Shown here one piece after another: positions 1-64,000 of a stretch of DNA of 64,000 bases. Made by a program: the position numbers and the translations under genes. The notes under the pieces were generated by a model. It was not told where the DNA came from and searched no databases. It saw only the letters and a program-made list of their open reading frames with translations. Each line of letters starts with the position of its first letter. Position 1 is the first letter of the stretch. Origin of the DNA: Allostella sp. ATCC 35155 (GTDB lineage: Bacteria > Pseudomonadota > Alphaproteobacteria > ATCC43930 > Allostellaceae). The stretch spans positions 4,336,001-4,400,000 of the forward strand of contig AP019701.1 in the NCBI GenBank assembly GCA_006738865.1. The letters run 5' to 3'.

Positions 1-447
1 GTCGCCGAGGCCGTAGCGGATGCCGAGGTCGGCGTCGCCGTCGCCGGGCGCCATGTCCTCGAGCCGGGTCTGCACCGCGATCCGGACCAGGGGGTGCTGC
101 GCCTGGAAACCGTGCAGGCGCGGCAGCAGCCAGCGCAGCGCGAAGGTGGGCAGCACCTTGACCCGGACGGCGTCGCGATCGCCCTGGAAGGGTTCGACCG
201 CGGCGGCGATGCGATCGAAGGCCGCCCGCGTCTCGGCCGCGAGGCGCCGGCCGGGCTCGGTGATCGCGAGCCCGGCGGGGGTGCGCACGAAGAGCGCGGC
301 GCCGAGCTGATCCTCGAGGATGCGGACCTGCCGGCTGACCGCGCTCTCGCTGACATGAAGGATGGCCGCCGCCTTGCGGATGCTGAGCTGGGCCGCCACC
401 ACCTCGAAGCAGCGCAGCGCGTTGAGCGAAGGCAGTCGGCGATTCAT
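1..447 (-). CDS. LysR-family transcriptional regulator, C-terminus outside window
   Basis: The 149 visible codons begin MNRRLPSLNALRCFEVVA and run through a LysR-type N-terminal winged helix-turn-helix (roughly residues 4-63, including SIRKAAAILHVSESAVSRQV) into the start of the effector-binding domain (ADLGIRYG), as in GcvA-type regulators. The rest lies beyond base 1. Its ATG overlaps the stop of the upstream FAD oxidoreductase in an ATGA junction (444-447), so the two are probably translated together and the regulator may control that gene. The effector is unknown; an amino acid or amine is a guess from the neighbour. Confidence 0.9.
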   Translation of the reverse strand, partial: MNRRLPSLNALRCFEVVAAQLSIRKAAAILHVSESAVSRQVRILEDQLGAALFVRTPAGLAITEPGRRLAAETRAAFDRIAAAVEPFQGDRDAVRVKVLPTFALRWLLPRLHGFQAQHPLVRIAVQTRLEDMAPGDGDADLGIRYGLGD

Positions 448-1601
448 TGCTCCGGCGCGACCGGCCGGCCGCGCCCGGCCAATCCCGGGCGCAGCGGCGA
501 CAGGTCGGCGGCGGCAACGCCGAGGCGCTGCTGCTCGTCCGGCAGCGGGCGCCCGTCTATGATGGCCGCGATCGCCTGGCCCATGGCGGGCGAGGTCAGG
601 ATGCCGCAGCCGCCCTGCCCGGCCAGCCAGTAGAAGCCGGGGGCATCGGGGCGGGTGCCGGCCACCGGCTCGCGGTCGGCGGCGAAGCTGCGCAGACCGG
701 CCCAGCGGGCGATCGGCCGGCCGATGCGCAGCATCGTGTCCTGCTCGATGTTGTGGATCGCCTGCGCCACGTCCTCGTCCTCGGGGAAAGCGTCGCCCGG
801 CTCGGCCGGGGTCGCATCCGACAGGCTGCCCATGAAGCAGCCGCGCTCCGGCTGAACGTACCAGCCATAGTCGACATTGCCGACATGGGTCCAGGAGGCG
901 GCCGCAGGGTCGGGCGGGCTCGCGAAGGTGAAGGCGGTGCGGCGATGGGGCCGGATGCCGATCGGGGAGAGGCCGGCCATCCGCGTCACCGCGTCAACCC
1001 AGGCGCCGGCCGCATTCACCACCACCGCGGCCCGCAGTTCGCCCTGGGGGATCGTCGCGACCCAGCCGCCGCTCTCCCGGCGCAGCGCCGCAAGGGGTCG
1101 GCCGGACAGCAGCAGGGCGCCGTTGGCCCGTGCGGTGCGCAGGTAGCCCTGCAGCATCGCATGGACGTCCATGTCCATGGCGCCCGGCTCGTAGAGACCG
1201 GCATCGACCTTGTCGGCGACGAGGGCCGGGAAGAGCGCCAGCGAAGCGGCGCGGTCCAGCCGCTCCGCCGCCGCGCCGACCGATTCGAGCGTCGCGGCGA
1301 GGCGATCGAGCTTCGCCTCCTGGCCCGCGCGGCAGACGGTCAGGCAGCCGCGCGGCGTCAGCAGGGGGTGCTCGGCGAATCCGGCGGGCGGCGCCTCCAG
1401 GAAGGGCCGGCTCGCCTGGGCCATGCGGCGCATGGTCGGCGCCGAGATGCCGACAGTGAACTGCCCGGCGCTGCGCCCGGAGCTGTGGTAGCCGAAATGC
1501 TCCTCCTGCTCGACGAGCGCGACCTTGGCGAAAGCCGACAGGAAGCAGGCGGCCGACGCGCCGGCGATCCCGCCGCCGATGATGACGATGTCGACCTGCA
1601 T
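444..1601 (-). CDS. DadA/glycine-oxidase-like FAD-dependent oxidoreductase
   Basis: This 385-residue flavoprotein opens with the FAD dinucleotide-binding motif VIIGGGIAGASAA within 20 residues of the start and continues through a D-amino-acid-oxidase fold, with the typical YHSSGRSAGQF stretch and a C-terminal FAD contact (GQGGCGILTSPAMG). The family oxidises amines or amino acids (D-amino acids, glycine, sarcosine); the substrate cannot be told from sequence. The ATG at 1601 was chosen because it sits just before the Rossmann motif and has a GGGAG ribosome site; the reading frame stays open further upstream without family resemblance. It is divergent from a second flavoprotein of the same class, 140 bp away, and is coupled to a downstream LysR gene. 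Confidence 0.85.
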   Translation of the reverse strand: MQVDIVIIGGGIAGASAACFLSAFAKVALVEQEEHFGYHSSGRSAGQFTVGISAPTMRRMAQASRPFLEAPPAGFAEHPLLTPRGCLTVCRAGQEAKLDRLAATLESVGAAAERLDRAASLALFPALVADKVDAGLYEPGAMDMDVHAMLQGYLRTARANGALLLSGRPLAALRRESGGWVATIPQGELRAAVVVNAAGAWVDAVTRMAGLSPIGIRPHRRTAFTFASPPDPAAASWTHVGNVDYGWYVQPERGCFMGSLSDATPAEPGDAFPEDEDVAQAIHNIEQDTMLRIGRPIARWAGLRSFAADREPVAGTRPDAPGFYWLAGQGGCGILTSPAMGQAIAAIIDGRPLPDEQQRLGVAAADLSPLRPGLAGRGRPVAPEQ

Positions 1602-1741
1602 GCCTGGCTCCCACGTTTCCTTTGCCGCGGCAGAGGATGCCGCCGCTGGCCGCTTGTCGACGAGAATCGACCGGCCGGGCGATCGAAAAAGCTGGGGTGC
1701 CCCCCGAAGAATTGTCCTCGACAGCGGGCGGCACACGCCGG

Positions 1742-3064
1742 ATGCCTGAAGCGATGCCGCCCGCCCCCGCCACCCCGCCATTCCCGGCCGCAACCGACAT
1801 CGTGGTGATCGGCGGCGGCATCGTCGGCGCCGCCGCGGCGCTGGCGCTGGCCCGGCGCCGGTTGCGGGTGGTGCTGGTCGAGAAGGACCGCATCGCCGGC
1901 CAGCAGTCCGGCCGCAACTGGGGCTTCGTGCGCAGCCAGTATCGCGACCCGGCCGAGCTGCCGCTCGCCGTCGAGGCGCTCACCCTCTGGTCCGACTTCG
2001 CCCGCGAGTTCGGCGCCGCGATCGGCTGGCGACGAACGGGCTGCCTCTTCCTGGCCGAGGACGAGGCGGAACTGGCGCGCTTCCGGCGCTGGCAGGAGGA
2101 TTGCCGCGCCGTCGCGCCGGACGCGCGCATCCTGTCGCCCGACGCCGTCCGCCGGCTGGTACCGGGCCTGCGGCGACCGGGTGCCGGCGCGCTCCACACC
2201 CCGAGCGACGGCCAGGCCGAGCCTGCGCTGGCGACGGCGGCGCTGGCGCAGGCAGCCGCGACGGCCGGCGCCGTCATCCTCGAAGGCTGCGGCGCCATCG
2301 CGATCGAACGGCAGGGCGGCCGCGTGGCCGCGGTGCGGACCGAGCGCGGGACCATCGCGTGCGAGGGCGTCGTCTGCGCGGCCGGCGCGGCGAGCCACCG
2401 CTTCCTCGCGGCGCTCGGCCTTCGGCTGCCGCAGCAGGTGGTGCGCAGCACGGTGTCGCTGACGACGCCCCTGCCCGCCATCGCCGATCCCTGCTTCTGC
2501 GGCTTCGGCCTCGGCCTGCGCCAGCGTGCCGACGGCAGCTGCATCATCGCCCCGGATTCCCGCTCGGACGTCGACCTGACGCTCGATTCCCTCCGCGGCG
2601 CCCGCTTCTTCCTGCCCGAGCTGATGCGCATGCGGCGCAGCTTCGCACTCCGCCTCGGCCGCGCCTTCGTCGACGATCTCGCGCTGCGGCTCACCGCGCG
2701 GGCCGACCGGCGCATGGTCGAACCGCGCCGGCCGGCGATCCCGGCCAACGAGCGCCTCGTGGCGGAGAGCCTGCGCCGGCTGCAGGATCTCTTCCCGGGC
2801 GCGGCCGGCGCACGGATCGCCCGTTCCTGGGCCGGCCGAATCGACGTCCTGCCGGACGCGCTGCCGGTGATCGACGCGCCGGCCGAGGTGCCGGGCCTCG
2901 TCGTCGCGACCGGCTTCTCGGGCCATGGCTTCGGGCTCGCCCCCTCCGCCGGCCGCCATGCCGCCGCGCTGGCCGCGGGCGAGGCGCCGGGCGCCGCGAT
3001 CCGGCCGTTCCGGCTCGACCGCTTCGCCCGCGGCACCCACGGACGCCCGCACGCACCGTTGTAG
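1742..3064 (+). CDS. FAD-dependent oxidoreductase (DAO superfamily)
   Basis: A 440-residue protein with an N-terminal dinucleotide-binding motif (VVIGGGIVGAAAALALARR, from about residue 20), the GRNWGFVRSQYRD segment found in a branch of FAD-dependent amino-acid oxidoreductases, and a C-terminal ATGFSGHGFGLAPSAG flavin-binding stretch. Oxidation of an amino acid or amine with electrons passed on through FAD is the expected chemistry; the substrate is unknown. The start at 1742 is tentative: another ATG lies at 1754 and neither has a strong ribosome site. It is divergently arranged with a related flavoprotein and followed by a 2-hydroxyacid dehydrogenase, which suggests oxidation of an amino acid to a 2-oxoacid and then reduction. 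Confidence 0.82.
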   Translation: MPEAMPPAPATPPFPAATDIVVIGGGIVGAAAALALARRRLRVVLVEKDRIAGQQSGRNWGFVRSQYRDPAELPLAVEALTLWSDFAREFGAAIGWRRTGCLFLAEDEAELARFRRWQEDCRAVAPDARILSPDAVRRLVPGLRRPGAGALHTPSDGQAEPALATAALAQAAATAGAVILEGCGAIAIERQGGRVAAVRTERGTIACEGVVCAAGAASHRFLAALGLRLPQQVVRSTVSLTTPLPAIADPCFCGFGLGLRQRADGSCIIAPDSRSDVDLTLDSLRGARFFLPELMRMRRSFALRLGRAFVDDLALRLTARADRRMVEPRRPAIPANERLVAESLRRLQDLFPGAAGARIARSWAGRIDVLPDALPVIDAPAEVPGLVVATGFSGHGFGLAPSAGRHAAALAAGEAPGAAIRPFRLDRFARGTHGRPHAPL

Positions 3065-3129
3065 CCGGCGGCGGTCTGGCCCCGGGGATGCATGGCCGAA
3101 CGGCCACCACCGCCCGCAAGGTCATCGCC

Positions 3130-4080
3130 ATGAAGCCCGACATCCTCGTCGCCATGCCCATCTCGTCCGTGCTTCGTGCGCGCCTCGACGAGCGCTACGT
3201 CGTGCATGGCCCGCTCGACCGCCAGCGGCCGCTGCCGCTGCCGGCGGGCGCGGAGCGGGCACGCGCGCTCGTCACCCTCGGCAGCCTCAGGACCGATGCC
3301 GCGGTGATCGCGGCCCTGCCGCAGCTCGGGCTCATCTCCTGCTACGGCACCGGCTACGAGGGGGTGGACCGGGCCGAGGCTGGCCGCCGCGGCATCGGCC
3401 TGACCCATGCGGGCGACGCCAATGCGACGGCGGTCGCGGAGTTCGCGATGGGCCTCGTCGCCGCCGCCGGCCGCAACATCGTGCGCGGCGACCGTGTGGT
3501 GCGCGCCGGCCTCTGGGCCAGCCTGTCGATCGAGCGGGTGCCGCAGACGCCGGGGCTGGCCGGGCAGCGGCTCGGCATCTACGGGCTGGGCGCGATCGGG
3601 CGGAAGATCGCGCAGCGCGCCGCCGCCTTCGAGATGACCGTCGGCTATCACGGCCGCGCCGCGCACGCCGACACCGACCTGCCCTGGTTCCCCAGCCTGG
3701 AGGCGCTGGCCGCCTGGTCGGACGTGCTGGTGGTGGCCGCACGCGCGGCCGCCGGCAACCGCCATGCGGTCGACGGCGGCGTGCTGGCTGCGCTGGGCGC
3801 CGACGGTATCCTCGTCAACATCGCGCGCGGCGTGCTGGTCGACGAGGACGCGCTGTGCACGGCGCTGGAGCAGGGCACGATCCTTTCCGCCGCACTCGAC
3901 GTCTATGAGAACGAGCCGAACGTGTCCGAACGGCTGCGCCGGCTCGACAACGCGGTGCTGACCCCGCACATGGCCGCCCTCTCCCGCGGCGCCCAGGCGG
4001 CGCAGCAGCGGGTGCTGCTCGACAATCTCGACGCCTTCTTCGCCGGGCGCCCCCTGCGATCGATGATGCCGCCGGGCTGA
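3130..4080 (+). CDS. D-isomer-specific 2-hydroxyacid dehydrogenase (GhrB-like)
   Basis: This 316-residue enzyme has the NAD(P)-binding motif GLGAIGRKIAQRA, preceded by the substrate-domain loop GTGYEGVD and followed by the three catalytic positions of the family: Arg in VNIARG, Glu in YENEP and His in LTPHMA. It should interconvert a 2-oxoacid such as glyoxylate, hydroxypyruvate or an aromatic pyruvate and the D-2-hydroxyacid. Length fits the family. The ATG at 3130 has AAGG eight bases upstream; an upstream in-frame ATG at 3088 would add 14 residues lacking family resemblance. It lies 65 bp after the FAD oxidoreductase and may be co-transcribed with it. Confidence 0.88.
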   Translation: MKPDILVAMPISSVLRARLDERYVVHGPLDRQRPLPLPAGAERARALVTLGSLRTDAAVIAALPQLGLISCYGTGYEGVDRAEAGRRGIGLTHAGDANATAVAEFAMGLVAAAGRNIVRGDRVVRAGLWASLSIERVPQTPGLAGQRLGIYGLGAIGRKIAQRAAAFEMTVGYHGRAAHADTDLPWFPSLEALAAWSDVLVVAARAAAGNRHAVDGGVLAALGADGILVNIARGVLVDEDALCTALEQGTILSAALDVYENEPNVSERLRRLDNAVLTPHMAALSRGAQAAQQRVLLDNLDAFFAGRPLRSMMPPG

Positions 4081-4109
4081 GCGGCCCTCGCGAAACTGGG
4101 CAACGCATC

Positions 4110-4138
4110 TTGACATGCGACACTTGTCTCATTACACA
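4110..4138 (+). promoter_or_regulatory. Promoter with operator-like palindrome for the tetR operon
   Basis: A consensus -35 box TTGACA (4110-4115) is followed after exactly 17 bp by a weaker -10 box TACACA (4133-4138). The spacer is itself an imperfect 18-bp palindrome, ATGCGACACTTGTCTCAT (4115-4132), with seven of nine base pairs matching and a GACA-CT-TGTC core. An operator between the -35 and -10 boxes is a classic arrangement for a TetR repressor, and a TetR gene is the second gene downstream. The site is read from sequence only; binding is inferred. Confidence 0.5.
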
Positions 4139-4172
4139 TCCGACGTATCGCATGGTCGATGGGAGGACGACG

Positions 4173-4589
4173 GTGACCCGCGACGAGATGGACCGCATGA
4201 TCGACGCGCATTTCGGCTTCGAGGCCGCCGACGATGTCGACGGTGTGCTGGCGACTCTGGCGCCCGACGTCGAGCACGACATCGTCGGCTGGCCGTCGGG
4301 CCCGACCCGCGGGCGCGAGGCGGCGCGGCCGTTCTACGAGGCGCTGTTCGCCGACCTGTCGGAGAGCCGGGTCGTCGGCGTGAAGCGGCTCTACGGCGAC
4401 CGCTTCCTGGTCGACGAGGCGGTGTGGAGCGGCCGGGCGCCCGGCCGGCCCTTCGGGCTGGAGGGGCGGAACCGGCCGCTGGAGTTCCGCCTGCTGCATG
4501 TCGTCGAGTTCGCCGACGGCGGTGGGATCGCCCGCGAGAACGTCTGGATCGACCTCGCGGCCATCCAGCGTCAGCTGCCGCAGGACTGA
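4173..4589 (+). CDS. NTF2-like/SnoaL-fold small protein
   Basis: A 138-residue protein with the pattern of the SnoaL/NTF2-like cone fold: an N-terminal helix (DEMDRMIDAHFGFEAADD), GVLATLAPDVEHDIVGWP, GREAARPFYEALFADL and the terminal strands ending WIDLAAIQRQL. Members are small isomerases, dehydratases or ligand-binding proteins; no function can be assigned. The GTG start at 4173 is chosen because GGGAGGA sits five to six bases upstream; in-frame ATGs further up would fall within the promoter. It is first in an operon with a TetR regulator five bases downstream and probably acts on the same small molecule as the next two enzymes. Confidence 0.75.
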   Translation: MTRDEMDRMIDAHFGFEAADDVDGVLATLAPDVEHDIVGWPSGPTRGREAARPFYEALFADLSESRVVGVKRLYGDRFLVDEAVWSGRAPGRPFGLEGRNRPLEFRLLHVVEFADGGGIARENVWIDLAAIQRQLPQD

Positions 4590-4594
4590 CGCCC

Positions 4595-5260
4595 GTGACC
4601 ACGGCCGCCGGCCGCCCGAACCAGAGGAGCCGGACGCGCAAGGACCTGCTGCAGGCCGCAGCCCGCCTCCTCAAGGAGGGCCGCAGGCCGAGCCTGGAGG
4701 AGATCGCCGAGGCGGCCCTCGTCTCCCGCGCGACGGCCTATCGCTATTTTCCGACCGCCGACGCGATCCTCTTCGAGGTGTCGCTCGACGTCGCCACGCC
4801 GTCGCCGGAGGCGCTGTTCGCGGACGGCGGCGACGCCGATCCGGTGCGGCGCGTGCAGCAGGTCGACACCGCCCTGCACGACGTCATCCTCGCCAACGAA
4901 GCCGCATTGCGGATGGTGCTGGTCCATTCCATCCAGAAGGCGATGGAGCCCGCCGCGCGCGCAAAGGCGCCGGCGCGACAGAACCGGCGCTCGCCATTGA
5001 TCGACAAAGCCCTGGAGCCGGTGCGCGGCCAGCTCGGCCCGAAGGCGCTGGCCCGGCTGAGCCGGGCGCTGGCGCTGATCATCGGCCCGGAGGGAATGGT
5101 CGTGACCAAGGACGTGCTGCGCCTCGACGACGGGGAGGCCCGCGGCGTGAAGCAGTGGGCGATCGCCGCGCTCGTCGAGGCGGCGCTGGCCGAGGCGCGA
5201 CGCCCCGCACCGCCTTCCCGCAGAGCCAGGGCCGGAACCGCCCGGCCGCAACAGGAATGA
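4595..5260 (+). CDS. TetR/AcrR-family transcriptional regulator
   Basis: A 221-residue regulator with an N-terminal TetR helix-turn-helix (about residues 12-58): RSRTRKDLLQAAARLL, then SLEEIAEAALVSRATAYRYF, the hallmark recognition helix ending in the Tyr-x-Tyr-Phe motif. The remaining roughly 160 helical residues form the ligand-binding and dimer domain, which has no recognisable signature. It starts at GTG 4595, five bases after the NTF2-like gene, with no separate promoter visible. The palindrome in the operon promoter is its most likely target, giving autoregulation together with the NTF2-like, metallo-hydrolase-fold and acetyltransferase genes. Confidence 0.88.
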   Translation: MTTAAGRPNQRSRTRKDLLQAAARLLKEGRRPSLEEIAEAALVSRATAYRYFPTADAILFEVSLDVATPSPEALFADGGDADPVRRVQQVDTALHDVILANEAALRMVLVHSIQKAMEPAARAKAPARQNRRSPLIDKALEPVRGQLGPKALARLSRALALIIGPEGMVVTKDVLRLDDGEARGVKQWAIAALVEAALAEARRPAPPSRRARAGTARPQQE

Positions 5261-5279
5261 CCCCAGGAGGAACGCGCCC

Positions 5280-6023
5280 ATGGACACCCGCATCGACGAG
5301 ATCGCCGACGGCATCTTTCGCCTGTCGACCTTCGTGCCGGACATCGCCCCGCCGGCCGGCTTCACCTTCAACCAGTTCCTGGTCCGCGGCGACGAGGCGC
5401 TGATCTTCCACACCGGGCCGCGCAGGATGTTCCCGCTGGTCCGCGCGGCAGTCGCCTGCATCGTCGCGCCGGAGAGCCTGCGCTGGATCGGCTTCGGCCA
5501 TTACGAGGCCGACGAGTGCGGCGCGATGAACGAGTGGCTGGCCGTCGCCCCCGCGGCCGAGGTCGTGCACGGCCAGCTCGGCTGCATGATCTCGCTCTCG
5601 GACATGGCCGACCGCCCGCCGCGCGCGCTGGACGACGGCGCGGTGATCGATCTCGGGCGCGGCAAGCGCGTGCGCTGGATCGACACCCCGCACACGCCGC
5701 ACGGCTGGGACGCCGGCCTGATGCTGGAGGAATCGACGCGCACGCTGCTCTGCGGCGACCTCTTCACCCAGGTCGGCGACCGCCCGGCCCTGGTGCGGGA
5801 CGACATTGTCGGCCCGGCGATCATGGCCGAGGACATGTTCGGCTATTCCACCCTCAACCCCAACATGGGGGCGACCATCCGCCGGCTGGCCGACCATGGG
5901 CCGCGCACCCTGGCGCTGATGCACGGGCCGTCCTTCGCGGGCGACTGCGGCGTGGCCCTGCGCGAGCTGGCCGACGATTATGACCGGCGGCGCGGGCCGG
6001 CGCCCGTTGGGGCGGCGGCCTGA
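5280..6023 (+). CDS. Metallo-beta-lactamase-fold protein of the flavodiiron/ODP type
   Basis: A 247-residue protein resembling the diiron domain of flavodiiron proteins: NQFLVRGDEALIFHTG near the N-terminus, the metal motif HYEADE (His74, Glu76, Asp78, Glu79), a His within TPHTPHGWDAG, Asp in LLCGDLF and a final His in LMHGPSF. The sixth position of the usual HxExDH motif is Glu here. No flavodoxin domain is attached. It could bind O2 or NO or act as a hydrolase; the context (TetR, arylamine acetyltransferase) suggests detoxification, which is inference. GAGGA lies seven bases upstream of the ATG, and its stop is four bases before the next start. Confidence 0.75.
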   Translation: MDTRIDEIADGIFRLSTFVPDIAPPAGFTFNQFLVRGDEALIFHTGPRRMFPLVRAAVACIVAPESLRWIGFGHYEADECGAMNEWLAVAPAAEVVHGQLGCMISLSDMADRPPRALDDGAVIDLGRGKRVRWIDTPHTPHGWDAGLMLEESTRTLLCGDLFTQVGDRPALVRDDIVGPAIMAEDMFGYSTLNPNMGATIRRLADHGPRTLALMHGPSFAGDCGVALRELADDYDRRRGPAPVGAAA

Positions 6024-6026
6024 CCC

Positions 6027-6851
6027 ATGGCCGCCCCGCTGACGCAGCGCCAGCTCGACGCCTATCTCGCCCGCATCGGCGTCGCGCGGCCGGCGCGACC
6101 CGATGCGGCGGCGCTGGAGGTGGTGCACCGTGCCCACCTCCTCGCCTTCACCTGGGAGGCGCTCGACGCCTATCTCGGGCGGCCCTCCTCGCTCGATCCT
6201 GCCGACGCTTTCGCCAAGCTGGTGGAAGGCCGGCGCGGCGGCTGGTGCTATGAGATGAACGGCCTCTTCGGCGCGGCGCTGGCCGCCCTCGGCTTCCGGG
6301 TGACGCGGCTCTGCGCCGCCGTCAACCGGCCCGAGCTGGGCGAGGTCGCGATCGGCAACCACCTCACCCTGCAGGTCGACCTCGACCGCCCGTGGCTGGC
6401 CGAGGTGGGGGTGGCCGACGCCCTCATCGCGCCGGTGCCGATGACCCCGGGGCCGATCCGCCAGCGCGGCTTCGCCTTTGCCCTGGCCGCGACGGAGGAT
6501 GGCTGGCTGCGCCTCGAGAACCATCCGCTGGGCCTCGCCCGCACCGTCGACTTCCGCCCCGGCCATGGCGACGAGGCCGCCATCGCCGCCGCCCACCGCT
6601 GGCTGTCGAACGACCCCGCCTCCCCGTTCACCGCCACCCTCGCCCTCTTCCGCCACACGGGAGACGGCTATGTCTCCCTCCATGACGACCGGCTTCGCCG
6701 GATCACCGCGGCGGGGGTGGAGGAGGAGCCGGTCGGCAGCGCTGCCCGGCTGGCCGAGGTGCTGGAGGACGTGTTCGCGATCACCGTGCCGGCGGTCGGG
6801 GCCGTCTGGGAGAAGGTCATGGCCCGCCGGGCACAGCGCGCGGCCGCGTGA
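6027..6851 (+). CDS. nat: Arylamine N-acetyltransferase-like enzyme
   Basis: A 274-residue protein of normal NAT length with the defining active-site motif RRGGWCYEMN (catalytic Cys74) and the downstream His of the triad in GNHLTLQVDL (His112). NATs move acetyl from acetyl-CoA through the cysteine to arylamines or hydrazines. The triad Asp, normally in a (V/A)DVGF motif, appears as Glu in LAEVGV (Glu126), which is unusual; the Asp in VAD five residues later is an alternative. It is the last gene of the tetR operon. Substrate unknown; possibly altered activity. Confidence 0.85.
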   Translation: MAAPLTQRQLDAYLARIGVARPARPDAAALEVVHRAHLLAFTWEALDAYLGRPSSLDPADAFAKLVEGRRGGWCYEMNGLFGAALAALGFRVTRLCAAVNRPELGEVAIGNHLTLQVDLDRPWLAEVGVADALIAPVPMTPGPIRQRGFAFALAATEDGWLRLENHPLGLARTVDFRPGHGDEAAIAAAHRWLSNDPASPFTATLALFRHTGDGYVSLHDDRLRRITAAGVEEEPVGSAARLAEVLEDVFAITVPAVGAVWEKVMARRAQRAAA

Positions 6852-6862
6852 CGGCGGCGCGG

Positions 6863-7012
6863 CTACGCGTTCAGGCCGCCATCCACGGTGACCACGGTTC
6901 CCGTGATCTGGCGGGCGGCCGGGCCGGCGAGGAAGGCGACGGAGGCGGCGATGTCTTCGGGCCGGCCATAGCGGCCGAGCGGCGTCTGCGCCCCCGGGCG
7001 GGCGGGGCCGGT
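6863..7012 (-). pseudogene. Truncated SDR gene, C-terminal remnant
   Basis: The last 49 codons of a short-chain dehydrogenase/reductase survive on the minus strand: [19 protein letters not shown] and [13 protein letters not shown], the standard C-terminus of FabG-like enzymes, ending in a proper stop at 6863. Upstream of about 7012 the resemblance stops abruptly and the sequence belongs to an antitoxin gene on the other strand, so the Rossmann motif and the catalytic Tyr-x-x-x-Lys are missing. A deletion or insertion at about 7012-7020 is the simplest explanation. Not expected to be functional. Confidence 0.75.
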
Positions 7013-7048
7013 CAGTTTGGGAAGCTTTGGGCTACCGCCGGTGCTCCT

Positions 7049-7261
7049 ATGGCTAAGACAGCGACCCTCTCCGCAAGCTTCCGGATCGCGATCCCCAAAG
7101 CGATCCGGGAGGCCCGGCGTTGGGAAGCCGGACAGACCTTCGCGTTCATCTCGAAGGGGACCGGCGTTCTGCTGGTGCCCATTCCGACGCGAGAGTCGCT
7201 GAAGGGCCTCGCGCGCGGCGCCTCCGCAACCGGTTTTCGCGACCGCGCCGACCGGTTCTGA
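7049..7261 (+). CDS. AbrB/SpoVT-fold (VapB-like) antitoxin
   Basis: This 70-residue protein begins [19 protein letters not shown] and continues [22 protein letters not shown], the swapped-hairpin AbrB DNA-binding fold typical of VapB-type antitoxins, with a charged tail (GFRDRADRF) expected to wrap the toxin. In other genomes this form is followed directly by a VapC PIN-domain RNase. Here only a damaged vapC seems to follow, so it is probably an orphan antitoxin. The ATG at 7049 is chosen because the frame upstream is antisense to the SDR remnant. It sits at the breakpoint of that broken gene, a sign of acquisition or rearrangement. Confidence 0.75.
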
Positions 7262-7464
7262 CAATCCTCGTCGACAACGTCGTTCGCACGACACGATCGT
7301 GCTGGCGGCGGCGCACGCATGCCGGGCGCACGAAATCGAGACCGCCGGCCCCGTCGTCTTCGATCGGCAGATGGAGAACTGAGGCAGTAGGACAAGTGCC
7401 TGCCTCCGGTGAGCAGGCATACGAACGGGAGTCCGGCGAAATTGCCCTCGGCGACCTCCGCTGA
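7258..7464 (+). pseudogene. Probable vapC (PIN-domain toxin) remnant
   Basis: Immediately overlapping the antitoxin stop, the +1 frame reads LTILVDNVV, resembling the start of VapC toxins (ILVDT with the first metal-binding Asp), and then loses all PIN resemblance. A second frame further on reads [19 protein letters not shown], which may be a piece of the C-terminal half, ending at a stop near 7382. The other conserved PIN acidic residues are not found. Internal deletion plus frameshift would explain this. The assignment rests on position and a few residues, so it is weak. Confidence 0.35.
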
Positions 7465-7560
7465 CGTGCCCGAGTTGGAGACGACCGGCACCGCCCCCTC
7501 TTCGATCGGGGGTCAGAGCGCACGCCCGCCTTGTTCAAACATTCCCACGAAAACACATTA

Positions 7561-7608
7561 TTGTGCGATACCGCGCTTGCGTAGCCACACAAGTTTGTTC
7601 GATACAAT
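7561..7608 (+). promoter_or_regulatory. hicAB promoter and operator-like direct repeats
   Basis: The 7465-7613 stretch has no gene. Just before hicA there is a good -10 box TACAAT (7603-7608) five bases from the ATG, so the transcript would start at or almost at the start codon and be leaderless. A direct repeat, TTGTGCGATAC (7561-7571) and TTGTTCGATAC (7595-7605), 34 bp apart, overlaps the promoter, and CACA-TTAT-TGTG lies at its left edge. These are plausible HicB binding sites for autoregulation. No consensus -35 box is visible. Confidence 0.4.
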
Positions 7609-7613
7609 AGCGG

Positions 7614-7829
7614 ATGAACGGCAACGAGTTCATCCGCAGGCTCCGGGTACTCGCGAAAGCGGATGGCGTGCCAGTCGATCTCGACGAGGCGCACGGGAAG
7701 GGCAGTCATGCCACCCTGACCTATGGCAGCCGTCGCACGACGATCAAGGATCGCCGGAAGGAACTCGGCCTCGGGCTGATGCGGAAGATGTGCCGGGATC
7801 TCGGGATCGACCCCAACCGGCTCGGCTAG
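7614..7829 (+). CDS. hicA: HicA-family mRNA interferase toxin
   Basis: A 71-residue protein with the double-stranded-RNA-binding-like HicA fold: NGNEFIRRLRVLAKADGV, the active-site motif GKGSHATLTYG with catalytic His32, and the C-terminal LGLMRKMCRDLGID helix. HicA toxins cut mRNA and tmRNA when not bound by HicB. It is followed one base later by the hicB frame and, unlike the antitoxin-first systems, the toxin comes first. No ribosome site precedes the ATG, consistent with a leaderless message. Confidence 0.88.
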   Translation: MNGNEFIRRLRVLAKADGVPVDLDEAHGKGSHATLTYGSRRTTIKDRRKELGLGLMRKMCRDLGIDPNRLG

Positions 7830-7866
7830 GGTGGCCGGTCCGTTCCTGCGCCTGGAGGGCAAGACT

Positions 7867-8304
7867 GTGCGCTACGCATATCGCTACGAAACCGAAACCG
7901 ACGAAGACGGCCGTATCCTCGTCACCTTCCCCGACGTGCCCGAGGCTGGCGACGACGGCGCAACCCTGGCAGAGGCCCTTACCGAGGCCGGCAAGTCGCT
8001 GGTCGTGGCCTTACAATACCGGATCAAGCAGCGGGAGCCGATCCCGGCACCGAGCCGGCCATCCCGCGGCCAGCGCACCGTTGCCCTGCCGGCGCTCGCC
8101 GCAGCCAAGCTGGCGCTCTACAGCGAGATGCTGGCCCGCGGGCTGAACACCGTCTCGCTGGCGGCGATGCTGGGCGGGGAGAGCGAGACGGAGGTTCGCC
8201 GCCTGCTCGACCTCGGGCACGCCTCCCGCATCCGCTACGTCGAAGCGGCGCTTGCCGCGCTGGGCAAGGAACTGGTCGTGGAGACGCGGGACCGGGCGGC
8301 ATAA
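7867..8304 (+). CDS. hicB: HicB-family antitoxin with C-terminal helix-turn-helix
   Basis: The protein begins (M)RYAYRYETETDEDGRI and LVTFPDVPEAGDDGATLAEAL, the partial RNase-H-like HicB fold, and ends with a helix-turn-helix region (NTVSLAAMLGGESETEVRRLLD). It should neutralise HicA and repress the operon. The GTG at 7867 is preferred because GGAGGG lies seven bases upstream and because HicB proteins start right at this strand; an upstream GTG at 7831 would add twelve residues. It is 145 residues long, normal for DNA-binding HicB, and is followed by a strong terminator. Confidence 0.87.
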   Translation: MRYAYRYETETDEDGRILVTFPDVPEAGDDGATLAEALTEAGKSLVVALQYRIKQREPIPAPSRPSRGQRTVALPALAAAKLALYSEMLARGLNTVSLAAMLGGESETEVRRLLDLGHASRIRYVEAALAALGKELVVETRDRAA

Positions 8305-8313
8305 GAAAGCAGA

Positions 8314-8337
8314 AAAGGCCCGACTGCTCGGGCCTTT
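8314..8337. terminator. Bidirectional rho-independent terminator
   Basis: A perfect ten-base-pair hairpin, AAAGGCCCGA-CTGC-TCGGGCCTTT, begins ten bases after the hicB stop. The A and T runs at each foot let it work in both directions: for hicAB on the plus strand and for tRNA-Ser on the minus strand. Confidence 0.85.
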
Positions 8338-8364
8338 CTGAAACTTCTCTTACGCACGGGAAAT

Positions 8365-8454
<90 letters not shown>

Positions 8455-8513
8455 GCTTGCTCGAACGGCCGCAGGTGATTACGGGGTCGGGCGGCGGAAT
8501 GCAAGCCAAACCG

Positions 8514-8927
8514 TCACGGCAGGCGGACGGTGAAGGCCTCCTCGGCCAGGAGGTTGCCGTCGCGGTCGAAGAGCTGCACGAAACCCGGGCCGAGCAGGGC
8601 CGGCATCAGGTCCCAGGTGCGCCAGTTCGGGCTGACGCCGGCGTAGAGGTCGCGGGTGCGCACCACCCGGCCGTTGCTGATCCAGCGCAGGGTGAAGGCC
8701 GGGCGGTCGGGGTCGACGCGGGCGCAGTCGAGCCGCAGGAAGGCGTGGACGCGGTCGTACTCGACGGTGAATTCGGTCGTCGGCTCCACCGGCTCGCGCT
8801 GGTAGATGCCCTTGGCGGTGCGGAACTCGCGGATGATGCAGTCGTTCTCGGCGCGCGCCGGCAGGGCGCCGACGACCAGCGCCGGCGCAAGCGCCAGGAC
8901 GAGAAGAAGGGCACGGCCGGTCGTCAT
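8514..8927 (-). CDS. Small secreted protein of unknown function
   Basis: A 137-residue protein starting at the ATG at 8927 with a clear signal peptide (TTGRALLLVLALAPALVVGALPARA, cleavage expected just after ARA). The mature 110-odd residues contain two cysteines (DCIIREF and LDCARV) that could form a disulfide, and end FVQLFDRDGNLLAEEAFTVRLP, suggesting an all-beta periplasmic domain. I do not recognise the family. A TTG twelve bases upstream is an alternative start. It sits alone between tRNA-Ser and an amidase on the same strand. Confidence 0.7.
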   Translation of the reverse strand: MTTGRALLLVLALAPALVVGALPARAENDCIIREFRTAKGIYQREPVEPTTEFTVEYDRVHAFLRLDCARVDPDRPAFTLRWISNGRVVRTRDLYAGVSPNWRTWDLMPALLGPGFVQLFDRDGNLLAEEAFTVRLP

Positions 8928-9063
8928 TCGCGGGGCCAACCGTTACCGCAAGCGCGGGCGGGCACCAAGGGCGCCCGCAAGGCCCCGTCACCGAGAGGCC
9001 ACGCCTGCGGCATTCCGGCAACGGCCGGCGGCCCAACCGTCGGGGCAGGCCCGCGATCTCAGC

Positions 9064-9107
9064 CTGGCAGGGTCTCCAGACCGGCAGGGTCTCTAGGCCG
9101 GCAGGGT
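9064..9107. repeat. 17-bp tandem repeat across the amidase stop codon
   Basis: Two full and one partial copy of a 17-bp unit lie head to tail: CTGGCAGGGTCTCCAGA (9064-9080), CCGGCAGGGTCTCTAGG (9081-9097) and CCGGCAGGGT (9098-9107). The amidase stop codon (9093-9095) and its last codons fall inside the repeat. Because 17 is not a multiple of three, a gain or loss of a unit would change the C-terminus. Confidence 0.7.
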
Positions 9108-10520
9108 GGGGCGCCGGTCGGCCCAGGGCCGCGCCCCCTCGAGCAGCTCGGCGAGGCGCAGCACGGCATAGTCGGAATGCCACGGGCCGACGATCTGGAA
9201 GCCCGTCGGCAGCCCGTCCGCGGCAAAGCCGCTGGGGATCGACATGGCCGGGTTGCCGGTCAGGTTGAAGGGGTACTGGTAGGCGGTCCAGCTCTGCCGG
9301 GTGATGCCGCATTCCCGGCCCGCCACCATGACCGGCTTGGTCGCGTCGAAATCCGCCTCTAGCGCGGTGCGCGCCGTGGTCGGCGAGACGATGAAGCGGT
9401 AGCGCTGGAAGAGCGCCTGCACCGCCTGGTAGAGCCGGGTGCGCGCCCGCTCGGCCCGGATGCGGTCGAGCAGGCTGTACTGCATGCCCCAGTCGGCGAA
9501 GGCGATCAGCGTCGGGTCGAGGCGGTTGCCCCAGCGCTCGCGCAGCGCCGCGACGGAGGCCGCGATGCCCGTCTGGTAGAGGATGCGCCCCTCGGGCTCG
9601 ATCCAGTCGATCGCGTCCGTCACCTCCTCCACCTCCGCGCCGAGGTCGCGGAGCGCGGCCAGCATGTCGAGCGTGCGCGCCTCGACCTCGGGATCGACGA
9701 CCGGGTTCGCCATCCGCGCGACATAGCCGATGCGCACGCCGTCGAGCCGCGCGCCCTGCAGGTCGGGCGGCAGCGGCGCCGGGCCGCCACCCATGCTCCA
9801 CGGGTCCCGCGGGTCGGGTCCGGCCATGACCGAGAACATGAGGCGGGCATCGGCCACCGTGCGCGTCATCGGGCCGATGAAGGACTGGTTGAGGAAGATG
9901 TCGGCCGCCGCCTCGTGCGGGATGGCGCCGCGCGTCGGCTTCAGCCCGGCGATGCCGGCCGAGGCCGACGGCCCGCGGATCGACCCTGCCCCGTCGGTAC
10001 CGACGGCGAGCGGCGCCAGGCCCGCCGCCACCGCCGCCGCCGCCCCGCCGCTGGAGCCGCCCGGGGTGTGCGCGACGTTCCAGGGGTTGCGGGTGATGCC
10101 GGTCAGCGGGCTGGTGGTGATGCCCTTGTGGCCGAACTCGGGCGTCGTCGTCTTGCCGACGATGACGGCGCCGGCGGCCCGCAGCCGCTGGACGGCGACG
10201 GCATCGGCACGGGCGACGTTGCCGGCATGGACGTGCGAGCCGTGGGTGGTGGCGACACCCGCGACGTCGACCAGGTCCTTGACCGAGACCGGAACGCCGT
10301 GCAGCGGCCCCAGTGGCCGGCCGGCGGCGACCGCCGCCTCGGCCTCGGCCGCCGCGGCCAGCGCCGTCTCGCGGGTGACCGCGACATAGGCGTTGATCGC
10401 CGGCTGCCAGCGGTCGATCGCATCGAGGACCGCCCCGACATAGGCGACGGGCGAGAGTTCGCCGCGACGGATCAGCGCCGCCGCGCGCGTGGCGGGCAGG
10501 AACAGCAGCTCTTCGGACAT
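9093..10520 (-). CDS. Amidase-signature enzyme
   Basis: A 475-residue enzyme of the amidase signature family with all parts of the Ser-cisSer-Lys triad: Lys81 in VSVKDLVDV, the GGSSGG loop at residues 154-159 and nucleophilic Ser180 in GTDGAGSIRGPSA. It hydrolyses an amide bond, releasing ammonia or an amine; specificity cannot be read. The ATG at 10520 precedes the usual N-terminal helix; the longer frame upstream is rejected for lack of similarity. It is divergent from a ketopantoate-reductase-like gene. The C-terminus ends in a short tandem repeat. Confidence 0.88.
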   Translation of the reverse strand: MSEELLFLPATRAAALIRRGELSPVAYVGAVLDAIDRWQPAINAYVAVTRETALAAAAEAEAAVAAGRPLGPLHGVPVSVKDLVDVAGVATTHGSHVHAGNVARADAVAVQRLRAAGAVIVGKTTTPEFGHKGITTSPLTGITRNPWNVAHTPGGSSGGAAAAVAAGLAPLAVGTDGAGSIRGPSASAGIAGLKPTRGAIPHEAAADIFLNQSFIGPMTRTVADARLMFSVMAGPDPRDPWSMGGGPAPLPPDLQGARLDGVRIGYVARMANPVVDPEVEARTLDMLAALRDLGAEVEEVTDAIDWIEPEGRILYQTGIAASVAALRERWGNRLDPTLIAFADWGMQYSLLDRIRAERARTRLYQAVQALFQRYRFIVSPTTARTALEADFDATKPVMVAGRECGITRQSWTAYQYPFNLTGNPAMSIPSGFAADGLPTGFQIVGPWHSDYAVLRLAELLEGARPWADRRPTLPA

Positions 10521-10689
10521 GGGTCGGGTCGGGCTCCGGAAGGACGTGGCCGGTGGAGCCGCCACGATGGCATGCGCCGCGCCGCCCGGCCAAGCACCGA
10601 TGGCGCCAGGCGCCGCGATCGGCGCTGGACGCGGGCCCGGCCCCTCCCCCATGCTCCGGCGGCGAATTCCAGGCGAGGGCAGCGGGCAG

Positions 10690-11619
10690 ATGCGGATCGT
10701 GGTGGTGGGAGCCGGCGGCGTCGGCGGCTATTTCGGTGGGTTGCTGGCGAAGGCCGGCCAGGACGTCACCTTCATCGCGCGCGGCGCCCATCTGGCCGCG
10801 ATGCTGGCCGACGGCCTCACCGTCGAGAGCGAGACGACCCCCTTCCATGTCGCAGAGGTCCGCGCGACCGAGGATCCGGCCGCGGCCGGGACGGCCGACA
10901 TCGTCCTCTTCGCCGTCAAGCTCTACGACATGGAGGCGACGGCGCCGACGCTGAAGCCGCTGATCGGGCCGGAGACGGTGGTGGTGACGCTGCAGAACGG
11001 CATCGACGCGCCGGAGATCGTCGGCCGCGCCGTCGGGCCGCGCCACGTCGTCCCCGGCGTCGCCCGCATCTCCGCCGTCGTCGCCCGGCCGGGGGTGGTG
11101 CGCCACAACGGCCTCGTGCCCTCGATCGTCTTCGGCCCGGTCGATCCGGCCCAGGCCGCCCCTCTCCAGGCGCTGAAGGCCGCCTGCGACGCCTCCGCCC
11201 TGACGGCGGTGCTGACCGACGACCCGTGGCGCGCGGTGTGGGAGAAGTTCGTCTTCCTTGCCTCCATGAGCGGCCTCACGGCGCTGACCCGCCATGCCAT
11301 GGGCCCGATCCGCACCAACCCCGCGACCCGTGCGCTGTTGCGCGAATCGCTGGCCGAGACGGCCGCCGTGGCGGCCGCGCTCGGCGTGCGCCTGCCGGCG
11401 GACCTGCCGGAGCGCACGCTCGGATTCATGGATTCGCTGCCGCCCGGCGCCCGCGCCTCGATGCTGGAAGACCTGGAGCGGGGCCGCCGGCTGGAACTGC
11501 CCTGGCTGTCCGGCGCGGTCGCCCGGCTGGGTGCCGCCAACGGCGTCGCGACGCCGATCCACCGCACCATCGCCGCCGCGCTGGCGCTGCAGGTCGACGG
11601 CCAGCCCGTGAAGGGGTGA
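10690..11619 (+). CDS. 2-dehydropantoate 2-reductase-like oxidoreductase
   Basis: A 309-residue NADP-dependent reductase of the ApbA/PanE family: MRIVVVGAGGVGGYFGGLLAKAG gives the Rossmann motif, FAVKLYD and TLQNGID are typical family segments, Lys in VWEKFVFLASMSGLTAL is the expected catalytic lysine, and the C-terminal helical domain has the Asp-rich SMLEDLERGRRLE loop. PanE makes pantoate for coenzyme A, but many paralogues act on other 2-oxoacids, so I leave the gene unnamed. The ATG at 10690 is fixed by the Rossmann motif. It is followed 77 bp later by a molybdenum hydroxylase subunit. Confidence 0.86.
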   Translation: MRIVVVGAGGVGGYFGGLLAKAGQDVTFIARGAHLAAMLADGLTVESETTPFHVAEVRATEDPAAAGTADIVLFAVKLYDMEATAPTLKPLIGPETVVVTLQNGIDAPEIVGRAVGPRHVVPGVARISAVVARPGVVRHNGLVPSIVFGPVDPAQAAPLQALKAACDASALTAVLTDDPWRAVWEKFVFLASMSGLTALTRHAMGPIRTNPATRALLRESLAETAAVAAALGVRLPADLPERTLGFMDSLPPGARASMLEDLERGRRLELPWLSGAVARLGAANGVATPIHRTIAAALALQVDGQPVKG

Positions 11620-11696
11620 CAGGGGCGGGGTTTCTCGGGGACAATCGTTCCGATCCCGTCACCCTTTCCCTGCATCGAACGGAGCGGAGCCCCGCC

Positions 11697-14021
11697 ATGG
11701 AACAGTTCGGCATCGGCCAGCCCGTGCGCCGCAAGGAGGATGTCCGCTTCCTCACCGGCCAGGGCCGCTACACCGACGACATCAACCTGCCGGACCAGGC
11801 CTATGGCCATGTCCTGCGCTCGCCCCACGCGCATGCCCGCATCCTCGGCATCGACACCGCTGCCGCAGCGGCGGCGCCGGGCGTCGTCGCCGTCCTCAGC
11901 CATCGCGAGGCGGCCGCCGACGGGCTGCCCGGCCTGCCCTGCCATGTCGACGTGCCGGGCCGCGGCGGGGAGAAGATGTTCGCGCCGCTGCGCCCGGTGC
12001 TGGCCGACGGCACCGTGCGCTATGTCGGCGACCCGGTCGCCTTCGTCGTCGCCGAGACGGCCGAGCAGGCGCGCGACGCCGCCGAGCTGATCGCGGTCGA
12101 GTACGAGGCGCTGCCGGCCGTGGTCGACGCTCCGGCGGCGCTGGAGCCCGGCGCGCCGCTGCTCTGGCCCGAGCGCGGCAGCAACCTCTGCGTCCATTGG
12201 GAGAGCCATGACGGCACGGCGATGCGCGACGCCTTCGCGCGCGCCCACCGCACCGTGCGCTGCGAGCTCGTCAACAACCGCGTCGTCGGCAACCCGATGG
12301 AGCCGCGCGTGGCCATCGGCTCCTACGACCCGGCGACGGGGGTGCGCACCCTGCATTCGCCGACCCAGGGCGTCGTCAAGCTGTGGCAGGGCCTCGCCTC
12401 GATCGTCTTCGCCACGACGCCGGACAAGATCCGCGTCGTCTCGCCCGACGTCGGCGGCGGCTTCGGGCTGCGCGGCAAGCTCTTCCCCGAGACGGTGATG
12501 GTGGTCTGGGCCGCAACCCGCCTGGAACGCCCGGTCAAGTGGACCTCGGACCGCAGCGAGACCTTCCTCTCGGACCCGCACGGGCGCGATCATGTCACCG
12601 TCTGCGAAATGGCCTTCGACGAGGACGCCCGCATCCTCGCCATGCGGGCGGAGACCGCCGCCAATGTCGGCGCCTACCTGCTCGATTTCGGGCCGCGCAT
12701 CCCGACCGTGGCAGGCGCGCGCATCGCGGGCTCGGTCTACGACGTGCCGGCCATGCAGCTGTCGGTCAGGGTGACCTTCACCAACACCGTGCCGACCGAC
12801 GCCTATCGCGGCGCCGGCCGGCCGGAGATCTGCTACCAGATGGAGCGGCTGCTCGACCTCGGCGCGGCCGAGTTCGGCATCGGCCGCGACGAGATCCGGC
12901 GGCGCAACTTCATCCGCCCCGACCAGCTGCCGTACAAGAACCAGGTCGGGATGGTGATCGATTCCGGCCTCTTCGCCGAGACCATGGACCTGGCGCTGGC
13001 CAAGGCCGACTGGGCCGGCTTCGCCGCGCGGCGCGCCACCCGCCGCGACGGCAAGCTGCGCGGCATCGGCCTTGGCTATTATGTCGAGGCGTCGGGCGGC
13101 CAGCCGCTGGAGGAGGCGCGCGTGCGCTTCGAGGCGGACGGCCGCGTCTCCCTCGTCGTCGGCACCTTCAGCCACGGCCAGGGCCACGAGACCGCCTTCG
13201 CCCAGATCCTGGCCGAGCGGCTCGGCGTGCCCTTCGACCACATCGACCTGCGCCAGGGCGATTCCGACTTCGTGAAGTTCGGCAACGGCACCGGCGGGTC
13301 GCGCTCGTCCCAGATGGGTGGGGTCGCGACCGCGCGCGCCGCCCAGCAGGTGATCGACAAGGCCCGGCGCATCGCCGCCCACCGGCTGGAGGCCGCCGAG
13401 GCCGACATCGAGTTCCGCGAAGGCGTCTTCGGTGTGCCGGGCACGGACCTGCGCATCGCGATCGACGCGGTCGCGCGCATCGCCCGCGACCCGGCCAGCC
13501 TGCCGGAGGGGATGGAGCCCGGCCTCGACGAGACCTGCCGCTACCAGCGCCCGACCGAGTGCAACTTCCCCAATGGCGCCCATATCGCCGAGATCGCGCT
13601 CGATCCGGACACCGGCATCGTCGAGGTCGAGCGCTATGTCTGCGTCGACGATTGCGGCGTGCTGATCAACCCGATGCTGGTACGCGGGCAGGTGCATGGC
13701 GCGGTCGCCCAGGGCCTGGGGCAGGCGATCCTGGAGCGCACCGTCTACGACCGCGATTCCGGGCAACTCGTGTCCGGCTCGTTCATGGACTACGCGATGC
13801 CGCGCGCGGCCGACATGCCCGACCTCGAGATCGACTTCCACGTCGTGCCGAACCCCAGCAACGACCTCGGCGTCAAGGGCGCGGGCGAGGGCGGCTCGTG
13901 CGGTGCGCCGCCGGCCATCGTCAGCGCCGTCTGCGACGCGCTCGGCATCGCCCATATCGACATGCCGCTGACGCCCGAGGCCGTGTGGCGCACCGTGCGG
14001 GCGCGCCGGGCGGCCGCATAG
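11697..14021 (+). CDS. Xanthine-dehydrogenase-family molybdopterin-binding subunit (CoxL form-II-like)
   Basis: A 774-residue large subunit of the molybdenum hydroxylases. It begins IGQPVRRKEDVRFLTGQGRYTDDI, has the GGGFGLRGK cofactor loop, the active-site loop AYRGAGRPE (about residues 369-377) that marks aldehyde-oxidase-type rather than true CO-dehydrogenase enzymes (AYRCSFR), and the catalytic glutamate in VKGAGEGGSCGAP (Glu731). It should hydroxylate an aldehyde or N-heterocycle. GGAGCGGAG lies just upstream of the ATG. The small 2Fe-2S and FAD subunits that normally sit beside it are absent here, so it needs partners encoded elsewhere. Confidence 0.9.
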   Translation: MEQFGIGQPVRRKEDVRFLTGQGRYTDDINLPDQAYGHVLRSPHAHARILGIDTAAAAAAPGVVAVLSHREAAADGLPGLPCHVDVPGRGGEKMFAPLRPVLADGTVRYVGDPVAFVVAETAEQARDAAELIAVEYEALPAVVDAPAALEPGAPLLWPERGSNLCVHWESHDGTAMRDAFARAHRTVRCELVNNRVVGNPMEPRVAIGSYDPATGVRTLHSPTQGVVKLWQGLASIVFATTPDKIRVVSPDVGGGFGLRGKLFPETVMVVWAATRLERPVKWTSDRSETFLSDPHGRDHVTVCEMAFDEDARILAMRAETAANVGAYLLDFGPRIPTVAGARIAGSVYDVPAMQLSVRVTFTNTVPTDAYRGAGRPEICYQMERLLDLGAAEFGIGRDEIRRRNFIRPDQLPYKNQVGMVIDSGLFAETMDLALAKADWAGFAARRATRRDGKLRGIGLGYYVEASGGQPLEEARVRFEADGRVSLVVGTFSHGQGHETAFAQILAERLGVPFDHIDLRQGDSDFVKFGNGTGGSRSSQMGGVATARAAQQVIDKARRIAAHRLEAAEADIEFREGVFGVPGTDLRIAIDAVARIARDPASLPEGMEPGLDETCRYQRPTECNFPNGAHIAEIALDPDTGIVEVERYVCVDDCGVLINPMLVRGQVHGAVAQGLGQAILERTVYDRDSGQLVSGSFMDYAMPRAADMPDLEIDFHVVPNPSNDLGVKGAGEGGSCGAPPAIVSAVCDALGIAHIDMPLTPEAVWRTVRARRAAA

Positions 14022-14096
14022 GCCGGCGGCGGGGGAACCTCCGTCCCTCGCGCACCGTTCGTCCTCCCGGGGGCGCAACCAACGCGAAGGGGAAGC

Positions 14097-14609
14097 ATGG
14101 CCACCCCCATTCTGCGGGAACGACGGTTCCTGGCGGCGGACGAGTTCGATCGCGTCCGCCGCACCCACTATCCGGCGATCCGCGACCTGTCGCCGGCCGA
14201 GGTGGGAGACCTCCGCCGCCAGATCCGCGACATGCGCGACAAGGCGCGCGACACCACCCGCCGCCAGCGCCGCGAGATGCGCGGCAAACAGGAGGCGCGC
14301 GGCGCCCGTCCCGCCGGCGACCATACCGGCACCTCGATCAAGGCAGAGCTGTTCGCGGGCGCCCTGAAGCGCCTCAACCGCATCGCGACCCGCCATCGCG
14401 CCGCCGAGAGCCAGGCGGAGATCGCCCAGCGGGCGCTGCGGCTGAAGCAGGCGGATACCTCCCGTCACCATCCCGGCGCCGGCCGGACGGCCGACGGCGG
14501 GATGTCGCCGGTGCCGAGCCGTGCGCCGACCGTGGCGGCCGACCCGCGGGAGGTGGGGCGGGTCAGCCAGTTCGTTCGTGACGCCCAGGCGCAGCGCGAC
14601 AGCCGCTGA
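14097..14609 (+). CDS. Conserved-looking hypothetical protein, highly basic and helical
   Basis: A 170-residue, very arginine-rich protein. The N-terminal 70 residues look like a helical coiled region (SPAEVGDLRRQIRDMRDKARDTTRRQRREMRG), followed by AELFAGALKRLNRIATRHRAAES and a low-complexity tail. I have the impression of a recurring alphaproteobacterial hypothetical of this kind but cannot name it. GAAGGGGAAG precedes the ATG. The charge suggests nucleic-acid binding, which is only a guess. It is convergent with the next gene, separated by a hairpin. Confidence 0.65.
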   Translation: MATPILRERRFLAADEFDRVRRTHYPAIRDLSPAEVGDLRRQIRDMRDKARDTTRRQRREMRGKQEARGARPAGDHTGTSIKAELFAGALKRLNRIATRHRAAESQAEIAQRALRLKQADTSRHHPGAGRTADGGMSPVPSRAPTVAADPREVGRVSQFVRDAQAQRDSR

Positions 14610-14618
14610 CCGGCGACA

Positions 14619-14659
14619 GCGGCCGCGGGGGGCGCCAGCTATCCGCGCCCCGCGGCCGC
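14619..14659. terminator. Hairpin between convergent genes
   Basis: Perfect 12-bp arms GCGGCCGCGGGG (14619-14630) and CCCCGCGGCCGC (14648-14659) enclose a 17-base loop between two convergent genes, covering the last codons and stop of the minus-strand gene. There is no T run, so it may be a bidirectional transcription barrier or mRNA-stabilising stem rather than a classical terminator. Confidence 0.45.
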
Positions 14660-15820
14660 CTCCGACAGGACCTGCGCGAGGCCGGCCGCAACGACCTCGG
14701 CCTCGCCCTCGCGGAGGTTCTCCGCCCCCGCCCACAGGACATTGCCGGCGCGCGGCGCCAGGAAGATGCGCGGCTCGCCCGCCAGCAGGCGCTGCGACAG
14801 CTCGGCCGAGGAGACGCCCGCGAGCGGCCCCTCGAAGCCCATGATGAGGTAGGGCGCGCGCCCGTCGTTCGAGACGAGCATGCGCCGCGTCAGGCCGGGA
14901 ACACCTGCGACCGCCCGCTCGATCACCTGCAGCCGCTCGTGCCACTGCTGGCGTTCGGCCTCGTGGTCGCGCACGGCATAGTCGGAGAGCGCGGCGATCA
15001 GCCCGGCGATCTGCTCCTTGCCCACTTTGAAGCCGCGGCCGATGCCCATGTAGGGCGCCTCGGGATGGGGCCGGCCGGTGAGATCGGCATGGATGTCGGC
15101 GTCCTGGTGCTGGACCGCGATCGAGCGCAGCAGCGCCCGCCGGCAGGCGGTGAAGCCGCTGGCCGGCGGCCCGCCGATCGCCTTGCCGCCGCTGAACGAG
15201 ACCGCATCGGCGCCGGTCGCCACCAGGGCGCGCAGGTTGTCGGCCGGCGGCAGCGCCATCGAGCCGTCGACCACCACCCGCTTGCCCCGGTCATGGGCGA
15301 CCTTCACCACCGCGGCGAGGTCCGGCACGCCGGCCTGGTCGCGGTAGGGCAGCCCGGTCGCGTCGTAGAAGACGCAGGCGACCGCATCGTCGATCGCATC
15401 GGCCAGCGCGCCCAGCGGATCGGGCGCGGCGGCATCGACCAGCCGCAGCCGGGCGCCGGCCGCACGGATGGCGACGTCGTAGTAGCTGCGATGCTGGCGG
15501 AAGAGGACGCAGGTCGCCGGAACGCCCTCCGGATGCGGCAGCGCCCGCATGACGAGCGGATCCTCGCCGGCGATGCAGGCCGCGACCGCCAGCGTCGTCG
15601 CCGCGGCGGCGCCGGGCGTGGCATAGCCGGCTTCGGCCCCGGTCGCCTCGGCGATGACACGGCCCGCCGCCTCCTGCAGCTCGGCGAAGGGGACGTAGAC
15701 CTGGGACATCTCGTCCATCGCCGCCCGGACCGCCGCCGACGGGGCGGTGTTGCCCATGCGCGTCCAGGGCCCGGTCGCGTTGATGACCGGCCGAATGCCG
15801 AGCCGTTCCAGTTCCCCCAT
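14639..15820 (-). CDS. SelA-like / DgaE-like PLP-dependent lyase or transferase
   Basis: A 393-residue fold-type-I PLP enzyme. RPVINATGPWTRMGNTAPS is the typical SelA-like start, ATPGAAAATTLAVAACIAG the phosphate-binding region, VVVDGSMALPP holds the Asp that contacts the pyridine nitrogen, and SFSGGKAIGGPPASG carries the Schiff-base Lys213. Relatives include selenocysteine synthase and sugar-amino-acid ammonia-lyases; length is shorter than SelA and no tRNA role is expected. The ATG at 15820 has GGAGGGAG upstream, lying inside a palindrome. It follows a lysine-dehydrogenase-like gene in a probable two-gene operon facing an Lrp regulator, so an amino-acid breakdown step is likely. Confidence 0.82.
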   Translation of the reverse strand: MGELERLGIRPVINATGPWTRMGNTAPSAAVRAAMDEMSQVYVPFAELQEAAGRVIAEATGAEAGYATPGAAAATTLAVAACIAGEDPLVMRALPHPEGVPATCVLFRQHRSYYDVAIRAAGARLRLVDAAAPDPLGALADAIDDAVACVFYDATGLPYRDQAGVPDLAAVVKVAHDRGKRVVVDGSMALPPADNLRALVATGADAVSFSGGKAIGGPPASGFTACRRALLRSIAVQHQDADIHADLTGRPHPEAPYMGIGRGFKVGKEQIAGLIAALSDYAVRDHEAERQQWHERLQVIERAVAGVPGLTRRMLVSNDGRAPYLIMGFEGPLAGVSSAELSQRLLAGEPRIFLAPRAGNVLWAGAENLREGEAEVVAAGLAQVLSEAAAGRG

Positions 15821-15829
15821 CGTCCCACT

Positions 15830-15846
15830 CCCTCCAGTCTGGAGGG
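15830..15846 (-). promoter_or_regulatory. Perfect palindrome overlapping the ribosome site of the SelA-like gene
   Basis: CCCTCCAG-T-CTGGAGGG is a perfect inverted repeat with eight-base arms and a one-base centre. Its GGAGGG arm, on the minus strand, is the ribosome-binding sequence upstream of the ATG at 15820. As DNA it could be an operator; as RNA a one-base loop cannot form, so a hairpin would have to open the innermost pairs. Confidence 0.5.
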
Positions 15847-15866
15847 CAACCTACAGGCTTCCGGAC

Positions 15867-16964
15867 TCAGGCGGCCAGCGCCTGGCGGTCCTCCATCGCA
15901 TAGGCGCGGCCGAAGCGGTTGGCGAGGAAGCGGTCGAGCGGGATGTCCTCCTGCCGGACGAGACCGGTGGCCGGGATCGCGCCCTCCGCCAGGAGGTCGA
16001 GCACGGCCGCGATGCCGGCCGCCGTCGTCACCTGGATGGCGCTGCGCCGGCGCCCGCCGACCATGCCGCCATGGATCCGGTTGGCATAGGTCGTCTGCAC
16101 CAGCCGCTCGCCCTGCCAGCCCGACACGGCGACGAGGACGACCACGACGTCCTGCATCGTCGTCGGCAGCGCGTGCTCCAGGATGTCCTTCAGGACATGG
16201 CGCCGGTCGCGCAGCCGGAGGTCGACCAGCAGCGCCTTCATCAGCGCGCAATGGCCGGGGTAGCGGATGGTGCGGTAGTTGAGCTGGCGCACCCGGCCGG
16301 CCAGCGTCTCGCACAGCGAGCCGAGGCCGCCCGAGGTGTTGAACGCCTCGTAGCGCACGCCGTCGAGCGAGAACTCCTCCAGCTCCTCCATCGGCGGCAC
16401 CTCGCGGCGGACGCCGTCGACGATCGCCTCGCAGGGCTCGCAATATTCGTTGATGACGCCGTCGGTGCTCCAGGTGAGGTTGTAGTTGAGCGCGTTCGAC
16501 GGGAACTGCGGCAGGGCGCCGACCCGCAGCTTGACGCTGTCCAGCCGCTCGAAGCGCTGCGCCAGCGCGGTGGCCACGATCGAGATGAAGCCGGGGGCGA
16601 GGCCGCATTGCGGGATGAAGGCGCGGCTGCCCTGGCGCGCCAGCTCGCGCACCGAGCGGGTGGTCGCCACGTCCTCGGTGAGATCGAGGTAGTGGCAGCC
16701 GGCGGCATAGGCGGCGCGCGCGACGCCGGCGGTCAGGTGGTAGGGCGCGGCGCTGAGCACGGCGAAGCGGCCGGCGAGCAGCCGCGCGAGACCGGTCTCG
16801 TCGGCGAGGTCGTGCTGGATCGCGGTCACGCCGGCGGCCACCACCTCAGCCAGCGCCTCCGGCGAGCGGTCGACGACCGCGACGCGATAGTCCCCCGATG
16901 CGGCCAGCATGTCCGCGATGGTGGCGCCGATCTTGCCGGCCCCGACGACGACGACGTCGCGCAT
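15867..16964 (-). CDS. Saccharopine-dehydrogenase-family oxidoreductase (lysine 6-dehydrogenase-like)
   Basis: A 365-residue enzyme with an N-terminal NAD(P) motif VVVGAGKIGATIADMLAASGDY and the saccharopine-dehydrogenase layout: FAVLSAAPYHLTAGVARAA, GCHYLDLTEDVATT, IPQCGLAPGFISIVA, then a C-terminal domain. This pattern matches the lysine 6-dehydrogenase/Lys1-like group that oxidises the side-chain amine of lysine or a related amino acid. GGGAG precedes the ATG at 16964. It is the first gene of a minus-strand pair with a PLP enzyme and is divergent from an Lrp/AsnC regulator, the usual arrangement for amino-acid-induced catabolism. The exact substrate is unproven. Confidence 0.82.
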   Translation of the reverse strand: MRDVVVVGAGKIGATIADMLAASGDYRVAVVDRSPEALAEVVAAGVTAIQHDLADETGLARLLAGRFAVLSAAPYHLTAGVARAAYAAGCHYLDLTEDVATTRSVRELARQGSRAFIPQCGLAPGFISIVATALAQRFERLDSVKLRVGALPQFPSNALNYNLTWSTDGVINEYCEPCEAIVDGVRREVPPMEELEEFSLDGVRYEAFNTSGGLGSLCETLAGRVRQLNYRTIRYPGHCALMKALLVDLRLRDRRHVLKDILEHALPTTMQDVVVVLVAVSGWQGERLVQTTYANRIHGGMVGGRRRSAIQVTTAAGIAAVLDLLAEGAIPATGLVRQEDIPLDRFLANRFGRAYAMEDRQALAA

Positions 16965-17081
16965 GGTCCCGTCTCCCTCTCGATGGATGCGAATGGTCGA
17001 GGGCGACCCTACGGCGGACCCGCGTCGATCCGTACTATGCAGACCGTCGATCTGCGCGAAGATTTCCGTCAGAATGCCGAA

Positions 17082-17528
17082 ATGAGCGACGAAACGCCGA
17101 TAGACGCCACCGACGAGGCCCTGCTGCGGCTGCTGCGCGAGAATGCGCGGCGCTCGACCGCCGAGCTCGGCCGGCGCCTCGGGATCTCGCGGACGACGGT
17201 GCAGAGCCGCATCGAGCGGCTGGAGCGGCGGGGCATCGTCGCCGGCTACACGGTGCGCGTCGGCCGGGAGACGGCGAGCCGCCTGGTGCGCGCGCACATC
17301 CTGCTGACGGTGAAGCCCAAGCTGGCGCGCCCGACCGAGACGGCGCTGGCCCGCATCCCGCAGATCACCGCGCTGCATTCCGTCAGCGGCATCCACGACC
17401 TGATCGCGCTGGTCGAGGCGCGCTCGGTCGAGGAGATGGACCGACTGATCGACGAGATCGGCGCCCTCGACGGCGTCGAGCGCACCGTCACCTCGATCAT
17501 CCTGTCGACCCGGTTCGATCGCGGCTGA
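17082..17528 (+). CDS. Lrp/AsnC-family transcriptional regulator
   Basis: A 148-residue regulator: DATDEALLRLLRENARRSTAELGRRLGISRTTVQSRIERL is the N-terminal helix-turn-helix, and the remainder (VRAHILLTVKPKL, ALHSVSGIHDLIALVEA, TSIILSTRF) is the RAM effector domain that binds amino acids and forms octamers. The start at 17082 fits the family length; an ATG at 17037 would add 15 residues. A short inverted repeat GCAGA-N7-TCTGC lies at 17039-17055. It is divergent from the lysine-dehydrogenase-like operon, which it most likely controls. Its last 32 bases overlap the end of the convergent MFS gene. Confidence 0.9.
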   Translation: MSDETPIDATDEALLRLLRENARRSTAELGRRLGISRTTVQSRIERLERRGIVAGYTVRVGRETASRLVRAHILLTVKPKLARPTETALARIPQITALHSVSGIHDLIALVEARSVEEMDRLIDEIGALDGVERTVTSIILSTRFDRG

Positions 17529-18723
17529 GGCGGCGGGCAGCGATCTCGCCCGCGGCCGCCAGCCCGGCGCATGCCGCCATCAGGCCGACCGATGCGAACA
17601 GGACCTGGTCGACGCCGATCCCGGCCTCGAACATCCAGCCGAAGAGGGCGGGCCCGAGGGCGGTCGCCAGGACCGTCAGGGCCGTCATCTGGCCGCGCGC
17701 GGCGCCGAGCCGGCGCGGGCCGACGAGCTCCGCCAGGATGGTGGTGCGCAACGGCGCCGCCATCCCGCTTGCCACCCCGGCCAATGCGAAGTGGACCGGC
17801 ACGACCCACGCGGCATCGGTCACGCCCAGGAGCGCGAAGGCAAGCCCGAGGGGTGCCAGATGCGCGACGAGAAGCCAGCTGCTGCCGAACCGGTCGACCG
17901 CCGGCCCGACCAGCAGCGAGGCCGGCACCTGGGCGATGGCGATTGCGGCGAAGGAGAGCGCGAACCATTCGAGCGTCAGGCCCATGTCGGCGGCGACCAG
18001 CCCCTGATGGAAGATCAGCGCCGTCGTCAGCAGCGGCGCGCAGAGGATGAGCGGCAGGAGCATGACGAACCGCCGCGACCACAGGCGCTCGCCGGCCTCG
18101 CTGCCGCCGTCGCCCTGCCGGCGGCGGGCGGGCGGCGCACGGAAGGCCGGCCGCGCGCGCACCAGGGCGGCGGCACCCGTCAGCAGGAGCAGCGAGGCCA
18201 CCGCCGCCAGGGCGTAGGTCGGGCGCCAGCCGATCCAGCCGATGAGCGCCACGACGAGCGCGGGATAGACCACCTCGCCCAGCGGATAGCCGAGGGATAC
18301 GAGCGAGAGCGCCGACCCGCGCTGGCGGTCGAACCAGCGCGCGGTGGCGGTCATCGCCACATGGCTCATCAACCCCTGGCCGGCGAGGCGCAACGCCAGC
18401 AGCCCGATCGTGACCGTGACCATGTCCGCCGACAGCGCCGTCCACAGGCAGGCGGCGACCAGCAGCAGGCCGCAGGCAGCGCCGTAGCGCAGCAGGTCGA
18501 TGCGGTCGATCCAGGCGCCGAGCCAGGGCAGCGAGCAGGCGCTGGCGATCGTCGCGACCGCGTACATGGTCGCGAACTCGCCGGGGCTGGCGCCGATCTC
18601 GGCCGAAATGCTCGGCACGAAGAGCGAGATGAAGTAGGTCTGGCCGACGCTGGAGGCAAAGGCGTGCAGGAACCCGAAGCCGAGCGGCGCCGGCTCGCCG
18701 CGGATGAGCCGCGCGAAAGCCAT
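17497..18723 (-). CDS. MFS transporter
   Basis: A 408-residue membrane protein with about twelve hydrophobic segments. The first half begins GFGFLHAFASSVGQTYFISLFVPSI and contains the loop-2-type LGAWIDRIDLLRYGAACGL; a long basic loop (RARPAFRAPPARRRQGDGGSEAGERLW) splits the two six-helix halves. Substrate and direction are unknown. GGGGAGAA precedes the ATG at 18723. Its 3' end overlaps that of the Lrp gene, so it faces the regulator tail to tail; a role in amino-acid or organic-acid transport is possible but not shown. Confidence 0.85.
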   Translation of the reverse strand: MAFARLIRGEPAPLGFGFLHAFASSVGQTYFISLFVPSISAEIGASPGEFATMYAVATIASACSLPWLGAWIDRIDLLRYGAACGLLLVAACLWTALSADMVTVTIGLLALRLAGQGLMSHVAMTATARWFDRQRGSALSLVSLGYPLGEVVYPALVVALIGWIGWRPTYALAAVASLLLLTGAAALVRARPAFRAPPARRRQGDGGSEAGERLWSRRFVMLLPLILCAPLLTTALIFHQGLVAADMGLTLEWFALSFAAIAIAQVPASLLVGPAVDRFGSSWLLVAHLAPLGLAFALLGVTDAAWVVPVHFALAGVASGMAAPLRTTILAELVGPRRLGAARGQMTALTVLATALGPALFGWMFEAGIGVDQVLFASVGLMAACAGLAAAGEIAARRLSRDRTGSTG

Positions 18724-18860
18724 GCCTGATTCTCCCCTGGGATCGCATGATCGTGTGGCGGCCCGGCCGGTCGGACGACCGATCCGCAAGACGCGGAAGC
18801 CGCGGAGGGTCCGACGAGCCTATTGCCGGAACCGCCCGGAGACAATCGGAGGAGCGATCG

Positions 18861-19199
18861 ATGGAGCCGGAAGCGAAGGCGGAACTGGTCCGGCAGCTGC
18901 AGCAGCGCCTCGACGAGTTGGACCGCGAATCGAGCGGATCGGCCGAGAGCCGCCGCCCGGTCGAACTCGACCAGCAGAGCGTCGGGCGACTGTCGCGCAT
19001 GGATGCGATGCAGGTACAGGCGATGGCCCAGGCGGCAGAGCAGCGCCGGGGGATCGAGCGGCAGCGCATCCTGGCAACGCTGGACCGCATCGCGCAGGAC
19101 CGCTTCGGCCTCTGTGCCCGCTGCGAGGAGGAGATCGAGCCGGCCCGGCTGGCGCTCGACGCGACGACGCCGCTCTGCCTCGCCTGCGCCCGGCGCTGA
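18861..19199 (+). CDS. DksA/TraR-family C4 zinc-finger protein
   Basis: A 112-residue protein: an N-terminal coiled-coil-like stretch (EAKAELVRQLQQRLDELDRES), a central helical segment rich in Gln, Arg and Met, and a C-terminal zinc finger with CARCEEEI and CLACAR as the two Cys-x-x-Cys pairs. It is smaller than DksA and of the TraR-like type that binds the RNA polymerase secondary channel. GGAGGAG sits six bases upstream of the ATG. A shorter family member is encoded at 33986. Confidence 0.85.
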   Translation: MEPEAKAELVRQLQQRLDELDRESSGSAESRRPVELDQQSVGRLSRMDAMQVQAMAQAAEQRRGIERQRILATLDRIAQDRFGLCARCEEEIEPARLALDATTPLCLACARR

Positions 19200-19212
19200 T
19201 CCCGCCGGGGCT

Positions 19213-20103
19213 TCAGCCGCCGCGCAGCGCGTCCAGGCGCAGGCGGATGGCGGCGCGGGTGACGGGCCCGGCGACGCCGTCGACGACGAGGCCGGCCAGC
19301 CCCTGGAACCAGCGCACGGCCGCCTCGGTCGCCGGCCCGGCCTTGCCGTCGACGACGAGCCGCGGGCTGGCGCCGAGATCGTTCAGCGCCGCCTGCAGCC
19401 AGCGCGTGTCGGTGCTGGCCCCCGCCGCCTCCCAGGCCGGCACGGGCGGCCCCGCCCCGTCCTGGGCCAGGGGCCAGACGCGGGCGAACCAGTGCTTGCG
19501 ATCGGCGAGGCCGTTGAAGCCGCCATTGATCCGCCTTGTGATGGTGGCGATGTCGTCGAGGTCGGCGGCGAGGTTGAGGTTACCCTCGCTCCATTCGCAG
19601 AGCGCCGGCTTCAGCGCATGCTCGGTCGCGGTCACCAGGGCCGGATCGTCGTCGAAGCCGACGCCGCAGCGCTGGCCCATCCGACGATAGTTGCCGCGCC
19701 CGGTCGTCTGCAGCAGGCCGCCGCCGCGATAGCGGAAGCCGTCGCCGGCCCGGCTGTTCCCGAGCTCGGCCGCCTTGCGCGGATTGCCGAGGCCGTAGAC
19801 GCGCTCGGCCAGCGCCTCGGCGTTGCCGATCAGTCCCGCCACCTCCTCCGCGCGGATGGCGGCCGAGTGGCGGCCGACACCGAAGATCTCCATCAGCCGC
19901 TCGGGCGTGCGGTAGCGTAGGTTCTCGAAGAGGACCGTGCCGCCGCCCGATTCGTGCAGCACCTGGGCGAGGAAATGGGCGATCCGCAGCGGGGCCTCGA
20001 TCGCCGCATCGGCGAAGAGGACGTCGCCGGCATCGAAGGCTGCCCGGTACTCCGCCCGGGCATCGGGTGCCACCGTGCGGAAGATCTCGGCGATGCGGCC
20101 CAT
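19213..20103 (-). CDS. GH19-type endolysin with peptidoglycan-binding domain
   Basis: A 296-residue protein. Residues of about 40-215 match the glycoside hydrolase 19 / phage lysozyme layout: IAHFLAQVLHESGGG with the likely catalytic Glu, YGLGNPRKAAELGN, FRYRGGGLLQTTGRGNYRRM and ATITRRINGGFNGL. The C-terminal part (LQAALNDLGASPRLVVDGKAGPATEAAVRWFQ) is a peptidoglycan-binding helical domain. No signal peptide is seen, as in phage endolysins that rely on holins. No phage structural genes, holin or integrase lie nearby, so it is either a lone domesticated endolysin or is secreted by another route. Confidence 0.83.
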   Translation of the reverse strand: MGRIAEIFRTVAPDARAEYRAAFDAGDVLFADAAIEAPLRIAHFLAQVLHESGGGTVLFENLRYRTPERLMEIFGVGRHSAAIRAEEVAGLIGNAEALAERVYGLGNPRKAAELGNSRAGDGFRYRGGGLLQTTGRGNYRRMGQRCGVGFDDDPALVTATEHALKPALCEWSEGNLNLAADLDDIATITRRINGGFNGLADRKHWFARVWPLAQDGAGPPVPAWEAAGASTDTRWLQAALNDLGASPRLVVDGKAGPATEAAVRWFQGLAGLVVDGVAGPVTRAAIRLRLDALRGG

Positions 20104-20154
20104 GGAACGACCCCTCCCCCTCGTGGCGGCGGCAGCATAGCATGGGTGCGTCCT

Positions 20155-21770
<1,616 letters not shown>

Positions 21771-21774
<4 letters not shown>

Positions 21775-22604
21775 GGGTCCGTCCGCCGGCGCATATGCGG
21801 GTTGAGCGCGTCGTTCAGCCCCTCGCCCACGAGGTTGATCGCCAGCACGGTGACGAAGATGGCGAGGCCGGGAAAGACCGAGAGCCACCAGGCGTGCCGG
21901 AAGACCGCCCGCGCCGCGCCGATCATATAGCCCCAGCTGATGCGGTTCGGATCGCCGAGGCCGAGGAAGCTGAGTGCGGATTCCGTCAGGATCGCCGTCG
22001 CCACCATCAGCGAGGCCATGATGACGATCGGCGTCAGCGCGTTCGGCAGTACCTCGCCGAAGATGATGCGGATGTGCGAGACGCCGGACAGGACGGCCGC
22101 CTCGACGAACGCGCGATGGCGCAGGGCCAGGAACTCCGACCGCGCGAGGCGTGCCACCGGCGGCCATGTCACGACCGAGATGGCGATGACGATCGAGGCG
22201 AGGCCCGGCGTCAGGATCGCGACCAGCAGCACCGCCAGCACGAAGCTGGGGATGGTCTGGAAGAATTCGGTGAAGCGCATCGCGACATCGTCGACGAGCC
22301 CGCCGAAGTAGCCCGCGACGGCACCGACCACGACGCCGATCACGACCGCGAAGACGGTGGACACGACGCCGATGAAGAGCGAGACGCGGGCGCCGTGGAA
22401 GATGCCGGCGAGCACGTCGCGGCCCAGCATGTCGCTGCCGAGCGCGAAGCCCTCGCCCGGCGGCTGCAGCGGCGCGCCGCGCGTGTCCCACGGGTCGAAG
22501 GAGAAGAGGAAGGGCGCCGACAGGGCGAGCAGCAGCACCGCCGCCAGCACCGCCAGCCCGGCGACCGCGCCGCGATTGCGCAGGAAGCTCTGCCAGAAGC
22601 TCAT
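21771..22604 (-). CDS. ABC transporter permease, DppC-like
   Basis: A 277-residue inner-membrane permease with the DppC N-terminal helix, the GSDMLGRDVLAGIFHGARVSL segment that marks this subfamily, about six hydrophobic helices and the EAA-type ATPase-contact loop around EAAVLSGVSHIRIIFGEVLPN. It pairs with the DppB-like protein encoded ten bases upstream and ends in a GTGA overlap with the ATPase gene. Substrate is not evident from the permease. Confidence 0.92.
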
Positions 22605-22614
22605 CGCCGCACGC

Positions 22615-23595
22615 TCATCCGCCGGCGGCTCCGATGCGCGGGTCGGCGATCCGCAGCAGCAGGTCGGTGACGAAGTTGAACAGCACCACCGCCACCGCCG
22701 AGGCGAGGAAGACCGCGAGCAGCAGGTTGTAGTCGCGCTGCAGCAGGGCGTCGAAGGCGAGGCGGCCGATACCGGGCCAGGCGAACACCGTCTCGGCGAC
22801 GATGGCGCCCCCGACGAGGTGCCCGGCCTGAAGGCCGGCGAAGGTGATGATCGGCAGCATGGCATTGCGCAGGATGTGCGCCGTCACCACCCGCCATTCC
22901 GGCAGGCCCTTGGCGCGCGCCGTCTTGACGTAGTCGAGCCCCGCCGTCTCCAGCATCGCGCCGCGGGTGAGGCGGGCGTAGATGGCGACGTAGAAGAGCC
23001 CCAGCGTCACGGCGGGCAGGACCAGGTGCCGCGCGACGTCGATTGCGCGGGCCAGCTCACCCGACGGCGGGATCAGGCTGCGCATGCCGAAGGGCGGCAG
23101 CCAGCCGAGCGTCACCGAGAAGAAGAGGATGAAGAGCAGGCCGACCCAGAAGATCGGCATGGCATAGAAGACGAGGGCCGCCACGGTGATCAGGCTGTCG
23201 GCCGGTCGTCGCGCCTTCACCGCGGCCAGGACGCCCAGCGCCGGCCCGACGCCGAGGGCGAAGAGGAAGGCCGTGCCGGTCAACAGCAGCGTCGCCGGCA
23301 GCCGCTCCAGCACCATGTCGGCGACCGGCCGGCGGGTGCGGTAGCTGACGCCGAGGTCGAGCGAGAGGACATTGCCGACATAGGTGGCGAGCTGCGCCGG
23401 CAGCGGCCGGTCGAGCCCGAACTCCGCCCGGGTGCGGGCGAGGAAGTCCGCGTCGGCCGCGCCCGATTCGCCGGCCAGCACCGTCGCCACGTCGCCGGGC
23501 GCCAGACGGACGAGGCAGAAATTCAGCACGACGATGGCGAGCAGGATCAGCGCCGCCTTGACCAGCCAGCCGCCGAGGAAGAGGAGGATGCGCAT
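22615..23595 (-). CDS. ABC transporter permease, DppB-like
   Basis: A 326-residue permease with the DppB hallmarks: an N-terminal helix, VRLAPGDVATVLAG, LGVSYRTRRPVADMVLERLP, six membrane segments and the EAA-type loop around KTARAKGLPEWRVVTAHILRN. It forms the other half of the channel with the DppC-like protein. An unusually strong stem-loop lies between it and the upstream binding-protein gene. Confidence 0.92.
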   Translation of the reverse strand: MRILLFLGGWLVKAALILLAIVVLNFCLVRLAPGDVATVLAGESGAADADFLARTRAEFGLDRPLPAQLATYVGNVLSLDLGVSYRTRRPVADMVLERLPATLLLTGTAFLFALGVGPALGVLAAVKARRPADSLITVAALVFYAMPIFWVGLLFILFFSVTLGWLPPFGMRSLIPPSGELARAIDVARHLVLPAVTLGLFYVAIYARLTRGAMLETAGLDYVKTARAKGLPEWRVVTAHILRNAMLPIITFAGLQAGHLVGGAIVAETVFAWPGIGRLAFDALLQRDYNLLLAVFLASAVAVVLFNFVTDLLLRIADPRIGAAGG

Positions 23596-23633
23596 CGGAA
23601 GTGCGGCCGTCCGGCCACTACCGGGTGAAGGCG

Positions 23634-23667
23634 GGGGCTGGGGGCGCCGGGAAGCGCCCCCAGCCCC
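23634..23667 (-). promoter_or_regulatory. Strong intercistronic stem-loop
   Basis: A perfect 14-bp stem (GGGGCTGGGGGCGC paired with GCGCCCCCAGCCCC) with a six-base loop begins six bases after the stop of the binding-protein gene and before the permease start. It lacks a T run. In several ABC operons such stems protect the upstream mRNA or cause partial termination, giving more binding protein than permease; that role is inferred here. Confidence 0.55.
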
Positions 23668-23673
23668 TCCCCG

Positions 23674-25248
23674 TCACTTCGCCAGCCAGGCGTCGGCGAA
23701 GCTGTCGTTGGGTCCGAAGCCGTTGATGATGGCGTCGCGCAGCTTGGCCGAATGGATGGTCGGCCACTGGATTTCGACCAGCCAGGCGATCGGCGCCGCG
23801 CCGGCCACGATCTTCTGGATCTGCGAATAGAGCCGCTTGCGCTCGCCCTCGTCGGTGCTGCCGGCCGCCTTGGCGAACAGCGCGTCGACCTCGGGGTTGG
23901 AATAGCCCGAGGTGTTGGTGAAGAGCACGCCCTTGCGGATGTTGGAGGTGAGGTAGGTGCGCGACACGCCCAGTGCCGGGTCCGCCAGCATCGACAGAAA
24001 CGTCGTCGTCATGTCGTAGTCCCAGTTGGCGAAGCGGCTGCCCCAGCCGGCGACGTCCGAACTCTCCAGGGTGACCTGCACGCCGACCTTGCCGAGCGCC
24101 TGGCGGATGTACTCCGACAGCCGGCTCCACAGCTCGCCATAGGGCAGGCCCAGCAGCTTGACCCTGGCCCGCACCCCGCCGCCGTCCGGCTTCAACCCCA
24201 TCTCGTCGAGCAGCGCCGACGCCTTGGCCGGGTCGAACGGATAGGCCGGCACGTTGGGATCGTAGAAGGGTGAGCTGGAATGGAGCGGCCCGGTCGCCAC
24301 CTTGGCGAGGCCGAAGAAGATGTTGGTGCGGATGAACTCGCGGTCGAGCGCGTGCAGGATGGCACGGCGGAAGCGCGGATCGTCGAAGGGCTTGCGGCGG
24401 TTGTTCAGCTCGATCCAGGAGATGGTCGAATTCCACTCCCAGCCCTTGGTGGTGACGACGAGGCCGGGGATCTTGCCGAGGCGCGCCACGTCGACGAACT
24501 CGATGTCGGTCTGGGCGGCCAGCTGGACCTGCCCCGTCTCCAGCGCCAGCGCGCGGGACGCGCTGTCGGGGATGAAGCGGTAATAGATGGCGTCGAGATA
24601 GGGCTTGCCCGCCTGCCAGTAGGAATCGTTGCGGACGAGGTGGACGTACTCGCCCTTCTTCCATTCCTTGAACTTGAATGGGCCGGTGCCGACCGGTGTC
24701 TGGTTGATCGGGTTGGCCCGGAAATCGGTGCCCTTGTAGAGGTGCGCCGGCATGATCGGCGCGCTGAGCGTGTCGAAGCTGCGGATCAGCGGCGCGTAGG
24801 GCTCCTTCAGCTCCAGCCGCACCGTATGTGCGTCGACCGCCGTCGTCTTGACGCGCTCGAAGGTCGGCCTCGAGCGCGAATGCACCTGCGGCATGAACTC
24901 GTTGAAGGAGAAGACGACATCCTCGGCGGTGAAGGGCTTGCCGTCATGCCACTTCACGTTCCGGCGCAGCTTGAAGGTGTAGGTCAGGCCATCGGGCGCG
25001 ATCTCCCAGGACTCCGCCAGCACCGGGACCGGCGCCAGGTTGAAGTCGTAGGTCATCAGGCCTTCGAACATCTTGGTCGCCGGCAGCAGCGTCGGCGCGT
25101 TGAGGTTCACGCCGATGACGATGCCCGGCGGCTCCGGCCACAGCGTCGAATTGAGGATGCCGCCCTTCTGCGGCGCCTGCGCCGCCACGGTCGTGGCCGA
25201 CAGAGCCAACCCGGCAGCGAACGCGATGGACTTCCAGACCCGTGACAT
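23674..25248 (-). CDS. ABC transporter substrate-binding protein, peptide/nickel type (SBP_bac_5)
   Basis: A 524-residue periplasmic binding protein: signal peptide SIAFAAGLALSATTVAAQA, then the family pattern YTFKLRRNVKWHDGKPFTAEDV and GTGPFKFKEWKKGEYVHL. It delivers a peptide or other small solute to the DppBCDF-like transporter encoded downstream. The ATG at 25248 starts directly before the signal peptide, with a GGGGG stretch upstream. The sugar-related enzymes encoded upstream suggest the solute could be a glycoside or sugar acid rather than a peptide. Confidence 0.92.
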   Translation of the reverse strand: MSRVWKSIAFAAGLALSATTVAAQAPQKGGILNSTLWPEPPGIVIGVNLNAPTLLPATKMFEGLMTYDFNLAPVPVLAESWEIAPDGLTYTFKLRRNVKWHDGKPFTAEDVVFSFNEFMPQVHSRSRPTFERVKTTAVDAHTVRLELKEPYAPLIRSFDTLSAPIMPAHLYKGTDFRANPINQTPVGTGPFKFKEWKKGEYVHLVRNDSYWQAGKPYLDAIYYRFIPDSASRALALETGQVQLAAQTDIEFVDVARLGKIPGLVVTTKGWEWNSTISWIELNNRRKPFDDPRFRRAILHALDREFIRTNIFFGLAKVATGPLHSSSPFYDPNVPAYPFDPAKASALLDEMGLKPDGGGVRARVKLLGLPYGELWSRLSEYIRQALGKVGVQVTLESSDVAGWGSRFANWDYDMTTTFLSMLADPALGVSRTYLTSNIRKGVLFTNTSGYSNPEVDALFAKAAGSTDEGERKRLYSQIQKIVAGAAPIAWLVEIQWPTIHSAKLRDAIINGFGPNDSFADAWLAK

Positions 25249-25363
25249 GCCCGACCCCCGATCCGATTGCCGCCGGGAGTGAATCTCCCGCTTGACGATG
25301 GTGCAGCGCGATCTGCCGATCCTGCAAGGGCCCAGTCCTGCAAGGCCCGGGCCGATCGCCGGC

Positions 25364-26392
25364 TCAGAACATCGGCGCCACCGGCCGGCCGCTGGCATGC
25401 GCCTCCTCGGCGGCGAGGCAGACGGCGATCGACTGCTTCGCCTCCTCGGGCGGCAGGGGCGAGCGGTTCTCGCCGAACGCGGCGAAGGCGCGGCGCAGGT
25501 TCTCCTCCAGCTCGAAGACCTCGCCCGACTTGGGGATCGCCACCGTCTCGGCCTCGGTCCGGCCGCGGCGCAGCACCTTCAGCTCGTAGTCCGGGGTCAG
25601 TGTGCGGGCGACCGCGCCCGACCACCAGGTGCGGACGGCGCCGTCTGTGCCGGCCAGCTCCAGCATGGTGTGGTGCTCGAAGCCGGCCAGGGTCTGGGTC
25701 AAAAAGGCGGTCGAGCCGTCGGACCATTCGAGCAGCGTGCCGAAGTTGGAGACGAGGCCCTCACCCGCCGGCTCGCCGAACGCCCGGACCTGGGCCGGCA
25801 ATCCGTTCTCGCGCGCGTACCAGAGGACGAGGTCGTAGAAATGGACCATCTCCTCCAGGATCCAGGAGCCGACCCGCGCGGGATCGTGGCGCCAGCCGCC
25901 CGAACCCGGTCGAAAGGGATGCCGGAAGAGGGTGAAGTTCTGATAGCGGACGCGGCCGACCTCGCCCTTCTCGACGACGTCGCGGATCGCCCCCCACTGG
26001 CCCGAGACGCGCAGCTCGTGGTCGAGCGTGACCTGCCGCCCCGTCCGCCGGGCCGCCTCGATGACGGCGTCGCACTCGGCCAGCGTCAGCCCCATCGGCT
26101 TTTCCAGGAAGACGTGGGCGCCCGCCTCCAGCGCCGCCACGGCGAAGCGGGAATGGACGTGGTTGGGGGCCGCGACCGAGACGACGTCGAAGCCGCCCGC
26201 CGCCAGCATGGCGTCGTAGTCGCGATAGCGCGGCACGTCGGGGAAGAGTTCGGCCGCCGCCGTCTCGGACCGTTCGCCATGGCAGAAGATCGCCGCGACC
26301 TCGGCGCCGTCGATGGCGCCGATCGCGCGCGCATGCATCTGGCCCCAGGCGCCGAAGCCGCCCATCGCCACCCGTGTCCGCTCGCCCGTCAT
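25364..26392 (-). CDS. Gfo/Idh/MocA-family oxidoreductase
   Basis: A 342-residue NAD(P)-dependent enzyme: MGGFGAWGQMHARAIG is the Rossmann motif, VSVAAPNHVHSRFAVAALEAG and FLEKPMGLTLAEC carry the conserved Glu-Lys-Pro, and the C-terminal half is the family's beta-sheet substrate domain (SWILEEMVHFYDLVLWY). Members oxidise sugars, inositols and their derivatives. The ATG at 26392 has AGGAAAGG upstream. It is in line with an SDR, an SMP-30 lactonase and an aldose epimerase, consistent with a sugar-oxidation pathway. Confidence 0.87.
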   Translation of the reverse strand: MTGERTRVAMGGFGAWGQMHARAIGAIDGAEVAAIFCHGERSETAAAELFPDVPRYRDYDAMLAAGGFDVVSVAAPNHVHSRFAVAALEAGAHVFLEKPMGLTLAECDAVIEAARRTGRQVTLDHELRVSGQWGAIRDVVEKGEVGRVRYQNFTLFRHPFRPGSGGWRHDPARVGSWILEEMVHFYDLVLWYARENGLPAQVRAFGEPAGEGLVSNFGTLLEWSDGSTAFLTQTLAGFEHHTMLELAGTDGAVRTWWSGAVARTLTPDYELKVLRRGRTEAETVAIPKSGEVFELEENLRRAFAAFGENRSPLPPEEAKQSIAVCLAAEEAHASGRPVAPMF

Positions 26393-26405
26393 CGACTGCC
26401 TTTCC

Positions 26406-27077
26406 TCACCAGGGCAGCGGCTGCCCCGCATAGGTGTAGAACCCGCCGGTCTGGTGATTGCCCAGCCGGCGCACGAAGTCCCGCATCGCCGCCACGCTCT
26501 CGGCCGCGGTCAACGGCGCATCGTCGCTGCCGCCGGCCGTCCGCACCCAGCCCGGATGCAGCAGGGCGACGGTGATGCCGTCGGCGAAGAGATCGATCGC
26601 GAGGCTGCGGCCGATGGCGTTGAGCCCCGCCTTGCTGGCGCGATAACCGTAGTGGCCGCCGGACAGGTTGGCCCCGATCGCGCCCATGGCACTGCTGACG
26701 ATGAGCAGCCGCCGCTCCCGCCCGGCGGCGAGGTTGGACCGGAAACTCTCGACCAGCTTCAAGGGCCCGATCGTGTTCACCGCCAGCATCCGCTGCACAT
26801 AGGCATAGTCGATCTCGCCGAGCCGGCGGATGTCGCGGCCGATGCCGGCGTTGGAGACGAGGATGTCGATGGGCTCGCCGGCCAGTTCGGCGGCCAGCCG
26901 GTCGAAGGCCGCGAGATCCGTCACGTCGAGGGCGCGGTGGCGCATTCCGTCGCGCTCCGGCAGGCGCCGGGCGAGGTCTTGGTAGGTGGCGACGACGGCA
27001 TAGCCGGCGTCCGCGTACTGCACCGCGAACTCGCGGCCGAGGCCGCGGTCGCAGCCGGTGACGAGGACCGTCCCCAT
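26406..27077 (-). CDS. Short-chain dehydrogenase/reductase
   Basis: A 223-residue classical SDR: TGCDRGLGREFAVQYADAG is the cofactor loop, LVSNAGIGRD the NAG motif, and YGYRASKAGLN the catalytic Tyr-x-x-x-Lys, with Ser in LIVSSAMGAIG. It probably oxidises or reduces a sugar-derived alcohol. Its ATG overlaps the SMP-30 stop by one base in a TGATG junction, and it ends 13 bases before the Gfo/Idh gene, so all are likely co-translated. Confidence 0.88.
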   Translation of the reverse strand: MGTVLVTGCDRGLGREFAVQYADAGYAVVATYQDLARRLPERDGMRHRALDVTDLAAFDRLAAELAGEPIDILVSNAGIGRDIRRLGEIDYAYVQRMLAVNTIGPLKLVESFRSNLAAGRERRLLIVSSAMGAIGANLSGGHYGYRASKAGLNAIGRSLAIDLFADGITVALLHPGWVRTAGGSDDAPLTAAESVAAMRDFVRRLGNHQTGGFYTYAGQPLPW

Positions 27078-27973
27078 CAGCCGGCGAAGAAGGGTTCGGG
27101 CAGGCCGCGGGCACCGAGGCCGTCGATGCGCACGAGCCGGCCGGCGTCGGGCCAGCGCGGCCGTTCCTCGGGCTTCAGCATCTTCGTGGCCGAGGTGACG
27201 AAGAGCACGTCGAGGTCCGGGCCGCCGAAGGTGCACATGGTGGGCTGCTTCGCCGGCACGGGGATGCGCCGGACCAGCTTTCCCTCCGGCGAGATGCAGG
27301 CGACGGCGGCGCCGTGGATCAGCGCGCACCAGTAGTTGCCGTCGCGGTCGACGGTGGCGCCGTCGACCCGGCCGCCGAGGTCGACGGTCGAGAAGAAGAC
27401 GCGCCGGTTCGAAATCGCTCCCGTCTCGATGTCGAGATCGTAGACCCAGACCGTGTCGCTGCGCGTGTCGGAGAAGTACATGCGGCGGTCGTCGGGCGAG
27501 AAGGCAATGCCGTTGCCGACGATGAAGCCGCCATCCATCCGCCGGCAGGTGAGGTCCGGGTCGAGGCGGAACAGCTCGGCCTGGCGGCCGACGAAGTCGG
27601 AATGGACGCTGCCGCACCAGTAGCGCCCGCGCCGGTCGCACTTGCCGTCGTTCAGCATCAGCCGCGGGTCGCGCGCCACGGGATCGACGATCGGCGCGAC
27701 GGTGCCGCGGTCGAGATCGATGCGGTTGAAGCCGGTGCGCATGCCGCCGACCAGCGTGCCGTCGCGGGCGAATACGAACGAGCCGATGTCGGTCGGCATC
27801 GGGAAGCTCTTGACCCGGCCCGTCGCCGGATCGAGGCGGCGGATGGCGGGGGCGAATGCGTCGACCCAGTAGAGGCGCTGGTCGACGCTGTTCCACATCG
27901 GCCCTTCGCCCAGGATGTCGACGAGGTCGCATGCGATCGAGACGGAGGTCAGGGGCCGCTTCCTTCTTCCCAC
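27077..27973 (-). CDS. SMP-30/gluconolaconase-like lactonase
   Basis: A protein of about 290-298 residues with the SMP-30/regucalcin six-bladed propeller: metal-binding Glu in ILGEGPMW, MLNDGKCDRRGRYWCGS, FIVGNGIAFSPDDRRMYFSDT and VDGATVDRDGNYWCA. It should open a sugar lactone. The start is uncertain. The GTG at 27973 has no ribosome site; a CTG at 27952 has AAGGAAG upstream and forms a CTGA overlap with the epimerase stop, whereas the first ATG lies past the metal-binding Glu. It is embedded in the sugar operon. Confidence 0.85.
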   Translation of the reverse strand: MGRRKRPLTSVSIACDLVDILGEGPMWNSVDQRLYWVDAFAPAIRRLDPATGRVKSFPMPTDIGSFVFARDGTLVGGMRTGFNRIDLDRGTVAPIVDPVARDPRLMLNDGKCDRRGRYWCGSVHSDFVGRQAELFRLDPDLTCRRMDGGFIVGNGIAFSPDDRRMYFSDTRSDTVWVYDLDIETGAISNRRVFFSTVDLGGRVDGATVDRDGNYWCALIHGAAVACISPEGKLVRRIPVPAKQPTMCTFGGPDLDVLFVTSATKMLKPEERPRWPDAGRLVRIDGLGARGLPEPFFAG

Positions 27974-28842
27974 AGCCAGCAGGCGCGATGATGCACGCTG
28001 GCGCCGGGCGCGAGAAGCCGGATCGAGGGCCGTTCGCAGAGTTCGCCCGCAAAGCCCTCCGGGTCGCCATGGCCGGTCCAGCTCTCGACCGAGAGGAAGG
28101 GCGCGCCGGGCCGGCTCCACAGCACGACGTGCGGAAAATCCGGCGCATCGACGATGATCGCCTGCCCGCGGCCATTCTCGTAGCGCATCCGGCGGCTCGC
28201 CGCGTCGAGGAAGCACAGCGCTTCGCTTGCGAAGAGCCGGTCGTCGAGTTCGAGGACACCGTCCGCGGCGATCGGCACCGGCCGGCGGCGGTCCGAGAAC
28301 AGCCCGCCCGGCGCGATCACCGGCACCTCGGCCCGCTCCGGCCGCGCGAAGCGGACGCGATGGCCCGCGCGCGGCGCGCCGGCGAGCGGCCAGCAGAAAC
28401 CGGGATGCAGCCCGACCGCAAAGGGCAGCGGCCGGTTACCCGGATTGCCGACCGTGACCACGGCGGCAAGGCGATCGGCGGACAGGTGCCATTCGACCGA
28501 TAGGCGGAACCGGAAAGGGTAGCTTGCCCGCGTCGCCGGCCCGTCCGTCAGTTCGAGGCGAACCCGGTCGGCCGCCTGTTCGACGACGTCGAATCCGGCC
28601 GCCGGCGCGAAGCCGTGCACCGGCATCGGCCGGCGAACTCCGTCGATCCGGACATGGCCGTCGCGCGACCAGCCGACGACCGGGAACAGCACCGGGGCGG
28701 TCCGCGCCCACCAGGCCGGATCGACCGTCCACAGCAGCGGCACGTCGCGGACGCGCCACGCCACGGGCTCGGCGCCGCGCGGCGAGATCGCGGCATGGGC
28801 CGGGCCGCTTTCGAGCAGGATCGGGTCGGCTGAGATGACCAT
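27949..28842 (-). CDS. Aldose 1-epimerase-family protein
   Basis: A 297-residue galactose-mutarotase-like protein: LFPVVGWSRDGHVRIDG, MPVHGFAPAAGFDVVEQ with a candidate catalytic His, FAVGLHPGFCWPL with a second His, and LSVESWTGHGDPEGF near the end. The family interconverts sugar anomers, and this subgroup (LacX-like) is widespread in alphaproteobacterial sugar loci. The ATG at 28842 lies five bases after the GNAT gene; its stop overlaps the proposed start of the SMP-30 gene. Confidence 0.85.
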   Translation of the reverse strand: MVISADPILLESGPAHAAISPRGAEPVAWRVRDVPLLWTVDPAWWARTAPVLFPVVGWSRDGHVRIDGVRRPMPVHGFAPAAGFDVVEQAADRVRLELTDGPATRASYPFRFRLSVEWHLSADRLAAVVTVGNPGNRPLPFAVGLHPGFCWPLAGAPRAGHRVRFARPERAEVPVIAPGGLFSDRRRPVPIAADGVLELDDRLFASEALCFLDAASRRMRYENGRGQAIIVDAPDFPHVVLWSRPGAPFLSVESWTGHGDPEGFAGELCERPSIRLLAPGASVHHRACWLWEEGSGP

Positions 28843-28847
28843 CGGGG

Positions 28848-29357
28848 TCAGGTCGGAAAGACCCAGAGGTCGAGGTCGACGCCGGCTCGCGCCACCGTGC
28901 CGCGGTGGACGGCGCCCAGCTTTGCCGCGACCCGCAGCGAGCCGACGTTTCGCGGATCGATGTGTGCAGACAACTGCTCGAACCCATGGGCGGCGCGCAA
29001 CCAGCGCAGGATCACCGGCACCGCTTCGGTCGCGTAGCCTTGGCCCCAGCCGCGGCGGCACAGGGCATAGACCAGCAGCGGCTCGGCGGCGGCGGCCGGA
29101 TGGAACACGCCCATCCGGCCGACAAAACCGCCCGCATCCGTGATCGTCATCATGCCGTACCCGCGCAGCGCCCATTGCTCCAGGCCGCGCGCAATCCGGC
29201 CGTGCTGCTCCTCGGCCGAGGGCGGCGCACCCTCGTGCAGGTATCGGGAGACGTGGATGTCGTGCGCCAGCGCCAGCAGGTCGGCCGCGTCGCCCGCAGC
29301 GATGGGCCGCAGCCGCAGCCGTGGCGACCGGAGAACCGGCACGGAGTCGTCGCGCAT
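28848..29357 (-). CDS. GNAT-family N-acetyltransferase (RimJ-like)
   Basis: A 169-residue acetyltransferase: LRSPRLRLRPIAAGDAADLLALA is the usual opening of this group, FVGRMGVFHP a central strand, and RRGWGQGYATEAVPVILRWL the acetyl-CoA-binding motif A, followed by ARNVGSLRVAAKLG-like residues (RNVGSLRVAAKLGA). It transfers acetyl to an amine of a small molecule or protein. It heads the minus-strand sugar-related gene run and probably shares its promoter region at about 29358-29450. Confidence 0.88.
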   Translation of the reverse strand: MRDDSVPVLRSPRLRLRPIAAGDAADLLALAHDIHVSRYLHEGAPPSAEEQHGRIARGLEQWALRGYGMMTITDAGGFVGRMGVFHPAAAAEPLLVYALCRRGWGQGYATEAVPVILRWLRAAHGFEQLSAHIDPRNVGSLRVAAKLGAVHRGTVARAGVDLDLWVFPT

Positions 29358-29540
29358 GGGCCCAGCATAGGGGCAAGCCAGGTGGGCCGCATTCGCCGCC
29401 GTGCCGATCCGGTCTCCGGCATCCGCATCGGCGACAGCATTGCCCGGCGCCGCGCCGCTTCGCTACCCTCGGACGAGAGGCCGGGGCCGATGCACGCCCG
29501 CGAGAGGCGGCGGACCCCGGCGGCTGGAGGAGGAACGCAG

Positions 29541-31151
29541 GTGGCGGACTGGGACTACATCATCGTCGGTGCCGGCTCGGCCGGCTGCGTGCTGGCGAAC
29601 CGGCTGAGCGAGGATCCCGGCAACCGCGTGCTGCTGCTGGAAGCCGGTCGCAAGGACGACAGCTTCTGGATCCCGATCCCGGCCGGGTTCATGAAGCTGA
29701 TCAGCGACAAGACCTACAACTGGTGCTTCGCGACCGAGCCCGAGGCCAACGTCGAGGGCCGCTCGATCGCCATTCCGCGCGGCAAGACGCTGGGCGGCTC
29801 CAGCTCGATCAACGGCATGGTCTATGTCCGCGGCCAGCCGCTCGACTACGACACCTGGTCCCAGCTCGGCTGCCGCGGCTGGTCCTACGAGTCCGTCCTG
29901 CCCTACTTCCGCAAGTCCGAGAACTTCGCCGGCGGCGCCAGCGACGTCCGTGGCGCGGGCGGGCCGCTCAACGTCTACGAGGTACCGGAGCGGCACGAGA
30001 TCCTGGACGCCTTCATCGAGGCCGCGACCGAGGCCGGCTATCCGCGCAATCCCGACTACAACAGCGGCGACCAGGAGGGCTTCGCCTATTTCCAGGTGAC
30101 CCAGCGCAACGGCCGCCGCTGGTCGACGGCGCGTGCCTTCCTCGACCCCGCGCGCGGCCGCTCGAACCTGCATGTCGAGACCGAGGCGCAGACGACGCGG
30201 GTGCTGCTGGAAGGCCGGCGCGCGGTCGGCGTCGAGTATGTGCAGGGCGGCGAGAAGAAGATCGCGCGCGCCCGCGGCGAAGTCATCCTGGCCGCCGGCG
30301 CGGTGCAGTCGCCCCAGCTCCTGGAGCTGTCCGGCATCGGGCAGCCCGAGCTGCTGCAGGGCCTCGGCGTCGAGGTTCGGCACGCCCTGCCGGGGGTCGG
30401 CGAGAACTACCGCGACCACTACGCCCCGCGCATGAACTGGCGCGTCAAGCTACCGGTGACGCTGAACGAGCAGACGCGCGGCCTCGCCTTCCTGCGCGAA
30501 CTCGGCAAGTACTACATGGGCGGGCGCGGCATCCTCACCATGCCGGCCGGCATCATCGCCGGCTTCGTCAAGACCCGGCCCGAGCTGGAAGGGCCGGATG
30601 TGCAGTACCACTTCGCCCATGCCAGCTATGCCTCGGCCGCCGTGCGCAAGCTCGACCGCGAGCCCGGCATGACGATCGTCATCTGCCAGCTGCGCCCGGA
30701 ATCGCGCGGCTCGATCCACATGAAGTCCGCCGACCCGCTGGCGGCGCCGGCGATCCGGCCGAACTTCCTCGCCGAGGCGGTCGACCGGCAATGCGTCGTC
30801 GACGGCATGAAGATCGCGCGCCGGATCGTCGAGCAGCGCGCGATGGACCGCTATCGCGCCTTCGAGATGACCCCCGGCCCCGCGGTCGCGAGCGACGAGG
30901 AATGGCTCCACTTCGCCCGCATCAACGGCCAGACCGTCTATCACCCCATCGGCACCTGCAAGATGGGCCACGATCCGATGGCCGTCGTCGACGACCGGCT
31001 GCGCGTGCACGGCATCGGCGGCCTCCGGGTGATCGACGCCTCGATCATGCCGACCCTGGTCTCCGGCAACACCAATGCCCCGACGATCATGATCGGCGAG
31101 AAGGGCGCCGACATGATCCGCGAGGACGCGAAGGCGCAGGCGGCGGCTTGA
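29541..31151 (+). CDS. GMC-family oxidoreductase (choline-dehydrogenase-like)
   Basis: A 536-residue flavoprotein with an N-terminal FAD motif ([17 protein letters not shown]), the GMC signatures [18 protein letters not shown] and [15 protein letters not shown], and the C-terminal catalytic His in [12 protein letters not shown] and Asn in [17 protein letters not shown]. It oxidises an alcohol, with electrons going to the respiratory chain or oxygen. The GTG at 29541 is chosen because GGAGGAACG sits five bases upstream and the Rossmann motif follows at once. It stands alone, transcribed away from the sugar gene cluster and ending 30 bases before higB. Confidence 0.92.
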
Positions 31152-31153
31152 AG

Positions 31154-31163
31154 GCCGTACGGC
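31154..31163. promoter_or_regulatory. Operator-like palindrome upstream of higBA
   Basis: GCCGTACGGC is a perfect ten-base palindrome, followed nine bases later by a half-like ACCGTACA (31167-31174), in the 30-bp gap between the GMC stop and the higB start. Two CCGTAC elements sixteen-odd bases from the gene fit the expected autoregulatory HigA or HigBA site. Confidence 0.4.
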
Positions 31164-31181
31164 AAGACCGTACATTGCGTC

Positions 31182-31466
31182 GTGGAAATCGGCTCGGTCC
31201 GGCATCGCGGGCTGCGGCGCCTCATCGAACAGGATGATGCGCGAGAAATCCGGCCGGACTTGGTCCGCCGCGTACGCAATGTTCTGGCGGCAATGGTCGC
31301 TGCTCCCGGCATGGACAGCTTGGCCGGCCCGCCCGGGTGGCGCGTGCACCAGTTGGTCGGAGATCGGGCTGGCTGCTGGAGCGTCTCGGTGTCGGGAAAC
31401 TGGCGGATCACGTTCGAACTGGTCGAGGGCCGCGTCGAGAGCCTCGACCTGGAGGACTATCACTGA
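31182..31466 (+). CDS. higB: HigB-type (RelE superfamily) toxin
   Basis: A 94-residue toxin matching the HigB pattern: [59 protein letters not shown] and [24 protein letters not shown] at the C-terminus, which includes the conserved Trp-Arg-Ile and terminal Tyr-His. Such proteins cut ribosome-bound mRNA. It starts at GTG 31182 and ends in a one-base TGATG overlap with the antitoxin; toxin-first order is normal for hig. Confidence 0.9.
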
Positions 31467-31774
31467 TGCCGGACGAAGCGATCACGATCGGAATGCGTCC
31501 CCCTCACCCCGGGAGCTTCATCCGCGACGAAGTCCTTGAGGAACTGGGCCTGTCCGTGACCCGCATGGCGGCCGCGCTCGGCGTGCGCCGCGCGACCTTG
31601 TCGGACGTCCTCAACGGCAATGCCCGTGTATCCCCCGAGATGGCGCTCCGCATCGAGAAGGCATTCGGTGTCAACATGGACATGCTGCTGCGAATGCAGG
31701 CTTGGCATGACGCCTTCACGATGCGGCAGCGTGCCGACGAGATCGCGGTACCGCCCTATGGGGCGCCGCCATGA
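31466..31774 (+). CDS. higA: HigA-type antitoxin, Xre-family helix-turn-helix
   Basis: A 102-residue antitoxin: [42 protein letters not shown] is the characteristic HigA start and helix-turn-helix, followed by [24 protein letters not shown]. It should bind HigB and repress the operon. The ATG at 31466 overlaps the toxin stop; an ATG nine codons in is closer to the usual HigA start but lacks coupling. Confidence 0.9.
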
Positions 31775-31793
31775 GGCGCCGGAGGTCCCCGCG

Positions 31794-33287
31794 TCAGCCG
31801 CTCCCCGCCGCCCGGCGCCCGGCGCCGGCACCGGCGAGCTTGCCGAAGACGGCGCCCGACATCAGGCCGGTGCCGCCCGGATAGTTGAAGTAGAAGATGC
31901 CGCCGACCAGCTCGCCCGCGGCGAAGAGGCCGGGGATCGGCTGGCCCTCGGTGTCGATCACCCGGCCCTGGTCGTCGACCTTGAGGCCGCCGAAGGTGAA
32001 GGTGATGCCGCAGGTCACGGCATAGGCCTCGAACGGCCCCTCGTCGATGGTGTTGGCCCAGTTCGACTTGGGGATCGCCAGCCCCTCGGTGCAGCGCCCG
32101 TCCTTGACGTTGGGATCGAACGGGATGTCGGTGCGCACGGCGGCGTTGTAGGCGCGGATGGTGGCCAGGGCGCGCACCGGATCGACGTCGTCGAGCTTGC
32201 GGACCAGATCCTCCAGCGTGTCGGCCTGGACCTTGGTCACCTGGCGGATGCGGTACTCGTCGCGCAGCAGGTGGCGCGTCTTGCGGTCGAAGATCTGCCA
32301 GGCGAACTGGTTCGGCTGGTTCAGGATGACCCGGCCGTACTTGGCATAGGTGTAGTTGCGGAAATCCGCCCCCTCGTCGACGAAGCGCTCGCCGTTGGCG
32401 TTGAGCATGATCGAGAAGGGATAGCTGTGCTTCTGGAAGCCGTCGCCGACCGCGAGGTCGCCGAACTCGGGCGCGTTGCGGTCCCAGCCGACGGCGTGGC
32501 AGCCCGACCAGTGGCCGTAGGGCATGGCACCGACATCGAGCGCCATGCGGATGCCGTCGCCGGTGTTGAAGCGGCTGCCGCGCACCTTGGCGAGATCCCA
32601 ACCGGGGCCGAGATAGCGCGTCCGCATCTCCGAGTTCGCCTCGAACCCGCCGGCGGCGATCACCACCGACTTCGCCCGCACCGCGCGGGTGCGGCCGCCC
32701 TGGCGCACCCGGACGCCACTGACCCCGTCGTCGCCCGCGACGAGCGAGACGGCGCGGGCCTCGTAGGCGACCTCGATGCCCTCGCGCTCGGCGGCGGCGA
32801 ACAGCGCCTCGACGAGGCCCGGACCGCCGCCCCAGGCCTCGACGGTGAGGCCGCCCCAGAACTTGAAGCGCCCATCGACCTTGAAGGCCTGGCGGCCCCA
32901 GATCGGGGCGAAGCGCACGCCCTTTTCGCGCATCCAGCGGAGCGTGGGACGCGACCGGTCGACCAGCAACTCGACGAGATCGGGATTGGCCCGGTACTCG
33001 GTCACCCGGCCCATGTCGTCGTGGAACTTCTCGGCGGTATAGGTGCCGAAGTCGGTATTGGCGATCTCCTCGTTGGTGAGGTCGGGCATCAGCGCCTTGA
33101 GGTCGTCGACGCCGTCATAGACGCAGCGGATGGCGCCGGCGGTGAAGCGCGTGTTGCCGCCGCGCTCGTCCTCGGGCGCGCGCTCCAGCACCAGGACGGA
33201 TGCCCCCTCCTCGCGCGCCGCGAGCGCCGCGCACATCGCCGCATTGCCGGCACCGATCACCACCACGTCGACCGCTTCGGGCAGCAT
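31794..33287 (-). CDS. tcuA: FAD-dependent tricarballylate dehydrogenase-like protein
   Basis: A 497-residue flavoprotein of the fumarate reductase/succinate dehydrogenase type: VVVIGAGNAAMCAALAAREEGASVLVLERAP at the N-terminus, RGGNTRFTAGAIRCVYDG, WGGLTVEAWGGGPGLVEAL, and a C-terminal GLFAAGELVGGIFYFNYPGGTGL. The layout matches TcuA, which oxidises tricarballylate to cis-aconitate. The TcuB electron-transfer partner and TcuC transporter are not here, so the substrate is tentative. A DUF2165 gene lies downstream-opposed by 77 bp on the same strand side upstream. Confidence 0.8.
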   Translation of the reverse strand: MLPEAVDVVVIGAGNAAMCAALAAREEGASVLVLERAPEDERGGNTRFTAGAIRCVYDGVDDLKALMPDLTNEEIANTDFGTYTAEKFHDDMGRVTEYRANPDLVELLVDRSRPTLRWMREKGVRFAPIWGRQAFKVDGRFKFWGGLTVEAWGGGPGLVEALFAAAEREGIEVAYEARAVSLVAGDDGVSGVRVRQGGRTRAVRAKSVVIAAGGFEANSEMRTRYLGPGWDLAKVRGSRFNTGDGIRMALDVGAMPYGHWSGCHAVGWDRNAPEFGDLAVGDGFQKHSYPFSIMLNANGERFVDEGADFRNYTYAKYGRVILNQPNQFAWQIFDRKTRHLLRDEYRIRQVTKVQADTLEDLVRKLDDVDPVRALATIRAYNAAVRTDIPFDPNVKDGRCTEGLAIPKSNWANTIDEGPFEAYAVTCGITFTFGGLKVDDQGRVIDTEGQPIPGLFAAGELVGGIFYFNYPGGTGLMSGAVFGKLAGAGAGRRAAGSG

Positions 33288-33364
33288 CCGTCTCTCTCCC
33301 GCACTTTCGATGGATTGCTCTTCGATCCCGGCTTACGGCGGATCGCCCGCCTTGCCAAGCCGGC

Positions 33365-33856
33365 TCATTCCTCCTCGGGCCCGCAGAGATGCAGCAGCGC
33401 CAGCCCGATCAGCAGGAGGAAGATCGCCGCCGCCCGCTGACCGTTCCAGGTCTGCGACTGCCACATGGCGAACCACTCGCCGCCGATGCCGATGAACCCC
33501 GCGCCGTAGAGCAGGACGCCCGCCGTCAGCCCCAGGATCGCCGGCGCCCGTGCCGCGAGGAAGCGGCCGCGCGGCGCCGAGCGGTTCGCCCACAGGCGGA
33601 TCACCCCGACCCAGAGCAGCAGGGCGGTTGCGATCTGCCAGGCGATGATCAGGGCATAGGCGGCGTGATGTAGCGTGGGATCGGTGATGGCGCGGCCCAT
33701 GAGGGCCGGCGACTTGAACGTCGTATCCATCGACAGGACGTGCTGCACGAAGGCGAAGTTGCTGCCGTAGTCGACGACGTTGCCGAGCGCGACCAGCGAG
33801 AAGAACAGGGCGACGGTGGCGACGAGCAGGATGCGCGAGAAGCGAAGGGCCGTCAT
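33365..33856 (-). CDS. DUF2165-family small membrane protein
   Basis: A 163-residue integral membrane protein with four hydrophobic helices (LLVATVALFFSLVALGNVVD, ALIIAWQIATALLLWVGVI, AILGLTAGVLLYGAGFIGIG and AIFLLLIGLALLHL) and the DUF2165 pattern around NFAFVQHVLSMDTTF and WFAMWQSQTWNGQ. The function of the family is unknown. It lies upstream of the tcuA-like gene on the same strand and may be in one transcript; divergent from a DksA/TraR gene. Confidence 0.85.
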   Translation of the reverse strand: MTALRFSRILLVATVALFFSLVALGNVVDYGSNFAFVQHVLSMDTTFKSPALMGRAITDPTLHHAAYALIIAWQIATALLLWVGVIRLWANRSAPRGRFLAARAPAILGLTAGVLLYGAGFIGIGGEWFAMWQSQTWNGQRAAAIFLLLIGLALLHLCGPEEE

Positions 33857-33985
33857 CGGAAGGAGCCTCGACCGCAGGACCGGACGCCCGATGCGTCCCC
33901 GCTATCAGAATGATCACCGCCGGCGCCGTTTGCCAACCGTCCGCGATGTGTTCTCCTGCACGGGACAACGAGGGAGGTCCCGGCC

Positions 33986-34213
33986 ATGGCGACCGGAGAC
34001 GAGGAGGGCCATCGCCGGACCGTTGCGGCGGCGGCGGCGCAGCGTCGCTCGATGCTACGGCGGATCGACGCGGCGCTGGCGCGGATCGAGGCCGGCGAAT
34101 ACGGCTGGTGCGCCGTCTGCGGCGAGCAGATCGCCACCACCCGCCTCGACCGCGAGCCGACGACCGCCTACTGCGTCGCCTGCGCCGGAATGGCCCGGGC
34201 GGCCGGGCGCTGA
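33986..34213 (+). CDS. Short DksA/TraR-type zinc-finger protein
   Basis: A 75-residue protein with an N-terminal helix (TVAAAAAQRRSMLRRIDAALARIEAGEYGWC) and a four-cysteine finger, CAVCGEQI and CVACAGM, the TraR/DksA C-terminal signature. It is short enough to resemble phage or plasmid TraR proteins. GGGAGG precedes the ATG by several bases. It is the second such protein in the window (see 18861). RNA polymerase binding is expected from the family but unproven. Confidence 0.83.
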   Translation: MATGDEEGHRRTVAAAAAQRRSMLRRIDAALARIEAGEYGWCAVCGEQIATTRLDREPTTAYCVACAGMARAAGR

Positions 34214-34226
34214 CGCCGGCTCGCCA

Positions 34227-35834
34227 TCAGACCGCGGGGGCCGTCGCCTCGGCCGTGTCGCGCCGCCGCGGCATCGCCGCCAGGAGCATTGCCGTCTCGG
34301 CTGCGGCCGGGGCGGTCAGCACCTGCCGCACCGGGCCCTGCTCGACGATGCGTCCGCCATGGAGCACCAGCACCGCGTCCGCGATGTCGGCCACCACGTC
34401 GAGGTCGTGGCTGACGAAGACGATGGTCAGGCCGCGGCGGCGGCCGAGATCGGCGATGAGCGCCAGGATTTGGGCCTGGGTGGCGGCATCGAGCGCGGAG
34501 AGGATCTCGTCGCAGATCAGCATCTCGGGCCCGACCGCCAGCGCGCGGGCGATCGCGACCCGCTGACGCTGACCGCCGGACAGCTGATGCGGGAAGCGGT
34601 CGAGAACGTCCGCCGGCAGCGCCACCTCGTCCAGCAGTTGCCGGCAGCGGTCGCGAACCTCGGCGGCGGGACAGAGGCCATGAATGGCGCACGGCTCCGC
34701 CAGCAATCTCGCCACGGGCAGACGCGGATTCAGGCTGCCACCGGAATCCTGGAAGACCATCTGGCAGCGGCGCGCGAAGGGCCGCCGGTCGGTGCTGGCC
34801 GCCGGATCATCGCCAAGGACGCGGACCCGCCCCGCAGTCGGCCGGACCAGCCCGACCAGGACCCGGGCGAGCGTGCTCTTTCCAGACCCGGATTCTCCGA
34901 CCACGCCGAGCACCCGGCCCCGCGCCAACGCGAAGGAGACGCCGTCCAGCGCGACGTGCCGGCCGCCGTCGGGCCGCCGGTAGGTCACCGAGACCTGCTC
35001 GACGACGATGTCGGACCGCGCCGGCTCGGATGGCGGCGACGGCACGCGCGCGAGGGTGCGGCGGGCGATCAGGTGCCGCGTGTAGGGGTGCTCGGGCGCA
35101 GCGAACAGGTGCTCCACCGGTCCGCTCTCGACGACGCGCCCGTCCTGCATCACGAGGACGCGGTCGGCGATCGCCCCGACGACGCCCAGATCGTGCGACA
35201 CGAACAGGATCGCCATGCCGCGGCGACGCTGCAGGTCGCGGAGGAGCTGCAGGATCTGCGCCTGGACCGTCGCGTCGAGCGCGGTGGTCGGCTCGTCCGC
35301 GATCAGGAGGTCCGGGTCGCAGGCCAGCGCCATCGCGATCAGGACGCGCTGCTGCTGGCCGCCCGACAACTGCCACGGCCGGCTCGCCGCGACCCGGACC
35401 GGATCGTCGATGCCCACCTCCGCCAGCAACTGGAGCGACCGTTTCCGCGCCACCGCGGGGGGCACCTCGCCATGGGCGCTGATCGCCTCGACGATCTGGG
35501 CGCCGGCGCGCATCAGCGGATTGAGGGCCGCCATCGCCTCCTGAAAGACGATTGCGATCCGGCGGCCGCGCAGCCGTCGCCAGCCGGCCTCGTCGAGCCG
35601 GGTGAGATCCAGCTCAGCCAGGCGCACGCGCCCCCCCACCCGCGCCGACCGCGGCAGCAGGCCCGCCAGCGCGAGCATCGTGGCCGACTTGCCGCTTCCC
35701 GACTCGCCGACGATCCCCAGCGTCTCGCCCCTGGCCAGCGCGAACGAGACACCGGCCACCGCCGGCGGACGATCACCGAAGCGGATCGTCAGATCCGCGA
35801 CGGTCAGGAGCGGCACGCGATCGGCCTCCGTCAC
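34227..35834 (-). CDS. Dipeptide-type ABC transporter, two ATPase domains fused
   Basis: A 535-residue double ATPase. Walker A motifs are GESGSGKSA and GESGSGKST, signatures LSGGQQQR and LSGGQRQR, Walker B segments LLIADEPTTALD and LICDEILSALD. In the second half the usual DEP is DEI, an uncommon change next to the catalytic Glu, which itself is kept. It powers the permease pair encoded just upstream. The GTG at 35834 overlaps the DppB-like stop in a GTGA junction. Last gene of its operon. Confidence 0.9.
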   Translation of the reverse strand: MTEADRVPLLTVADLTIRFGDRPPAVAGVSFALARGETLGIVGESGSGKSATMLALAGLLPRSARVGGRVRLAELDLTRLDEAGWRRLRGRRIAIVFQEAMAALNPLMRAGAQIVEAISAHGEVPPAVARKRSLQLLAEVGIDDPVRVAASRPWQLSGGQQQRVLIAMALACDPDLLIADEPTTALDATVQAQILQLLRDLQRRRGMAILFVSHDLGVVGAIADRVLVMQDGRVVESGPVEHLFAAPEHPYTRHLIARRTLARVPSPPSEPARSDIVVEQVSVTYRRPDGGRHVALDGVSFALARGRVLGVVGESGSGKSTLARVLVGLVRPTAGRVRVLGDDPAASTDRRPFARRCQMVFQDSGGSLNPRLPVARLLAEPCAIHGLCPAAEVRDRCRQLLDEVALPADVLDRFPHQLSGGQRQRVAIARALAVGPEMLICDEILSALDAATQAQILALIADLGRRRGLTIVFVSHDLDVVADIADAVLVLHGGRIVEQGPVRQVLTAPAAAETAMLLAAMPRRRDTAEATAPAV

Positions 35835-36742
35835 GCGACGCCCACCCGCGGGCGCGGATCGATCAGACGCTGAACCAGTTCCGTCAGACCGTTGACCAGG
35901 ACCACCGAGACGGCCAGCACCAGGATGACGGCCTGTACGAGCGGGTAGTCCCGCCCCTGGATGGCGTCCAATGCCAGCGTTCCGATGCCGGGCAGGCCGA
36001 ACAGCACTTCGACCGTGATGGTTCCGCCGACGAGACCGGCGAGGATGATGCCGCCGAGCGCAACGACGACGGCGAGGGAGCCCGGCAGGACGTGCCGCAG
36101 CAGGACGCGCGCCGGGCCAAGGCCCTTGGCCCGCGCGGTGCGGACGTGGGCCGCCGTCATCGTCTCCTTCAGCTCCTCGTGCAGCGGCTTGACGATCTGG
36201 CCGGCGATGTCGATGCCGATGATCAGCGCCGGCATCAACGTCTGGCCGAGAGCCGGCAGCCAGCCGAGCCAGACCGAGAAGATCAGGATGGCGGCCACGC
36301 CGACACAGAAGGTGGGAATTGCGATCGACCAGAGATTGACGATCTCGAGCAGCCACCCGGCCGCCGAGCGCGGCCACAGCGCAGCCGCCAGGGCGATCGC
36401 GATGCCGAGCGCGAGCCCGATGGCGAGCGCCGCCGCAGCCAGCGCCAGCGTGTGGGGAAGGGCAAGGCCGATCATGTCCACGACCGGCGTCTCGAAGCGC
36501 AACGACAGGCCGAGATCGCCTTCCGCGGCGCGGGTCAGCCAGATGCGGAATTGCTCGTGCCAGCCGAGGTCGAGCCCCATCTCGCGGCGCATCTCGGCCA
36601 CGGCGTCCGCATCGAGCGCCCCCTCCGCCGCGAGGACGTCGACGACGTCGCCGGGAACCACGCGCACGAGAAGGAAGACCGCGACGGTGATTGCCGCGAT
36701 CAGCAGAAGTTGCCGCACCAGCAGCGTCCCCATGGACCTCAT
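35831..36742 (-). CDS. ABC transporter permease, DppB-like
   Basis: A 303-residue permease: RVVPGDVVDVLAAEGALDADAVAEMRREMGL, DLGLSLRFETPVVDMI, about six membrane helices and an EAA-type loop (TARAKGLGPARVLLRHVLPG). The order here, binding protein, DppC, DppB, ATPase, is the reverse of the usual B-C order. The start ATG at 36742 overlaps the DppC-like stop in an ATGA junction; an ATG three codons in is equally possible. Confidence 0.9.
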   Translation of the reverse strand: MRSMGTLLVRQLLLIAAITVAVFLLVRVVPGDVVDVLAAEGALDADAVAEMRREMGLDLGWHEQFRIWLTRAAEGDLGLSLRFETPVVDMIGLALPHTLALAAAALAIGLALGIAIALAAALWPRSAAGWLLEIVNLWSIAIPTFCVGVAAILIFSVWLGWLPALGQTLMPALIIGIDIAGQIVKPLHEELKETMTAAHVRTARAKGLGPARVLLRHVLPGSLAVVVALGGIILAGLVGGTITVEVLFGLPGIGTLALDAIQGRDYPLVQAVILVLAVSVVLVNGLTELVQRLIDPRPRVGVA

Positions 36743-37608
36743 GGCCGGGGCGTCCCGGTGTCGCGCAACGGATCGAGTGTCGCCCGCAGCCGGTCGCCGG
36801 CCAGGACGCAGACGACGGTGACGAGGGACAGCGCCATCATCGGCACCAGGGCTGCGTGCGGCGCCGTCTCGATGTAGGGGACGCCGTCGGCGATCATCCG
36901 GCCCCAGGTCGGCGTCTCGGGCGCGACGCCGAGGCCGAGAAAGCTGAGAACCGACTCCGTGGTGATGGCCCGCGGCACGACCAGCGCAGCCTGCGTCACG
37001 AGGGCGCCCACGATGTTCGGCAGCACGTGGCGACGCAGCAGAGCGAACCGCCCGGAACCGAGCACCAGCGCGGCCTGGACGTAGCCCGCCGCCATCTCGC
37101 GCCGGTAGGTCGCCGCCGCGACGAGAGCGAATATCGGGGCGAAGGCCAGCCCCAGGGCCAGGATGACCGGCGCGGCGCCGTTGCCGAGGGCGACCATCAG
37201 GACCAGCGCCAGGAGAACGCCCGGCATCGTCCGCACGAGATCCACGAGGCCCATCAGAACCGAGCGCAGCCACCCGCCGGCGACGGCGGCCACCAGCCCG
37301 ACGCCGGCCCCCAGGAGAAGCGCCACCGCCGACCCGGCCAGCGCGATGGCGAGGCTGAGGCGGGTTCCGGCGGCAAGCCGTGCCGCCATGTCCCGGCCGA
37401 GCGGATCGACGCCGAGCGGATGGGCCGCCGAGGGGCCGGCGTTGCGCAGTTCGAGGGACTGGGCGAGCGGATCGTTCGCGACCAGTTCCGGTCCGGCCGC
37501 CGCGAGCAGAAGCACCGCGGCGGCCAGGCCGATGACGATGACCGGCCGCCGCGCAGCCGGGCGGCTACGGCCGGAGTCCGATCCGGACCCGGCCGTCAGC
37601 GTGGTCAC
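36739..37608 (-). CDS. ABC transporter permease, DppC-like
   Basis: A 289-residue permease with a hydrophobic N-terminal helix, HPLGVDPLGRDMAARLAAGTRLSLAIAL (the DppC mark), about six membrane helices and the EAA-type loop (AALVLGSGRFALLRRHVLPN). The GTG at 37608 forms a GTGA overlap with the stop of the binding-protein gene. Transport substrate unknown. Confidence 0.9.
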   Translation of the reverse strand: MTTLTAGSGSDSGRSRPAARRPVIVIGLAAAVLLLAAAGPELVANDPLAQSLELRNAGPSAAHPLGVDPLGRDMAARLAAGTRLSLAIALAGSAVALLLGAGVGLVAAVAGGWLRSVLMGLVDLVRTMPGVLLALVLMVALGNGAAPVILALGLAFAPIFALVAAATYRREMAAGYVQAALVLGSGRFALLRRHVLPNIVGALVTQAALVVPRAITTESVLSFLGLGVAPETPTWGRMIADGVPYIETAPHAALVPMMALSLVTVVCVLAGDRLRATLDPLRDTGTPRP

Positions 37609-39149
37609 GAGCGATTGCCGGCCAGCCAGGTGAAGGCGACGCCGCCGCCGGCCGAGTGCTGGCCCCAGGTGAAGCCCGTCGTGTAGCCGCGAACCTCCGG
37701 GCGGACGCCGATGGCGTTGGCCGAATGACCCACGACCACCGTGTAGTAACGCTCCATAGCCCGCTGCCAGGCCGAGAGATAGTTGCGGCGAACGTCCGCC
37801 GGGTCGGGCGCGGCGACCGCCTGGGCGACCAGACGATCGAACTCCCCATCCTGCACGCCACCCCAGAGCACCGGGTTGGGCCCGTCGCTGGTCATGCGCA
37901 CGAAGCGCAGGAAGATGTCGGCGCGCGGGCCGGACGACATGGGCGCGATGTCCCAGTCGTACTGGCCGAGCCGCCGCTGCGCCCCGATGTCGTCGAGTGC
38001 CTGATGGTCGACGCCGAAGCCGAGCCGGCGCATCGCCTGCACGACGATCTGGGTGTAGGGATCCTGCCAGGACACGATGCGCACGGTGTGCGCGGCCGGA
38101 TCGACGCCCGCCTCCCGCAGCAGGGCGGCCGCCTTTTCCGGATCCGGCTTGGCATGCCGGTCGGCCTCGTGCAGCGCCTTGTCCCAGAAGAAGTTTCCGG
38201 GCGCGGCCATCTGGTTCGTGACGACGCCGGCGTCGCCCGCGATGAACCGCATGTAGGCCGGCTTGTCGAGCATGTAGGTCACGGCCTGACGGACGCGGAC
38301 GTCGTCGAACGGGGGGCGCGGCTTGCGGTTGTTGAACGACCAGAAGTACCAGGTCGTGTCCTTGAGGTGCTGGACCCCGACCTTTCCCTCCCTCTTGAGC
38401 TGGGCCGCCTTGTCGTGCGGCACGCGCGCGACGTGGAGGTCGCCCGCGCGCAGCGCCAGACTGTTGTCGTCGGCATCGCGCAGGTCGAACTCGACCGCGT
38501 CGAGATAGGGCTTGCCGGCCATCCAGTACTGCTTGTGCGCGGGCGCCCGGAAGCGAACCTTCGGCTGCCATTCGCCGAAGGCAAAGGGCCCGGTCGCGAT
38601 CGGCCGGGTGATGGTGCCCGCCCAGCCGGGCGATTCCGGTGCGACAATCCACAGTTCCGACAACAGGTTGAGGAACGGCGCATAGGGCTCGGACAGCGAG
38701 ACGCGCAGCGTGTGGCTGTCCGTCGCCTCGACGGCCGTCAGCAGCTTCATCGCGCTGGTCAGCCAGCCGCGCTTCACCGTGTCCCGAACCCGCTCGAAGT
38801 TCGCCTTGACGTCCGCCGCCGTGAGCTCGCGTCCATTGTGGAACCGCACGCCGCGGCGAATGGCGAACTCGTAGGTCCGGCCGTCGGCAGAGACGGAGTA
38901 ACGCTCGGCGAGGAAGGGCCGGACCGTCCCGTCGTCGGCGATGCTGGTGAGCGTCTCGACGAAGACCTGCTGCACCGCGATGCTGCCGGTGTGGCGGTGC
39001 GGATCGGCGGTATCCAGGCCGAGCACCGCGATCTTGAGCGTGCCGCCGCGTTGCGGCGTCTCGTCGGCGAAGGCGGGATGGGCCAGGCCTGCAGCGAGCA
39101 GGGCTGCGCCGGCGAACAGGGTGCGGCGAGCGATCGGAATGCGGTGCAT
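37605..39149 (-). CDS. ABC transporter substrate-binding protein, SBP_bac_5 type
   Basis: A 514-residue periplasmic binding protein. The signal peptide (PIARRTLFAGAALLAAGLAHPAFA) carries twin arginines in a weak Tat-like setting. The mature part has YEFAIRRGVRFHNGRELTAADV and ATGPFAFGEWQPKVRF, the usual family marks. It is separated by 17 bases from a phosphodiesterase gene upstream and coupled to three downstream transporter genes, so it probably binds a peptide-like or phosphorylated organic solute. Confidence 0.9.
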   Translation of the reverse strand: MHRIPIARRTLFAGAALLAAGLAHPAFADETPQRGGTLKIAVLGLDTADPHRHTGSIAVQQVFVETLTSIADDGTVRPFLAERYSVSADGRTYEFAIRRGVRFHNGRELTAADVKANFERVRDTVKRGWLTSAMKLLTAVEATDSHTLRVSLSEPYAPFLNLLSELWIVAPESPGWAGTITRPIATGPFAFGEWQPKVRFRAPAHKQYWMAGKPYLDAVEFDLRDADDNSLALRAGDLHVARVPHDKAAQLKREGKVGVQHLKDTTWYFWSFNNRKPRPPFDDVRVRQAVTYMLDKPAYMRFIAGDAGVVTNQMAAPGNFFWDKALHEADRHAKPDPEKAAALLREAGVDPAAHTVRIVSWQDPYTQIVVQAMRRLGFGVDHQALDDIGAQRRLGQYDWDIAPMSSGPRADIFLRFVRMTSDGPNPVLWGGVQDGEFDRLVAQAVAAPDPADVRRNYLSAWQRAMERYYTVVVGHSANAIGVRPEVRGYTTGFTWGQHSAGGGVAFTWLAGNRS

Positions 39150-39166
39150 CGGTCTTCCCTCTGCGG

Positions 39167-40456
39167 TCAGGGCGGAGAAATCGGAGGCGGTTCCAGAGGC
39201 AGCGGACGCCCGTCCATCCCAGCCGTTTCGTGCCCGAGATGGCGCAGGACCGTCGGCGCGATATCGACCAGGGACGCGGGCATCGCGGTCGCGCGGGCGG
39301 TTGCGAAGCCGCCGCCGCGGATCACCAGGAACGGGCTCTGTTCGTGGATTCCAAGGCCGCCATGCTGGCCGAAGCCGTCATAGCTCTTGGCGCTTTCGGG
39401 ATCGGCGACGATGTCCGCATGGCCCGGAACGCCGTGCGCGTTGGGGGCAAGATCGGCTGCCGTCGTCAGCGCCAGCAGCACCGGGCCGTCGACCGGCAGG
39501 CCGAGGCTCGCCAGCTCGCCCCCGGCGAAGACCCGGCCCACCCAGTCCTCGCCCTCCAGGAACCGGCGCAGGGCATCGCGCCGGTCCTGCGCCTCGGGCG
39601 CGGCGTAGATGACCGCCCCCGTGCCGTTCGGCGCGAGCACGATGTCGCTGCTGTCCGGCGCGGTCTTGAGGCCCGCCGCCACCAGCCGCCCGGTCGCGTC
39701 GATCGTGCGGCGGGTCGTCTCCATGCCGTGGTCGGAGCAGGCGACGAACAGGATGTCCTCCCCTTCGCGCGCCAGTTCGTCGACGGTGGCCAGCACCTCG
39801 GCGACGCGATCGTCGGCGGCGCGGATGGCAGCGCGATGGGCGGGCGAGCCGAGCGGCTCGGCGTGGCCGGTATGGTCCGGTTCGGACAACCACAGCGTCG
39901 CGACCGCGGGCCGCCGGCGCCGCAGCATCTCGTCGCAGAAGCGGGCCGTCATCGTCCGGTCTCCCTCGGCACCGATGCGGATCGCGAGGTGCCGTTCGCC
40001 CGTCTCGGGTACGAGTCCGGGCCCGTATGAACCGGCGCGGTGATAGACCCAGCCCCAGCCGTCCGGATCGTGGAAGTAGGCCGCGCCCGGGGAGACGTTC
40101 GACATGATGACCGCGCCGCCATGGTCGGCCAGGCGCTGCGCCAGGGTCGGCACCCGGAGCGTGCGGCCGGTCGCGCGCCGCATCCGCTCGCGGAAGTCGG
40201 GATCGCCGACCGAGCGGCAGACCAGCCCGGCCCCTTCGTCGAGTGCCATGGTGTTGCCGAGGAGGCCGTGGGTTCCGGGCAGGCAACCGGTCGCGATCGA
40301 CGCGGAACTGGTGCGGGTCGTCGACGGAAAGACGCCGCGGAAGGCGCGGAAGGCGCATGCCTCGGCCATCAGGGCGGAGAGCGTCGGCGCGACGTCCGGG
40401 GCGATCAGATCGCGGCGCAGGCTGTCGCAGACGACGATGACGGCACGTCGGGTCAT
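39167..40456 (-). CDS. Alkaline-phosphatase-superfamily phosphodiesterase/nucleotide pyrophosphatase
   Basis: A 429-residue enzyme of the type I phosphodiesterase group. VVCDSLRRDL has the first metal Asp11, FPSTTRTSSASIATG the nucleophile Thr47, LWLSEPDHTGH, CSDHGMETT and GQHGGLGIHEQSP supply the remaining Asp and His metal ligands. It should hydrolyse a phosphodiester, phosphonate or sulfate ester. No signal peptide is seen, so it acts in the cytoplasm. As the first gene of a five-gene ABC-importer operon it probably processes the imported solute. Confidence 0.87.
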   Translation of the reverse strand: MTRRAVIVVCDSLRRDLIAPDVAPTLSALMAEACAFRAFRGVFPSTTRTSSASIATGCLPGTHGLLGNTMALDEGAGLVCRSVGDPDFRERMRRATGRTLRVPTLAQRLADHGGAVIMSNVSPGAAYFHDPDGWGWVYHRAGSYGPGLVPETGERHLAIRIGAEGDRTMTARFCDEMLRRRRPAVATLWLSEPDHTGHAEPLGSPAHRAAIRAADDRVAEVLATVDELAREGEDILFVACSDHGMETTRRTIDATGRLVAAGLKTAPDSSDIVLAPNGTGAVIYAAPEAQDRRDALRRFLEGEDWVGRVFAGGELASLGLPVDGPVLLALTTAADLAPNAHGVPGHADIVADPESAKSYDGFGQHGGLGIHEQSPFLVIRGGGFATARATAMPASLVDIAPTVLRHLGHETAGMDGRPLPLEPPPISPP

Positions 40457-40565
40457 GGGGCTCCCTTCCCGGGCGGGAGCCTTAGCCGCCGCCCATGTCT
40501 GTTCGGCTACGGAGAGGTGAAGGTTCCGCGGAAGCGGCGGCGGGGTCGAGATCGGCCCGGGCGGG

Positions 40566-41267
40566 TCAGCCCTGCAGCCAGTAGCGAAGGACGGCGGTGA
40601 CCGCGTGCGGGCGCTCGAGCGGGGTCATGTGCCCGCTGTCCTCGACCACGACGAGGCGCGCGCCCGGGATGCCGGCGGCCATCTCCTCGTGGACCGCGAG
40701 CGGAGTAAGAGCGTCCTGGCGCCCGCACAGCACCAGCGTCGGGACGGCAATCGCGGCGAGATCCGCCCGGGAATCCGGGCGGCCGAGCATCGCCTTCTGC
40801 TGGTTGAGGAAACCATCGCGCCCGACGCGGTGGGCCATCGCCGTCAGCCCGTCGACCAGCGGCGCGTCGGCGAGCCGGTCGGGGTGGACGAAGATCGGCA
40901 TGTAGGCCTGCATGACGGCGTCCAATTCGCCGCGTTCGCCCATCGCCATGAAGCGGTGCCGGCGCTCGCGCTGCTCCGGCGAGTCGGCCCGGGCCGAGGT
41001 GTCGAGCAGCGCCAGCCGCTCGACGCGCCCGGGCGCCCGGCGCAGGATCTCGAAGGCGAGGTAGCCGCCCATCGAGAAGCCGGCCAGCGCGAACCGCGGC
41101 GGCGCCGTCGCCAGCACGGAATCGGCCATGCCGCCCAGGCTGTCGTGGCGGGAGAGGTCGGCCACGGTCACCTCGGCGAGGTCGCCGAGGTGACGGGCCG
41201 GATGCGCCCACAGCCCCTCGTCGGCCATGTGGCCGGGCAGCAGCAGGAGGGGCGGGCGCGCGGTCAT
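40566..41267 (-). CDS. Alpha/beta-hydrolase
   Basis: A 233-residue alpha/beta-hydrolase: LLLLPGHMADEGLW holds the oxyanion loop, FALAGFSMGGYLAFEIL the nucleophile elbow GFSMGG with the catalytic Ser, LCGRQDALTPL the acid, and VEDSGHMTPLERP the His. It probably cleaves an ester or C-C bond. Its ATG overlaps the stop of the tautomerase gene in an ATGA junction, so the two form a small operon that resembles fragments of aromatic or keto-acid degradation pathways. Confidence 0.87.
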   Translation of the reverse strand: MTARPPLLLLPGHMADEGLWAHPARHLGDLAEVTVADLSRHDSLGGMADSVLATAPPRFALAGFSMGGYLAFEILRRAPGRVERLALLDTSARADSPEQRERRHRFMAMGERGELDAVMQAYMPIFVHPDRLADAPLVDGLTAMAHRVGRDGFLNQQKAMLGRPDSRADLAAIAVPTLVLCGRQDALTPLAVHEEMAAGIPGARLVVVEDSGHMTPLERPHAVTAVLRYWLQG

Positions 41268-41464
41268 CCCTTCGCCTTCCGGCTTTCGGCGACCGACTTC
41301 TCGCCGACATAGAAGTCGCCGGCCGCGATCTCCTCGAACGACACCCAGACCGACTCCTTGGGCATGCCGGCGGTGCCGGCGACGGCGTCGACGATCTTGC
41401 GGGCCATCTCGTCCTTGGTGGCCTGATCGCGGCCGGCGACGAGACGGACGCTGACGAACGGCAT
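41264..41464 (-). CDS. 4-oxalocrotonate tautomerase-family protein
   Basis: A 66-residue protein starting MPFVSVRLVAGRDQATKDEMARKIVDAVA. After removal of Met the catalytic Pro1 is exposed, as in all tautomerases of this group; VSVRL and WVSFEEIAAGDFYVGEKSV complete the beta-alpha-beta fold. Length matches 4-OT monomers. It is translationally coupled to an alpha/beta-hydrolase and divergent from a ModE-like gene 122 bp away. Confidence 0.87.
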   Translation of the reverse strand: MPFVSVRLVAGRDQATKDEMARKIVDAVAGTAGMPKESVWVSFEEIAAGDFYVGEKSVAESRKAKG

Positions 41465-41586
41465 GATGGTTCCTTTCCAGTCGAGGGGAATGCCGAGAGG
41501 CCGCCGATGTTGCCCCGTCCGCCGATCCGGTGGAAGGGGCTTGCGACGCTCGCCTCCTGATGTAGCCTTCGGAACGGTACCCGCCG

Positions 41587-42057
41587 ATGACGACGCCCGC
41601 TCCAAGCCCGCCGCCCGACAAGCCGCCTTCGCGCGGCGTCACCCGGCTCGCCCGCAATCCGGCCCGCGGCAGCGACGAGGCGCGGCTGACCATCCGCGTC
41701 GATTTCGGCAGCCACGGCGCGCTCGGGCCGGGCAAGATCCGGTTGCTCGAGTTGATCGGCGCCCAGGGTTCGATCTCGGCCGCCGGACGGGCGATGGGCA
41801 TGTCCTACCGCCGCGCCTGGCTGCTCGTCGACAGCCTGAACCAGGCATTCCGGGAGCCGGTCGTGGCGACGCAGCATGGCGGCCAGGGCGGCGGCGGGGC
41901 GCAGCTGACCCAGGCGGGCCAGGCACTGATCGCGCGTTACCGGACGATGGAGGGGGCGCTGGAAGCGGCTGCGGCCGAGCACCTCGCGGCGTTCGCCGCC
42001 GCGCTCTCCGAGCGCACGCCCGTCTTCCCCGTCGACGACATCGACGAGGACGCGTAG
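41587..42057 (+). CDS. ModE-like winged-helix regulator
   Basis: A 156-residue protein containing the ModE N-terminal DNA-binding domain: RLTIRVDFGSHGALGPGKIRLLELI, GSISAAGRAMGMSYRRAWLLVDSLNQAF, then GGAQLTQAGQALIARYR. It lacks the C-terminal molybdate-binding Mop domains of full ModE, so it cannot sense molybdate in the usual way by itself. It is convergent with modC, its stop two bases from modC's, which supports a link to molybdenum handling. A proline-rich N-terminal tail precedes the domain. Confidence 0.85.
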   Translation: MTTPAPSPPPDKPPSRGVTRLARNPARGSDEARLTIRVDFGSHGALGPGKIRLLELIGAQGSISAAGRAMGMSYRRAWLLVDSLNQAFREPVVATQHGGQGGGGAQLTQAGQALIARYRTMEGALEAAAAEHLAAFAAALSERTPVFPVDDIDEDA

Positions 42058-42058
42058 C

Positions 42059-43168
42059 TCAGCTCGCGAAGCTGACCGACTTGACGACCGCGAAGACCGG
42101 CGTCCCGGCGGCCAGATTCATCTGCGCGGCCGAGCGCCGGGTAATGCGGGCGACCAGCAGCGCGCCGCCGCAATCGACCTGGACGTCGACCGCAGCGCCG
42201 TGCGCCGCGCCGACGGACGCGACCTGCCCGGCGAGGATGTTCAGCGCGCTGATGCCCTGCGGCCGGTCGGCCGCCAACATCACGTCGCGGGCCCGGATGC
42301 GCAGGCGGACGCTGCGGCCGGCCGTCAGCCCGGATGCCGGAACGAAGACGCGGCCGGCGCGGGTCTCGAGTTCGGCCAGGCCGAAGCCGTCATCCTCGCG
42401 CAGCACGCGGGCGTCGAGCACCGCCCCCGCCTCGTCGGTACCGGACAAGGGCTCGAGGTCGACGCGGCCCAGGACCCGTTCGGGCGCCCCGGCCGCCAGC
42501 ACCTGCCCGCCGGCCAGCAAGACCACCGTCCCCGCGAGCCGCGCGACCTCGTCGATCGCATGGCTGACATAGACGATCGGCACCCCCGCCTCGTCGCGCA
42601 GGCGCTCGATGTAGGGCAGGATCTCGGCCTTGCGCCCCGGATCGAGCGAGGCCAGGGGCTCGTCCATCAGAAGGACGCGCGGCACCGACAGGAGCGCGCG
42701 GCCGATGGCGACGCGCTGGCGCTCGCCGCCGGAGAGCAGCGACGGCCGGCGGTCAAGCAGATGGCCGATCCCCAGCATCTCGACCACGCGATCGAAGTCG
42801 TCGCGCCGGCCGGCGGCCCCCGCGAACCAGCGGCCGTAGAGCAGGTTGTTGCGGACGGCCAGGTGCGGGAAGAGCCGCGCGTCCTGGAAGACGTAGCCGA
42901 TGCGCCGGCGATGGGGCGGCACGAAGATGCCGGCAGCGGTATCGACGAGGATCCGGCCGTCGATGTCGATCCGCCCCTCGTCGGGCCGGATCAGCCCGGC
43001 GATGACGTTGACGAGCGAGGTCTTGCCCGAACCCGACCGGCCGAACAGCGCGGTGATGCCGGATTCGGCCGAAAAGCCGGCATCGAGGCGGAAGGCGCCG
43101 AGGCGATGGCGGACCGCGACCGAGAGGCGGGCCGTAGCCGATGGCGGGACCGGCTGCCGCGCACTCAC
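42059..43168 (-). CDS. modC: Molybdate ABC transporter ATPase ModC
   Basis: A 369-residue ATPase: Walker A FGRSGSGKTSL, the signature LSGGERQR, Walker B VLLMDEPLASLD, and a C-terminal Mop domain (SALNILAGQVASVGAAHGAAVDVQVDCGG, then LAAGTPVFAVVKSVSF). The start is set at GTG 43168 since it makes a GTGA overlap with modB, as elsewhere in this genome; an ATG at 43207 would overlap modB by 43 bases. It imports molybdate with ModB, and probably tungstate as well. Confidence 0.92.
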   Translation of the reverse strand: MSARQPVPPSATARLSVAVRHRLGAFRLDAGFSAESGITALFGRSGSGKTSLVNVIAGLIRPDEGRIDIDGRILVDTAAGIFVPPHRRRIGYVFQDARLFPHLAVRNNLLYGRWFAGAAGRRDDFDRVVEMLGIGHLLDRRPSLLSGGERQRVAIGRALLSVPRVLLMDEPLASLDPGRKAEILPYIERLRDEAGVPIVYVSHAIDEVARLAGTVVLLAGGQVLAAGAPERVLGRVDLEPLSGTDEAGAVLDARVLREDDGFGLAELETRAGRVFVPASGLTAGRSVRLRIRARDVMLAADRPQGISALNILAGQVASVGAAHGAAVDVQVDCGGALLVARITRRSAAQMNLAAGTPVFAVVKSVSFAS

Positions 43169-43860
43169 TGGAGGCCGATCCGGCGGCCGGCCCGCCGCGC
43201 CAGCCATTCCGAAGCCAGCAGGGCCAGCAGGGCGATCGCGACCGAGACCAGCGTCAGGCGCAGGGCGCCGGCATCGCCGCCCGGGACCTGCGTCAGCGCA
43301 TAGATCGCCGAGGGCAGGGTCTGGGTCTCGCCCGGAATGCTGGACACGAAGGTGATGGTCGCCCCGAACTCGCCCATCGCCTTGGCGAAGCAGAGGATGG
43401 CGCCGGCGACGATGCCGGGCAGCATCAGCGGCAGGGTCACGGTGAGGAAGACCCAGACCGGCGACGCGCCCAGCGTGCCCGCCGCGGCTTCCAGCCGGCG
43501 GTCGACCGCTTCGACCGACAGGCGGATGGCGCGGACCATCAGGGGGAAGCCCATCACGCCGGCCGCCAGGGCGGCGCCCGTCCAGCGGAACGCGAAGACG
43601 ATACCGAGATACTCGGCGAGGAAGGTGCCGATCGCCCCACGCCGGCCGAACAGGAGCAGAAGCAGATACCCCGTCACCACCGGCGGCAGGATGAGCGGCA
43701 GCAGGACCAGCCCGTTGAGCAGCCCGACGCCGGGAAACCTACAGCGGCCGAGGACCAGGGCCACCAGCACGGCGACAGGCAGGCTGCCGGCGGTGGCCCA
43801 GCCCGCGACCACGAGGCTGAGCCGGACCGCGGTCAGTTCCTCGTCGCTCAGACCGAGCAT
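43165..43860 (-). CDS. modB: Molybdate ABC transporter permease ModB
   Basis: A 231-residue permease of ModB size: LSDEELTAVRLSLVVAGWATAG, LNGLVLLPLILPPVVTGYLLLLLFG, EAAAGTLGASPVWVFLTVTLPLMLPGI (the EAA loop) and AKAMGEFGATITFVSSIPGETQTLP, a strong ModB signature. The ATG at 43860 gives the usual length. The gene that should precede it, modA (binding protein), is not in this window. Confidence 0.92.
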   Translation of the reverse strand: MLGLSDEELTAVRLSLVVAGWATAGSLPVAVLVALVLGRCRFPGVGLLNGLVLLPLILPPVVTGYLLLLLFGRRGAIGTFLAEYLGIVFAFRWTGAALAAGVMGFPLMVRAIRLSVEAVDRRLEAAAGTLGASPVWVFLTVTLPLMLPGIVAGAILCFAKAMGEFGATITFVSSIPGETQTLPSAIYALTQVPGGDAGALRLTLVSVAIALLALLASEWLARRAGRRIGLQ

Positions 43861-43887
43861 CGCGCACCGGTGGATTCGTCCATCCCC

Positions 43888-43911
43888 GCTATATCTCGCA
43901 AAATATCTCGC
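43888..43911. promoter_or_regulatory. Repeated ATATCTCGC element upstream of modB
   Basis: Between modB and the divergent response regulator lies CGCTATATCTCGCAAAAT (43888-43905) and onward: ATATCTCGC occurs twice, at 43891-43899 and 43903-43911, twelve bases apart. The left side, CGCTATAT, matches one half of the known ModE box, but the expected inverted half is not present. Plausible regulator site for modBC; weakly supported. Confidence 0.35.
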
Positions 43912-44013
43912 CTGCCAATGGTGCAGGCTCATCGTGACGAGCATGGCAGGCGCACGCTATGAGGGATGGGGCGCCCCGGCGAGATCCCGAGGCAAGCGAG
44001 GAGACGGAACGAG

Positions 44014-44925
44014 ATGCGAGCGCTGGTCGTCGACGACGTGCCCGAGATCCGGGAGTTGATCAGCGTCCTGCTCAGCGGCGACGGCTTCCGCGTGGAGGCG
44101 GTCGCCGAGTCGGCCGAAGAGGCCTTCGAGCGGCTGTACCTCGACGATCCCGCCGTCCCGCCGCCGGTCGACGTCATCCTGCTCGACGTCATGCTGCCGG
44201 GCGTCGACGGCATTGCCGCCTGCGGACGGATCAAGAGCGACCCGCGGTATCGCGACATCCCGATCCTGATGGTGACGGCGCGCCAGGAGACGGCATCGCT
44301 GCAGCAGGCATTCGCCGCCGGCGCGGCCGACTACATCCGCAAGCCGGTGCAGAAGTCCGAGCTGCTCGCCCGTGTCCGCTCCTGTCTGCGGCGCCGGAGC
44401 GAATCGGAGCGCCGGATGGCCGGGCGCCCGGAGGGGGCACGCGCGGTCGACCGGCTGCTGCTGCCGGGACGCGACCTGATCGAGGCGACGCTGGCGGCGG
44501 CGGCGGAGGCCGGCCGCTGCGCGCCGATGGCGGTCGCCGCCATCCGTATCGACGACTGGGAGGGTCTGCGCGAACGCCGGGGACGGGCTGCGGCGGACGC
44601 GGCGACGGGCGCCCTGGCCGAACGGCTGGCACGCCAGCCGGCGGCGCTGGGCGACCTGCTGGCCCATGACGGCGAGGGTCGTCTCCTGGCGCTGCTGCGC
44701 CGGACCCAGGCGCCCGAGGCGGCGCAGCGGGTCGCCGGCTGGATCGCCGACGCGGCGGATGGCGAGGCGGGAAATGGCGAGGCGGAGGATGGCCTTGCCG
44801 TCAGCGCTGGCCTCGCCTGGTGCCCGGGCGACACCCCGGACGGGCTGAAGCTGCTGGTCGAGCGCGCGCTGGCGGCACTGACCACGGCGGGCAATGCCGG
44901 CGGCCGTCGCCTCGAGATCGCCTGA
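44014..44925 (+). CDS. Response regulator with degenerate GGDEF-like output domain
   Basis: A 303-residue protein. Residues 1-122 form a receiver domain: ALVVDDVPEIRELI, phospho-acceptor Asp58 in VILLDVMLPG, and Lys110 in DYIRKPV. The rest follows the shape of a diguanylate cyclase (AAIRIDDWEGLRERRGRAAADAATGALAERL, then VSAGLAW) but the GGDEF motif is replaced by HDGEG (218-222), so it should not make c-di-GMP. It may bind a nucleotide or act as a protein partner. It begins a run with manC and a hybrid histidine kinase, its likely partner. Its stop lies in a 15-bp tandem repeat. Confidence 0.85.
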   Translation: MRALVVDDVPEIRELISVLLSGDGFRVEAVAESAEEAFERLYLDDPAVPPPVDVILLDVMLPGVDGIAACGRIKSDPRYRDIPILMVTARQETASLQQAFAAGAADYIRKPVQKSELLARVRSCLRRRSESERRMAGRPEGARAVDRLLLPGRDLIEATLAAAAEAGRCAPMAVAAIRIDDWEGLRERRGRAAADAATGALAERLARQPAALGDLLAHDGEGRLLALLRRTQAPEAAQRVAGWIADAADGEAGNGEAEDGLAVSAGLAWCPGDTPDGLKLLVERALAALTTAGNAGGRRLEIA

Positions 44926-44955
44926 GTCGAGATCGCCCGAGTCGAGATCGCCCAG
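44911..44955 (+). repeat. 15-bp tandem repeat, three copies, across a stop codon
   Basis: Three adjoining copies: CTCGAGATCGCCTGA (44911-44925), GTCGAGATCGCCCGA (44926-44940) and GTCGAGATCGCCCAG (44941-44955). The first copy ends in the TGA stop of the response regulator; the later copies have CGA or CAG at that place. The period is a multiple of three, so without the stop the frame would continue. Confidence 0.85.
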
Positions 44956-45018
44956 GCCGCCGGACTCCGCCCCGACAGCCGCCCAGTGGCGGCATCCACC
45001 GCCAAGAGGAGCCATCCG

Positions 45019-46446
45019 ATGCCGTCGTCCCTCCGCCTCCATCCCGTCATCCTGTCGGGGGGATCCGGGACGCGGCTGTGGCCGCTGTCCCGCGCCGACC
45101 TGCCCAAGCAGCTGCTGCCGCTGCTGGGATCGTCCTCGCTGCTGCAGGAAACCGCCACGCGAATCGCCGACGGCGACCGCTTCGCGCCGCCGCTGATCGT
45201 CTGCAACGAGGACCATCGCTTCCTGGTGGCCGAGCAGCTGCGGGCGATCGGCGTGGCGCCGGCGGCGATCGTGCTGGAGCCGGTCGGGCGGAACACGGCC
45301 CCCGCCGTGGCGGTGGCGGCGACCATCGTCGCGAGGGCGGAGCCGGGCGGCGTGCTTCTGGTGATGCCGTCCGACCACCACATCGCCGATCTTCCCGCCT
45401 TCCTCGAGGCCGTCGACCGGGCGGCGGAGGCGGCAGTCGAGGGCCGCTTCGCCCTCTTCGGCATCCGCCCCACGGGGCCCGACACCGGCTATGGCTACAT
45501 CGTCGAGGGCCCCCCCACCGGCACCGCCGGCACCCATGTCGTCGAGCGCTTCGTCGAGAAGCCGCCGCGCGCGGCGGCCGAGGCCCTGCTGGCGACGGGC
45601 CGGGGCTGGTGGAACAGCGGCATCTTCGTCATGCGCGCGGACCGCTACCTGGAGGAGATCGAGCGCCTGCAGCCGGCCATCGCCGAGGCGGCTCGCGACG
45701 CCGTCGCGGGCGGTAGCGGCGACCTCGATTTCCTGCGGCTCGGCCGCGATGCCTTCGCCGCCTCGCCCGCCATCTCGATCGACCACGCCGTCATGGAGCA
45801 CACGCCCGAGGCCGTCGTGGTGCCCGTCGACATGGAATGGAGCGATCTCGGCTCGTGGCAGGCACTGTGGGACATCACGGCCAAGGACGCGGACGGCAAC
45901 GCCATCACGGGCGATGCGCTGACGGTCGATTCGCGGAACTGCTACGTCCGGGCCGGGAGCCGCCTGGTGACACTGCTCGGAGTCGAGGGCATCAACGTCA
46001 TCGACACCGACGACGCGCTGATCGTCATGGCACGCGAACGGTCCCAGGACGTGCGCAAGGTGGTCGACCTGCTGGCCGCGCGCGGACGGCCGGAGGTCAA
46101 GAGCCACAAGCGCATCTACCGCCCCTGGGGCTATTACGAGACCGTCGATCTCGGCCAGCGCCATCAGGTCAAGCACATCCAGGTCAAGCCGGGCGGCAAG
46201 CTGTCGCTGCAGATGCACCACCACCGCGCCGAGCACTGGATCGTCGTCCAGGGCACCGCCCGCGTCACCTGCGGAAATGACGAACAACTGCTCCGCGAGA
46301 ACGAATCCATCTACATCCCGCTGGGCCAGCGCCATAGACTGGAGAACCCCGGCCGCATCGCGCTCGACCTGATCGAGGTGCAGACCGGCAGCTATCTCGG
46401 CGAGGACGACATCGTGCGCTTCGAGGACACCTACGGCCGGACCTGA
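45019..46446 (+). CDS. manC: Mannose-1-phosphate guanylyltransferase / mannose-6-phosphate isomerase
   Basis: A 475-residue bifunctional enzyme of the ManC/AlgA/CpsB type: VILSGGSGTRLWPLSRADLPKQLL is the nucleotidyl-transfer signature, GYIVEGPP and FVEKPPRAAAEALLATG follow, and the C-terminal cupin domain (RPWGYYETVDLGQRHQVKHI, MHHHRAEHWIVVQGTA) holds the isomerase metal site. It makes GDP-mannose for exopolysaccharide or LPS. AGAGGAG precedes the ATG. Its stop overlaps the next start (TGATG), tying polysaccharide-precursor synthesis to a signalling pair. Confidence 0.93.
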   Translation: MPSSLRLHPVILSGGSGTRLWPLSRADLPKQLLPLLGSSSLLQETATRIADGDRFAPPLIVCNEDHRFLVAEQLRAIGVAPAAIVLEPVGRNTAPAVAVAATIVARAEPGGVLLVMPSDHHIADLPAFLEAVDRAAEAAVEGRFALFGIRPTGPDTGYGYIVEGPPTGTAGTHVVERFVEKPPRAAAEALLATGRGWWNSGIFVMRADRYLEEIERLQPAIAEAARDAVAGGSGDLDFLRLGRDAFAASPAISIDHAVMEHTPEAVVVPVDMEWSDLGSWQALWDITAKDADGNAITGDALTVDSRNCYVRAGSRLVTLLGVEGINVIDTDDALIVMARERSQDVRKVVDLLAARGRPEVKSHKRIYRPWGYYETVDLGQRHQVKHIQVKPGGKLSLQMHHHRAEHWIVVQGTARVTCGNDEQLLRENESIYIPLGQRHRLENPGRIALDLIEVQTGSYLGEDDIVRFEDTYGRT

Positions 46447-49016
46447 TGGCGGACGGCCCCCCTCCACGACCACGCAGGACGTCCCGGAACGCAATCACGG
46501 CGGTCGTCGCGTTTGCCTATCTCGTGCTGCTCGTCGTGGTGGCCACGGGCAACTGGCTGACGGCGGACCAGGATCGCCAGGCCGTCCTGCAGGCTGCGGA
46601 GCGTTCGGCCGCGGCCACGGCCTTGCTGCTGGCCGAGCATGCCGACCGCACGATTCACGCGATCGACCTGCACATGCACTCCATCGCCGAAACCTTCCGC
46701 ACGGAAGACGGGTCGCTGGAGGAATTCATCGGGCGTGCCCGCCTGCTCGCCGAGGCCGGCGACGGGCGGCTGCCGCAGGCGCTCGGTTTTGCCATCACCG
46801 ACGAGGCCGGCATCGTCCGGCACGCCGCCAACCCCGCCACGATCGGACTCGACTTCGGCCGCCATCCGCAGTTCGTCCGCATGGCTTCCGACCGCAGTGT
46901 GCGCTACGTCCATTCGCGCCCAATGCTGATGCCCCAGATCGGCCAGCGGGCCGTCGTCATGGCATGGCCGCTGCGCGACCGCGCGGGCCGGTTCCGCGGC
47001 GCGGTCGGCACGATGCTCAACCCCGAATATTTCGCGACGGTGATGAGCCGGCTGGCGGCGAGCGGCCCGGCGCATGCCGCGGCGATCGCCTATCCCGACG
47101 GCACCATCGTCGCCGCCCACGGCCTGGACGCGCCGGACGCCCGTGGCGAGTGGTCGCTGCCGGTCGGACTGCCACTGCCGCCGGATGAATCGGCGGCGGT
47201 TGCCACGTCCGGGTTCGACGGCACGCTCGGAGATCGCAGCTCGCGGTGGATCATCGCCACCGCGGCGATTCCCGGCTTCGGTCAGGCGGCCATGGTCGCG
47301 ATCGACTGCGACGAGGTGCTGGCGCCGGTGATCGAGCGGGCGCTCCTGCTCGCCGCCTTCTCCGTCGGCGGCCTGCTCGTCCTCGCCCTGCTGTCCTGGA
47401 TCGTGCTCCGCTCCTACCGGGCGCAGGCGCGGGCGCTGGCCGCCGCCCAGGCCGCCAGCCAGGCCAAGACCGCTTTCATCGGCGTCCTCAGCCACGAGAT
47501 CCGCACGCCGATGAATGCCATCCTCGGCATGAACCGCCTGTTGCGGACCGCACCGGACCTGCCCGAACGGCTCCGCTACCACACCCAGGTCATCCGGTCG
47601 GCCGGCGACAATCTCGTCACCGTACTGAACGACATGCTCGACATGTCGAAGATCGAGGCCGGCCAGCTCGAGTTGGAGCGCGCCGATTTCGACCTGGAGC
47701 AACTGGCCGACGAGGTGGTCGCCCTCCATCGGCCGACCGCCGCGGAAAAGGGCCTGGAACTGCGGGTCGCCCCGATACCCTCGCCGCCGATGCTGCGCGG
47801 CGACGCCGTCCGCATCCAGCAGATCCTGGGCAACCTCGTCGGCAACGCCATCAAGTTCACGAATGCGGGCCGCATCGACGTGGAGTTCGCGATCGCGGGC
47901 GCCGCGCGCGGCGATCCCGCCGGCCGCCCGGCCGTCCTGCACATGGAGGTGCGGGATACCGGGGTCGGCATCCCCGCCGACCGCCGCGGCCGGCTGTTCC
48001 AGCCGTTCAGCCAGGCGGACAGCTCGACCACCCGCCGCTTCGGAGGCACCGGCCTCGGCCTGGCGATCTGCCGCCGGCTGACGGAAATGATGGACGGCAC
48101 GATCGAGTTCGACAGCGAGGAAGGCCGGGGCAGCTGCTTTCGCGTGCGCCTCATGCTGACGACGGCCGAGACCCGCCGGCAGCGCGACGGTGCCGCTCCG
48201 GCGGCCCGCCTCCGGCCGCTGTCGATCCTGGTGGCCGAAGATTCCGCGCTCAATCAGGAGCTGATGCGCGAGGCGCTGCAGGCGGTCGGGCACCGGGTGA
48301 CGATCGCGGAATCGGGTACGGCCGCGGTGACCGAGGCCGAGAGCGGTCGGCACGACCTGATCCTCATGGACGTTCGGATGCCCGGCATGGACGGCGTCGA
48401 GGCGACGCGCCGGATCCGGGCCGGCGGCGGGGCCGGCGCCGGCCTGCCGATCATCGGGCTGACGGCGGACGCAACCGAGGCCCAGCGCGAGGAATGTCTG
48501 GCCGCCGGCATGGAGGCGGTTCTGGTGAAGCCCGTGGACTTCGCGCGCCTTTGGCAGCTGGCAGCCAGCCTGGTTCCGGCAGCCGACGCCGCGGCCGCTC
48601 CGGCCACTGCCACGGCGACGACCTCGGTCGCCGAAGCGATGCAGGCAGCCGCTGCGGCCGAAATGGAGGTGGCAATGGTGACGTCGGACGCTTTCTCCGG
48701 GATGCCCCTCGTCGACCACAAGCGCCGGGAGCGCACCGCTGCGGCCATCGGTGCCGAGCAGGAAGGCCGTCTGTTTGCCGCCATGCTGGACAGCGTGGCC
48801 GAGACGATCGCCGTCCTGGCCAAGCCGGGCCTGCCGCTGGACGACGTGCGCGCGGCCGCCCATCGTGCCAAGGGCGCGGCCGCGAACCTGGGCAGCCCGC
48901 GCATCGCCGGCCTGCTCGAGGCGATCGACACGGCCGCCCGGGCGGGGACCCCGCCCTCCGGTGCCGACATCGAGCGCCTGCGCGAGACGCTGGAGGCCGT
49001 CTCCGCCACGGTCTGA
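46446..49016 (+). CDS. Membrane hybrid sensor histidine kinase with Hpt domain
   Basis: An 856-residue kinase. Two membrane helices (about residues 15-38 and 298-322) flank a periplasmic Cache-like sensor of about 260 residues. Then come HisKA (SHEIRTPMN, His350), HATPase (GNAIKFTN, DTGVGIPA, GGTGLGLAI), a receiver domain (SILVAEDSALNQEL, Asp642 in LILMDVRMPG) and a C-terminal Hpt domain (AAHRAKGAAANLGS, His806). This gives a complete phosphorelay in one protein, with the nearby response regulator as the likely end point. The ATG overlaps the manC stop by one base. Confidence 0.92.
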   Translation: MADGPPPRPRRTSRNAITAVVAFAYLVLLVVVATGNWLTADQDRQAVLQAAERSAAATALLLAEHADRTIHAIDLHMHSIAETFRTEDGSLEEFIGRARLLAEAGDGRLPQALGFAITDEAGIVRHAANPATIGLDFGRHPQFVRMASDRSVRYVHSRPMLMPQIGQRAVVMAWPLRDRAGRFRGAVGTMLNPEYFATVMSRLAASGPAHAAAIAYPDGTIVAAHGLDAPDARGEWSLPVGLPLPPDESAAVATSGFDGTLGDRSSRWIIATAAIPGFGQAAMVAIDCDEVLAPVIERALLLAAFSVGGLLVLALLSWIVLRSYRAQARALAAAQAASQAKTAFIGVLSHEIRTPMNAILGMNRLLRTAPDLPERLRYHTQVIRSAGDNLVTVLNDMLDMSKIEAGQLELERADFDLEQLADEVVALHRPTAAEKGLELRVAPIPSPPMLRGDAVRIQQILGNLVGNAIKFTNAGRIDVEFAIAGAARGDPAGRPAVLHMEVRDTGVGIPADRRGRLFQPFSQADSSTTRRFGGTGLGLAICRRLTEMMDGTIEFDSEEGRGSCFRVRLMLTTAETRRQRDGAAPAARLRPLSILVAEDSALNQELMREALQAVGHRVTIAESGTAAVTEAESGRHDLILMDVRMPGMDGVEATRRIRAGGGAGAGLPIIGLTADATEAQREECLAAGMEAVLVKPVDFARLWQLAASLVPAADAAAAPATATATTSVAEAMQAAAAAEMEVAMVTSDAFSGMPLVDHKRRERTAAAIGAEQEGRLFAAMLDSVAETIAVLAKPGLPLDDVRAAAHRAKGAAANLGSPRIAGLLEAIDTAARAGTPPSGADIERLRETLEAVSATV

Positions 49017-49092
49017 CGCAGCGCTGCGGCCTGGATGCGGCGGGCGCTCCGCCCTACGATGGCGGCCCCGCCACGGACCGGAGCGCCACCTC

Positions 49093-50211
49093 ATGGCCCC
49101 CCTCGACGGCATCACCGTCATCGACTTCTCGACCCTGCTGCCGGGGCCGCTCGCGACACTGATCCTCGCGGAGGCCGGTGCCACGGTCCTCAAGGTCGAG
49201 CGTCCGGGGACGGGCGAGGACATGCGCGCCTATCCCCCCGCCTTCGGCCGGGACGGCGGCGCCAATTTCGGGCTGCTCAACCGCGGCAAGCGCTCGCTCG
49301 CCATCGACCTCAAGGCGCCCGGCGCCCGCGACCGCCTGCTGCCCCTGATCGATCGGGCCGACGTCCTGGTCGAGCAGTTCCGGCCGGGCGTGATGGACCG
49401 GCTCGGCCTCGGCTGGGATACGCTCTCGCAGCGGAACCCGCGCCTCGTCTATTGCTCGATCACCGGCTACGGCCAGAGCGGACCGAAGGCCCAGGTCGCC
49501 GGCCACGACCTCAACTACATGGCGGAAACCGGCCTCCTCGCGCTGGCGGCCGGCCCCGACGGCGCCCCGGTGGTCCCCCCGGCGCTGGTCGCCGACATCG
49601 CCGGTGGAACCTATCCCGCCGTCATCAACATCCTGCTCGCGCTGGCGGAACGCCAGCGTACCGACCGGGGTCGGCGCCTCGACGTCGCCATGACCGACAA
49701 CCTGTTCACCTTCATGTACTGGGCGATGGCCGACGGCCTCGCCGGGGGGCAGTGGCCGCGACCGGCCGGGGCGCGCGTCACCGGCGGCTGGGCGCGCTAT
49801 CGCATCTACCGCACGAGCGACGGCCGCTTCCTCGCGGCGGCCCCGCTGGAGGACCGGTTCTGGGCGATCTTCTGCGACGTGCTCGACCTGCCGGAGGCGG
49901 CCCGCAACGACGAGGCCAATCCGGAGGGCGCAGCGCGCATCGTCGCCGAGACCATCGCATCGCGGACGGCCGCGGACTGGCAGGCCGCCTTCGCCGGGCG
50001 GGACTGCTGCTGCGTCGTGGTCAACTCGCTGCAGGAGGCCATGGCCGAGCCGCACTTCGTCGGGCGCCAGCTCTTCGCCCGCGGGCTGCTCGACGGCCTG
50101 GGCGGCCGGATCCCGGCCCTCAAGACGCCGGTGGTTCCCGAACTGACGGCAACGCCGGCGGAGGCGGGCTATCCAGCGCTCGGGGAGGCGAACGGGCTGC
50201 TCGGCGGCTGA
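49093..50211 (+). CDS. CaiB/BaiF-type CoA transferase
   Basis: A 372-residue family III CoA transferase/racemase: LDGITVIDFSTLLPGPLATLILAEAGATVLKVERP, NRGKRSLAIDLK, VYCSITGYGQSGP and HDLNYMAETG with the candidate catalytic Asp. The last third is shortened compared with typical 390-400-residue members but shows the usual ending (LKTPVVPELTATPAEAGYPALGE). Substrate unknown; relatives move CoA between carboxylic acids or racemise 2-methylacyl-CoA. The 3' end overlaps that of the convergent ATPase gene by 43 bases. Confidence 0.9.
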   Translation: MAPLDGITVIDFSTLLPGPLATLILAEAGATVLKVERPGTGEDMRAYPPAFGRDGGANFGLLNRGKRSLAIDLKAPGARDRLLPLIDRADVLVEQFRPGVMDRLGLGWDTLSQRNPRLVYCSITGYGQSGPKAQVAGHDLNYMAETGLLALAAGPDGAPVVPPALVADIAGGTYPAVINILLALAERQRTDRGRRLDVAMTDNLFTFMYWAMADGLAGGQWPRPAGARVTGGWARYRIYRTSDGRFLAAAPLEDRFWAIFCDVLDLPEAARNDEANPEGAARIVAETIASRTAADWQAAFAGRDCCCVVVNSLQEAMAEPHFVGRQLFARGLLDGLGGRIPALKTPVVPELTATPAEAGYPALGEANGLLGG

Positions 50212-51047
50212 GGGCGGTCGCGGCGAACGGCGCCGACGAACGCGCGCACATGCTCGTCGGCCGGCCGCTCCAGGATGTCGGCCGGCGCCCCGACCTGGAC
50301 GACCGCGCCGTCGCGCAGGATCGCGATGCGGTCGGCGAGGCGTGCCGCCTCGTCGAGGTCGTGGGTCACGAACAGGACGGTCCGGCCGTGGCCGCGATGC
50401 AAGGCCGCAAGCTCGTCCTGCAGCTCCGCCCGGGTCAGCGGATCGAGGGCGGAGAAGGGCTCGTCCATCAGCAGCACCGGCGTCTCCACCGCCAGCGCAC
50501 GGGCCAGGCCCACCCGCTGGCGCATGCCGCCGGACAGCGCCTGCGGCATGTGCCGCTCGTAGCCGGCGAGGCCGACGCGCTCGAGCCACGCCGCGGCCCG
50601 CGCCTCGCGCTCGGCTCGCGGCTCACCGCGCACCTCGAGGCCGTAGGCGGCATTCTCGAGCACCGTGCGGTGCGGCAGCAGGCCGAAATGCTGGAAGACC
50701 ATGGCGACCCGGCGACGTCGGAACGCCTCCAGCCCGCGCCGGTCGAGCGCCGAAACCTCGATGCCGTCCACCCGGATGCATCCCGCCGTCGGGTCGATGA
50801 GGCGATTGACGTGGCGGATGAGCGTCGACTTGCCCGACCCGGACAGGCCCATCACGGCAAAGAACTCGCCGGGCGCGATCGTCAGCGACAGGTCGGCGAG
50901 CGCCAGGACGTGGCCCTCCGCCAGCAGCGCCGCCTTGTCCGCCCCGGCCCGGAAGCGCTCGAGCGCCCGCTGCGGACGGCGGCCGAAGAGCGTGGTCACG
51001 GCCGCGAACTCGATCATCGGAGCGCCGGCCGGCGGAGCGTCCCGCAT
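50169..51047 (-). CDS. Glycine betaine/proline-type ABC transporter ATPase (ProV/ChoV-like)
   Basis: A 292-residue ATPase: Walker A MGLSGSGKSTLIRHVNRLI, with the Arg-His-x-Asn-Arg-Leu stretch typical of osmolyte ATPases, signature LSGGMRQR, Walker B VLLMDEPFSALDPLTR. The C-terminal CBS domains of ProV are absent, as in ChoV/OpuC-type alphaproteobacterial proteins. The N-terminal GRRPQRALERFRAGADKAALLAEGHVLALADLSL region also fits ProV. The ATG at 51047 overlaps the permease stop by one base (TGATG). Confidence 0.9.
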   Translation of the reverse strand: MRDAPPAGAPMIEFAAVTTLFGRRPQRALERFRAGADKAALLAEGHVLALADLSLTIAPGEFFAVMGLSGSGKSTLIRHVNRLIDPTAGCIRVDGIEVSALDRRGLEAFRRRRVAMVFQHFGLLPHRTVLENAAYGLEVRGEPRAEREARAAAWLERVGLAGYERHMPQALSGGMRQRVGLARALAVETPVLLMDEPFSALDPLTRAELQDELAALHRGHGRTVLFVTHDLDEAARLADRIAILRDGAVVQVGAPADILERPADEHVRAFVGAVRRDRPQPPSSPFASPSAG

Positions 51048-51838
51048 CAGCCGCCGCGGCCGGCCTGCAGCCGGCGCCCCCAGGCCTGGGTGATGCGGTC
51101 GAAGGCGACGGCGAGCAGCACGATGCCGAGGCCGCCGACGAAGCCCTGGCCGGCATCGCCGCGCTGCAGCCCCAGCAGCACGGTCTCGCCGACACCGCGC
51201 GCGCCGATCATCGAGGCGATGACGACCATGCCCAGCGCCATCATGACGGTCTGGTTCACGCCCTGCATGATCGCGGGCAGCGCGAGCGGCAGTTCCACCC
51301 CCCACAGGAGCTGGCGCGGGGAAGCCCCGAAGGCGCGCGCGGCCTCGGTCGCCGCCGCGTCGACCTGGCGGATCCCGAGGTCGGTCAGCCGCACCAGGGG
51401 CGGCGTCGCGTAGACGACGGTGGCAAGGATCGCCGGCACCTTCCCCAGCCCGAACAGCATGGCCGCCGGGATGAGATAGACGAAGGAGGGGATCGTCTGC
51501 ATGAGGTCGAGGAGCGGCGCGAGCCCAGCGCGGACCGTGGCGCGCTTGGCCGCCAGCACGCCGAGCGGCAGGCCGACGAGGACGGAGATCGCCACCGAGA
51601 CGAGGACGATCGCGACCGTCTGCATCGCCTGATCCCACAGGCCGAGCGCACCCACGAACCAGCACACCGCCGCCATGGCGGCCGCCAGGCGCAGGCTGCG
51701 ACCGGCGGCGAAGGCGAGCGCCGCCACCGCAGCGACGAAGACGACGGGCGGCACGGCGCGCAGCGCCTGCTCGATCGCCACCAGGACGACCAGAAGCGAG
51801 TCCGAAACCGCCTGGAAGCCGTCGCCATAGACCACCAC
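51047..51838 (-). CDS. Glycine betaine/proline-type ABC transporter permease (ProW/ChoW-like)
   Basis: At least 263 residues with about six membrane helices and family segments PLLDLMQTIPSFVYLIPAAMLFGLG, TEAARAFGASPRQLLWGVELPLALP (EAA loop) and ARGVGETVLLGLQRG. The first ATG/GTG-type start is the GTG at 51838, but the frame upstream (LFPDLAGPIRRGVNAAVDH) matches the conserved ProW N-terminal segment, so the true start is likely further up. CTG codons at 51901 and 51898, after GGAG, are candidates. It is flanked by the ATPase and binding-protein genes. Confidence 0.87.
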   Translation of the reverse strand: MVVYGDGFQAVSDSLLVVLVAIEQALRAVPPVVFVAAVAALAFAAGRSLRLAAAMAAVCWFVGALGLWDQAMQTVAIVLVSVAISVLVGLPLGVLAAKRATVRAGLAPLLDLMQTIPSFVYLIPAAMLFGLGKVPAILATVVYATPPLVRLTDLGIRQVDAAATEAARAFGASPRQLLWGVELPLALPAIMQGVNQTVMMALGMVVIASMIGARGVGETVLLGLQRGDAGQGFVGGLGIVLLAVAFDRITQAWGRRLQAGRGG

Positions 51839-51923
51839 GAGATGGTCTACGGCCGCGTTTACACCGCGGCGGATGGGGCCGGCGAGGTCGGGAAACAGCA
51901 GCCGGCTCCGTCCGCAGACAGGT

Positions 51924-52940
51924 TCAGAGCGCCGCCTTGACGCGTGCGGCCACCTCTGCCGGCACCCATGCCTGCCACAGATCGGGGTGCGACTTCAGGA
52001 AGTTCCGTGCCCCCGCTTCGGGTTTGCCGCCGCTGTCCTGCATGAAGGCGAGCGCCTCGGAGACGAGGGCGCCGGTCGTCTGGTAGGCGTCGAGGAAGCG
52101 GGCGATGCCCGGCGCCTTGTCGGCGAAGGCCGAGTTGATCCCGACCACGACCTTGACCACCGGATAGGCGACGGCCTTGGTGACCTTCGCCGGATCCTTC
52201 TCGGCCGACATCGCGTCCCACACCTTCTGGTCGAAGGCCGGCTCGTCGAGCATGACGACGTCGCTGCCGATCTTGCCCAGCAGCCAGGTCGGGCCCCAGT
52301 AGTAGAAGACGATCGGCTGGCGCCGCTTGATCGCGCTTTCCGCGGCGGCGGCCAGTGCGGCACCCGTCCCCGGCCGGAAGTTGGTGAAGTCGTCGGCCAG
52401 CCCATAGGCGTGCAGCTTCTTCTCGTTGACCACCTCGCACTGCCAGCCGGCGACGCAGTTGTAGAAGCGCCCCTTCGACGGCTCCTCCGGGTCGCGGAAG
52501 ACCGCCTTGTGCTTGGCGAGATCGGCGACCGAGCGCAGGCCCTTGGCGGGCGCCTGGTCGCCTTCGACGAGATAGCGCGGCACGAACCAGCCCTGCACCG
52601 CGTCCGGGAAATTCGTGCCGTTCTCCCGCACCGTTCCGGCCGCCGCCGCCTTGGTCCAGGCTTCCGGCTGGTTGTTCGACCAAATCTCCATCAGCACATG
52701 GACGTCGCCGCGGGCGAGGCCGTTGATCAGGGGGATGGTCGAGCCGGGGATCTGGTCGACCTTGCAGCCATACCCGTGCGCCAGGACGAACTGCGCGACG
52801 GCCGTGTGGAAGGCGGCCGAATCCCAGTCGAGCCCTCCGAACATGACGGGCTCGTCGACCTCGCATTTCGGCGCGGCCGCGGCCGTGCCGGCCCATGCCA
52901 AGGCAGCACACGCCGCCACCGTCCGGAGAATCATCTTCAT
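51924..52940 (-). CDS. Glycine betaine/choline-type substrate-binding protein (ProX/ChoX-like)
   Basis: A 338-residue periplasmic protein. A signal peptide (TVAACAALAWAGTAAAA) is followed by the OpuAC fold: GGLDWDSAAFHTAVAQFVL, MEIWSNNQPEAWTKAAAAG, FYNCVAGWQCEVVNEKKL and QPIVFYYWGPTWLLGKI, with aromatic residues (the Trp-containing motifs) of the kind that box in quaternary amines. The ligand is probably betaine, choline or carnitine. GGGAGGG lies before the ATG. It heads the operon with the permease and ATPase. Confidence 0.88.
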   Translation of the reverse strand: MKMILRTVAACAALAWAGTAAAAPKCEVDEPVMFGGLDWDSAAFHTAVAQFVLAHGYGCKVDQIPGSTIPLINGLARGDVHVLMEIWSNNQPEAWTKAAAAGTVRENGTNFPDAVQGWFVPRYLVEGDQAPAKGLRSVADLAKHKAVFRDPEEPSKGRFYNCVAGWQCEVVNEKKLHAYGLADDFTNFRPGTGAALAAAAESAIKRRQPIVFYYWGPTWLLGKIGSDVVMLDEPAFDQKVWDAMSAEKDPAKVTKAVAYPVVKVVVGINSAFADKAPGIARFLDAYQTTGALVSEALAFMQDSGGKPEAGARNFLKSHPDLWQAWVPAEVAARVKAAL

Positions 52941-53126
52941 TGGAACAGCCCTCCCGCAAGCCGCCGGCCACGGGGCCGGCGCAATCATGCTTCCATGGTG
53001 CCCGCCGGCCTTCGTTCCGGCCGCCGGACCTGCCACCCCTCGGGGACATCGCACCCTCCCGGAGGCCCGCCCCCCTGTCAACCGTCGCGGTCCTCCGGAG
53101 GCGGGCGAAGCCGATCGACCGCGTCG

Positions 53127-53132
53127 TATATA
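53127..53132 (+). promoter_or_regulatory. Possible -10 box ahead of the ATP-grasp cluster
   Basis: The 237-bp divergent gap between proX-like and ATP-grasp genes holds one AT-rich spot, TATATA (53127-53132), 45 bases before the ATG, without a recognisable -35. On the other strand TGTCAA (53077-53082) gives a TTGACA for the proX side. Otherwise only GC-rich sequence. Confidence 0.25.
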
Positions 53133-53177
53133 GTCCGGTTCCGGCTCCGGCCGGAGTCGCGCGAAGACGAGGATGGT

Positions 53178-55043
53178 ATGGCGAAGGATGTCCCGGCCGA
53201 GGCGGCGCCGCGGCTGTTGCAGGGCTGGCGGTTGCACGGCGCCAACTGGATGGCGCCGCGGTCGGTGTTCGCAGTGCGCGTCGGCGGGCGCTATGCACCG
53301 TCGGACTGGCCGGCGGTCCGCGATCTCATGGCCCGCATCCTGCCGCCCGGCCTCGAGCCCGGCCAGCTCGACGCCACCCCCGAAACGCTGGCCGGGGCCG
53401 TCGAAGCGCTGGCCGGCCTGATGCTGGCATGGTGCGGGCACCCGGCCGAGCCGGTCGTACGGACCGAACTTGGCGCCACGGCCCCCGATCGCGCGATCGT
53501 CGCGCTGGGCAACCCCGAGATGACGTCGGCGGCGTGCGTGTTTGCGGTGCGGGTGCTGGCGCGTGCCGTCGGCATGCCGCCGGCCGACACGGCATGGATC
53601 GAGCAGGCGACGGAGACCCTGCTGCGGGCCAGGGCCGATGGCGACCTGTGGCTGAAATCCTCGCGCAAGTTCATCGCCCGCGCCGCCGAGGCGAGCGGCA
53701 TCCCCTGGCGCTCCCTCACGCCCGCGACCCATGTGCTGGTGCTGGGGGAGGGCCGATACAGCCGGCGCTACGACGCGACGGCCACCTGGCGAACATCGAT
53801 CCTGGCCTGCTCGGTCGCGGGCAACAAGCGCAGCGGCAACCTGACGCTGCGCCGGGCCGGCCTGCCGGCGCCGCTGCAGGTCCGTGTCGACAGCGCAGCC
53901 GACGTGGCGGCCGCGCTGCCGCGGCTCGGCCTGCCCCTGGTCTTGAAGCCGCTGGCCCTGCGCGAGATGCAGGGCATGCGGATCGTCTACCACGCCGACG
54001 ACATCGAGGCGGCCTTCGCCCACTCCGCCAGCCTCGAGCAGCCGGTCGTGGCCGAGACCTACATCCCCGGCAACGAGTACCGCGTCCTGGTTCTCGAGGG
54101 GGAGGTGATCGCCGCCTGCCTGCGGCTGCCGGTCACCGTCACCGGCGACGGGCGTTCCACGATCCTCGAATTGGTCGCGCGCGAGAATCTGGACCCCCGA
54201 CGCGGCGACATCACGCGGGGTTTCGGACTGGCCCCGATCCGGATCGAGGCGCTGGCCGAGCGCTATCTCGCGGAGTGCGGCCGTTCGCCGTCCGACGTCC
54301 CGGCAGCCGGAGAGGCGGTGCAGGTCCATCCCCTGCCCATGATGCGCTTCGGCGGGGGCGGGCGCGCGGACGTGACCCATCTCATCCATCCCGAAAACCG
54401 GGCCATGGCGGTGGCCGCCGTGGCGGCCTTCGATCTCGACATCGCCGGCATCGACCTGCGGATGCCGGACATCTCCCGCTCCTGGCGCGAGGTCGGGGCG
54501 GGCATCTGCGAAGTCAATCCGCAGCCCAATCTGGCGGTGCACTACGGATTTCCCTCGCCGGTCGACGTTGCCGGGATCGTCCTGGACCGCACCTACCCGC
54601 CGTCCGAGCGCGGACTGTTCCGGCATATCCTCCTGGTCGGCCAGGGCGACCTCGGCCCCCACGTCGCGGCGATCGCCGCAGCGATGCGCAGCCGGTTCGG
54701 CTGGCGCGTGGCGACGGCGACCCCGACCGGAATCGATCTCGACGGGTGGACCCCCGGTGAACGCGTCGCCAACCTGCCCGATGCCTACGGCCTCGTTGTC
54801 GAGGACCGCGAGATGGAGGCCGCCGTCTACGCCGCCGCGCCGGACGCGGTGGCGGCCGCCGGGATCGGGACGCGGCGCCTGGATCTCGCCATGGCCATGG
54901 TCGATCGTCCGACGGGGGTCTGGCGGGCCGTGGACGCGGCGGTCCGTGCGGCGGGCACCGGCCTCAGGCGCCTGCCCGACGACCCCGCCCAGAGCGCCCG
55001 CCGCGCGATCGCGATCCTCGAACGCCAGATCGCCGAACGCTGA
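53178..55043 (+). CDS. Cyanophycin-synthetase-like ATP-grasp ligase with stunted Mur-ligase tail (copy 1)
   Basis: A 621-residue protein built like cyanophycin synthetase CphA up to a point. The N domain shows GANWMAPRSV and a helical LLxW-type region; the ATP-grasp domain has Lys257 in LVLKPLAL, AETYIPGNEYRVLVL, VTVTGDGRSTILELVARENLDPRRGD, DLDIAGIDLRMPDIS and the metal residues of ICEVNPQPN (Glu445, Asn447). From about residue 483 a Mur-ligase-like start follows (HILLVGQGDLGP, then RVATATPTGIDLDG) but the ATP loop GTNGKT is gone and it ends after about 110 residues. It should form an amide bond using ATP. Copy 2 lies at 62138. Confidence 0.8.
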   Translation: MAKDVPAEAAPRLLQGWRLHGANWMAPRSVFAVRVGGRYAPSDWPAVRDLMARILPPGLEPGQLDATPETLAGAVEALAGLMLAWCGHPAEPVVRTELGATAPDRAIVALGNPEMTSAACVFAVRVLARAVGMPPADTAWIEQATETLLRARADGDLWLKSSRKFIARAAEASGIPWRSLTPATHVLVLGEGRYSRRYDATATWRTSILACSVAGNKRSGNLTLRRAGLPAPLQVRVDSAADVAAALPRLGLPLVLKPLALREMQGMRIVYHADDIEAAFAHSASLEQPVVAETYIPGNEYRVLVLEGEVIAACLRLPVTVTGDGRSTILELVARENLDPRRGDITRGFGLAPIRIEALAERYLAECGRSPSDVPAAGEAVQVHPLPMMRFGGGGRADVTHLIHPENRAMAVAAVAAFDLDIAGIDLRMPDISRSWREVGAGICEVNPQPNLAVHYGFPSPVDVAGIVLDRTYPPSERGLFRHILLVGQGDLGPHVAAIAAAMRSRFGWRVATATPTGIDLDGWTPGERVANLPDAYGLVVEDREMEAAVYAAAPDAVAAAGIGTRRLDLAMAMVDRPTGVWRAVDAAVRAAGTGLRRLPDDPAQSARRAIAILERQIAER

Positions 55044-55168
55044 TCGGCCACGCGATCCGGCTGGGCAAGCGTCCGGCGAATTGTTACAGGTTCGAGACGA
55101 TCGCGGAACGCCGTGGCCGATGGCGCCATGCCGGCGAAGCGGTCGAGCCTGACGGGGGATACGCTTCG

Positions 55169-56197
55169 ATGATCGCAACTCGCCTGGGCCTGCTGGGCCT
55201 GCCGTTGCTGGCGTTGGCGGCGCCGGCAGTCGCGCAAGGCCAGCTCAATCTCTACTGCTCGGTGCAGGTCGAATGGTGCCAGGCCATCGCGACCAACTTC
55301 GAGAAGGAGACCGGCGTCAAGGTCGCGATGACGCAGAAGGGATCGGGCGAGACCTTCGCGCAGATCCGCGCGGAGGCGCAGAACCCGAAGGCCGACGTCT
55401 GGTTCGGCGGCACCGGCGACCCGCACATGGCAGCGGCCGAGGAGAAGCTGACGGCCGTCTACGAGAGCCCCAACCTGAAGGAACTCCATCCCTGGGCCCA
55501 GAAGCAGTGGTCCCAGTCCGGCAAGCGGTCGGTCGGGGTCTATGCCGGCGCCCTCGGCTTCGGCTTCAACCGCGAACTCCTGGCGAAGAAGGGGCAGCCC
55601 GCCCCGGCCTGCTGGGCCGATCTCGTGAAGCCCGGGCTCAAGGGCGAGGTCCAGATGGCGAACCCCAATTCGTCCGGGACCGCCTACGTCATGATCGCGA
55701 CCATCGTGCAGCTGATGGGCGAGGACCCAGCCTTCTCGTACATGAAGGCGCTGCACCCCAACGTCAACGCCTACACGCGCTCCGGCACCGCGCCGATCAA
55801 GGCGGTTGCCCGCGGCGAGACCGCCGTCTCCATCAGCTTCGTCCATGACGCCGTGGTCGAGGCGAATGCCGGGTTCCCGGCCGAATATGCGATGCCGTGC
55901 GAGGGCACCGGCTTCGAGATCGGCTCGATGTCGATCATCGGCGGCGCGCGCAACATGGCCAACGCCCGGAAGTTCTACGACTGGGCCCTGACGACGCCGG
56001 CGCAGCGCCTCGGCTACGATGCGGGCAAGCAGCTGCAGACCCCGGCCAACCGGGCGGCGCCGCTGCCGCCCAAGGCGCCGGACCTCGGCCGGATGAAGCT
56101 CATCGAGTACGACTTCGCCAAGTACGGCCGCGCCGCCGAGCGCCGACGCCTGATCGAGCGCTGGGACCGCGAGGTCGGCAGCCTGCCGCGCGGCTGA
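55169..56197 (+). CDS. ABC transporter substrate-binding protein, FbpA/AfuA-like (copy 1)
   Basis: A 342-residue periplasmic protein: signal peptide (GLPLLALAAPAVAQG), then QLNLYCSVQVEWCQAIATNFEKETGVKV, the opening of the iron/spermidine/phospho-sugar binding-protein group, and PACWADLVKPGLKGEVQMANP. The tandem Tyr-Tyr pair that ferric-binding FbpA uses is not evident at the expected place (SISFVHDAV), so bare iron is doubtful. A ligand such as a phosphorylated or amine compound is equally possible. It is coupled by a TGATG overlap to a paralogue that follows. Confidence 0.87.
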   Translation: MIATRLGLLGLPLLALAAPAVAQGQLNLYCSVQVEWCQAIATNFEKETGVKVAMTQKGSGETFAQIRAEAQNPKADVWFGGTGDPHMAAAEEKLTAVYESPNLKELHPWAQKQWSQSGKRSVGVYAGALGFGFNRELLAKKGQPAPACWADLVKPGLKGEVQMANPNSSGTAYVMIATIVQLMGEDPAFSYMKALHPNVNAYTRSGTAPIKAVARGETAVSISFVHDAVVEANAGFPAEYAMPCEGTGFEIGSMSIIGGARNMANARKFYDWALTTPAQRLGYDAGKQLQTPANRAAPLPPKAPDLGRMKLIEYDFAKYGRAAERRRLIERWDREVGSLPRG

Positions 56198-57222
56198 TGC
56201 GCACGCTCACCGCGGCCGCCGCCGGTCTCGCGCTGCTCGCGGCCGCCGCCTCGCCGGCGGCCGCGCGCGGCCAGCTCAACCTCTACTGCTCCGGCCCCGT
56301 CGAATGGTGCCAGGAGATGGCCACGGGCTTCCGGGCGGCCGCCGGCGTCGAAGTGGCGATGACGCAGAAGAGCACCGGCGAGGTGCTGGCGCAGATGCGC
56401 GCGGAAGCGGCCAACCCGCGCGGCGACGTCTGGTGGACCGGCCAGGCCGACGCCCATCTGGTCGCCGCCGAACTGGGCCTGACCGACACCTATCGGCCGG
56501 CCGCCTTCGACGATCTGGAGCCCTGGGCGCAGGATCTGTGGACGGCATCGGGTGGCCGCGCCGTCGGCATGGCAGGGCTGGTCGTCGGCATCGGCTACAA
56601 CACCGAGTTGCTGGCCAAGCGCAGGCTGCCGGCGCCCGCCTGCTGGGCCGACCTCGTCAAGCCCGCCTATCGCGGCGAGATCCAGATGTCGAACCCGCAC
56701 TCCTCGGGCACGGCCTACACCATCCTCAGCATCCTCGTGCAGCTCCAGGGCGAGGAGCCGGCGTTCCGCTTCCTGCGCGAGATGCATGCGAACGTGAACA
56801 GCTATCCACGCTCCGGCATCGCCCCGACCCGGGCGGTCGCCCGCGGCGAGACGGCCGTCTCGCTCGGCTTCGTCCAGGGCTTCGCCGCCGAGGCCCGGGC
56901 CGGCTTTCCCGTCGCCGGCACCGCCCCCTGCGAGGGAACGACGCTTGCGCTCGACGCCATGTCGATCGTCAAGGGCGCGCGCAACCGGGCGGAGGCGCGC
57001 CGCTTCTACGACTGGGCGCTGACTCCCGAGGCGCAGGCGCTGACGGCCAAGGCCGGCCACCTCCACCTCCCGGCCAACCGCAAGGCGCCGCCGCCCCCCG
57101 GCAGTCCCGATCTCTCCCGGGCGAAGCTGGTGAGCCAGGATCTGGCCCGCTTCGGGCGTTCGGCCGAGCGCAACCGGCTGCTCGCCCGCTGGGACGAGGA
57201 GATCGGGCGACTGCCGCGATGA
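56197..57222 (+). CDS. ABC transporter substrate-binding protein, FbpA/AfuA-like (copy 2)
   Basis: A 341-residue paralogue of the preceding protein. It has its own signal peptide (AAGLALLAAAASPAAARG) and the same skeleton: QLNLYCSGPVEWCQEMATGF, AMTQKSTGEVLAQMRAEAANPRGDVWW, PACWADLVKPAYRGEIQMSNPHSSGTAYT and SGIAPTRAVARGETAVSLGF. It differs in many ligand-site-facing positions, so the pair may cover two ligands or two states of one ligand. The start overlaps the previous stop by one base. Confidence 0.87.
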   Translation: MRTLTAAAAGLALLAAAASPAAARGQLNLYCSGPVEWCQEMATGFRAAAGVEVAMTQKSTGEVLAQMRAEAANPRGDVWWTGQADAHLVAAELGLTDTYRPAAFDDLEPWAQDLWTASGGRAVGMAGLVVGIGYNTELLAKRRLPAPACWADLVKPAYRGEIQMSNPHSSGTAYTILSILVQLQGEEPAFRFLREMHANVNSYPRSGIAPTRAVARGETAVSLGFVQGFAAEARAGFPVAGTAPCEGTTLALDAMSIVKGARNRAEARRFYDWALTPEAQALTAKAGHLHLPANRKAPPPPGSPDLSRAKLVSQDLARFGRSAERNRLLARWDEEIGRLPR

Positions 57223-57244
57223 CCGCTGCGGACGTGCCGCCGCG

Positions 57245-59461
57245 GTGAGACGCCCTCCGGTCGCCGTCTGGTGGTGGCTGGCGCTGGCGGGCGCCGTGCT
57301 GCTGCCATGGCACATGCAGCAGGACGGGCTCGGCGCAGGGTCGCTGTTCGCGCTCTTCCAGGACGATCCCGAGGCGGCGTCGGCCGCCGCCCAGGCCGTG
57401 CGGCATGGGCGGTTCTGGTTCTGGCCGGTGCTGGCCGCGCTGGCGCTGGGCGCCCTGCCCGCGCTGCTGCCGCGGCTCGGCCGCGAGCGGCGCGGCGCGC
57501 TCCTGATCGCGGTCGGCCTCGCCGGGCTCGCCGCGATCGCGGCCCAGGGCTTTGCCGTCGGCATTCGCGGCTGGACGGCGCCGTGGCTGGAGGCGCTGTT
57601 CGGGGAACTCGACGACCGGCAGTTCGGTATCGGCATCGGCGGCGCGGTTGCCGCCGTCGGTTTCCTCTTTCAGGCCAGCGACGGGCTGGCGCTGCGCGGC
57701 GCCTTCAAGGGCGACCGTTTCGCGGCCGGAGCGGTCGCGCTGCTCGCCGGCGCCATCCTGGTCTTCACGGCCTGGCCGATGGCGGTCATCCTGACACAGG
57801 CGTTCGGCACGACGCCCGAGGCCGGACCGCTGGCCGCCTTTGCCGACCGCGTCGCCGACCGCAAGGTCTGGGGGCTGGCCTGCCTCACCTCCTCCCGCTC
57901 CTGCGGCGTCGCCTGGAACACCCTGACGCTCGGCTTCTCGACCGCGACGGCGGCGACCGCGCTCGGCCTCGCCTTTGCCCTGATCGCGACACGCACGGAT
58001 TTCCGGGCGCGGCGGGCGATGCGCATGCTGACCGTGCTGCCGATCATCACGCCGCCCTTCGTCATCGGTCTCGGCCTCATCCTCATCTTCGGCCGCTCCG
58101 GCGTCGTCAACCAGCTCGTCGAGGGGCTGACCGGCGCCCAGTTAGGCCGCTGGATCTACGGCGCCCCCGGGGTCTGGCTCGCCCAGGTCTTCTCCTTCAC
58201 GCCGACCGCATTCCTCGTCCTGATCGGCGTGGTCGAGGGCATCTCGCCTGCGATGGAGGAAGCTTCCCATACGCTCCGCGCCAGCCCGATGCGCACCTTC
58301 CGCGCCGTCTCGCTGCCGCTGATGCGGCCCGGCCTCGCCAATGCCTGGCTCGTCGTCTTCGTCGAGAGCCTCGCCGACTTCGGCAATCCCATCGTCCTCG
58401 GCGGCTCGTTCGGCGTGCTCTCGACCGAGATCTTCTTCGCCGTCGTCGGCGCCCAGACCGACTTCGGCCGAGCGGCGATGCTGGCGCTCGTCCTGCTCAC
58501 CTTCGCGCTGGCCGCCTTCTTCCTGCAGCGGGCCGTCCTCGGCCGGCGCTCCTACGTCTCGCTCTCCGGCAAGGGCGATTCCGGCCTGCCGACGCCGCTG
58601 CCGCGGCCCGTCGCCGTCCTGGCGTTCCTCGTCGCGGTGCCGTGGGCGATCCTGACGGTCGTCGTCTACGGGATGGCCCTGGCGGGCGCCTTCGTCCGGG
58701 TCTGGGGGCGCGACTGGACACCGACCCTCGATCACTTCGTCCGCGCCTTCGCGATCACCACCGGCCCCGACGGCGGCATCATCCTCTCCGGGCTCGCCTG
58801 GAACTCGCTGGGCACCACCGTCACCCTGGCGGCCATCGCCGCACCGATCACCGCGGCCCTCGGCATGCTCGCCGCCTGGGTTCTCTCCCGGCAGCGCTTC
58901 GCGGGGCGCTTCGCGCTCGAGTTCGCCCTGATGCTGACCTTCGCCGTGCCGGGCACGGTCATCGGCGTCGCCTACATCCTGACCTACAACGTGCCGCCGC
59001 TGGAGATCACCGGGACGGGGATCATCCTCGTCGCCTGCTTCGTGTTCCGGAACATGCCGGTCGGCGTCCGCTCCGGCATGGCGGCGATGAGCCAGCTCGA
59101 CCGCAGCCTCGACGAGGCCTCGGCGACGCTCGGCGCCTCGACCTTCCGCACCCTGCGGCGGGTGGTCATGCCGCTCCTCAAGCCGGCAATCCTGACCGCG
59201 CTCGTCTATTCCTTCGTGCGCGCGATGACCACGGTCAGCGCCGTCATCTTCCTGGTCTCGGCGCGGCACGAGATGGCGACGGTCTTCATCATCAACCGGG
59301 TCATCAACGGCGACTACGGCGTCTCGATCGCCTACAGCGCCGCGCTCATCATGCTCATGGTGGCGGCGATCGGCCTGATCCAGCTTCTGGTCGGCCGACG
59401 CCGGCTGGGCCGCAGGCAGGCGGGCGGCCCGGGTGCCATTCCGGTGGGAGGACGCGCGTGA
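57245..59461 (+). CDS. Fused two-domain ABC permease (FbpB-type) with N-terminal membrane extension
   Basis: A 738-residue protein containing two six-helix permease halves, each with an EAA-type loop: EEASHTLRASPMRTFRAVSLPLMRPG and DEASATLGASTFRTLRRVVMPLLKPA. This matches the fused FbpB-type permeases. About 150 residues with four extra hydrophobic helices come before the first half, longer than usual. The GTG at 57245 is the predicted start. Its stop overlaps the ATPase start in a GTGA junction. It is the channel of the importer served by the two binding proteins before it. Confidence 0.88.
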   Translation: MRRPPVAVWWWLALAGAVLLPWHMQQDGLGAGSLFALFQDDPEAASAAAQAVRHGRFWFWPVLAALALGALPALLPRLGRERRGALLIAVGLAGLAAIAAQGFAVGIRGWTAPWLEALFGELDDRQFGIGIGGAVAAVGFLFQASDGLALRGAFKGDRFAAGAVALLAGAILVFTAWPMAVILTQAFGTTPEAGPLAAFADRVADRKVWGLACLTSSRSCGVAWNTLTLGFSTATAATALGLAFALIATRTDFRARRAMRMLTVLPIITPPFVIGLGLILIFGRSGVVNQLVEGLTGAQLGRWIYGAPGVWLAQVFSFTPTAFLVLIGVVEGISPAMEEASHTLRASPMRTFRAVSLPLMRPGLANAWLVVFVESLADFGNPIVLGGSFGVLSTEIFFAVVGAQTDFGRAAMLALVLLTFALAAFFLQRAVLGRRSYVSLSGKGDSGLPTPLPRPVAVLAFLVAVPWAILTVVVYGMALAGAFVRVWGRDWTPTLDHFVRAFAITTGPDGGIILSGLAWNSLGTTVTLAAIAAPITAALGMLAAWVLSRQRFAGRFALEFALMLTFAVPGTVIGVAYILTYNVPPLEITGTGIILVACFVFRNMPVGVRSGMAAMSQLDRSLDEASATLGASTFRTLRRVVMPLLKPAILTALVYSFVRAMTTVSAVIFLVSARHEMATVFIINRVINGDYGVSIAYSAALIMLMVAAIGLIQLLVGRRRLGRRQAGGPGAIPVGGRA

Positions 59462-60519
59462 CGGCAAGCAGGACCGGCGCCGAGGTGCGGCTGGAGGGCG
59501 TCGGCAAGCGCTACGGCAGGGTCGAGGCGGTCAAGCCGATCGACCTCGTCATCCAGGGCGGAACGCTGGTGACGCTGCTCGGGCCCTCGGGCTGCGGCAA
59601 GACCACGCTGCTGCGCATGATCGCGGGCCTCGAGACGCCGAGCGCGGGAACGATCCGGATCGGCGGGCGCGACGTGACGCGGCTGTCGGCCGGCGAACGG
59701 GACGTCAGCCTCGTCTTCCAGTCCTACGCCCTCTTCCCGCACATGAGCGTCGTCGAGAACGTCGCCTACGGCCTGGTGTCGTCGGGCATGGGTCGGCGCG
59801 CGGCGGGCGAGCGGGCCGAGGCGGCGCTCGGCTCGGTCGGGCTCGCGGGGCTCGGCCAACGCCTGCCGTCGGAACTTTCCGGCGGCCAGCAGCAGCGGGT
59901 CGCGGTCGCGCGCGCCCTCGTCCTCGAGCCCGCGGTGCTGCTGTTCGACGAGCCGCTCTCCAACCTCGATGCGCGCCTGCGCCGACGGATGCGCGACGAC
60001 ATCCGCGAGCTCCAGCAGCGGCTCGGCGTCACCGTCGTCTACGTCACCCACGACCAGAGCGAGGCGCTGGCCGTGTCCGACCGCATCGTCGTCATGCGCG
60101 ACGCCGAGATCGCCCAGGCCGGCACGCCGGCCGAACTCTACGAGGCGCCGGCGGACGTGTTCGTCGCCGGCTTCATGGGCGAGGCCAACATCCTGCCGGC
60201 GCGCGTGACCGCGCTCGACGGCGCCGCCGCCCGGGTCGAGATCGGGCCGCTGACCGCGACGCTGCCGCATCGCGGGTTCGCGGTCGGGGACGCGTCCCTC
60301 GCGGTGCGGCCCGAAGCGGTGCGGATCGGCCCGCCCGGTGCCGGCCTGCCGGGCACCGTCCGGCGTGCGGCCTACATGGGCGCGGTCATGGAATACACCT
60401 TCGACACGCCGGTGGGCGCCGTCTTCGCCGTCAGCCACGCCCTCGACCGGCCGCTCCGCGCGGGCGACCAGGCCGGCCTGACGCTGGCCGACCGCGGTGC
60501 GGTGCTGGTAGCATCCTGA
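59458..60519 (+). CDS. ABC transporter ATPase, FbpC/PotA-like
   Basis: A 353-residue ATPase: Walker A GPSGCGKTTLLRMIAGLE, Q-loop LVFQSYALFPHMSV, signature LSGGQQQR, Walker B LLFDEPLSNLD, His loop VTHDQSEAL, then a C-terminal TOBE-like regulatory domain (GEANILPARVTALDG, VRPEAVRIG). It drives the fused permease. The GTG at 59458 overlaps the permease stop. It is followed 23 bases later by a peptide-type binding-protein gene. Confidence 0.92.
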   Translation: MTASRTGAEVRLEGVGKRYGRVEAVKPIDLVIQGGTLVTLLGPSGCGKTTLLRMIAGLETPSAGTIRIGGRDVTRLSAGERDVSLVFQSYALFPHMSVVENVAYGLVSSGMGRRAAGERAEAALGSVGLAGLGQRLPSELSGGQQQRVAVARALVLEPAVLLFDEPLSNLDARLRRRMRDDIRELQQRLGVTVVYVTHDQSEALAVSDRIVVMRDAEIAQAGTPAELYEAPADVFVAGFMGEANILPARVTALDGAAARVEIGPLTATLPHRGFAVGDASLAVRPEAVRIGPPGAGLPGTVRRAAYMGAVMEYTFDTPVGAVFAVSHALDRPLRAGDQAGLTLADRGAVLVAS

Positions 60520-60542
60520 TCGACGCGTAGAAGACGGGGGCG

Positions 60543-62132
60543 GTGGTGAGAAGAGGGTTTCGGCGAGGAATCGCCGCGCTGGCGGGGCTGCTCGCCGTCG
60601 GACTGACGGCCGCCGGGCCGGCGGTCGCGCAGACGCTGCGGATCGGCGTCTCGGTCGAGCACAGCTCGCTCGATCCGCACTTCCATTCCACCGTGCCGAA
60701 CGCGCAGATCGCCCGCCACATCTTCGACCCGCTGGTCGCCCAGGATGCGGGCCAGCAGCTCGTTCCCGGCCTCGCCCTCTCCTGGGAGATGGTCGAGCCG
60801 ACGCGCTGGATCTTCCGCCTGCGGGCCAACGTGCGCTTCCATGACGGCCGCCCGTTCGAGGCGGAGGATGCCGTCGTCTCCCTGCGGCGCGCCGTCGCCG
60901 TGGAAGGCAGCCCCGGCGGCTACGGCACCTATCTCCGGGCCATTGCGTCGACGCGCGCGATCGACGCCACCACCCTGGAGATCCGCACGCACGGGCCGGC
61001 GCCGACCCTGCCCTGGGATCTCACGGCGGTCGCGATGGTGCAGAGGACTGCGATCGAGACCCGGACCGACGCGTTCAACACCGGTATGGCGGCGATCGGA
61101 ACGGGGCCGTTCCGCGTCGTCTCCTGGCGCAAGGGCGAGAGCCTGGAACTCGCGCGAAACAGCAGCTGGTGGGGCGGAGCGGTGCCGTGGGAGCGCGTCA
61201 CGATCCGCCCGATCGCGCGGGAGGCGGCCCGGGTCGCCGCCCTGCTCGCCGACGACGTCGACCTGATCGACGCCGTGCCGTCGACGGCGCTCACCGATCT
61301 CCGCCGCCGTCCGGAGATCCGGCTGGCGGAGCGGGTGACGAGCCGTGTCCTGTTCCTGGCCCTCGACAGCGTCCGCGAGACGAGCCCCTTCGTCAGCGAC
61401 GGAACCGGCAAGCCCCTCTCCGCCAACCCGCTGCGCGACCGCCGGGTGCGGCGGGCGATCTCGCTGGCGGTGGACCGGCCGGGGTTGGTCGACCGCATCA
61501 TGGAAGGGGCGGCGGTGCCCGCAGCCCAGTTGCTGCCCGCCAGCTATCCCGGAACCAGCCAGCGCCTCCAGCCGGATCGGCACGACCCGGCGGCGGCCCG
61601 CCGGCTGCTCGCCGAGGCGGGCTATCCGGACGGGTTCTCGGTCGTCCTGCACGGACCCAACGGACGCTATCTCAACGACGACCGCATCACCGTCGCCATC
61701 GCCGGCATGCTGCAGCGGATCGGCATCCGGGCCGAGGTCGCCAGCCTGCCCGGCAACATCTTCAAGTCGCGGGCGGCCAAGCGCGAGTTCAGCCTGTTCA
61801 TGGACGGCTGGTCGACGGAAACGGGCGATGCCGCGCTGGCGCTGCGCGGGCTGCTCGCCACGCCGGACCGGGCCGCCGGCTGGGGCGGCTACAACCGCTC
61901 GGGCTACTCGAATCCCGATTTCGATGCGGCGCTGCGCGCGGCGCTCCAGATCGCCGACGATGCGGAGCGCAGCCGTGCCCTGGGCCGGGCGATGGAGATC
62001 GCGATGGATGACGCGGGCATGCTGCCGCTCTATTTCCAGCAGGCGATCTGGGCATCCCGCCAGCGCGTCCGCTACGAGGCGCGCGCCGACGAGTTCACGC
62101 TGGCGATCGCCGCGACCCCGGCCGCGAACTGA
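60543..62132 (+). CDS. Peptide-type substrate-binding protein (SBP_bac_5) without matching permease
   Basis: A 529-residue periplasmic binding protein: basic start and signal peptide (GIAALAGLLAVGLTAAGPAVAQ), then WIFRLRANVRFHDGRPFEAEDAV, IGTGPFRVVSWRKGESLEL and the usual C-terminal lobe. Members bind peptides, nickel chelates or oligosaccharides and work with DppBC-type channels; none is encoded beside it, so it either uses the nearby FbpB-type system (unusual) or a distant one. GTG start at 60543; the paralogous ATP-grasp gene follows after five bases. Confidence 0.88.
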   Translation: MVRRGFRRGIAALAGLLAVGLTAAGPAVAQTLRIGVSVEHSSLDPHFHSTVPNAQIARHIFDPLVAQDAGQQLVPGLALSWEMVEPTRWIFRLRANVRFHDGRPFEAEDAVVSLRRAVAVEGSPGGYGTYLRAIASTRAIDATTLEIRTHGPAPTLPWDLTAVAMVQRTAIETRTDAFNTGMAAIGTGPFRVVSWRKGESLELARNSSWWGGAVPWERVTIRPIAREAARVAALLADDVDLIDAVPSTALTDLRRRPEIRLAERVTSRVLFLALDSVRETSPFVSDGTGKPLSANPLRDRRVRRAISLAVDRPGLVDRIMEGAAVPAAQLLPASYPGTSQRLQPDRHDPAAARRLLAEAGYPDGFSVVLHGPNGRYLNDDRITVAIAGMLQRIGIRAEVASLPGNIFKSRAAKREFSLFMDGWSTETGDAALALRGLLATPDRAAGWGGYNRSGYSNPDFDAALRAALQIADDAERSRALGRAMEIAMDDAGMLPLYFQQAIWASRQRVRYEARADEFTLAIAATPAAN

Positions 62133-62137
62133 CCGCC

Positions 62138-63955
62138 ATGGCGGTGGAAACGCGGCCGGCGCCGCTGCTGCGCGGCGCCAACTGGTTCGCCGACCGTTCG
62201 GTCCAGCTGCTCGCGGTCGGCGGCGACCCGCTGGAGCCCCAGGCGTGGGAGGCCGCGGCGGAAGCGCTGGATCGCATCCTGCCGCCGGGCCTTCCCGACG
62301 GGCGCCTGCCCCAGCCTTCGGATCTTGCAGAGGCGGTGGAGACGCTGGCCGCGGCCATCTGCAGCTGGGCCGTGATGCCGCCCGTCCCGTTGCGACGATC
62401 GCCGCTCGGCGAGGCTCGACGCGACCTCGCGGGGCTGTGGCCGGGCCATCTGGCGATGACGCGCCATGCCATGGTTCTCGCCCGGGAGATGACGCGGCCC
62501 GGCGGATCGGAACCGGAACTGGACGCCCACCGCCAGGCCACCCTGCTCGAATTGCGGCGCGAGTCCGAAGGCTGGCTGCGCTCGTCGCGCCGCCACCTCT
62601 ACGCGGCGGCCGAACGCCGGGGGCTGCCGTTCCTCCTCCGCAGCGTGACCGGCGTCATCTGCCAGATCGGCGAAGGCCGGCACGCGCGCATGTTCGATGC
62701 CACCGCCACCGAGTCGACGGCGTGGCCGGCAATGCAGATCGCGCGCAACAAGCGCCTCGCCAACCATGCGTTGCAGCGGGCCGGCATTCCGATGGCACGG
62801 CAGCGGCCGCTCCCGAACCTCGCGGCCGCCCGTCGGGCAATGGAGGAACTCGGGCTGCCGCTCGTCATCAAGCCCGAGGACGAGCGGCGCCAGGCCGGCG
62901 TCGGCTTCGTCTTCCGGGAAGCCGATCTGGAGCCGGTATTCTCGGCCAGCCGGGTGGTCAGCCCCGACCTCCTGGCGGAGAGCTTCATACCCGGCATCGA
63001 GCATCGCGTCCTCGTGGCCGACGGCCGCATCGTCCATATCGTCGCCGGGATGCCGGCAGCGGTGACCGGCGACGGCACGCGCACGGTTCGCGAGCTCGTC
63101 GCCGCCGTCAACGCCGACCGTCGCCGCGGTCCGCGCGACCGCGGCCACCGGCTGTCGCCGATCCCCGCCGACGATCTCGCGCTCCGCCACCTCGCCACCC
63201 AGGGCCTGACGCCGGACGACGTCCCGGCCGCCGGCCGGTCGGTCGAGGTCCACCCCCTGCCGATGATGCGGTTCGGCGCCGGCTGGAAGACCGATGCCAC
63301 GGACCATATCCACCCCGATACGGCGGCGATGGTCCTGCGTGCGGTCGCCGTGCTCGGGCTGGACATCGCCGGCGTCGACCTGCGGACGCCGGACCTCAGC
63401 CGCTCCTGGAAGGAGGTCGGGGCCGGCCTGTGCGAGGTGAATCCACAACCGAGCCTGACGGTTCACTACAACTTCGAGCGTCGGCCGCAACCGACAGCCA
63501 CCGACCACCTGCTCGACATCCGCTTTCCCCCGGAGCGCCCCTACCGGATGCACCATGTCGCCATCGTGGGCGAGCCGGACCTGTGGCCGGCCGCCGAGCG
63601 GATCGCCGGCAACCTGCGGCGCGAACGGGGCTGGCGGGTGGCGATCACGGCACCCGGCCGGATCGATCTCGACGGGTGGGACGCCGGCGATGCCGGCGGA
63701 CGGCCGGCGGACCGCTACACCGTCGTCGCCACCGACCCCACCCTGGACGCCGCCGTCCATATCCTCCGGCCGGAGGAGATCGAGCGCTTCGGGCTGGGCA
63801 TGCCGGCGCTCGACGTGGCGTATATCCCCGCCGCCGCGGCGACGGCGCAGCGGCTGACGGCGCGGTTGCGGCAGACGCTGGCCGCCGCGGGCGCCCGGGT
63901 CCGGCGCCTGCCGCAGCCTGACCAGGACCCGGTCGCGGCCGCGCCTACGGGGTGA
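62138..63955 (+). CDS. Cyanophycin-synthetase-like ATP-grasp ligase with stunted Mur-ligase tail (copy 2)
   Basis: A 605-residue paralogue of the protein at 53178, matching along its whole length: RGANWFADRSV, RILPPGLPDG, SSRRHLYAAAE, NKRLANHALQRAGIP, Lys245 in LVIKPEDE, AESFIPGIEHRVLVA, AVTGDGTRTVRELVA, GLDIAGVDLRTPDLS and CEVNPQPS (Glu433). From about residue 472 the tail reads HVAIVGEPDLWP and WRVAITAPGRIDLDGW, again a Mur-ligase start lacking the ATP loop. The two copies probably add different residues or act on each other's product. It ends with an 11-bp overlap to a convergent gene. Confidence 0.8.
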   Translation: MAVETRPAPLLRGANWFADRSVQLLAVGGDPLEPQAWEAAAEALDRILPPGLPDGRLPQPSDLAEAVETLAAAICSWAVMPPVPLRRSPLGEARRDLAGLWPGHLAMTRHAMVLAREMTRPGGSEPELDAHRQATLLELRRESEGWLRSSRRHLYAAAERRGLPFLLRSVTGVICQIGEGRHARMFDATATESTAWPAMQIARNKRLANHALQRAGIPMARQRPLPNLAAARRAMEELGLPLVIKPEDERRQAGVGFVFREADLEPVFSASRVVSPDLLAESFIPGIEHRVLVADGRIVHIVAGMPAAVTGDGTRTVRELVAAVNADRRRGPRDRGHRLSPIPADDLALRHLATQGLTPDDVPAAGRSVEVHPLPMMRFGAGWKTDATDHIHPDTAAMVLRAVAVLGLDIAGVDLRTPDLSRSWKEVGAGLCEVNPQPSLTVHYNFERRPQPTATDHLLDIRFPPERPYRMHHVAIVGEPDLWPAAERIAGNLRRERGWRVAITAPGRIDLDGWDAGDAGGRPADRYTVVATDPTLDAAVHILRPEEIERFGLGMPALDVAYIPAAAATAQRLTARLRQTLAAAGARVRRLPQPDQDPVAAAPTG

Positions 63956-64000
63956 AGTCCGCGCCGAGGTGGAAGAGGCAGTCGCCGCGCTCCGTGCGGC
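63945..64000 (-). CDS. Unknown gene, only the C-terminus in window
   Basis: The minus strand carries an open frame entering from the right edge and ending RTERGDCLFHLGADFTP followed by TAG at 63945-63947. Only about 17 residues are seen. The hydrophobic-acidic ending does not identify a family. The frame is likely real because it has a proper stop and is convergent with the ATP-grasp gene, overlapping it by 11 bases. Confidence 0.35.
   Translation of the reverse strand, partial: RTERGDCLFHLGADFTP

Follow-up and report, generated by a model that had tools for sequence, protein, structure and literature searches.

The only manC gene found in Stella lies between a hybrid kinase and a response regulator with a dead-looking GGDEF domain, a probable contact switch for surface sugars based on mannose

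An active diguanylate cyclase carries the GG(D/E)EF motif together with the metal Asp and the Asn and Lys of the A-site, and a c-di-GMP receptor of the I-site type carries RxxD five residues before GGDEF. The response regulators WspR, PleD, and DgcR, in which a receiver (REC) is joined to a GGDEF domain, are cyclases. In CdgI of E. coli, PopA of Caulobacter, and CdgG of Vibrio, a degenerate GGDEF domain serves binding or contact, not catalysis. The accessible part of one report describes strong contacts made in two-hybrid tests by some isolated degenerate GGDEF domains (PMC5635695). As far as the available text on the E. coli NfrB-NfrA/DgcJ system goes (PMC8669469), the MshEN-domain glycosyltransferase is touched directly by the GGDEF protein serving it; in most pseudomonads, the nfr genes show linkage to a GGDEF gene, and in genomes with no other NfrC/WecB-like enzyme, to the gene of such an enzyme.

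The locus described here lies in the window, a stretch of 64,000 nucleotides from Allostella sp. ATCC 35155. It comprises three intact genes in the same direction on the forward strand: those of the response regulator RR-A (44014..44925), of ManC, an enzyme of the bifunctional mannose-1-phosphate guanylyltransferase/mannose-6-phosphate isomerase type (45019..46446), and of the hybrid histidine kinase HK-A (46446..49016). Base 46446 is common to the TGA of manC and the ATG of HK-A, which confirms the gene order and the one-base overlap given in the preliminary description; ATG 45019, judged by eye from the sequence, is the most likely start of manC. The layout suggests that the three genes are co-transcribed as one operon-like unit. 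A promoter scan of the locus found no promoters, and a terminator scan found one terminator-like site on the opposite strand, the same number as in shuffles. By eye, no glycosyltransferase or EPS gene was recognised in the ORF list of positions 40000-53000, and the plasmid collection contained no RR-A match.

Among four genomes of Stella, which are star-shaped bacteria, the trio is present in three, with identities of 67–73% for the regulator and 81–87% for manC; such conservation indicates that the arrangement is more than chance. The fourth genome (G002), whose manC branches apart from those of the remaining three (tree support 85/87), keeps manC and the kinase together, lacks RR-A, and has a kinase orthologue without Hpt; a modB-like gene is located no more than about 60 bases upstream of its manC. 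A crude gene caller had left this genome without the kinase, a result rejected when a protein search found it. The adjacency of manC and the kinase is thus kept in all four genomes (one-base overlap in three, 33-base gap in one), and the position of manC beside the kinase is independent of the regulator.

HK-A has the domains and residues of a hybrid kinase of a multistep phosphorelay, as first proposed: Pfam assigns HisKA (H350), HATPase, REC (D642), and Hpt (H806), the last at 48780..49007 on the forward strand (30.9 bits against a cut-off of 24.6). The sensor region is dCache-like and scores below the Pfam cut-off. Phosphotransfer is predicted from these features. RR-A and the Hpt domain of HK-A are both present in three Stella genomes and both absent from G002; this joint presence or absence, which amounts to one evolutionary event, is what a relay from kinase through REC and Hpt to the regulator predicts. 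Additionally, RR-B, a paralogue of RR-A, directly adjoins an Hpt-bearing hybrid kinase in 4/4 Stella genomes. Judging by co-occurrence and nearness, HK-A and RR-A look like one phosphorelay, and the signalling pair suggested earlier is supported. All four complete HK-A paralogues tested lack Hpt, one more kinase matching the HK-A sensor (G000:C1:3058608) having been left out of this test. Co-duplication of HK-A and HK-B with their regulators is unsupported, the best match of HK-A in its own genome being another kinase, without Hpt. Likewise unsupported is the idea that the Hpt of HK-A was recently copied from that of HK-B: in a tblastn search against 26 Stella Hpt loci, it clearly matched its own orthologues only.

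RR-A (303 aa) is a response regulator with a receiver (PF00072, 88.2 bits; residues 1–125) in which the predicted acceptor is D58, with T88 and K110 in place. Its output domain (44461..44922, forward strand; residues about 150–303) matches GGDEF (PF00990) with 30.3 bits, above the curated cut-off of 23.8. The best Foldseek matches of the full-length AlphaFold model were REC-GGDEF regulators of the WspR/PleD/DgcR type (3bre, 9g86, and 6zxm). Since the VIA list for this model consisted mostly of receiver structures, the output domain was modelled alone (pLDDT 76.7). It matched GGDEF structures in Foldseek from E 1.3e-8, and its best VIA match was 5euh (Z 18.1, rmsd 3.2, 157 aligned residues); the fold is that of GGDEF and not an unrelated one.

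When RR-A was aligned by HMM and MAFFT with six GGDEF/GGEEF domains from the same genome, R-x-G-G-(D/E)-E-F paired with H-D-G-E-G-R-L. The GGDEF equivalent is therefore GEGRL (residues 220–224; 44671..44685, forward strand); HDGEG (residues 218–222; 44665-44679, forward strand), which the preliminary description had placed there, is two residues off and was rejected. The first Asp of DxD is replaced by Arg, the Lys by Glu, and the Asn by Arg, and the catalytic Glu is gone. With GEGRL for GGDEF and a changed A-site, RR-A falls outside the active diguanylate cyclases: its output domain keeps the fold, looks catalytically dead, and is indeed degenerate in the sense first proposed, the metal Asp, Lys, Asn, and Glu all being missing.

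A domain with the GGDEF fold kept might still be a c-di-GMP or GTP sensor of the PopA/CdgI type, as had been suggested. According to the parts of the reports available, the degenerate GGDEF protein CdgI, with its intact I-site, binds c-di-GMP (PMC5635695), and I-site binding directs PopA to the pole (PMC3359988). The I-site position reads ALGD in RR-A and TIGD and CLGD in its orthologues; the Asp is kept (LGD), whereas the three proteins have Ala, Thr, or Cys in place of the Arg, and RR-A does not have the receptor motif. RR-A is one of the REC-pseudoGGDEF regulators; in this group, 14/14 aligned members have lost the equivalents of the active-site Lys, Asn, and Glu, and 13/14 the metal Asp. 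Because the ligand-contacting residues, including the I-site Arg, are gone, nucleotide or c-di-GMP sensing by RR-A is not favoured on the sequence evidence, and we consider it quite improbable.

The output domain evolves fast: its identity among RR-A orthologues is 55–66%, versus 81–85% for canonical GGDEF orthologues, which also fits a loss of function. Possibly, RR-A works as a phosphate sink or as a receiver-only partner, with an output domain that is decaying and functionless. The dN/dS values (0.13–0.15 in the receiver versus 0.36–0.55 in the output domain) agree with this, as do receiver-only relatives, that in G056 lying beside an Hpt gene and that in G188 without one called by the script. 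However, the output domain shows a dN/dS below 1, 3/3 orthologues keep the reading frame, and such a domain is kept in relatives of other genera; we regard its being functionless as very unlikely.

Outside Stella, a pseudo-GGDEF regulator was found in at least six genomes, and in all six it is located inside a GT2 glycan-synthase cluster. The MshEN half of the synthase was seen in 5/6 clusters, as was GH113, a beta-mannanase family; the G088 contig ends first. The clusters are probably of the mannan type. In G216, which has two manC genes, one of them belongs to the cluster, a single gene away from a second regulator of the group; in the other five genomes, the manC matches are outside the cluster regions read. 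In G088, the regulator adjoins a stand-alone Hpt gene. Ranked by their GT2, the closest class genomes (57% identity or more) number four, and these are the four non-Stella regulator carriers of the sample; a GT2 match at E <= 1e-60 occurs in at least 42 of 385 class genomes. The four Stella genomes contain no close relative of the MshEN-GT2, with 25–26% matches at E <= 1e-10 in two of them; the Stella locus, with the synthase absent, is not a cluster of the MshEN-GT2/GH113 kind. Since Stella is without a GT2 of this kind, the glycan link is carried over to it by analogy.

The first class search gave 29 loci, of which 3 were degenerate, 21 had GGEEF, and the script left 5 unresolved. Among the best 19 new loci from 55 matching genomes of the phylum, 1 was degenerate, 13 were canonical, and 1 had another output domain; in the other four, the script picked another protein. 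The best five to eight candidates were scored per genome (three for GT2), so that carrier counts are lower bounds; the contexts read do not include those of L208, L248, L249, and L251, which were also fetched. That the pseudo-GGDEF regulators form a single group rests on full-length trees, in which a bias from the output domain is possible; in the receiver-only tree, they were separated weakly from canonical ones (41/44). Only rows passing a REC-plus-GGDEF filter entered the trees, and G740, found later, is in none of them; G206, counted as canonical, reads SGEQF. L055 (uncultured Ruminococcus), a row without the GGDEF motif, was left out by hand, and its apparent EAL domain, seen by eye, marks it as another kind of protein. 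Pfam GGDEF is not reached by RR-B, G082, and G216 RR2, and G740 stays below the cut-off, which makes the GGDEF descent of these relatives less sure. The output domain of G082 matches the GGDEF HMM weakly (4 bits, no Pfam match), and that of G216 RR2 was assigned by eye and alignment.

ManC of the locus belongs to the TIGR01479 equivalog (657.1 bits, cut-off 372.95, positions 1–467 of 467), with both domains present. Each of the four Stella genomes yields a single match at E <= 1e-40, so manC should serve all GDP-mannose needs of these bacteria and is probably a housekeeping gene. Such a gene could be a bystander at a permissive spot beside a genuine kinase–regulator pair, with a signalling target unrelated to sugar metabolism. 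The single copy is in keeping with this, as are the retention of manC and kinase without the regulator in G002 and the surroundings of manC in 19 non-Stella genomes, where tblastn found no HK-A- or RR-A-like neighbour, although several contigs end near manC; in one of the 19 (G057), a kinase/receiver pair is two called genes from manC. Against it are the manC–kinase adjacency in 4/4 Stella genomes and the glycan clusters in which the same regulator group occurs outside Stella, in one case together with an additional manC. A bystander manC is a real possibility, albeit one we hold unlikely.

Given that the only gene found in Stella for GDP-mannose formation is located between a kinase and a regulator with a dead-looking output domain, and that relatives of this regulator occur in sugar-polymer clusters, we regard RR-A as a probable switch that works by contact and serves mannose-based surface sugars. 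The initial idea of a link between signalling and polysaccharide thus appears to gain indirect support from the GT2-cluster settings of relatives, with protein contact as its probable means and nucleotide sensing disfavoured. HK-A would sense a periplasmic cue through its dCache-like region and then autophosphorylate, and the phosphate would pass from REC through Hpt to RR-A, whose output half keeps the GGDEF fold and would make no c-di-GMP. Phosphorylation may shift the oligomeric state of RR-A and hence its contact with a protein partner, most likely a component of the GDP-mannose-dependent synthesis of surface glycans, namely a membrane glycosyltransferase or else ManC. One signal would thereby govern both the supply and the use of the precursor. 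The computation shows the architecture, the fold, the loss of catalytic residues, the conservation, the co-occurrence of regulator and Hpt, and the glycan-cluster setting of relatives; an action of RR-A on ManC or GDP-mannose flux is what we infer. As a whole, an operon-like unit with a phosphorelay to RR-A and a c-di-GMP-free contact with a GDP-mannose or surface-glycan partner has, in our judgement, an even chance of being correct. A more far-reaching version, which we find doubtful, would make the REC-pseudoGGDEF regulators an alphaproteobacterial family of their own: the local cyclase partner of a c-di-GMP-type glycan synthase would have become a contact switch for the synthesis of mannose-based glycans, driven by phosphorylation and independent of c-di-GMP. 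In Stella, this switch would have been uncoupled from the synthase and would act on ManC, with the phosphorelay setting GDP-mannose supply directly.

The analysis points to a recognisable group of REC-GGDEF regulators without catalytic residues in glycan-synthase clusters, probably of the mannan type, and such genes should not be counted as diguanylate cyclases. The joint presence or absence of regulator and Hpt is a natural experiment, and the phosphorelay is directly testable. If the contact model is true, a domain resembling a c-di-GMP enzyme would control a polysaccharide precursor or synthase free of c-di-GMP.

Compared with WspR, PleD, and DgcR, RR-A has the same domain order and folds, but it is without the metal Asp, Lys, Asn, catalytic Glu, and I-site Arg of these cyclases. 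The use proposed for its degenerate domain is that known from CdgI, PopA, and CdgG; however, CdgI and PopA have a c-di-GMP-binding I-site, according to the available parts of the reports (PMC5635695, PMC3359988), whereas RR-A lacks its Arg. In the NfrB-NfrA/DgcJ system, as described in the accessible text (PMC8669469), the GGDEF partner is a cyclase, the sugar enzyme is an epimerase, and an MshEN glycosyltransferase is present; the Stella locus has a dead-looking regulator and ManC, and Stella is without that GT2. Like other ManC-type enzymes (TIGR01479), the ManC of the locus is a full-length, two-domain protein and shows nothing unusual in itself; only its neighbours are unusual.

The three genes that the preliminary description placed together, with manC enclosed by a signalling pair and overlapping the kinase gene by one base, are intact and co-directional. 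The response regulator RR-A (44014-44925) has Pfam Response_reg and GGDEF domains; manC, running from the ATG at 45019 to 46446, has NTP_transferase and MannoseP_isomer domains; and the hybrid kinase HK-A (46446-49016) has HisKA, HATPase_c, Response_reg and Hpt domains, with a sub-threshold dCache_1 match. RR-A and manC are separated by 93 bases, and base 46446 is common to manC and HK-A. The contig is single (5,339,096 bases), the window being its bases 4336001-4400000, and the genus Stella is now named Allostella (PMC12488387). Molybdate-transporter-like genes, named by eye, lie upstream of RR-A and are divergent; those at 41587-43944, by eye a ModE-like regulator gene and genes of a molybdate-type ABC transporter, adjoin RR-A, and similar ones hold the same position in the other Stella genomes. 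A 15-base sequence is repeated three times in tandem across the RR-A stop codon (44912-44956; TCGAGATCGCCTGAG and variants). The ORFs at 51873-55043 and 62138-63955 share a similar stretch (GANW...), are cyanophycin-synthetase-like by eye and may be related.

The output domain of RR-A is GGDEF-like in fold, and its motif had been misplaced by two residues. In an HMM alignment with six GGDEF/GGEEF domains encoded elsewhere in this genome, R-x-GG(D/E)EF aligns with HD-GEGRL of RR-A; therefore, the GGDEF equivalent is GEGRL (residues 220-224), which starts two residues after the HDGEG initially read. In RR-A, Arg stands in for the first Asp of DxD, Glu for the Lys after it, Arg for both the Asn and the catalytic Glu, and ALGD for RxxD. 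The roles of the metal Asp, Lys, Asn, catalytic Glu and RxxD are those known from the GGDEF literature. None of the 14 pseudo-GGDEF proteins aligned retains an equivalent of the Lys, Asn or Glu, and 13 have lost the metal Asp, the exception being the RR-A paralogue RR-B of the Stella genome G002. The full-length RR-A model (pLDDT 76.8, from an alignment of 3 sequences) best matches WspR, PleD and DgcR. The output domain modelled alone (pLDDT 76.7, pTM 0.76) matches GGDEF domains in Foldseek from E 1.3e-8, and VIA aligns it with 5euh (Z 18.1, rmsd 3.2, 157 aligned residues); the 50 VIA matches listed are, judging by titles, presumably all GGDEF or GGDEF-EAL proteins. These matches argue against an unrelated fold.

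The output domain is less conserved than the receiver. The identity between RR-A orthologues is 55-66% in the output domain and 85-88% in the receiver; in one canonical REC-GGDEF orthologue set from the same three genomes, used as a control, the values are 81-85% for GGDEF and 88-93% for the receiver. The dN/dS ratio (Nei-Gojobori style script) is 0.36-0.55 for the pseudo-GGDEF domain and 0.13-0.15 for the receiver, absolute values being rough because synonymous sites are GC-constrained. These comparisons indicate that constraint on the pseudo-GGDEF domain is relaxed, not absent.

The RR-manC-kinase arrangement was found in three Stella genomes, including that of the window, and HK-A carries Hpt in all three. 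The fourth genome compared, G002 (570 contigs), has the order modB-like gene, manC and an HK-A orthologue of 736 residues (59% identity) that ends after REC. Pfam detected no Hpt in this orthologue, no remnant was seen in three downstream frames (tblastn, by eye), and the best whole-genome match to RR-A was of the RR-B type. Thus, RR-A and the Hpt of HK-A are present or absent together, the pattern that a kinase-REC-Hpt-RR relay predicts, albeit in a single event. Four complete HK-A-like paralogues in Stella are without Hpt; a fifth (L142), cut by a contig end, was left out of the count. RR-B shows 36-42% identity to RR-A and, in all four Stella genomes, directly adjoins a hybrid kinase of approximately 1000 residues with Hpt (PF01627) and no manC between; in the genome of the window, this kinase also has PAS, HisKA, HATPase and REC domains. 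RR-B was unlisted by Pfam GGDEF in a search of its own genome and was reached by an HMM from in-genome GGDEF domains. Near this module, three Stella genomes encode a long protein (L081:13193-16114, L082:2845-5430, L083:13255-16479), the start of which resembles calcium-binding repeat proteins by eye.

Each of the four Stella genomes has exactly one manC match at E <= 1e-40. Of the 20 manC regions fetched, 19 are non-Stella, and in these no HK-A- or RR-A-like gene was found next to manC by tblastn, some contigs ending nearby; in the genome G057, a kinase/receiver pair lies two called genes from manC.

The searches comprised output-domain and whole-RR profiles against 385 class genomes, a profile against 398 phylum genomes and one scan of genome contigs. 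Pseudo-GGDEF RRs were found in at least six non-Stella genomes: a Sphingomonadales MAG (locus L040), G082, G088, G216 (two copies), G311 and G740. The 17 whole-RR-profile matches at E <= 1e-40 comprise six pseudo-GGDEF, seven GGEEF, one SGEQF (G206), two receiver-only proteins and one shorter pseudo-GGDEF protein, the second RR of G216. Pfam GGDEF scores RR-A and the first G216 RR above the cut-off and the G740 RR below it, and is absent from the G082 RR and the second G216 RR. Full-length trees separate the pseudo-GGDEF proteins as one group from the others (11 versus 19, 100/100; 13 versus 25, 95/99); the receiver-only tree gives the same split weakly (41/44). Receiver-only RR-A relatives lie behind a second receiver gene at L084:8544-9802 (G056) and L247:7178-8432 (G188), both with a GT2-like gene close by (by eye); the two receiver genes of G056 are separated by an Hpt gene (Pfam 28.9 bits).

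In all six non-Stella genomes, the pseudo-GGDEF RR belongs to a cluster that also encodes a polytopic protein and the same GT2 (L040:1492-8565; L250/L205 in G216; L206 in G311; L246 in G082; L296 in G740; L207, partial, in G088). The MshEN half of GT2, the BcsB-like gene and the GH113 gene are present in five of the six, the G088 contig stopping inside GT2; a barrel-like gene is likewise present in five and was not found in G082. This recurrent alphaproteobacterial glycan cluster encodes a BcsB-like protein, MshEN-GT2, a polytopic protein, the pseudo-GGDEF RR, a barrel-like protein and GH113. MshEN and GT2 were confirmed by Pfam on L040 and L205, and GH113 on L040 and L296; the remaining assignments rest on tblastn. 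'BcsB-like', 'polytopic' and 'barrel-like' are our readings, and Pfam matched none of the three proteins in L040. The end of the G088 RR overlaps a stand-alone Hpt gene. G216 has one manC within the cluster and another elsewhere; the manC matches of the other five genomes lie outside the cluster regions read. GT2 matches at E <= 1e-60 occur in at least 42 of the 385 class genomes; those with identity of at least 57% are confined to four, the same four non-Stella class genomes that have a pseudo-GGDEF RR. Among 20 GT2 loci with 1.5-kb flanks, other receiver genes lie near several more distant GT2s. The MshEN-GT2 synthase is absent from the four Stella genomes. The authors who characterised GH113, a beta-mannanase family, suggested a role for some members beside GT2 genes in making or remodelling polysaccharide for biofilms or storage (PMC9032380).

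We met no name for this cluster in the literature searched and, in open-access full text, recognised no publication with the pseudo-GGDEF RR group or the Stella operons as its subject; the word 'degenerate' is absent from a survey of alphaproteobacterial c-di-GMP genes (PMC9756655). The MshEN-GT2 protein NfrB of E. coli requires one cyclase, DgcJ, which contacts it directly; a gene for a sugar-nucleotide enzyme is often linked to nfr genes, as is a GGDEF gene in pseudomonads (PMC8669469). Strong contacts have been seen for some degenerate GGDEF domains (PMC5635695). We propose that the GGDEF partner has lost catalysis in the alphaproteobacterial group and retained the contact, with the receiver now in control. 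The target of the RR in Stella, where the synthase is missing, would be ManC or another glycan protein; the contact, its partner and the output are inferred. We call the group REC-GGDEF response regulators turned non-catalytic, a kind that is itself known.
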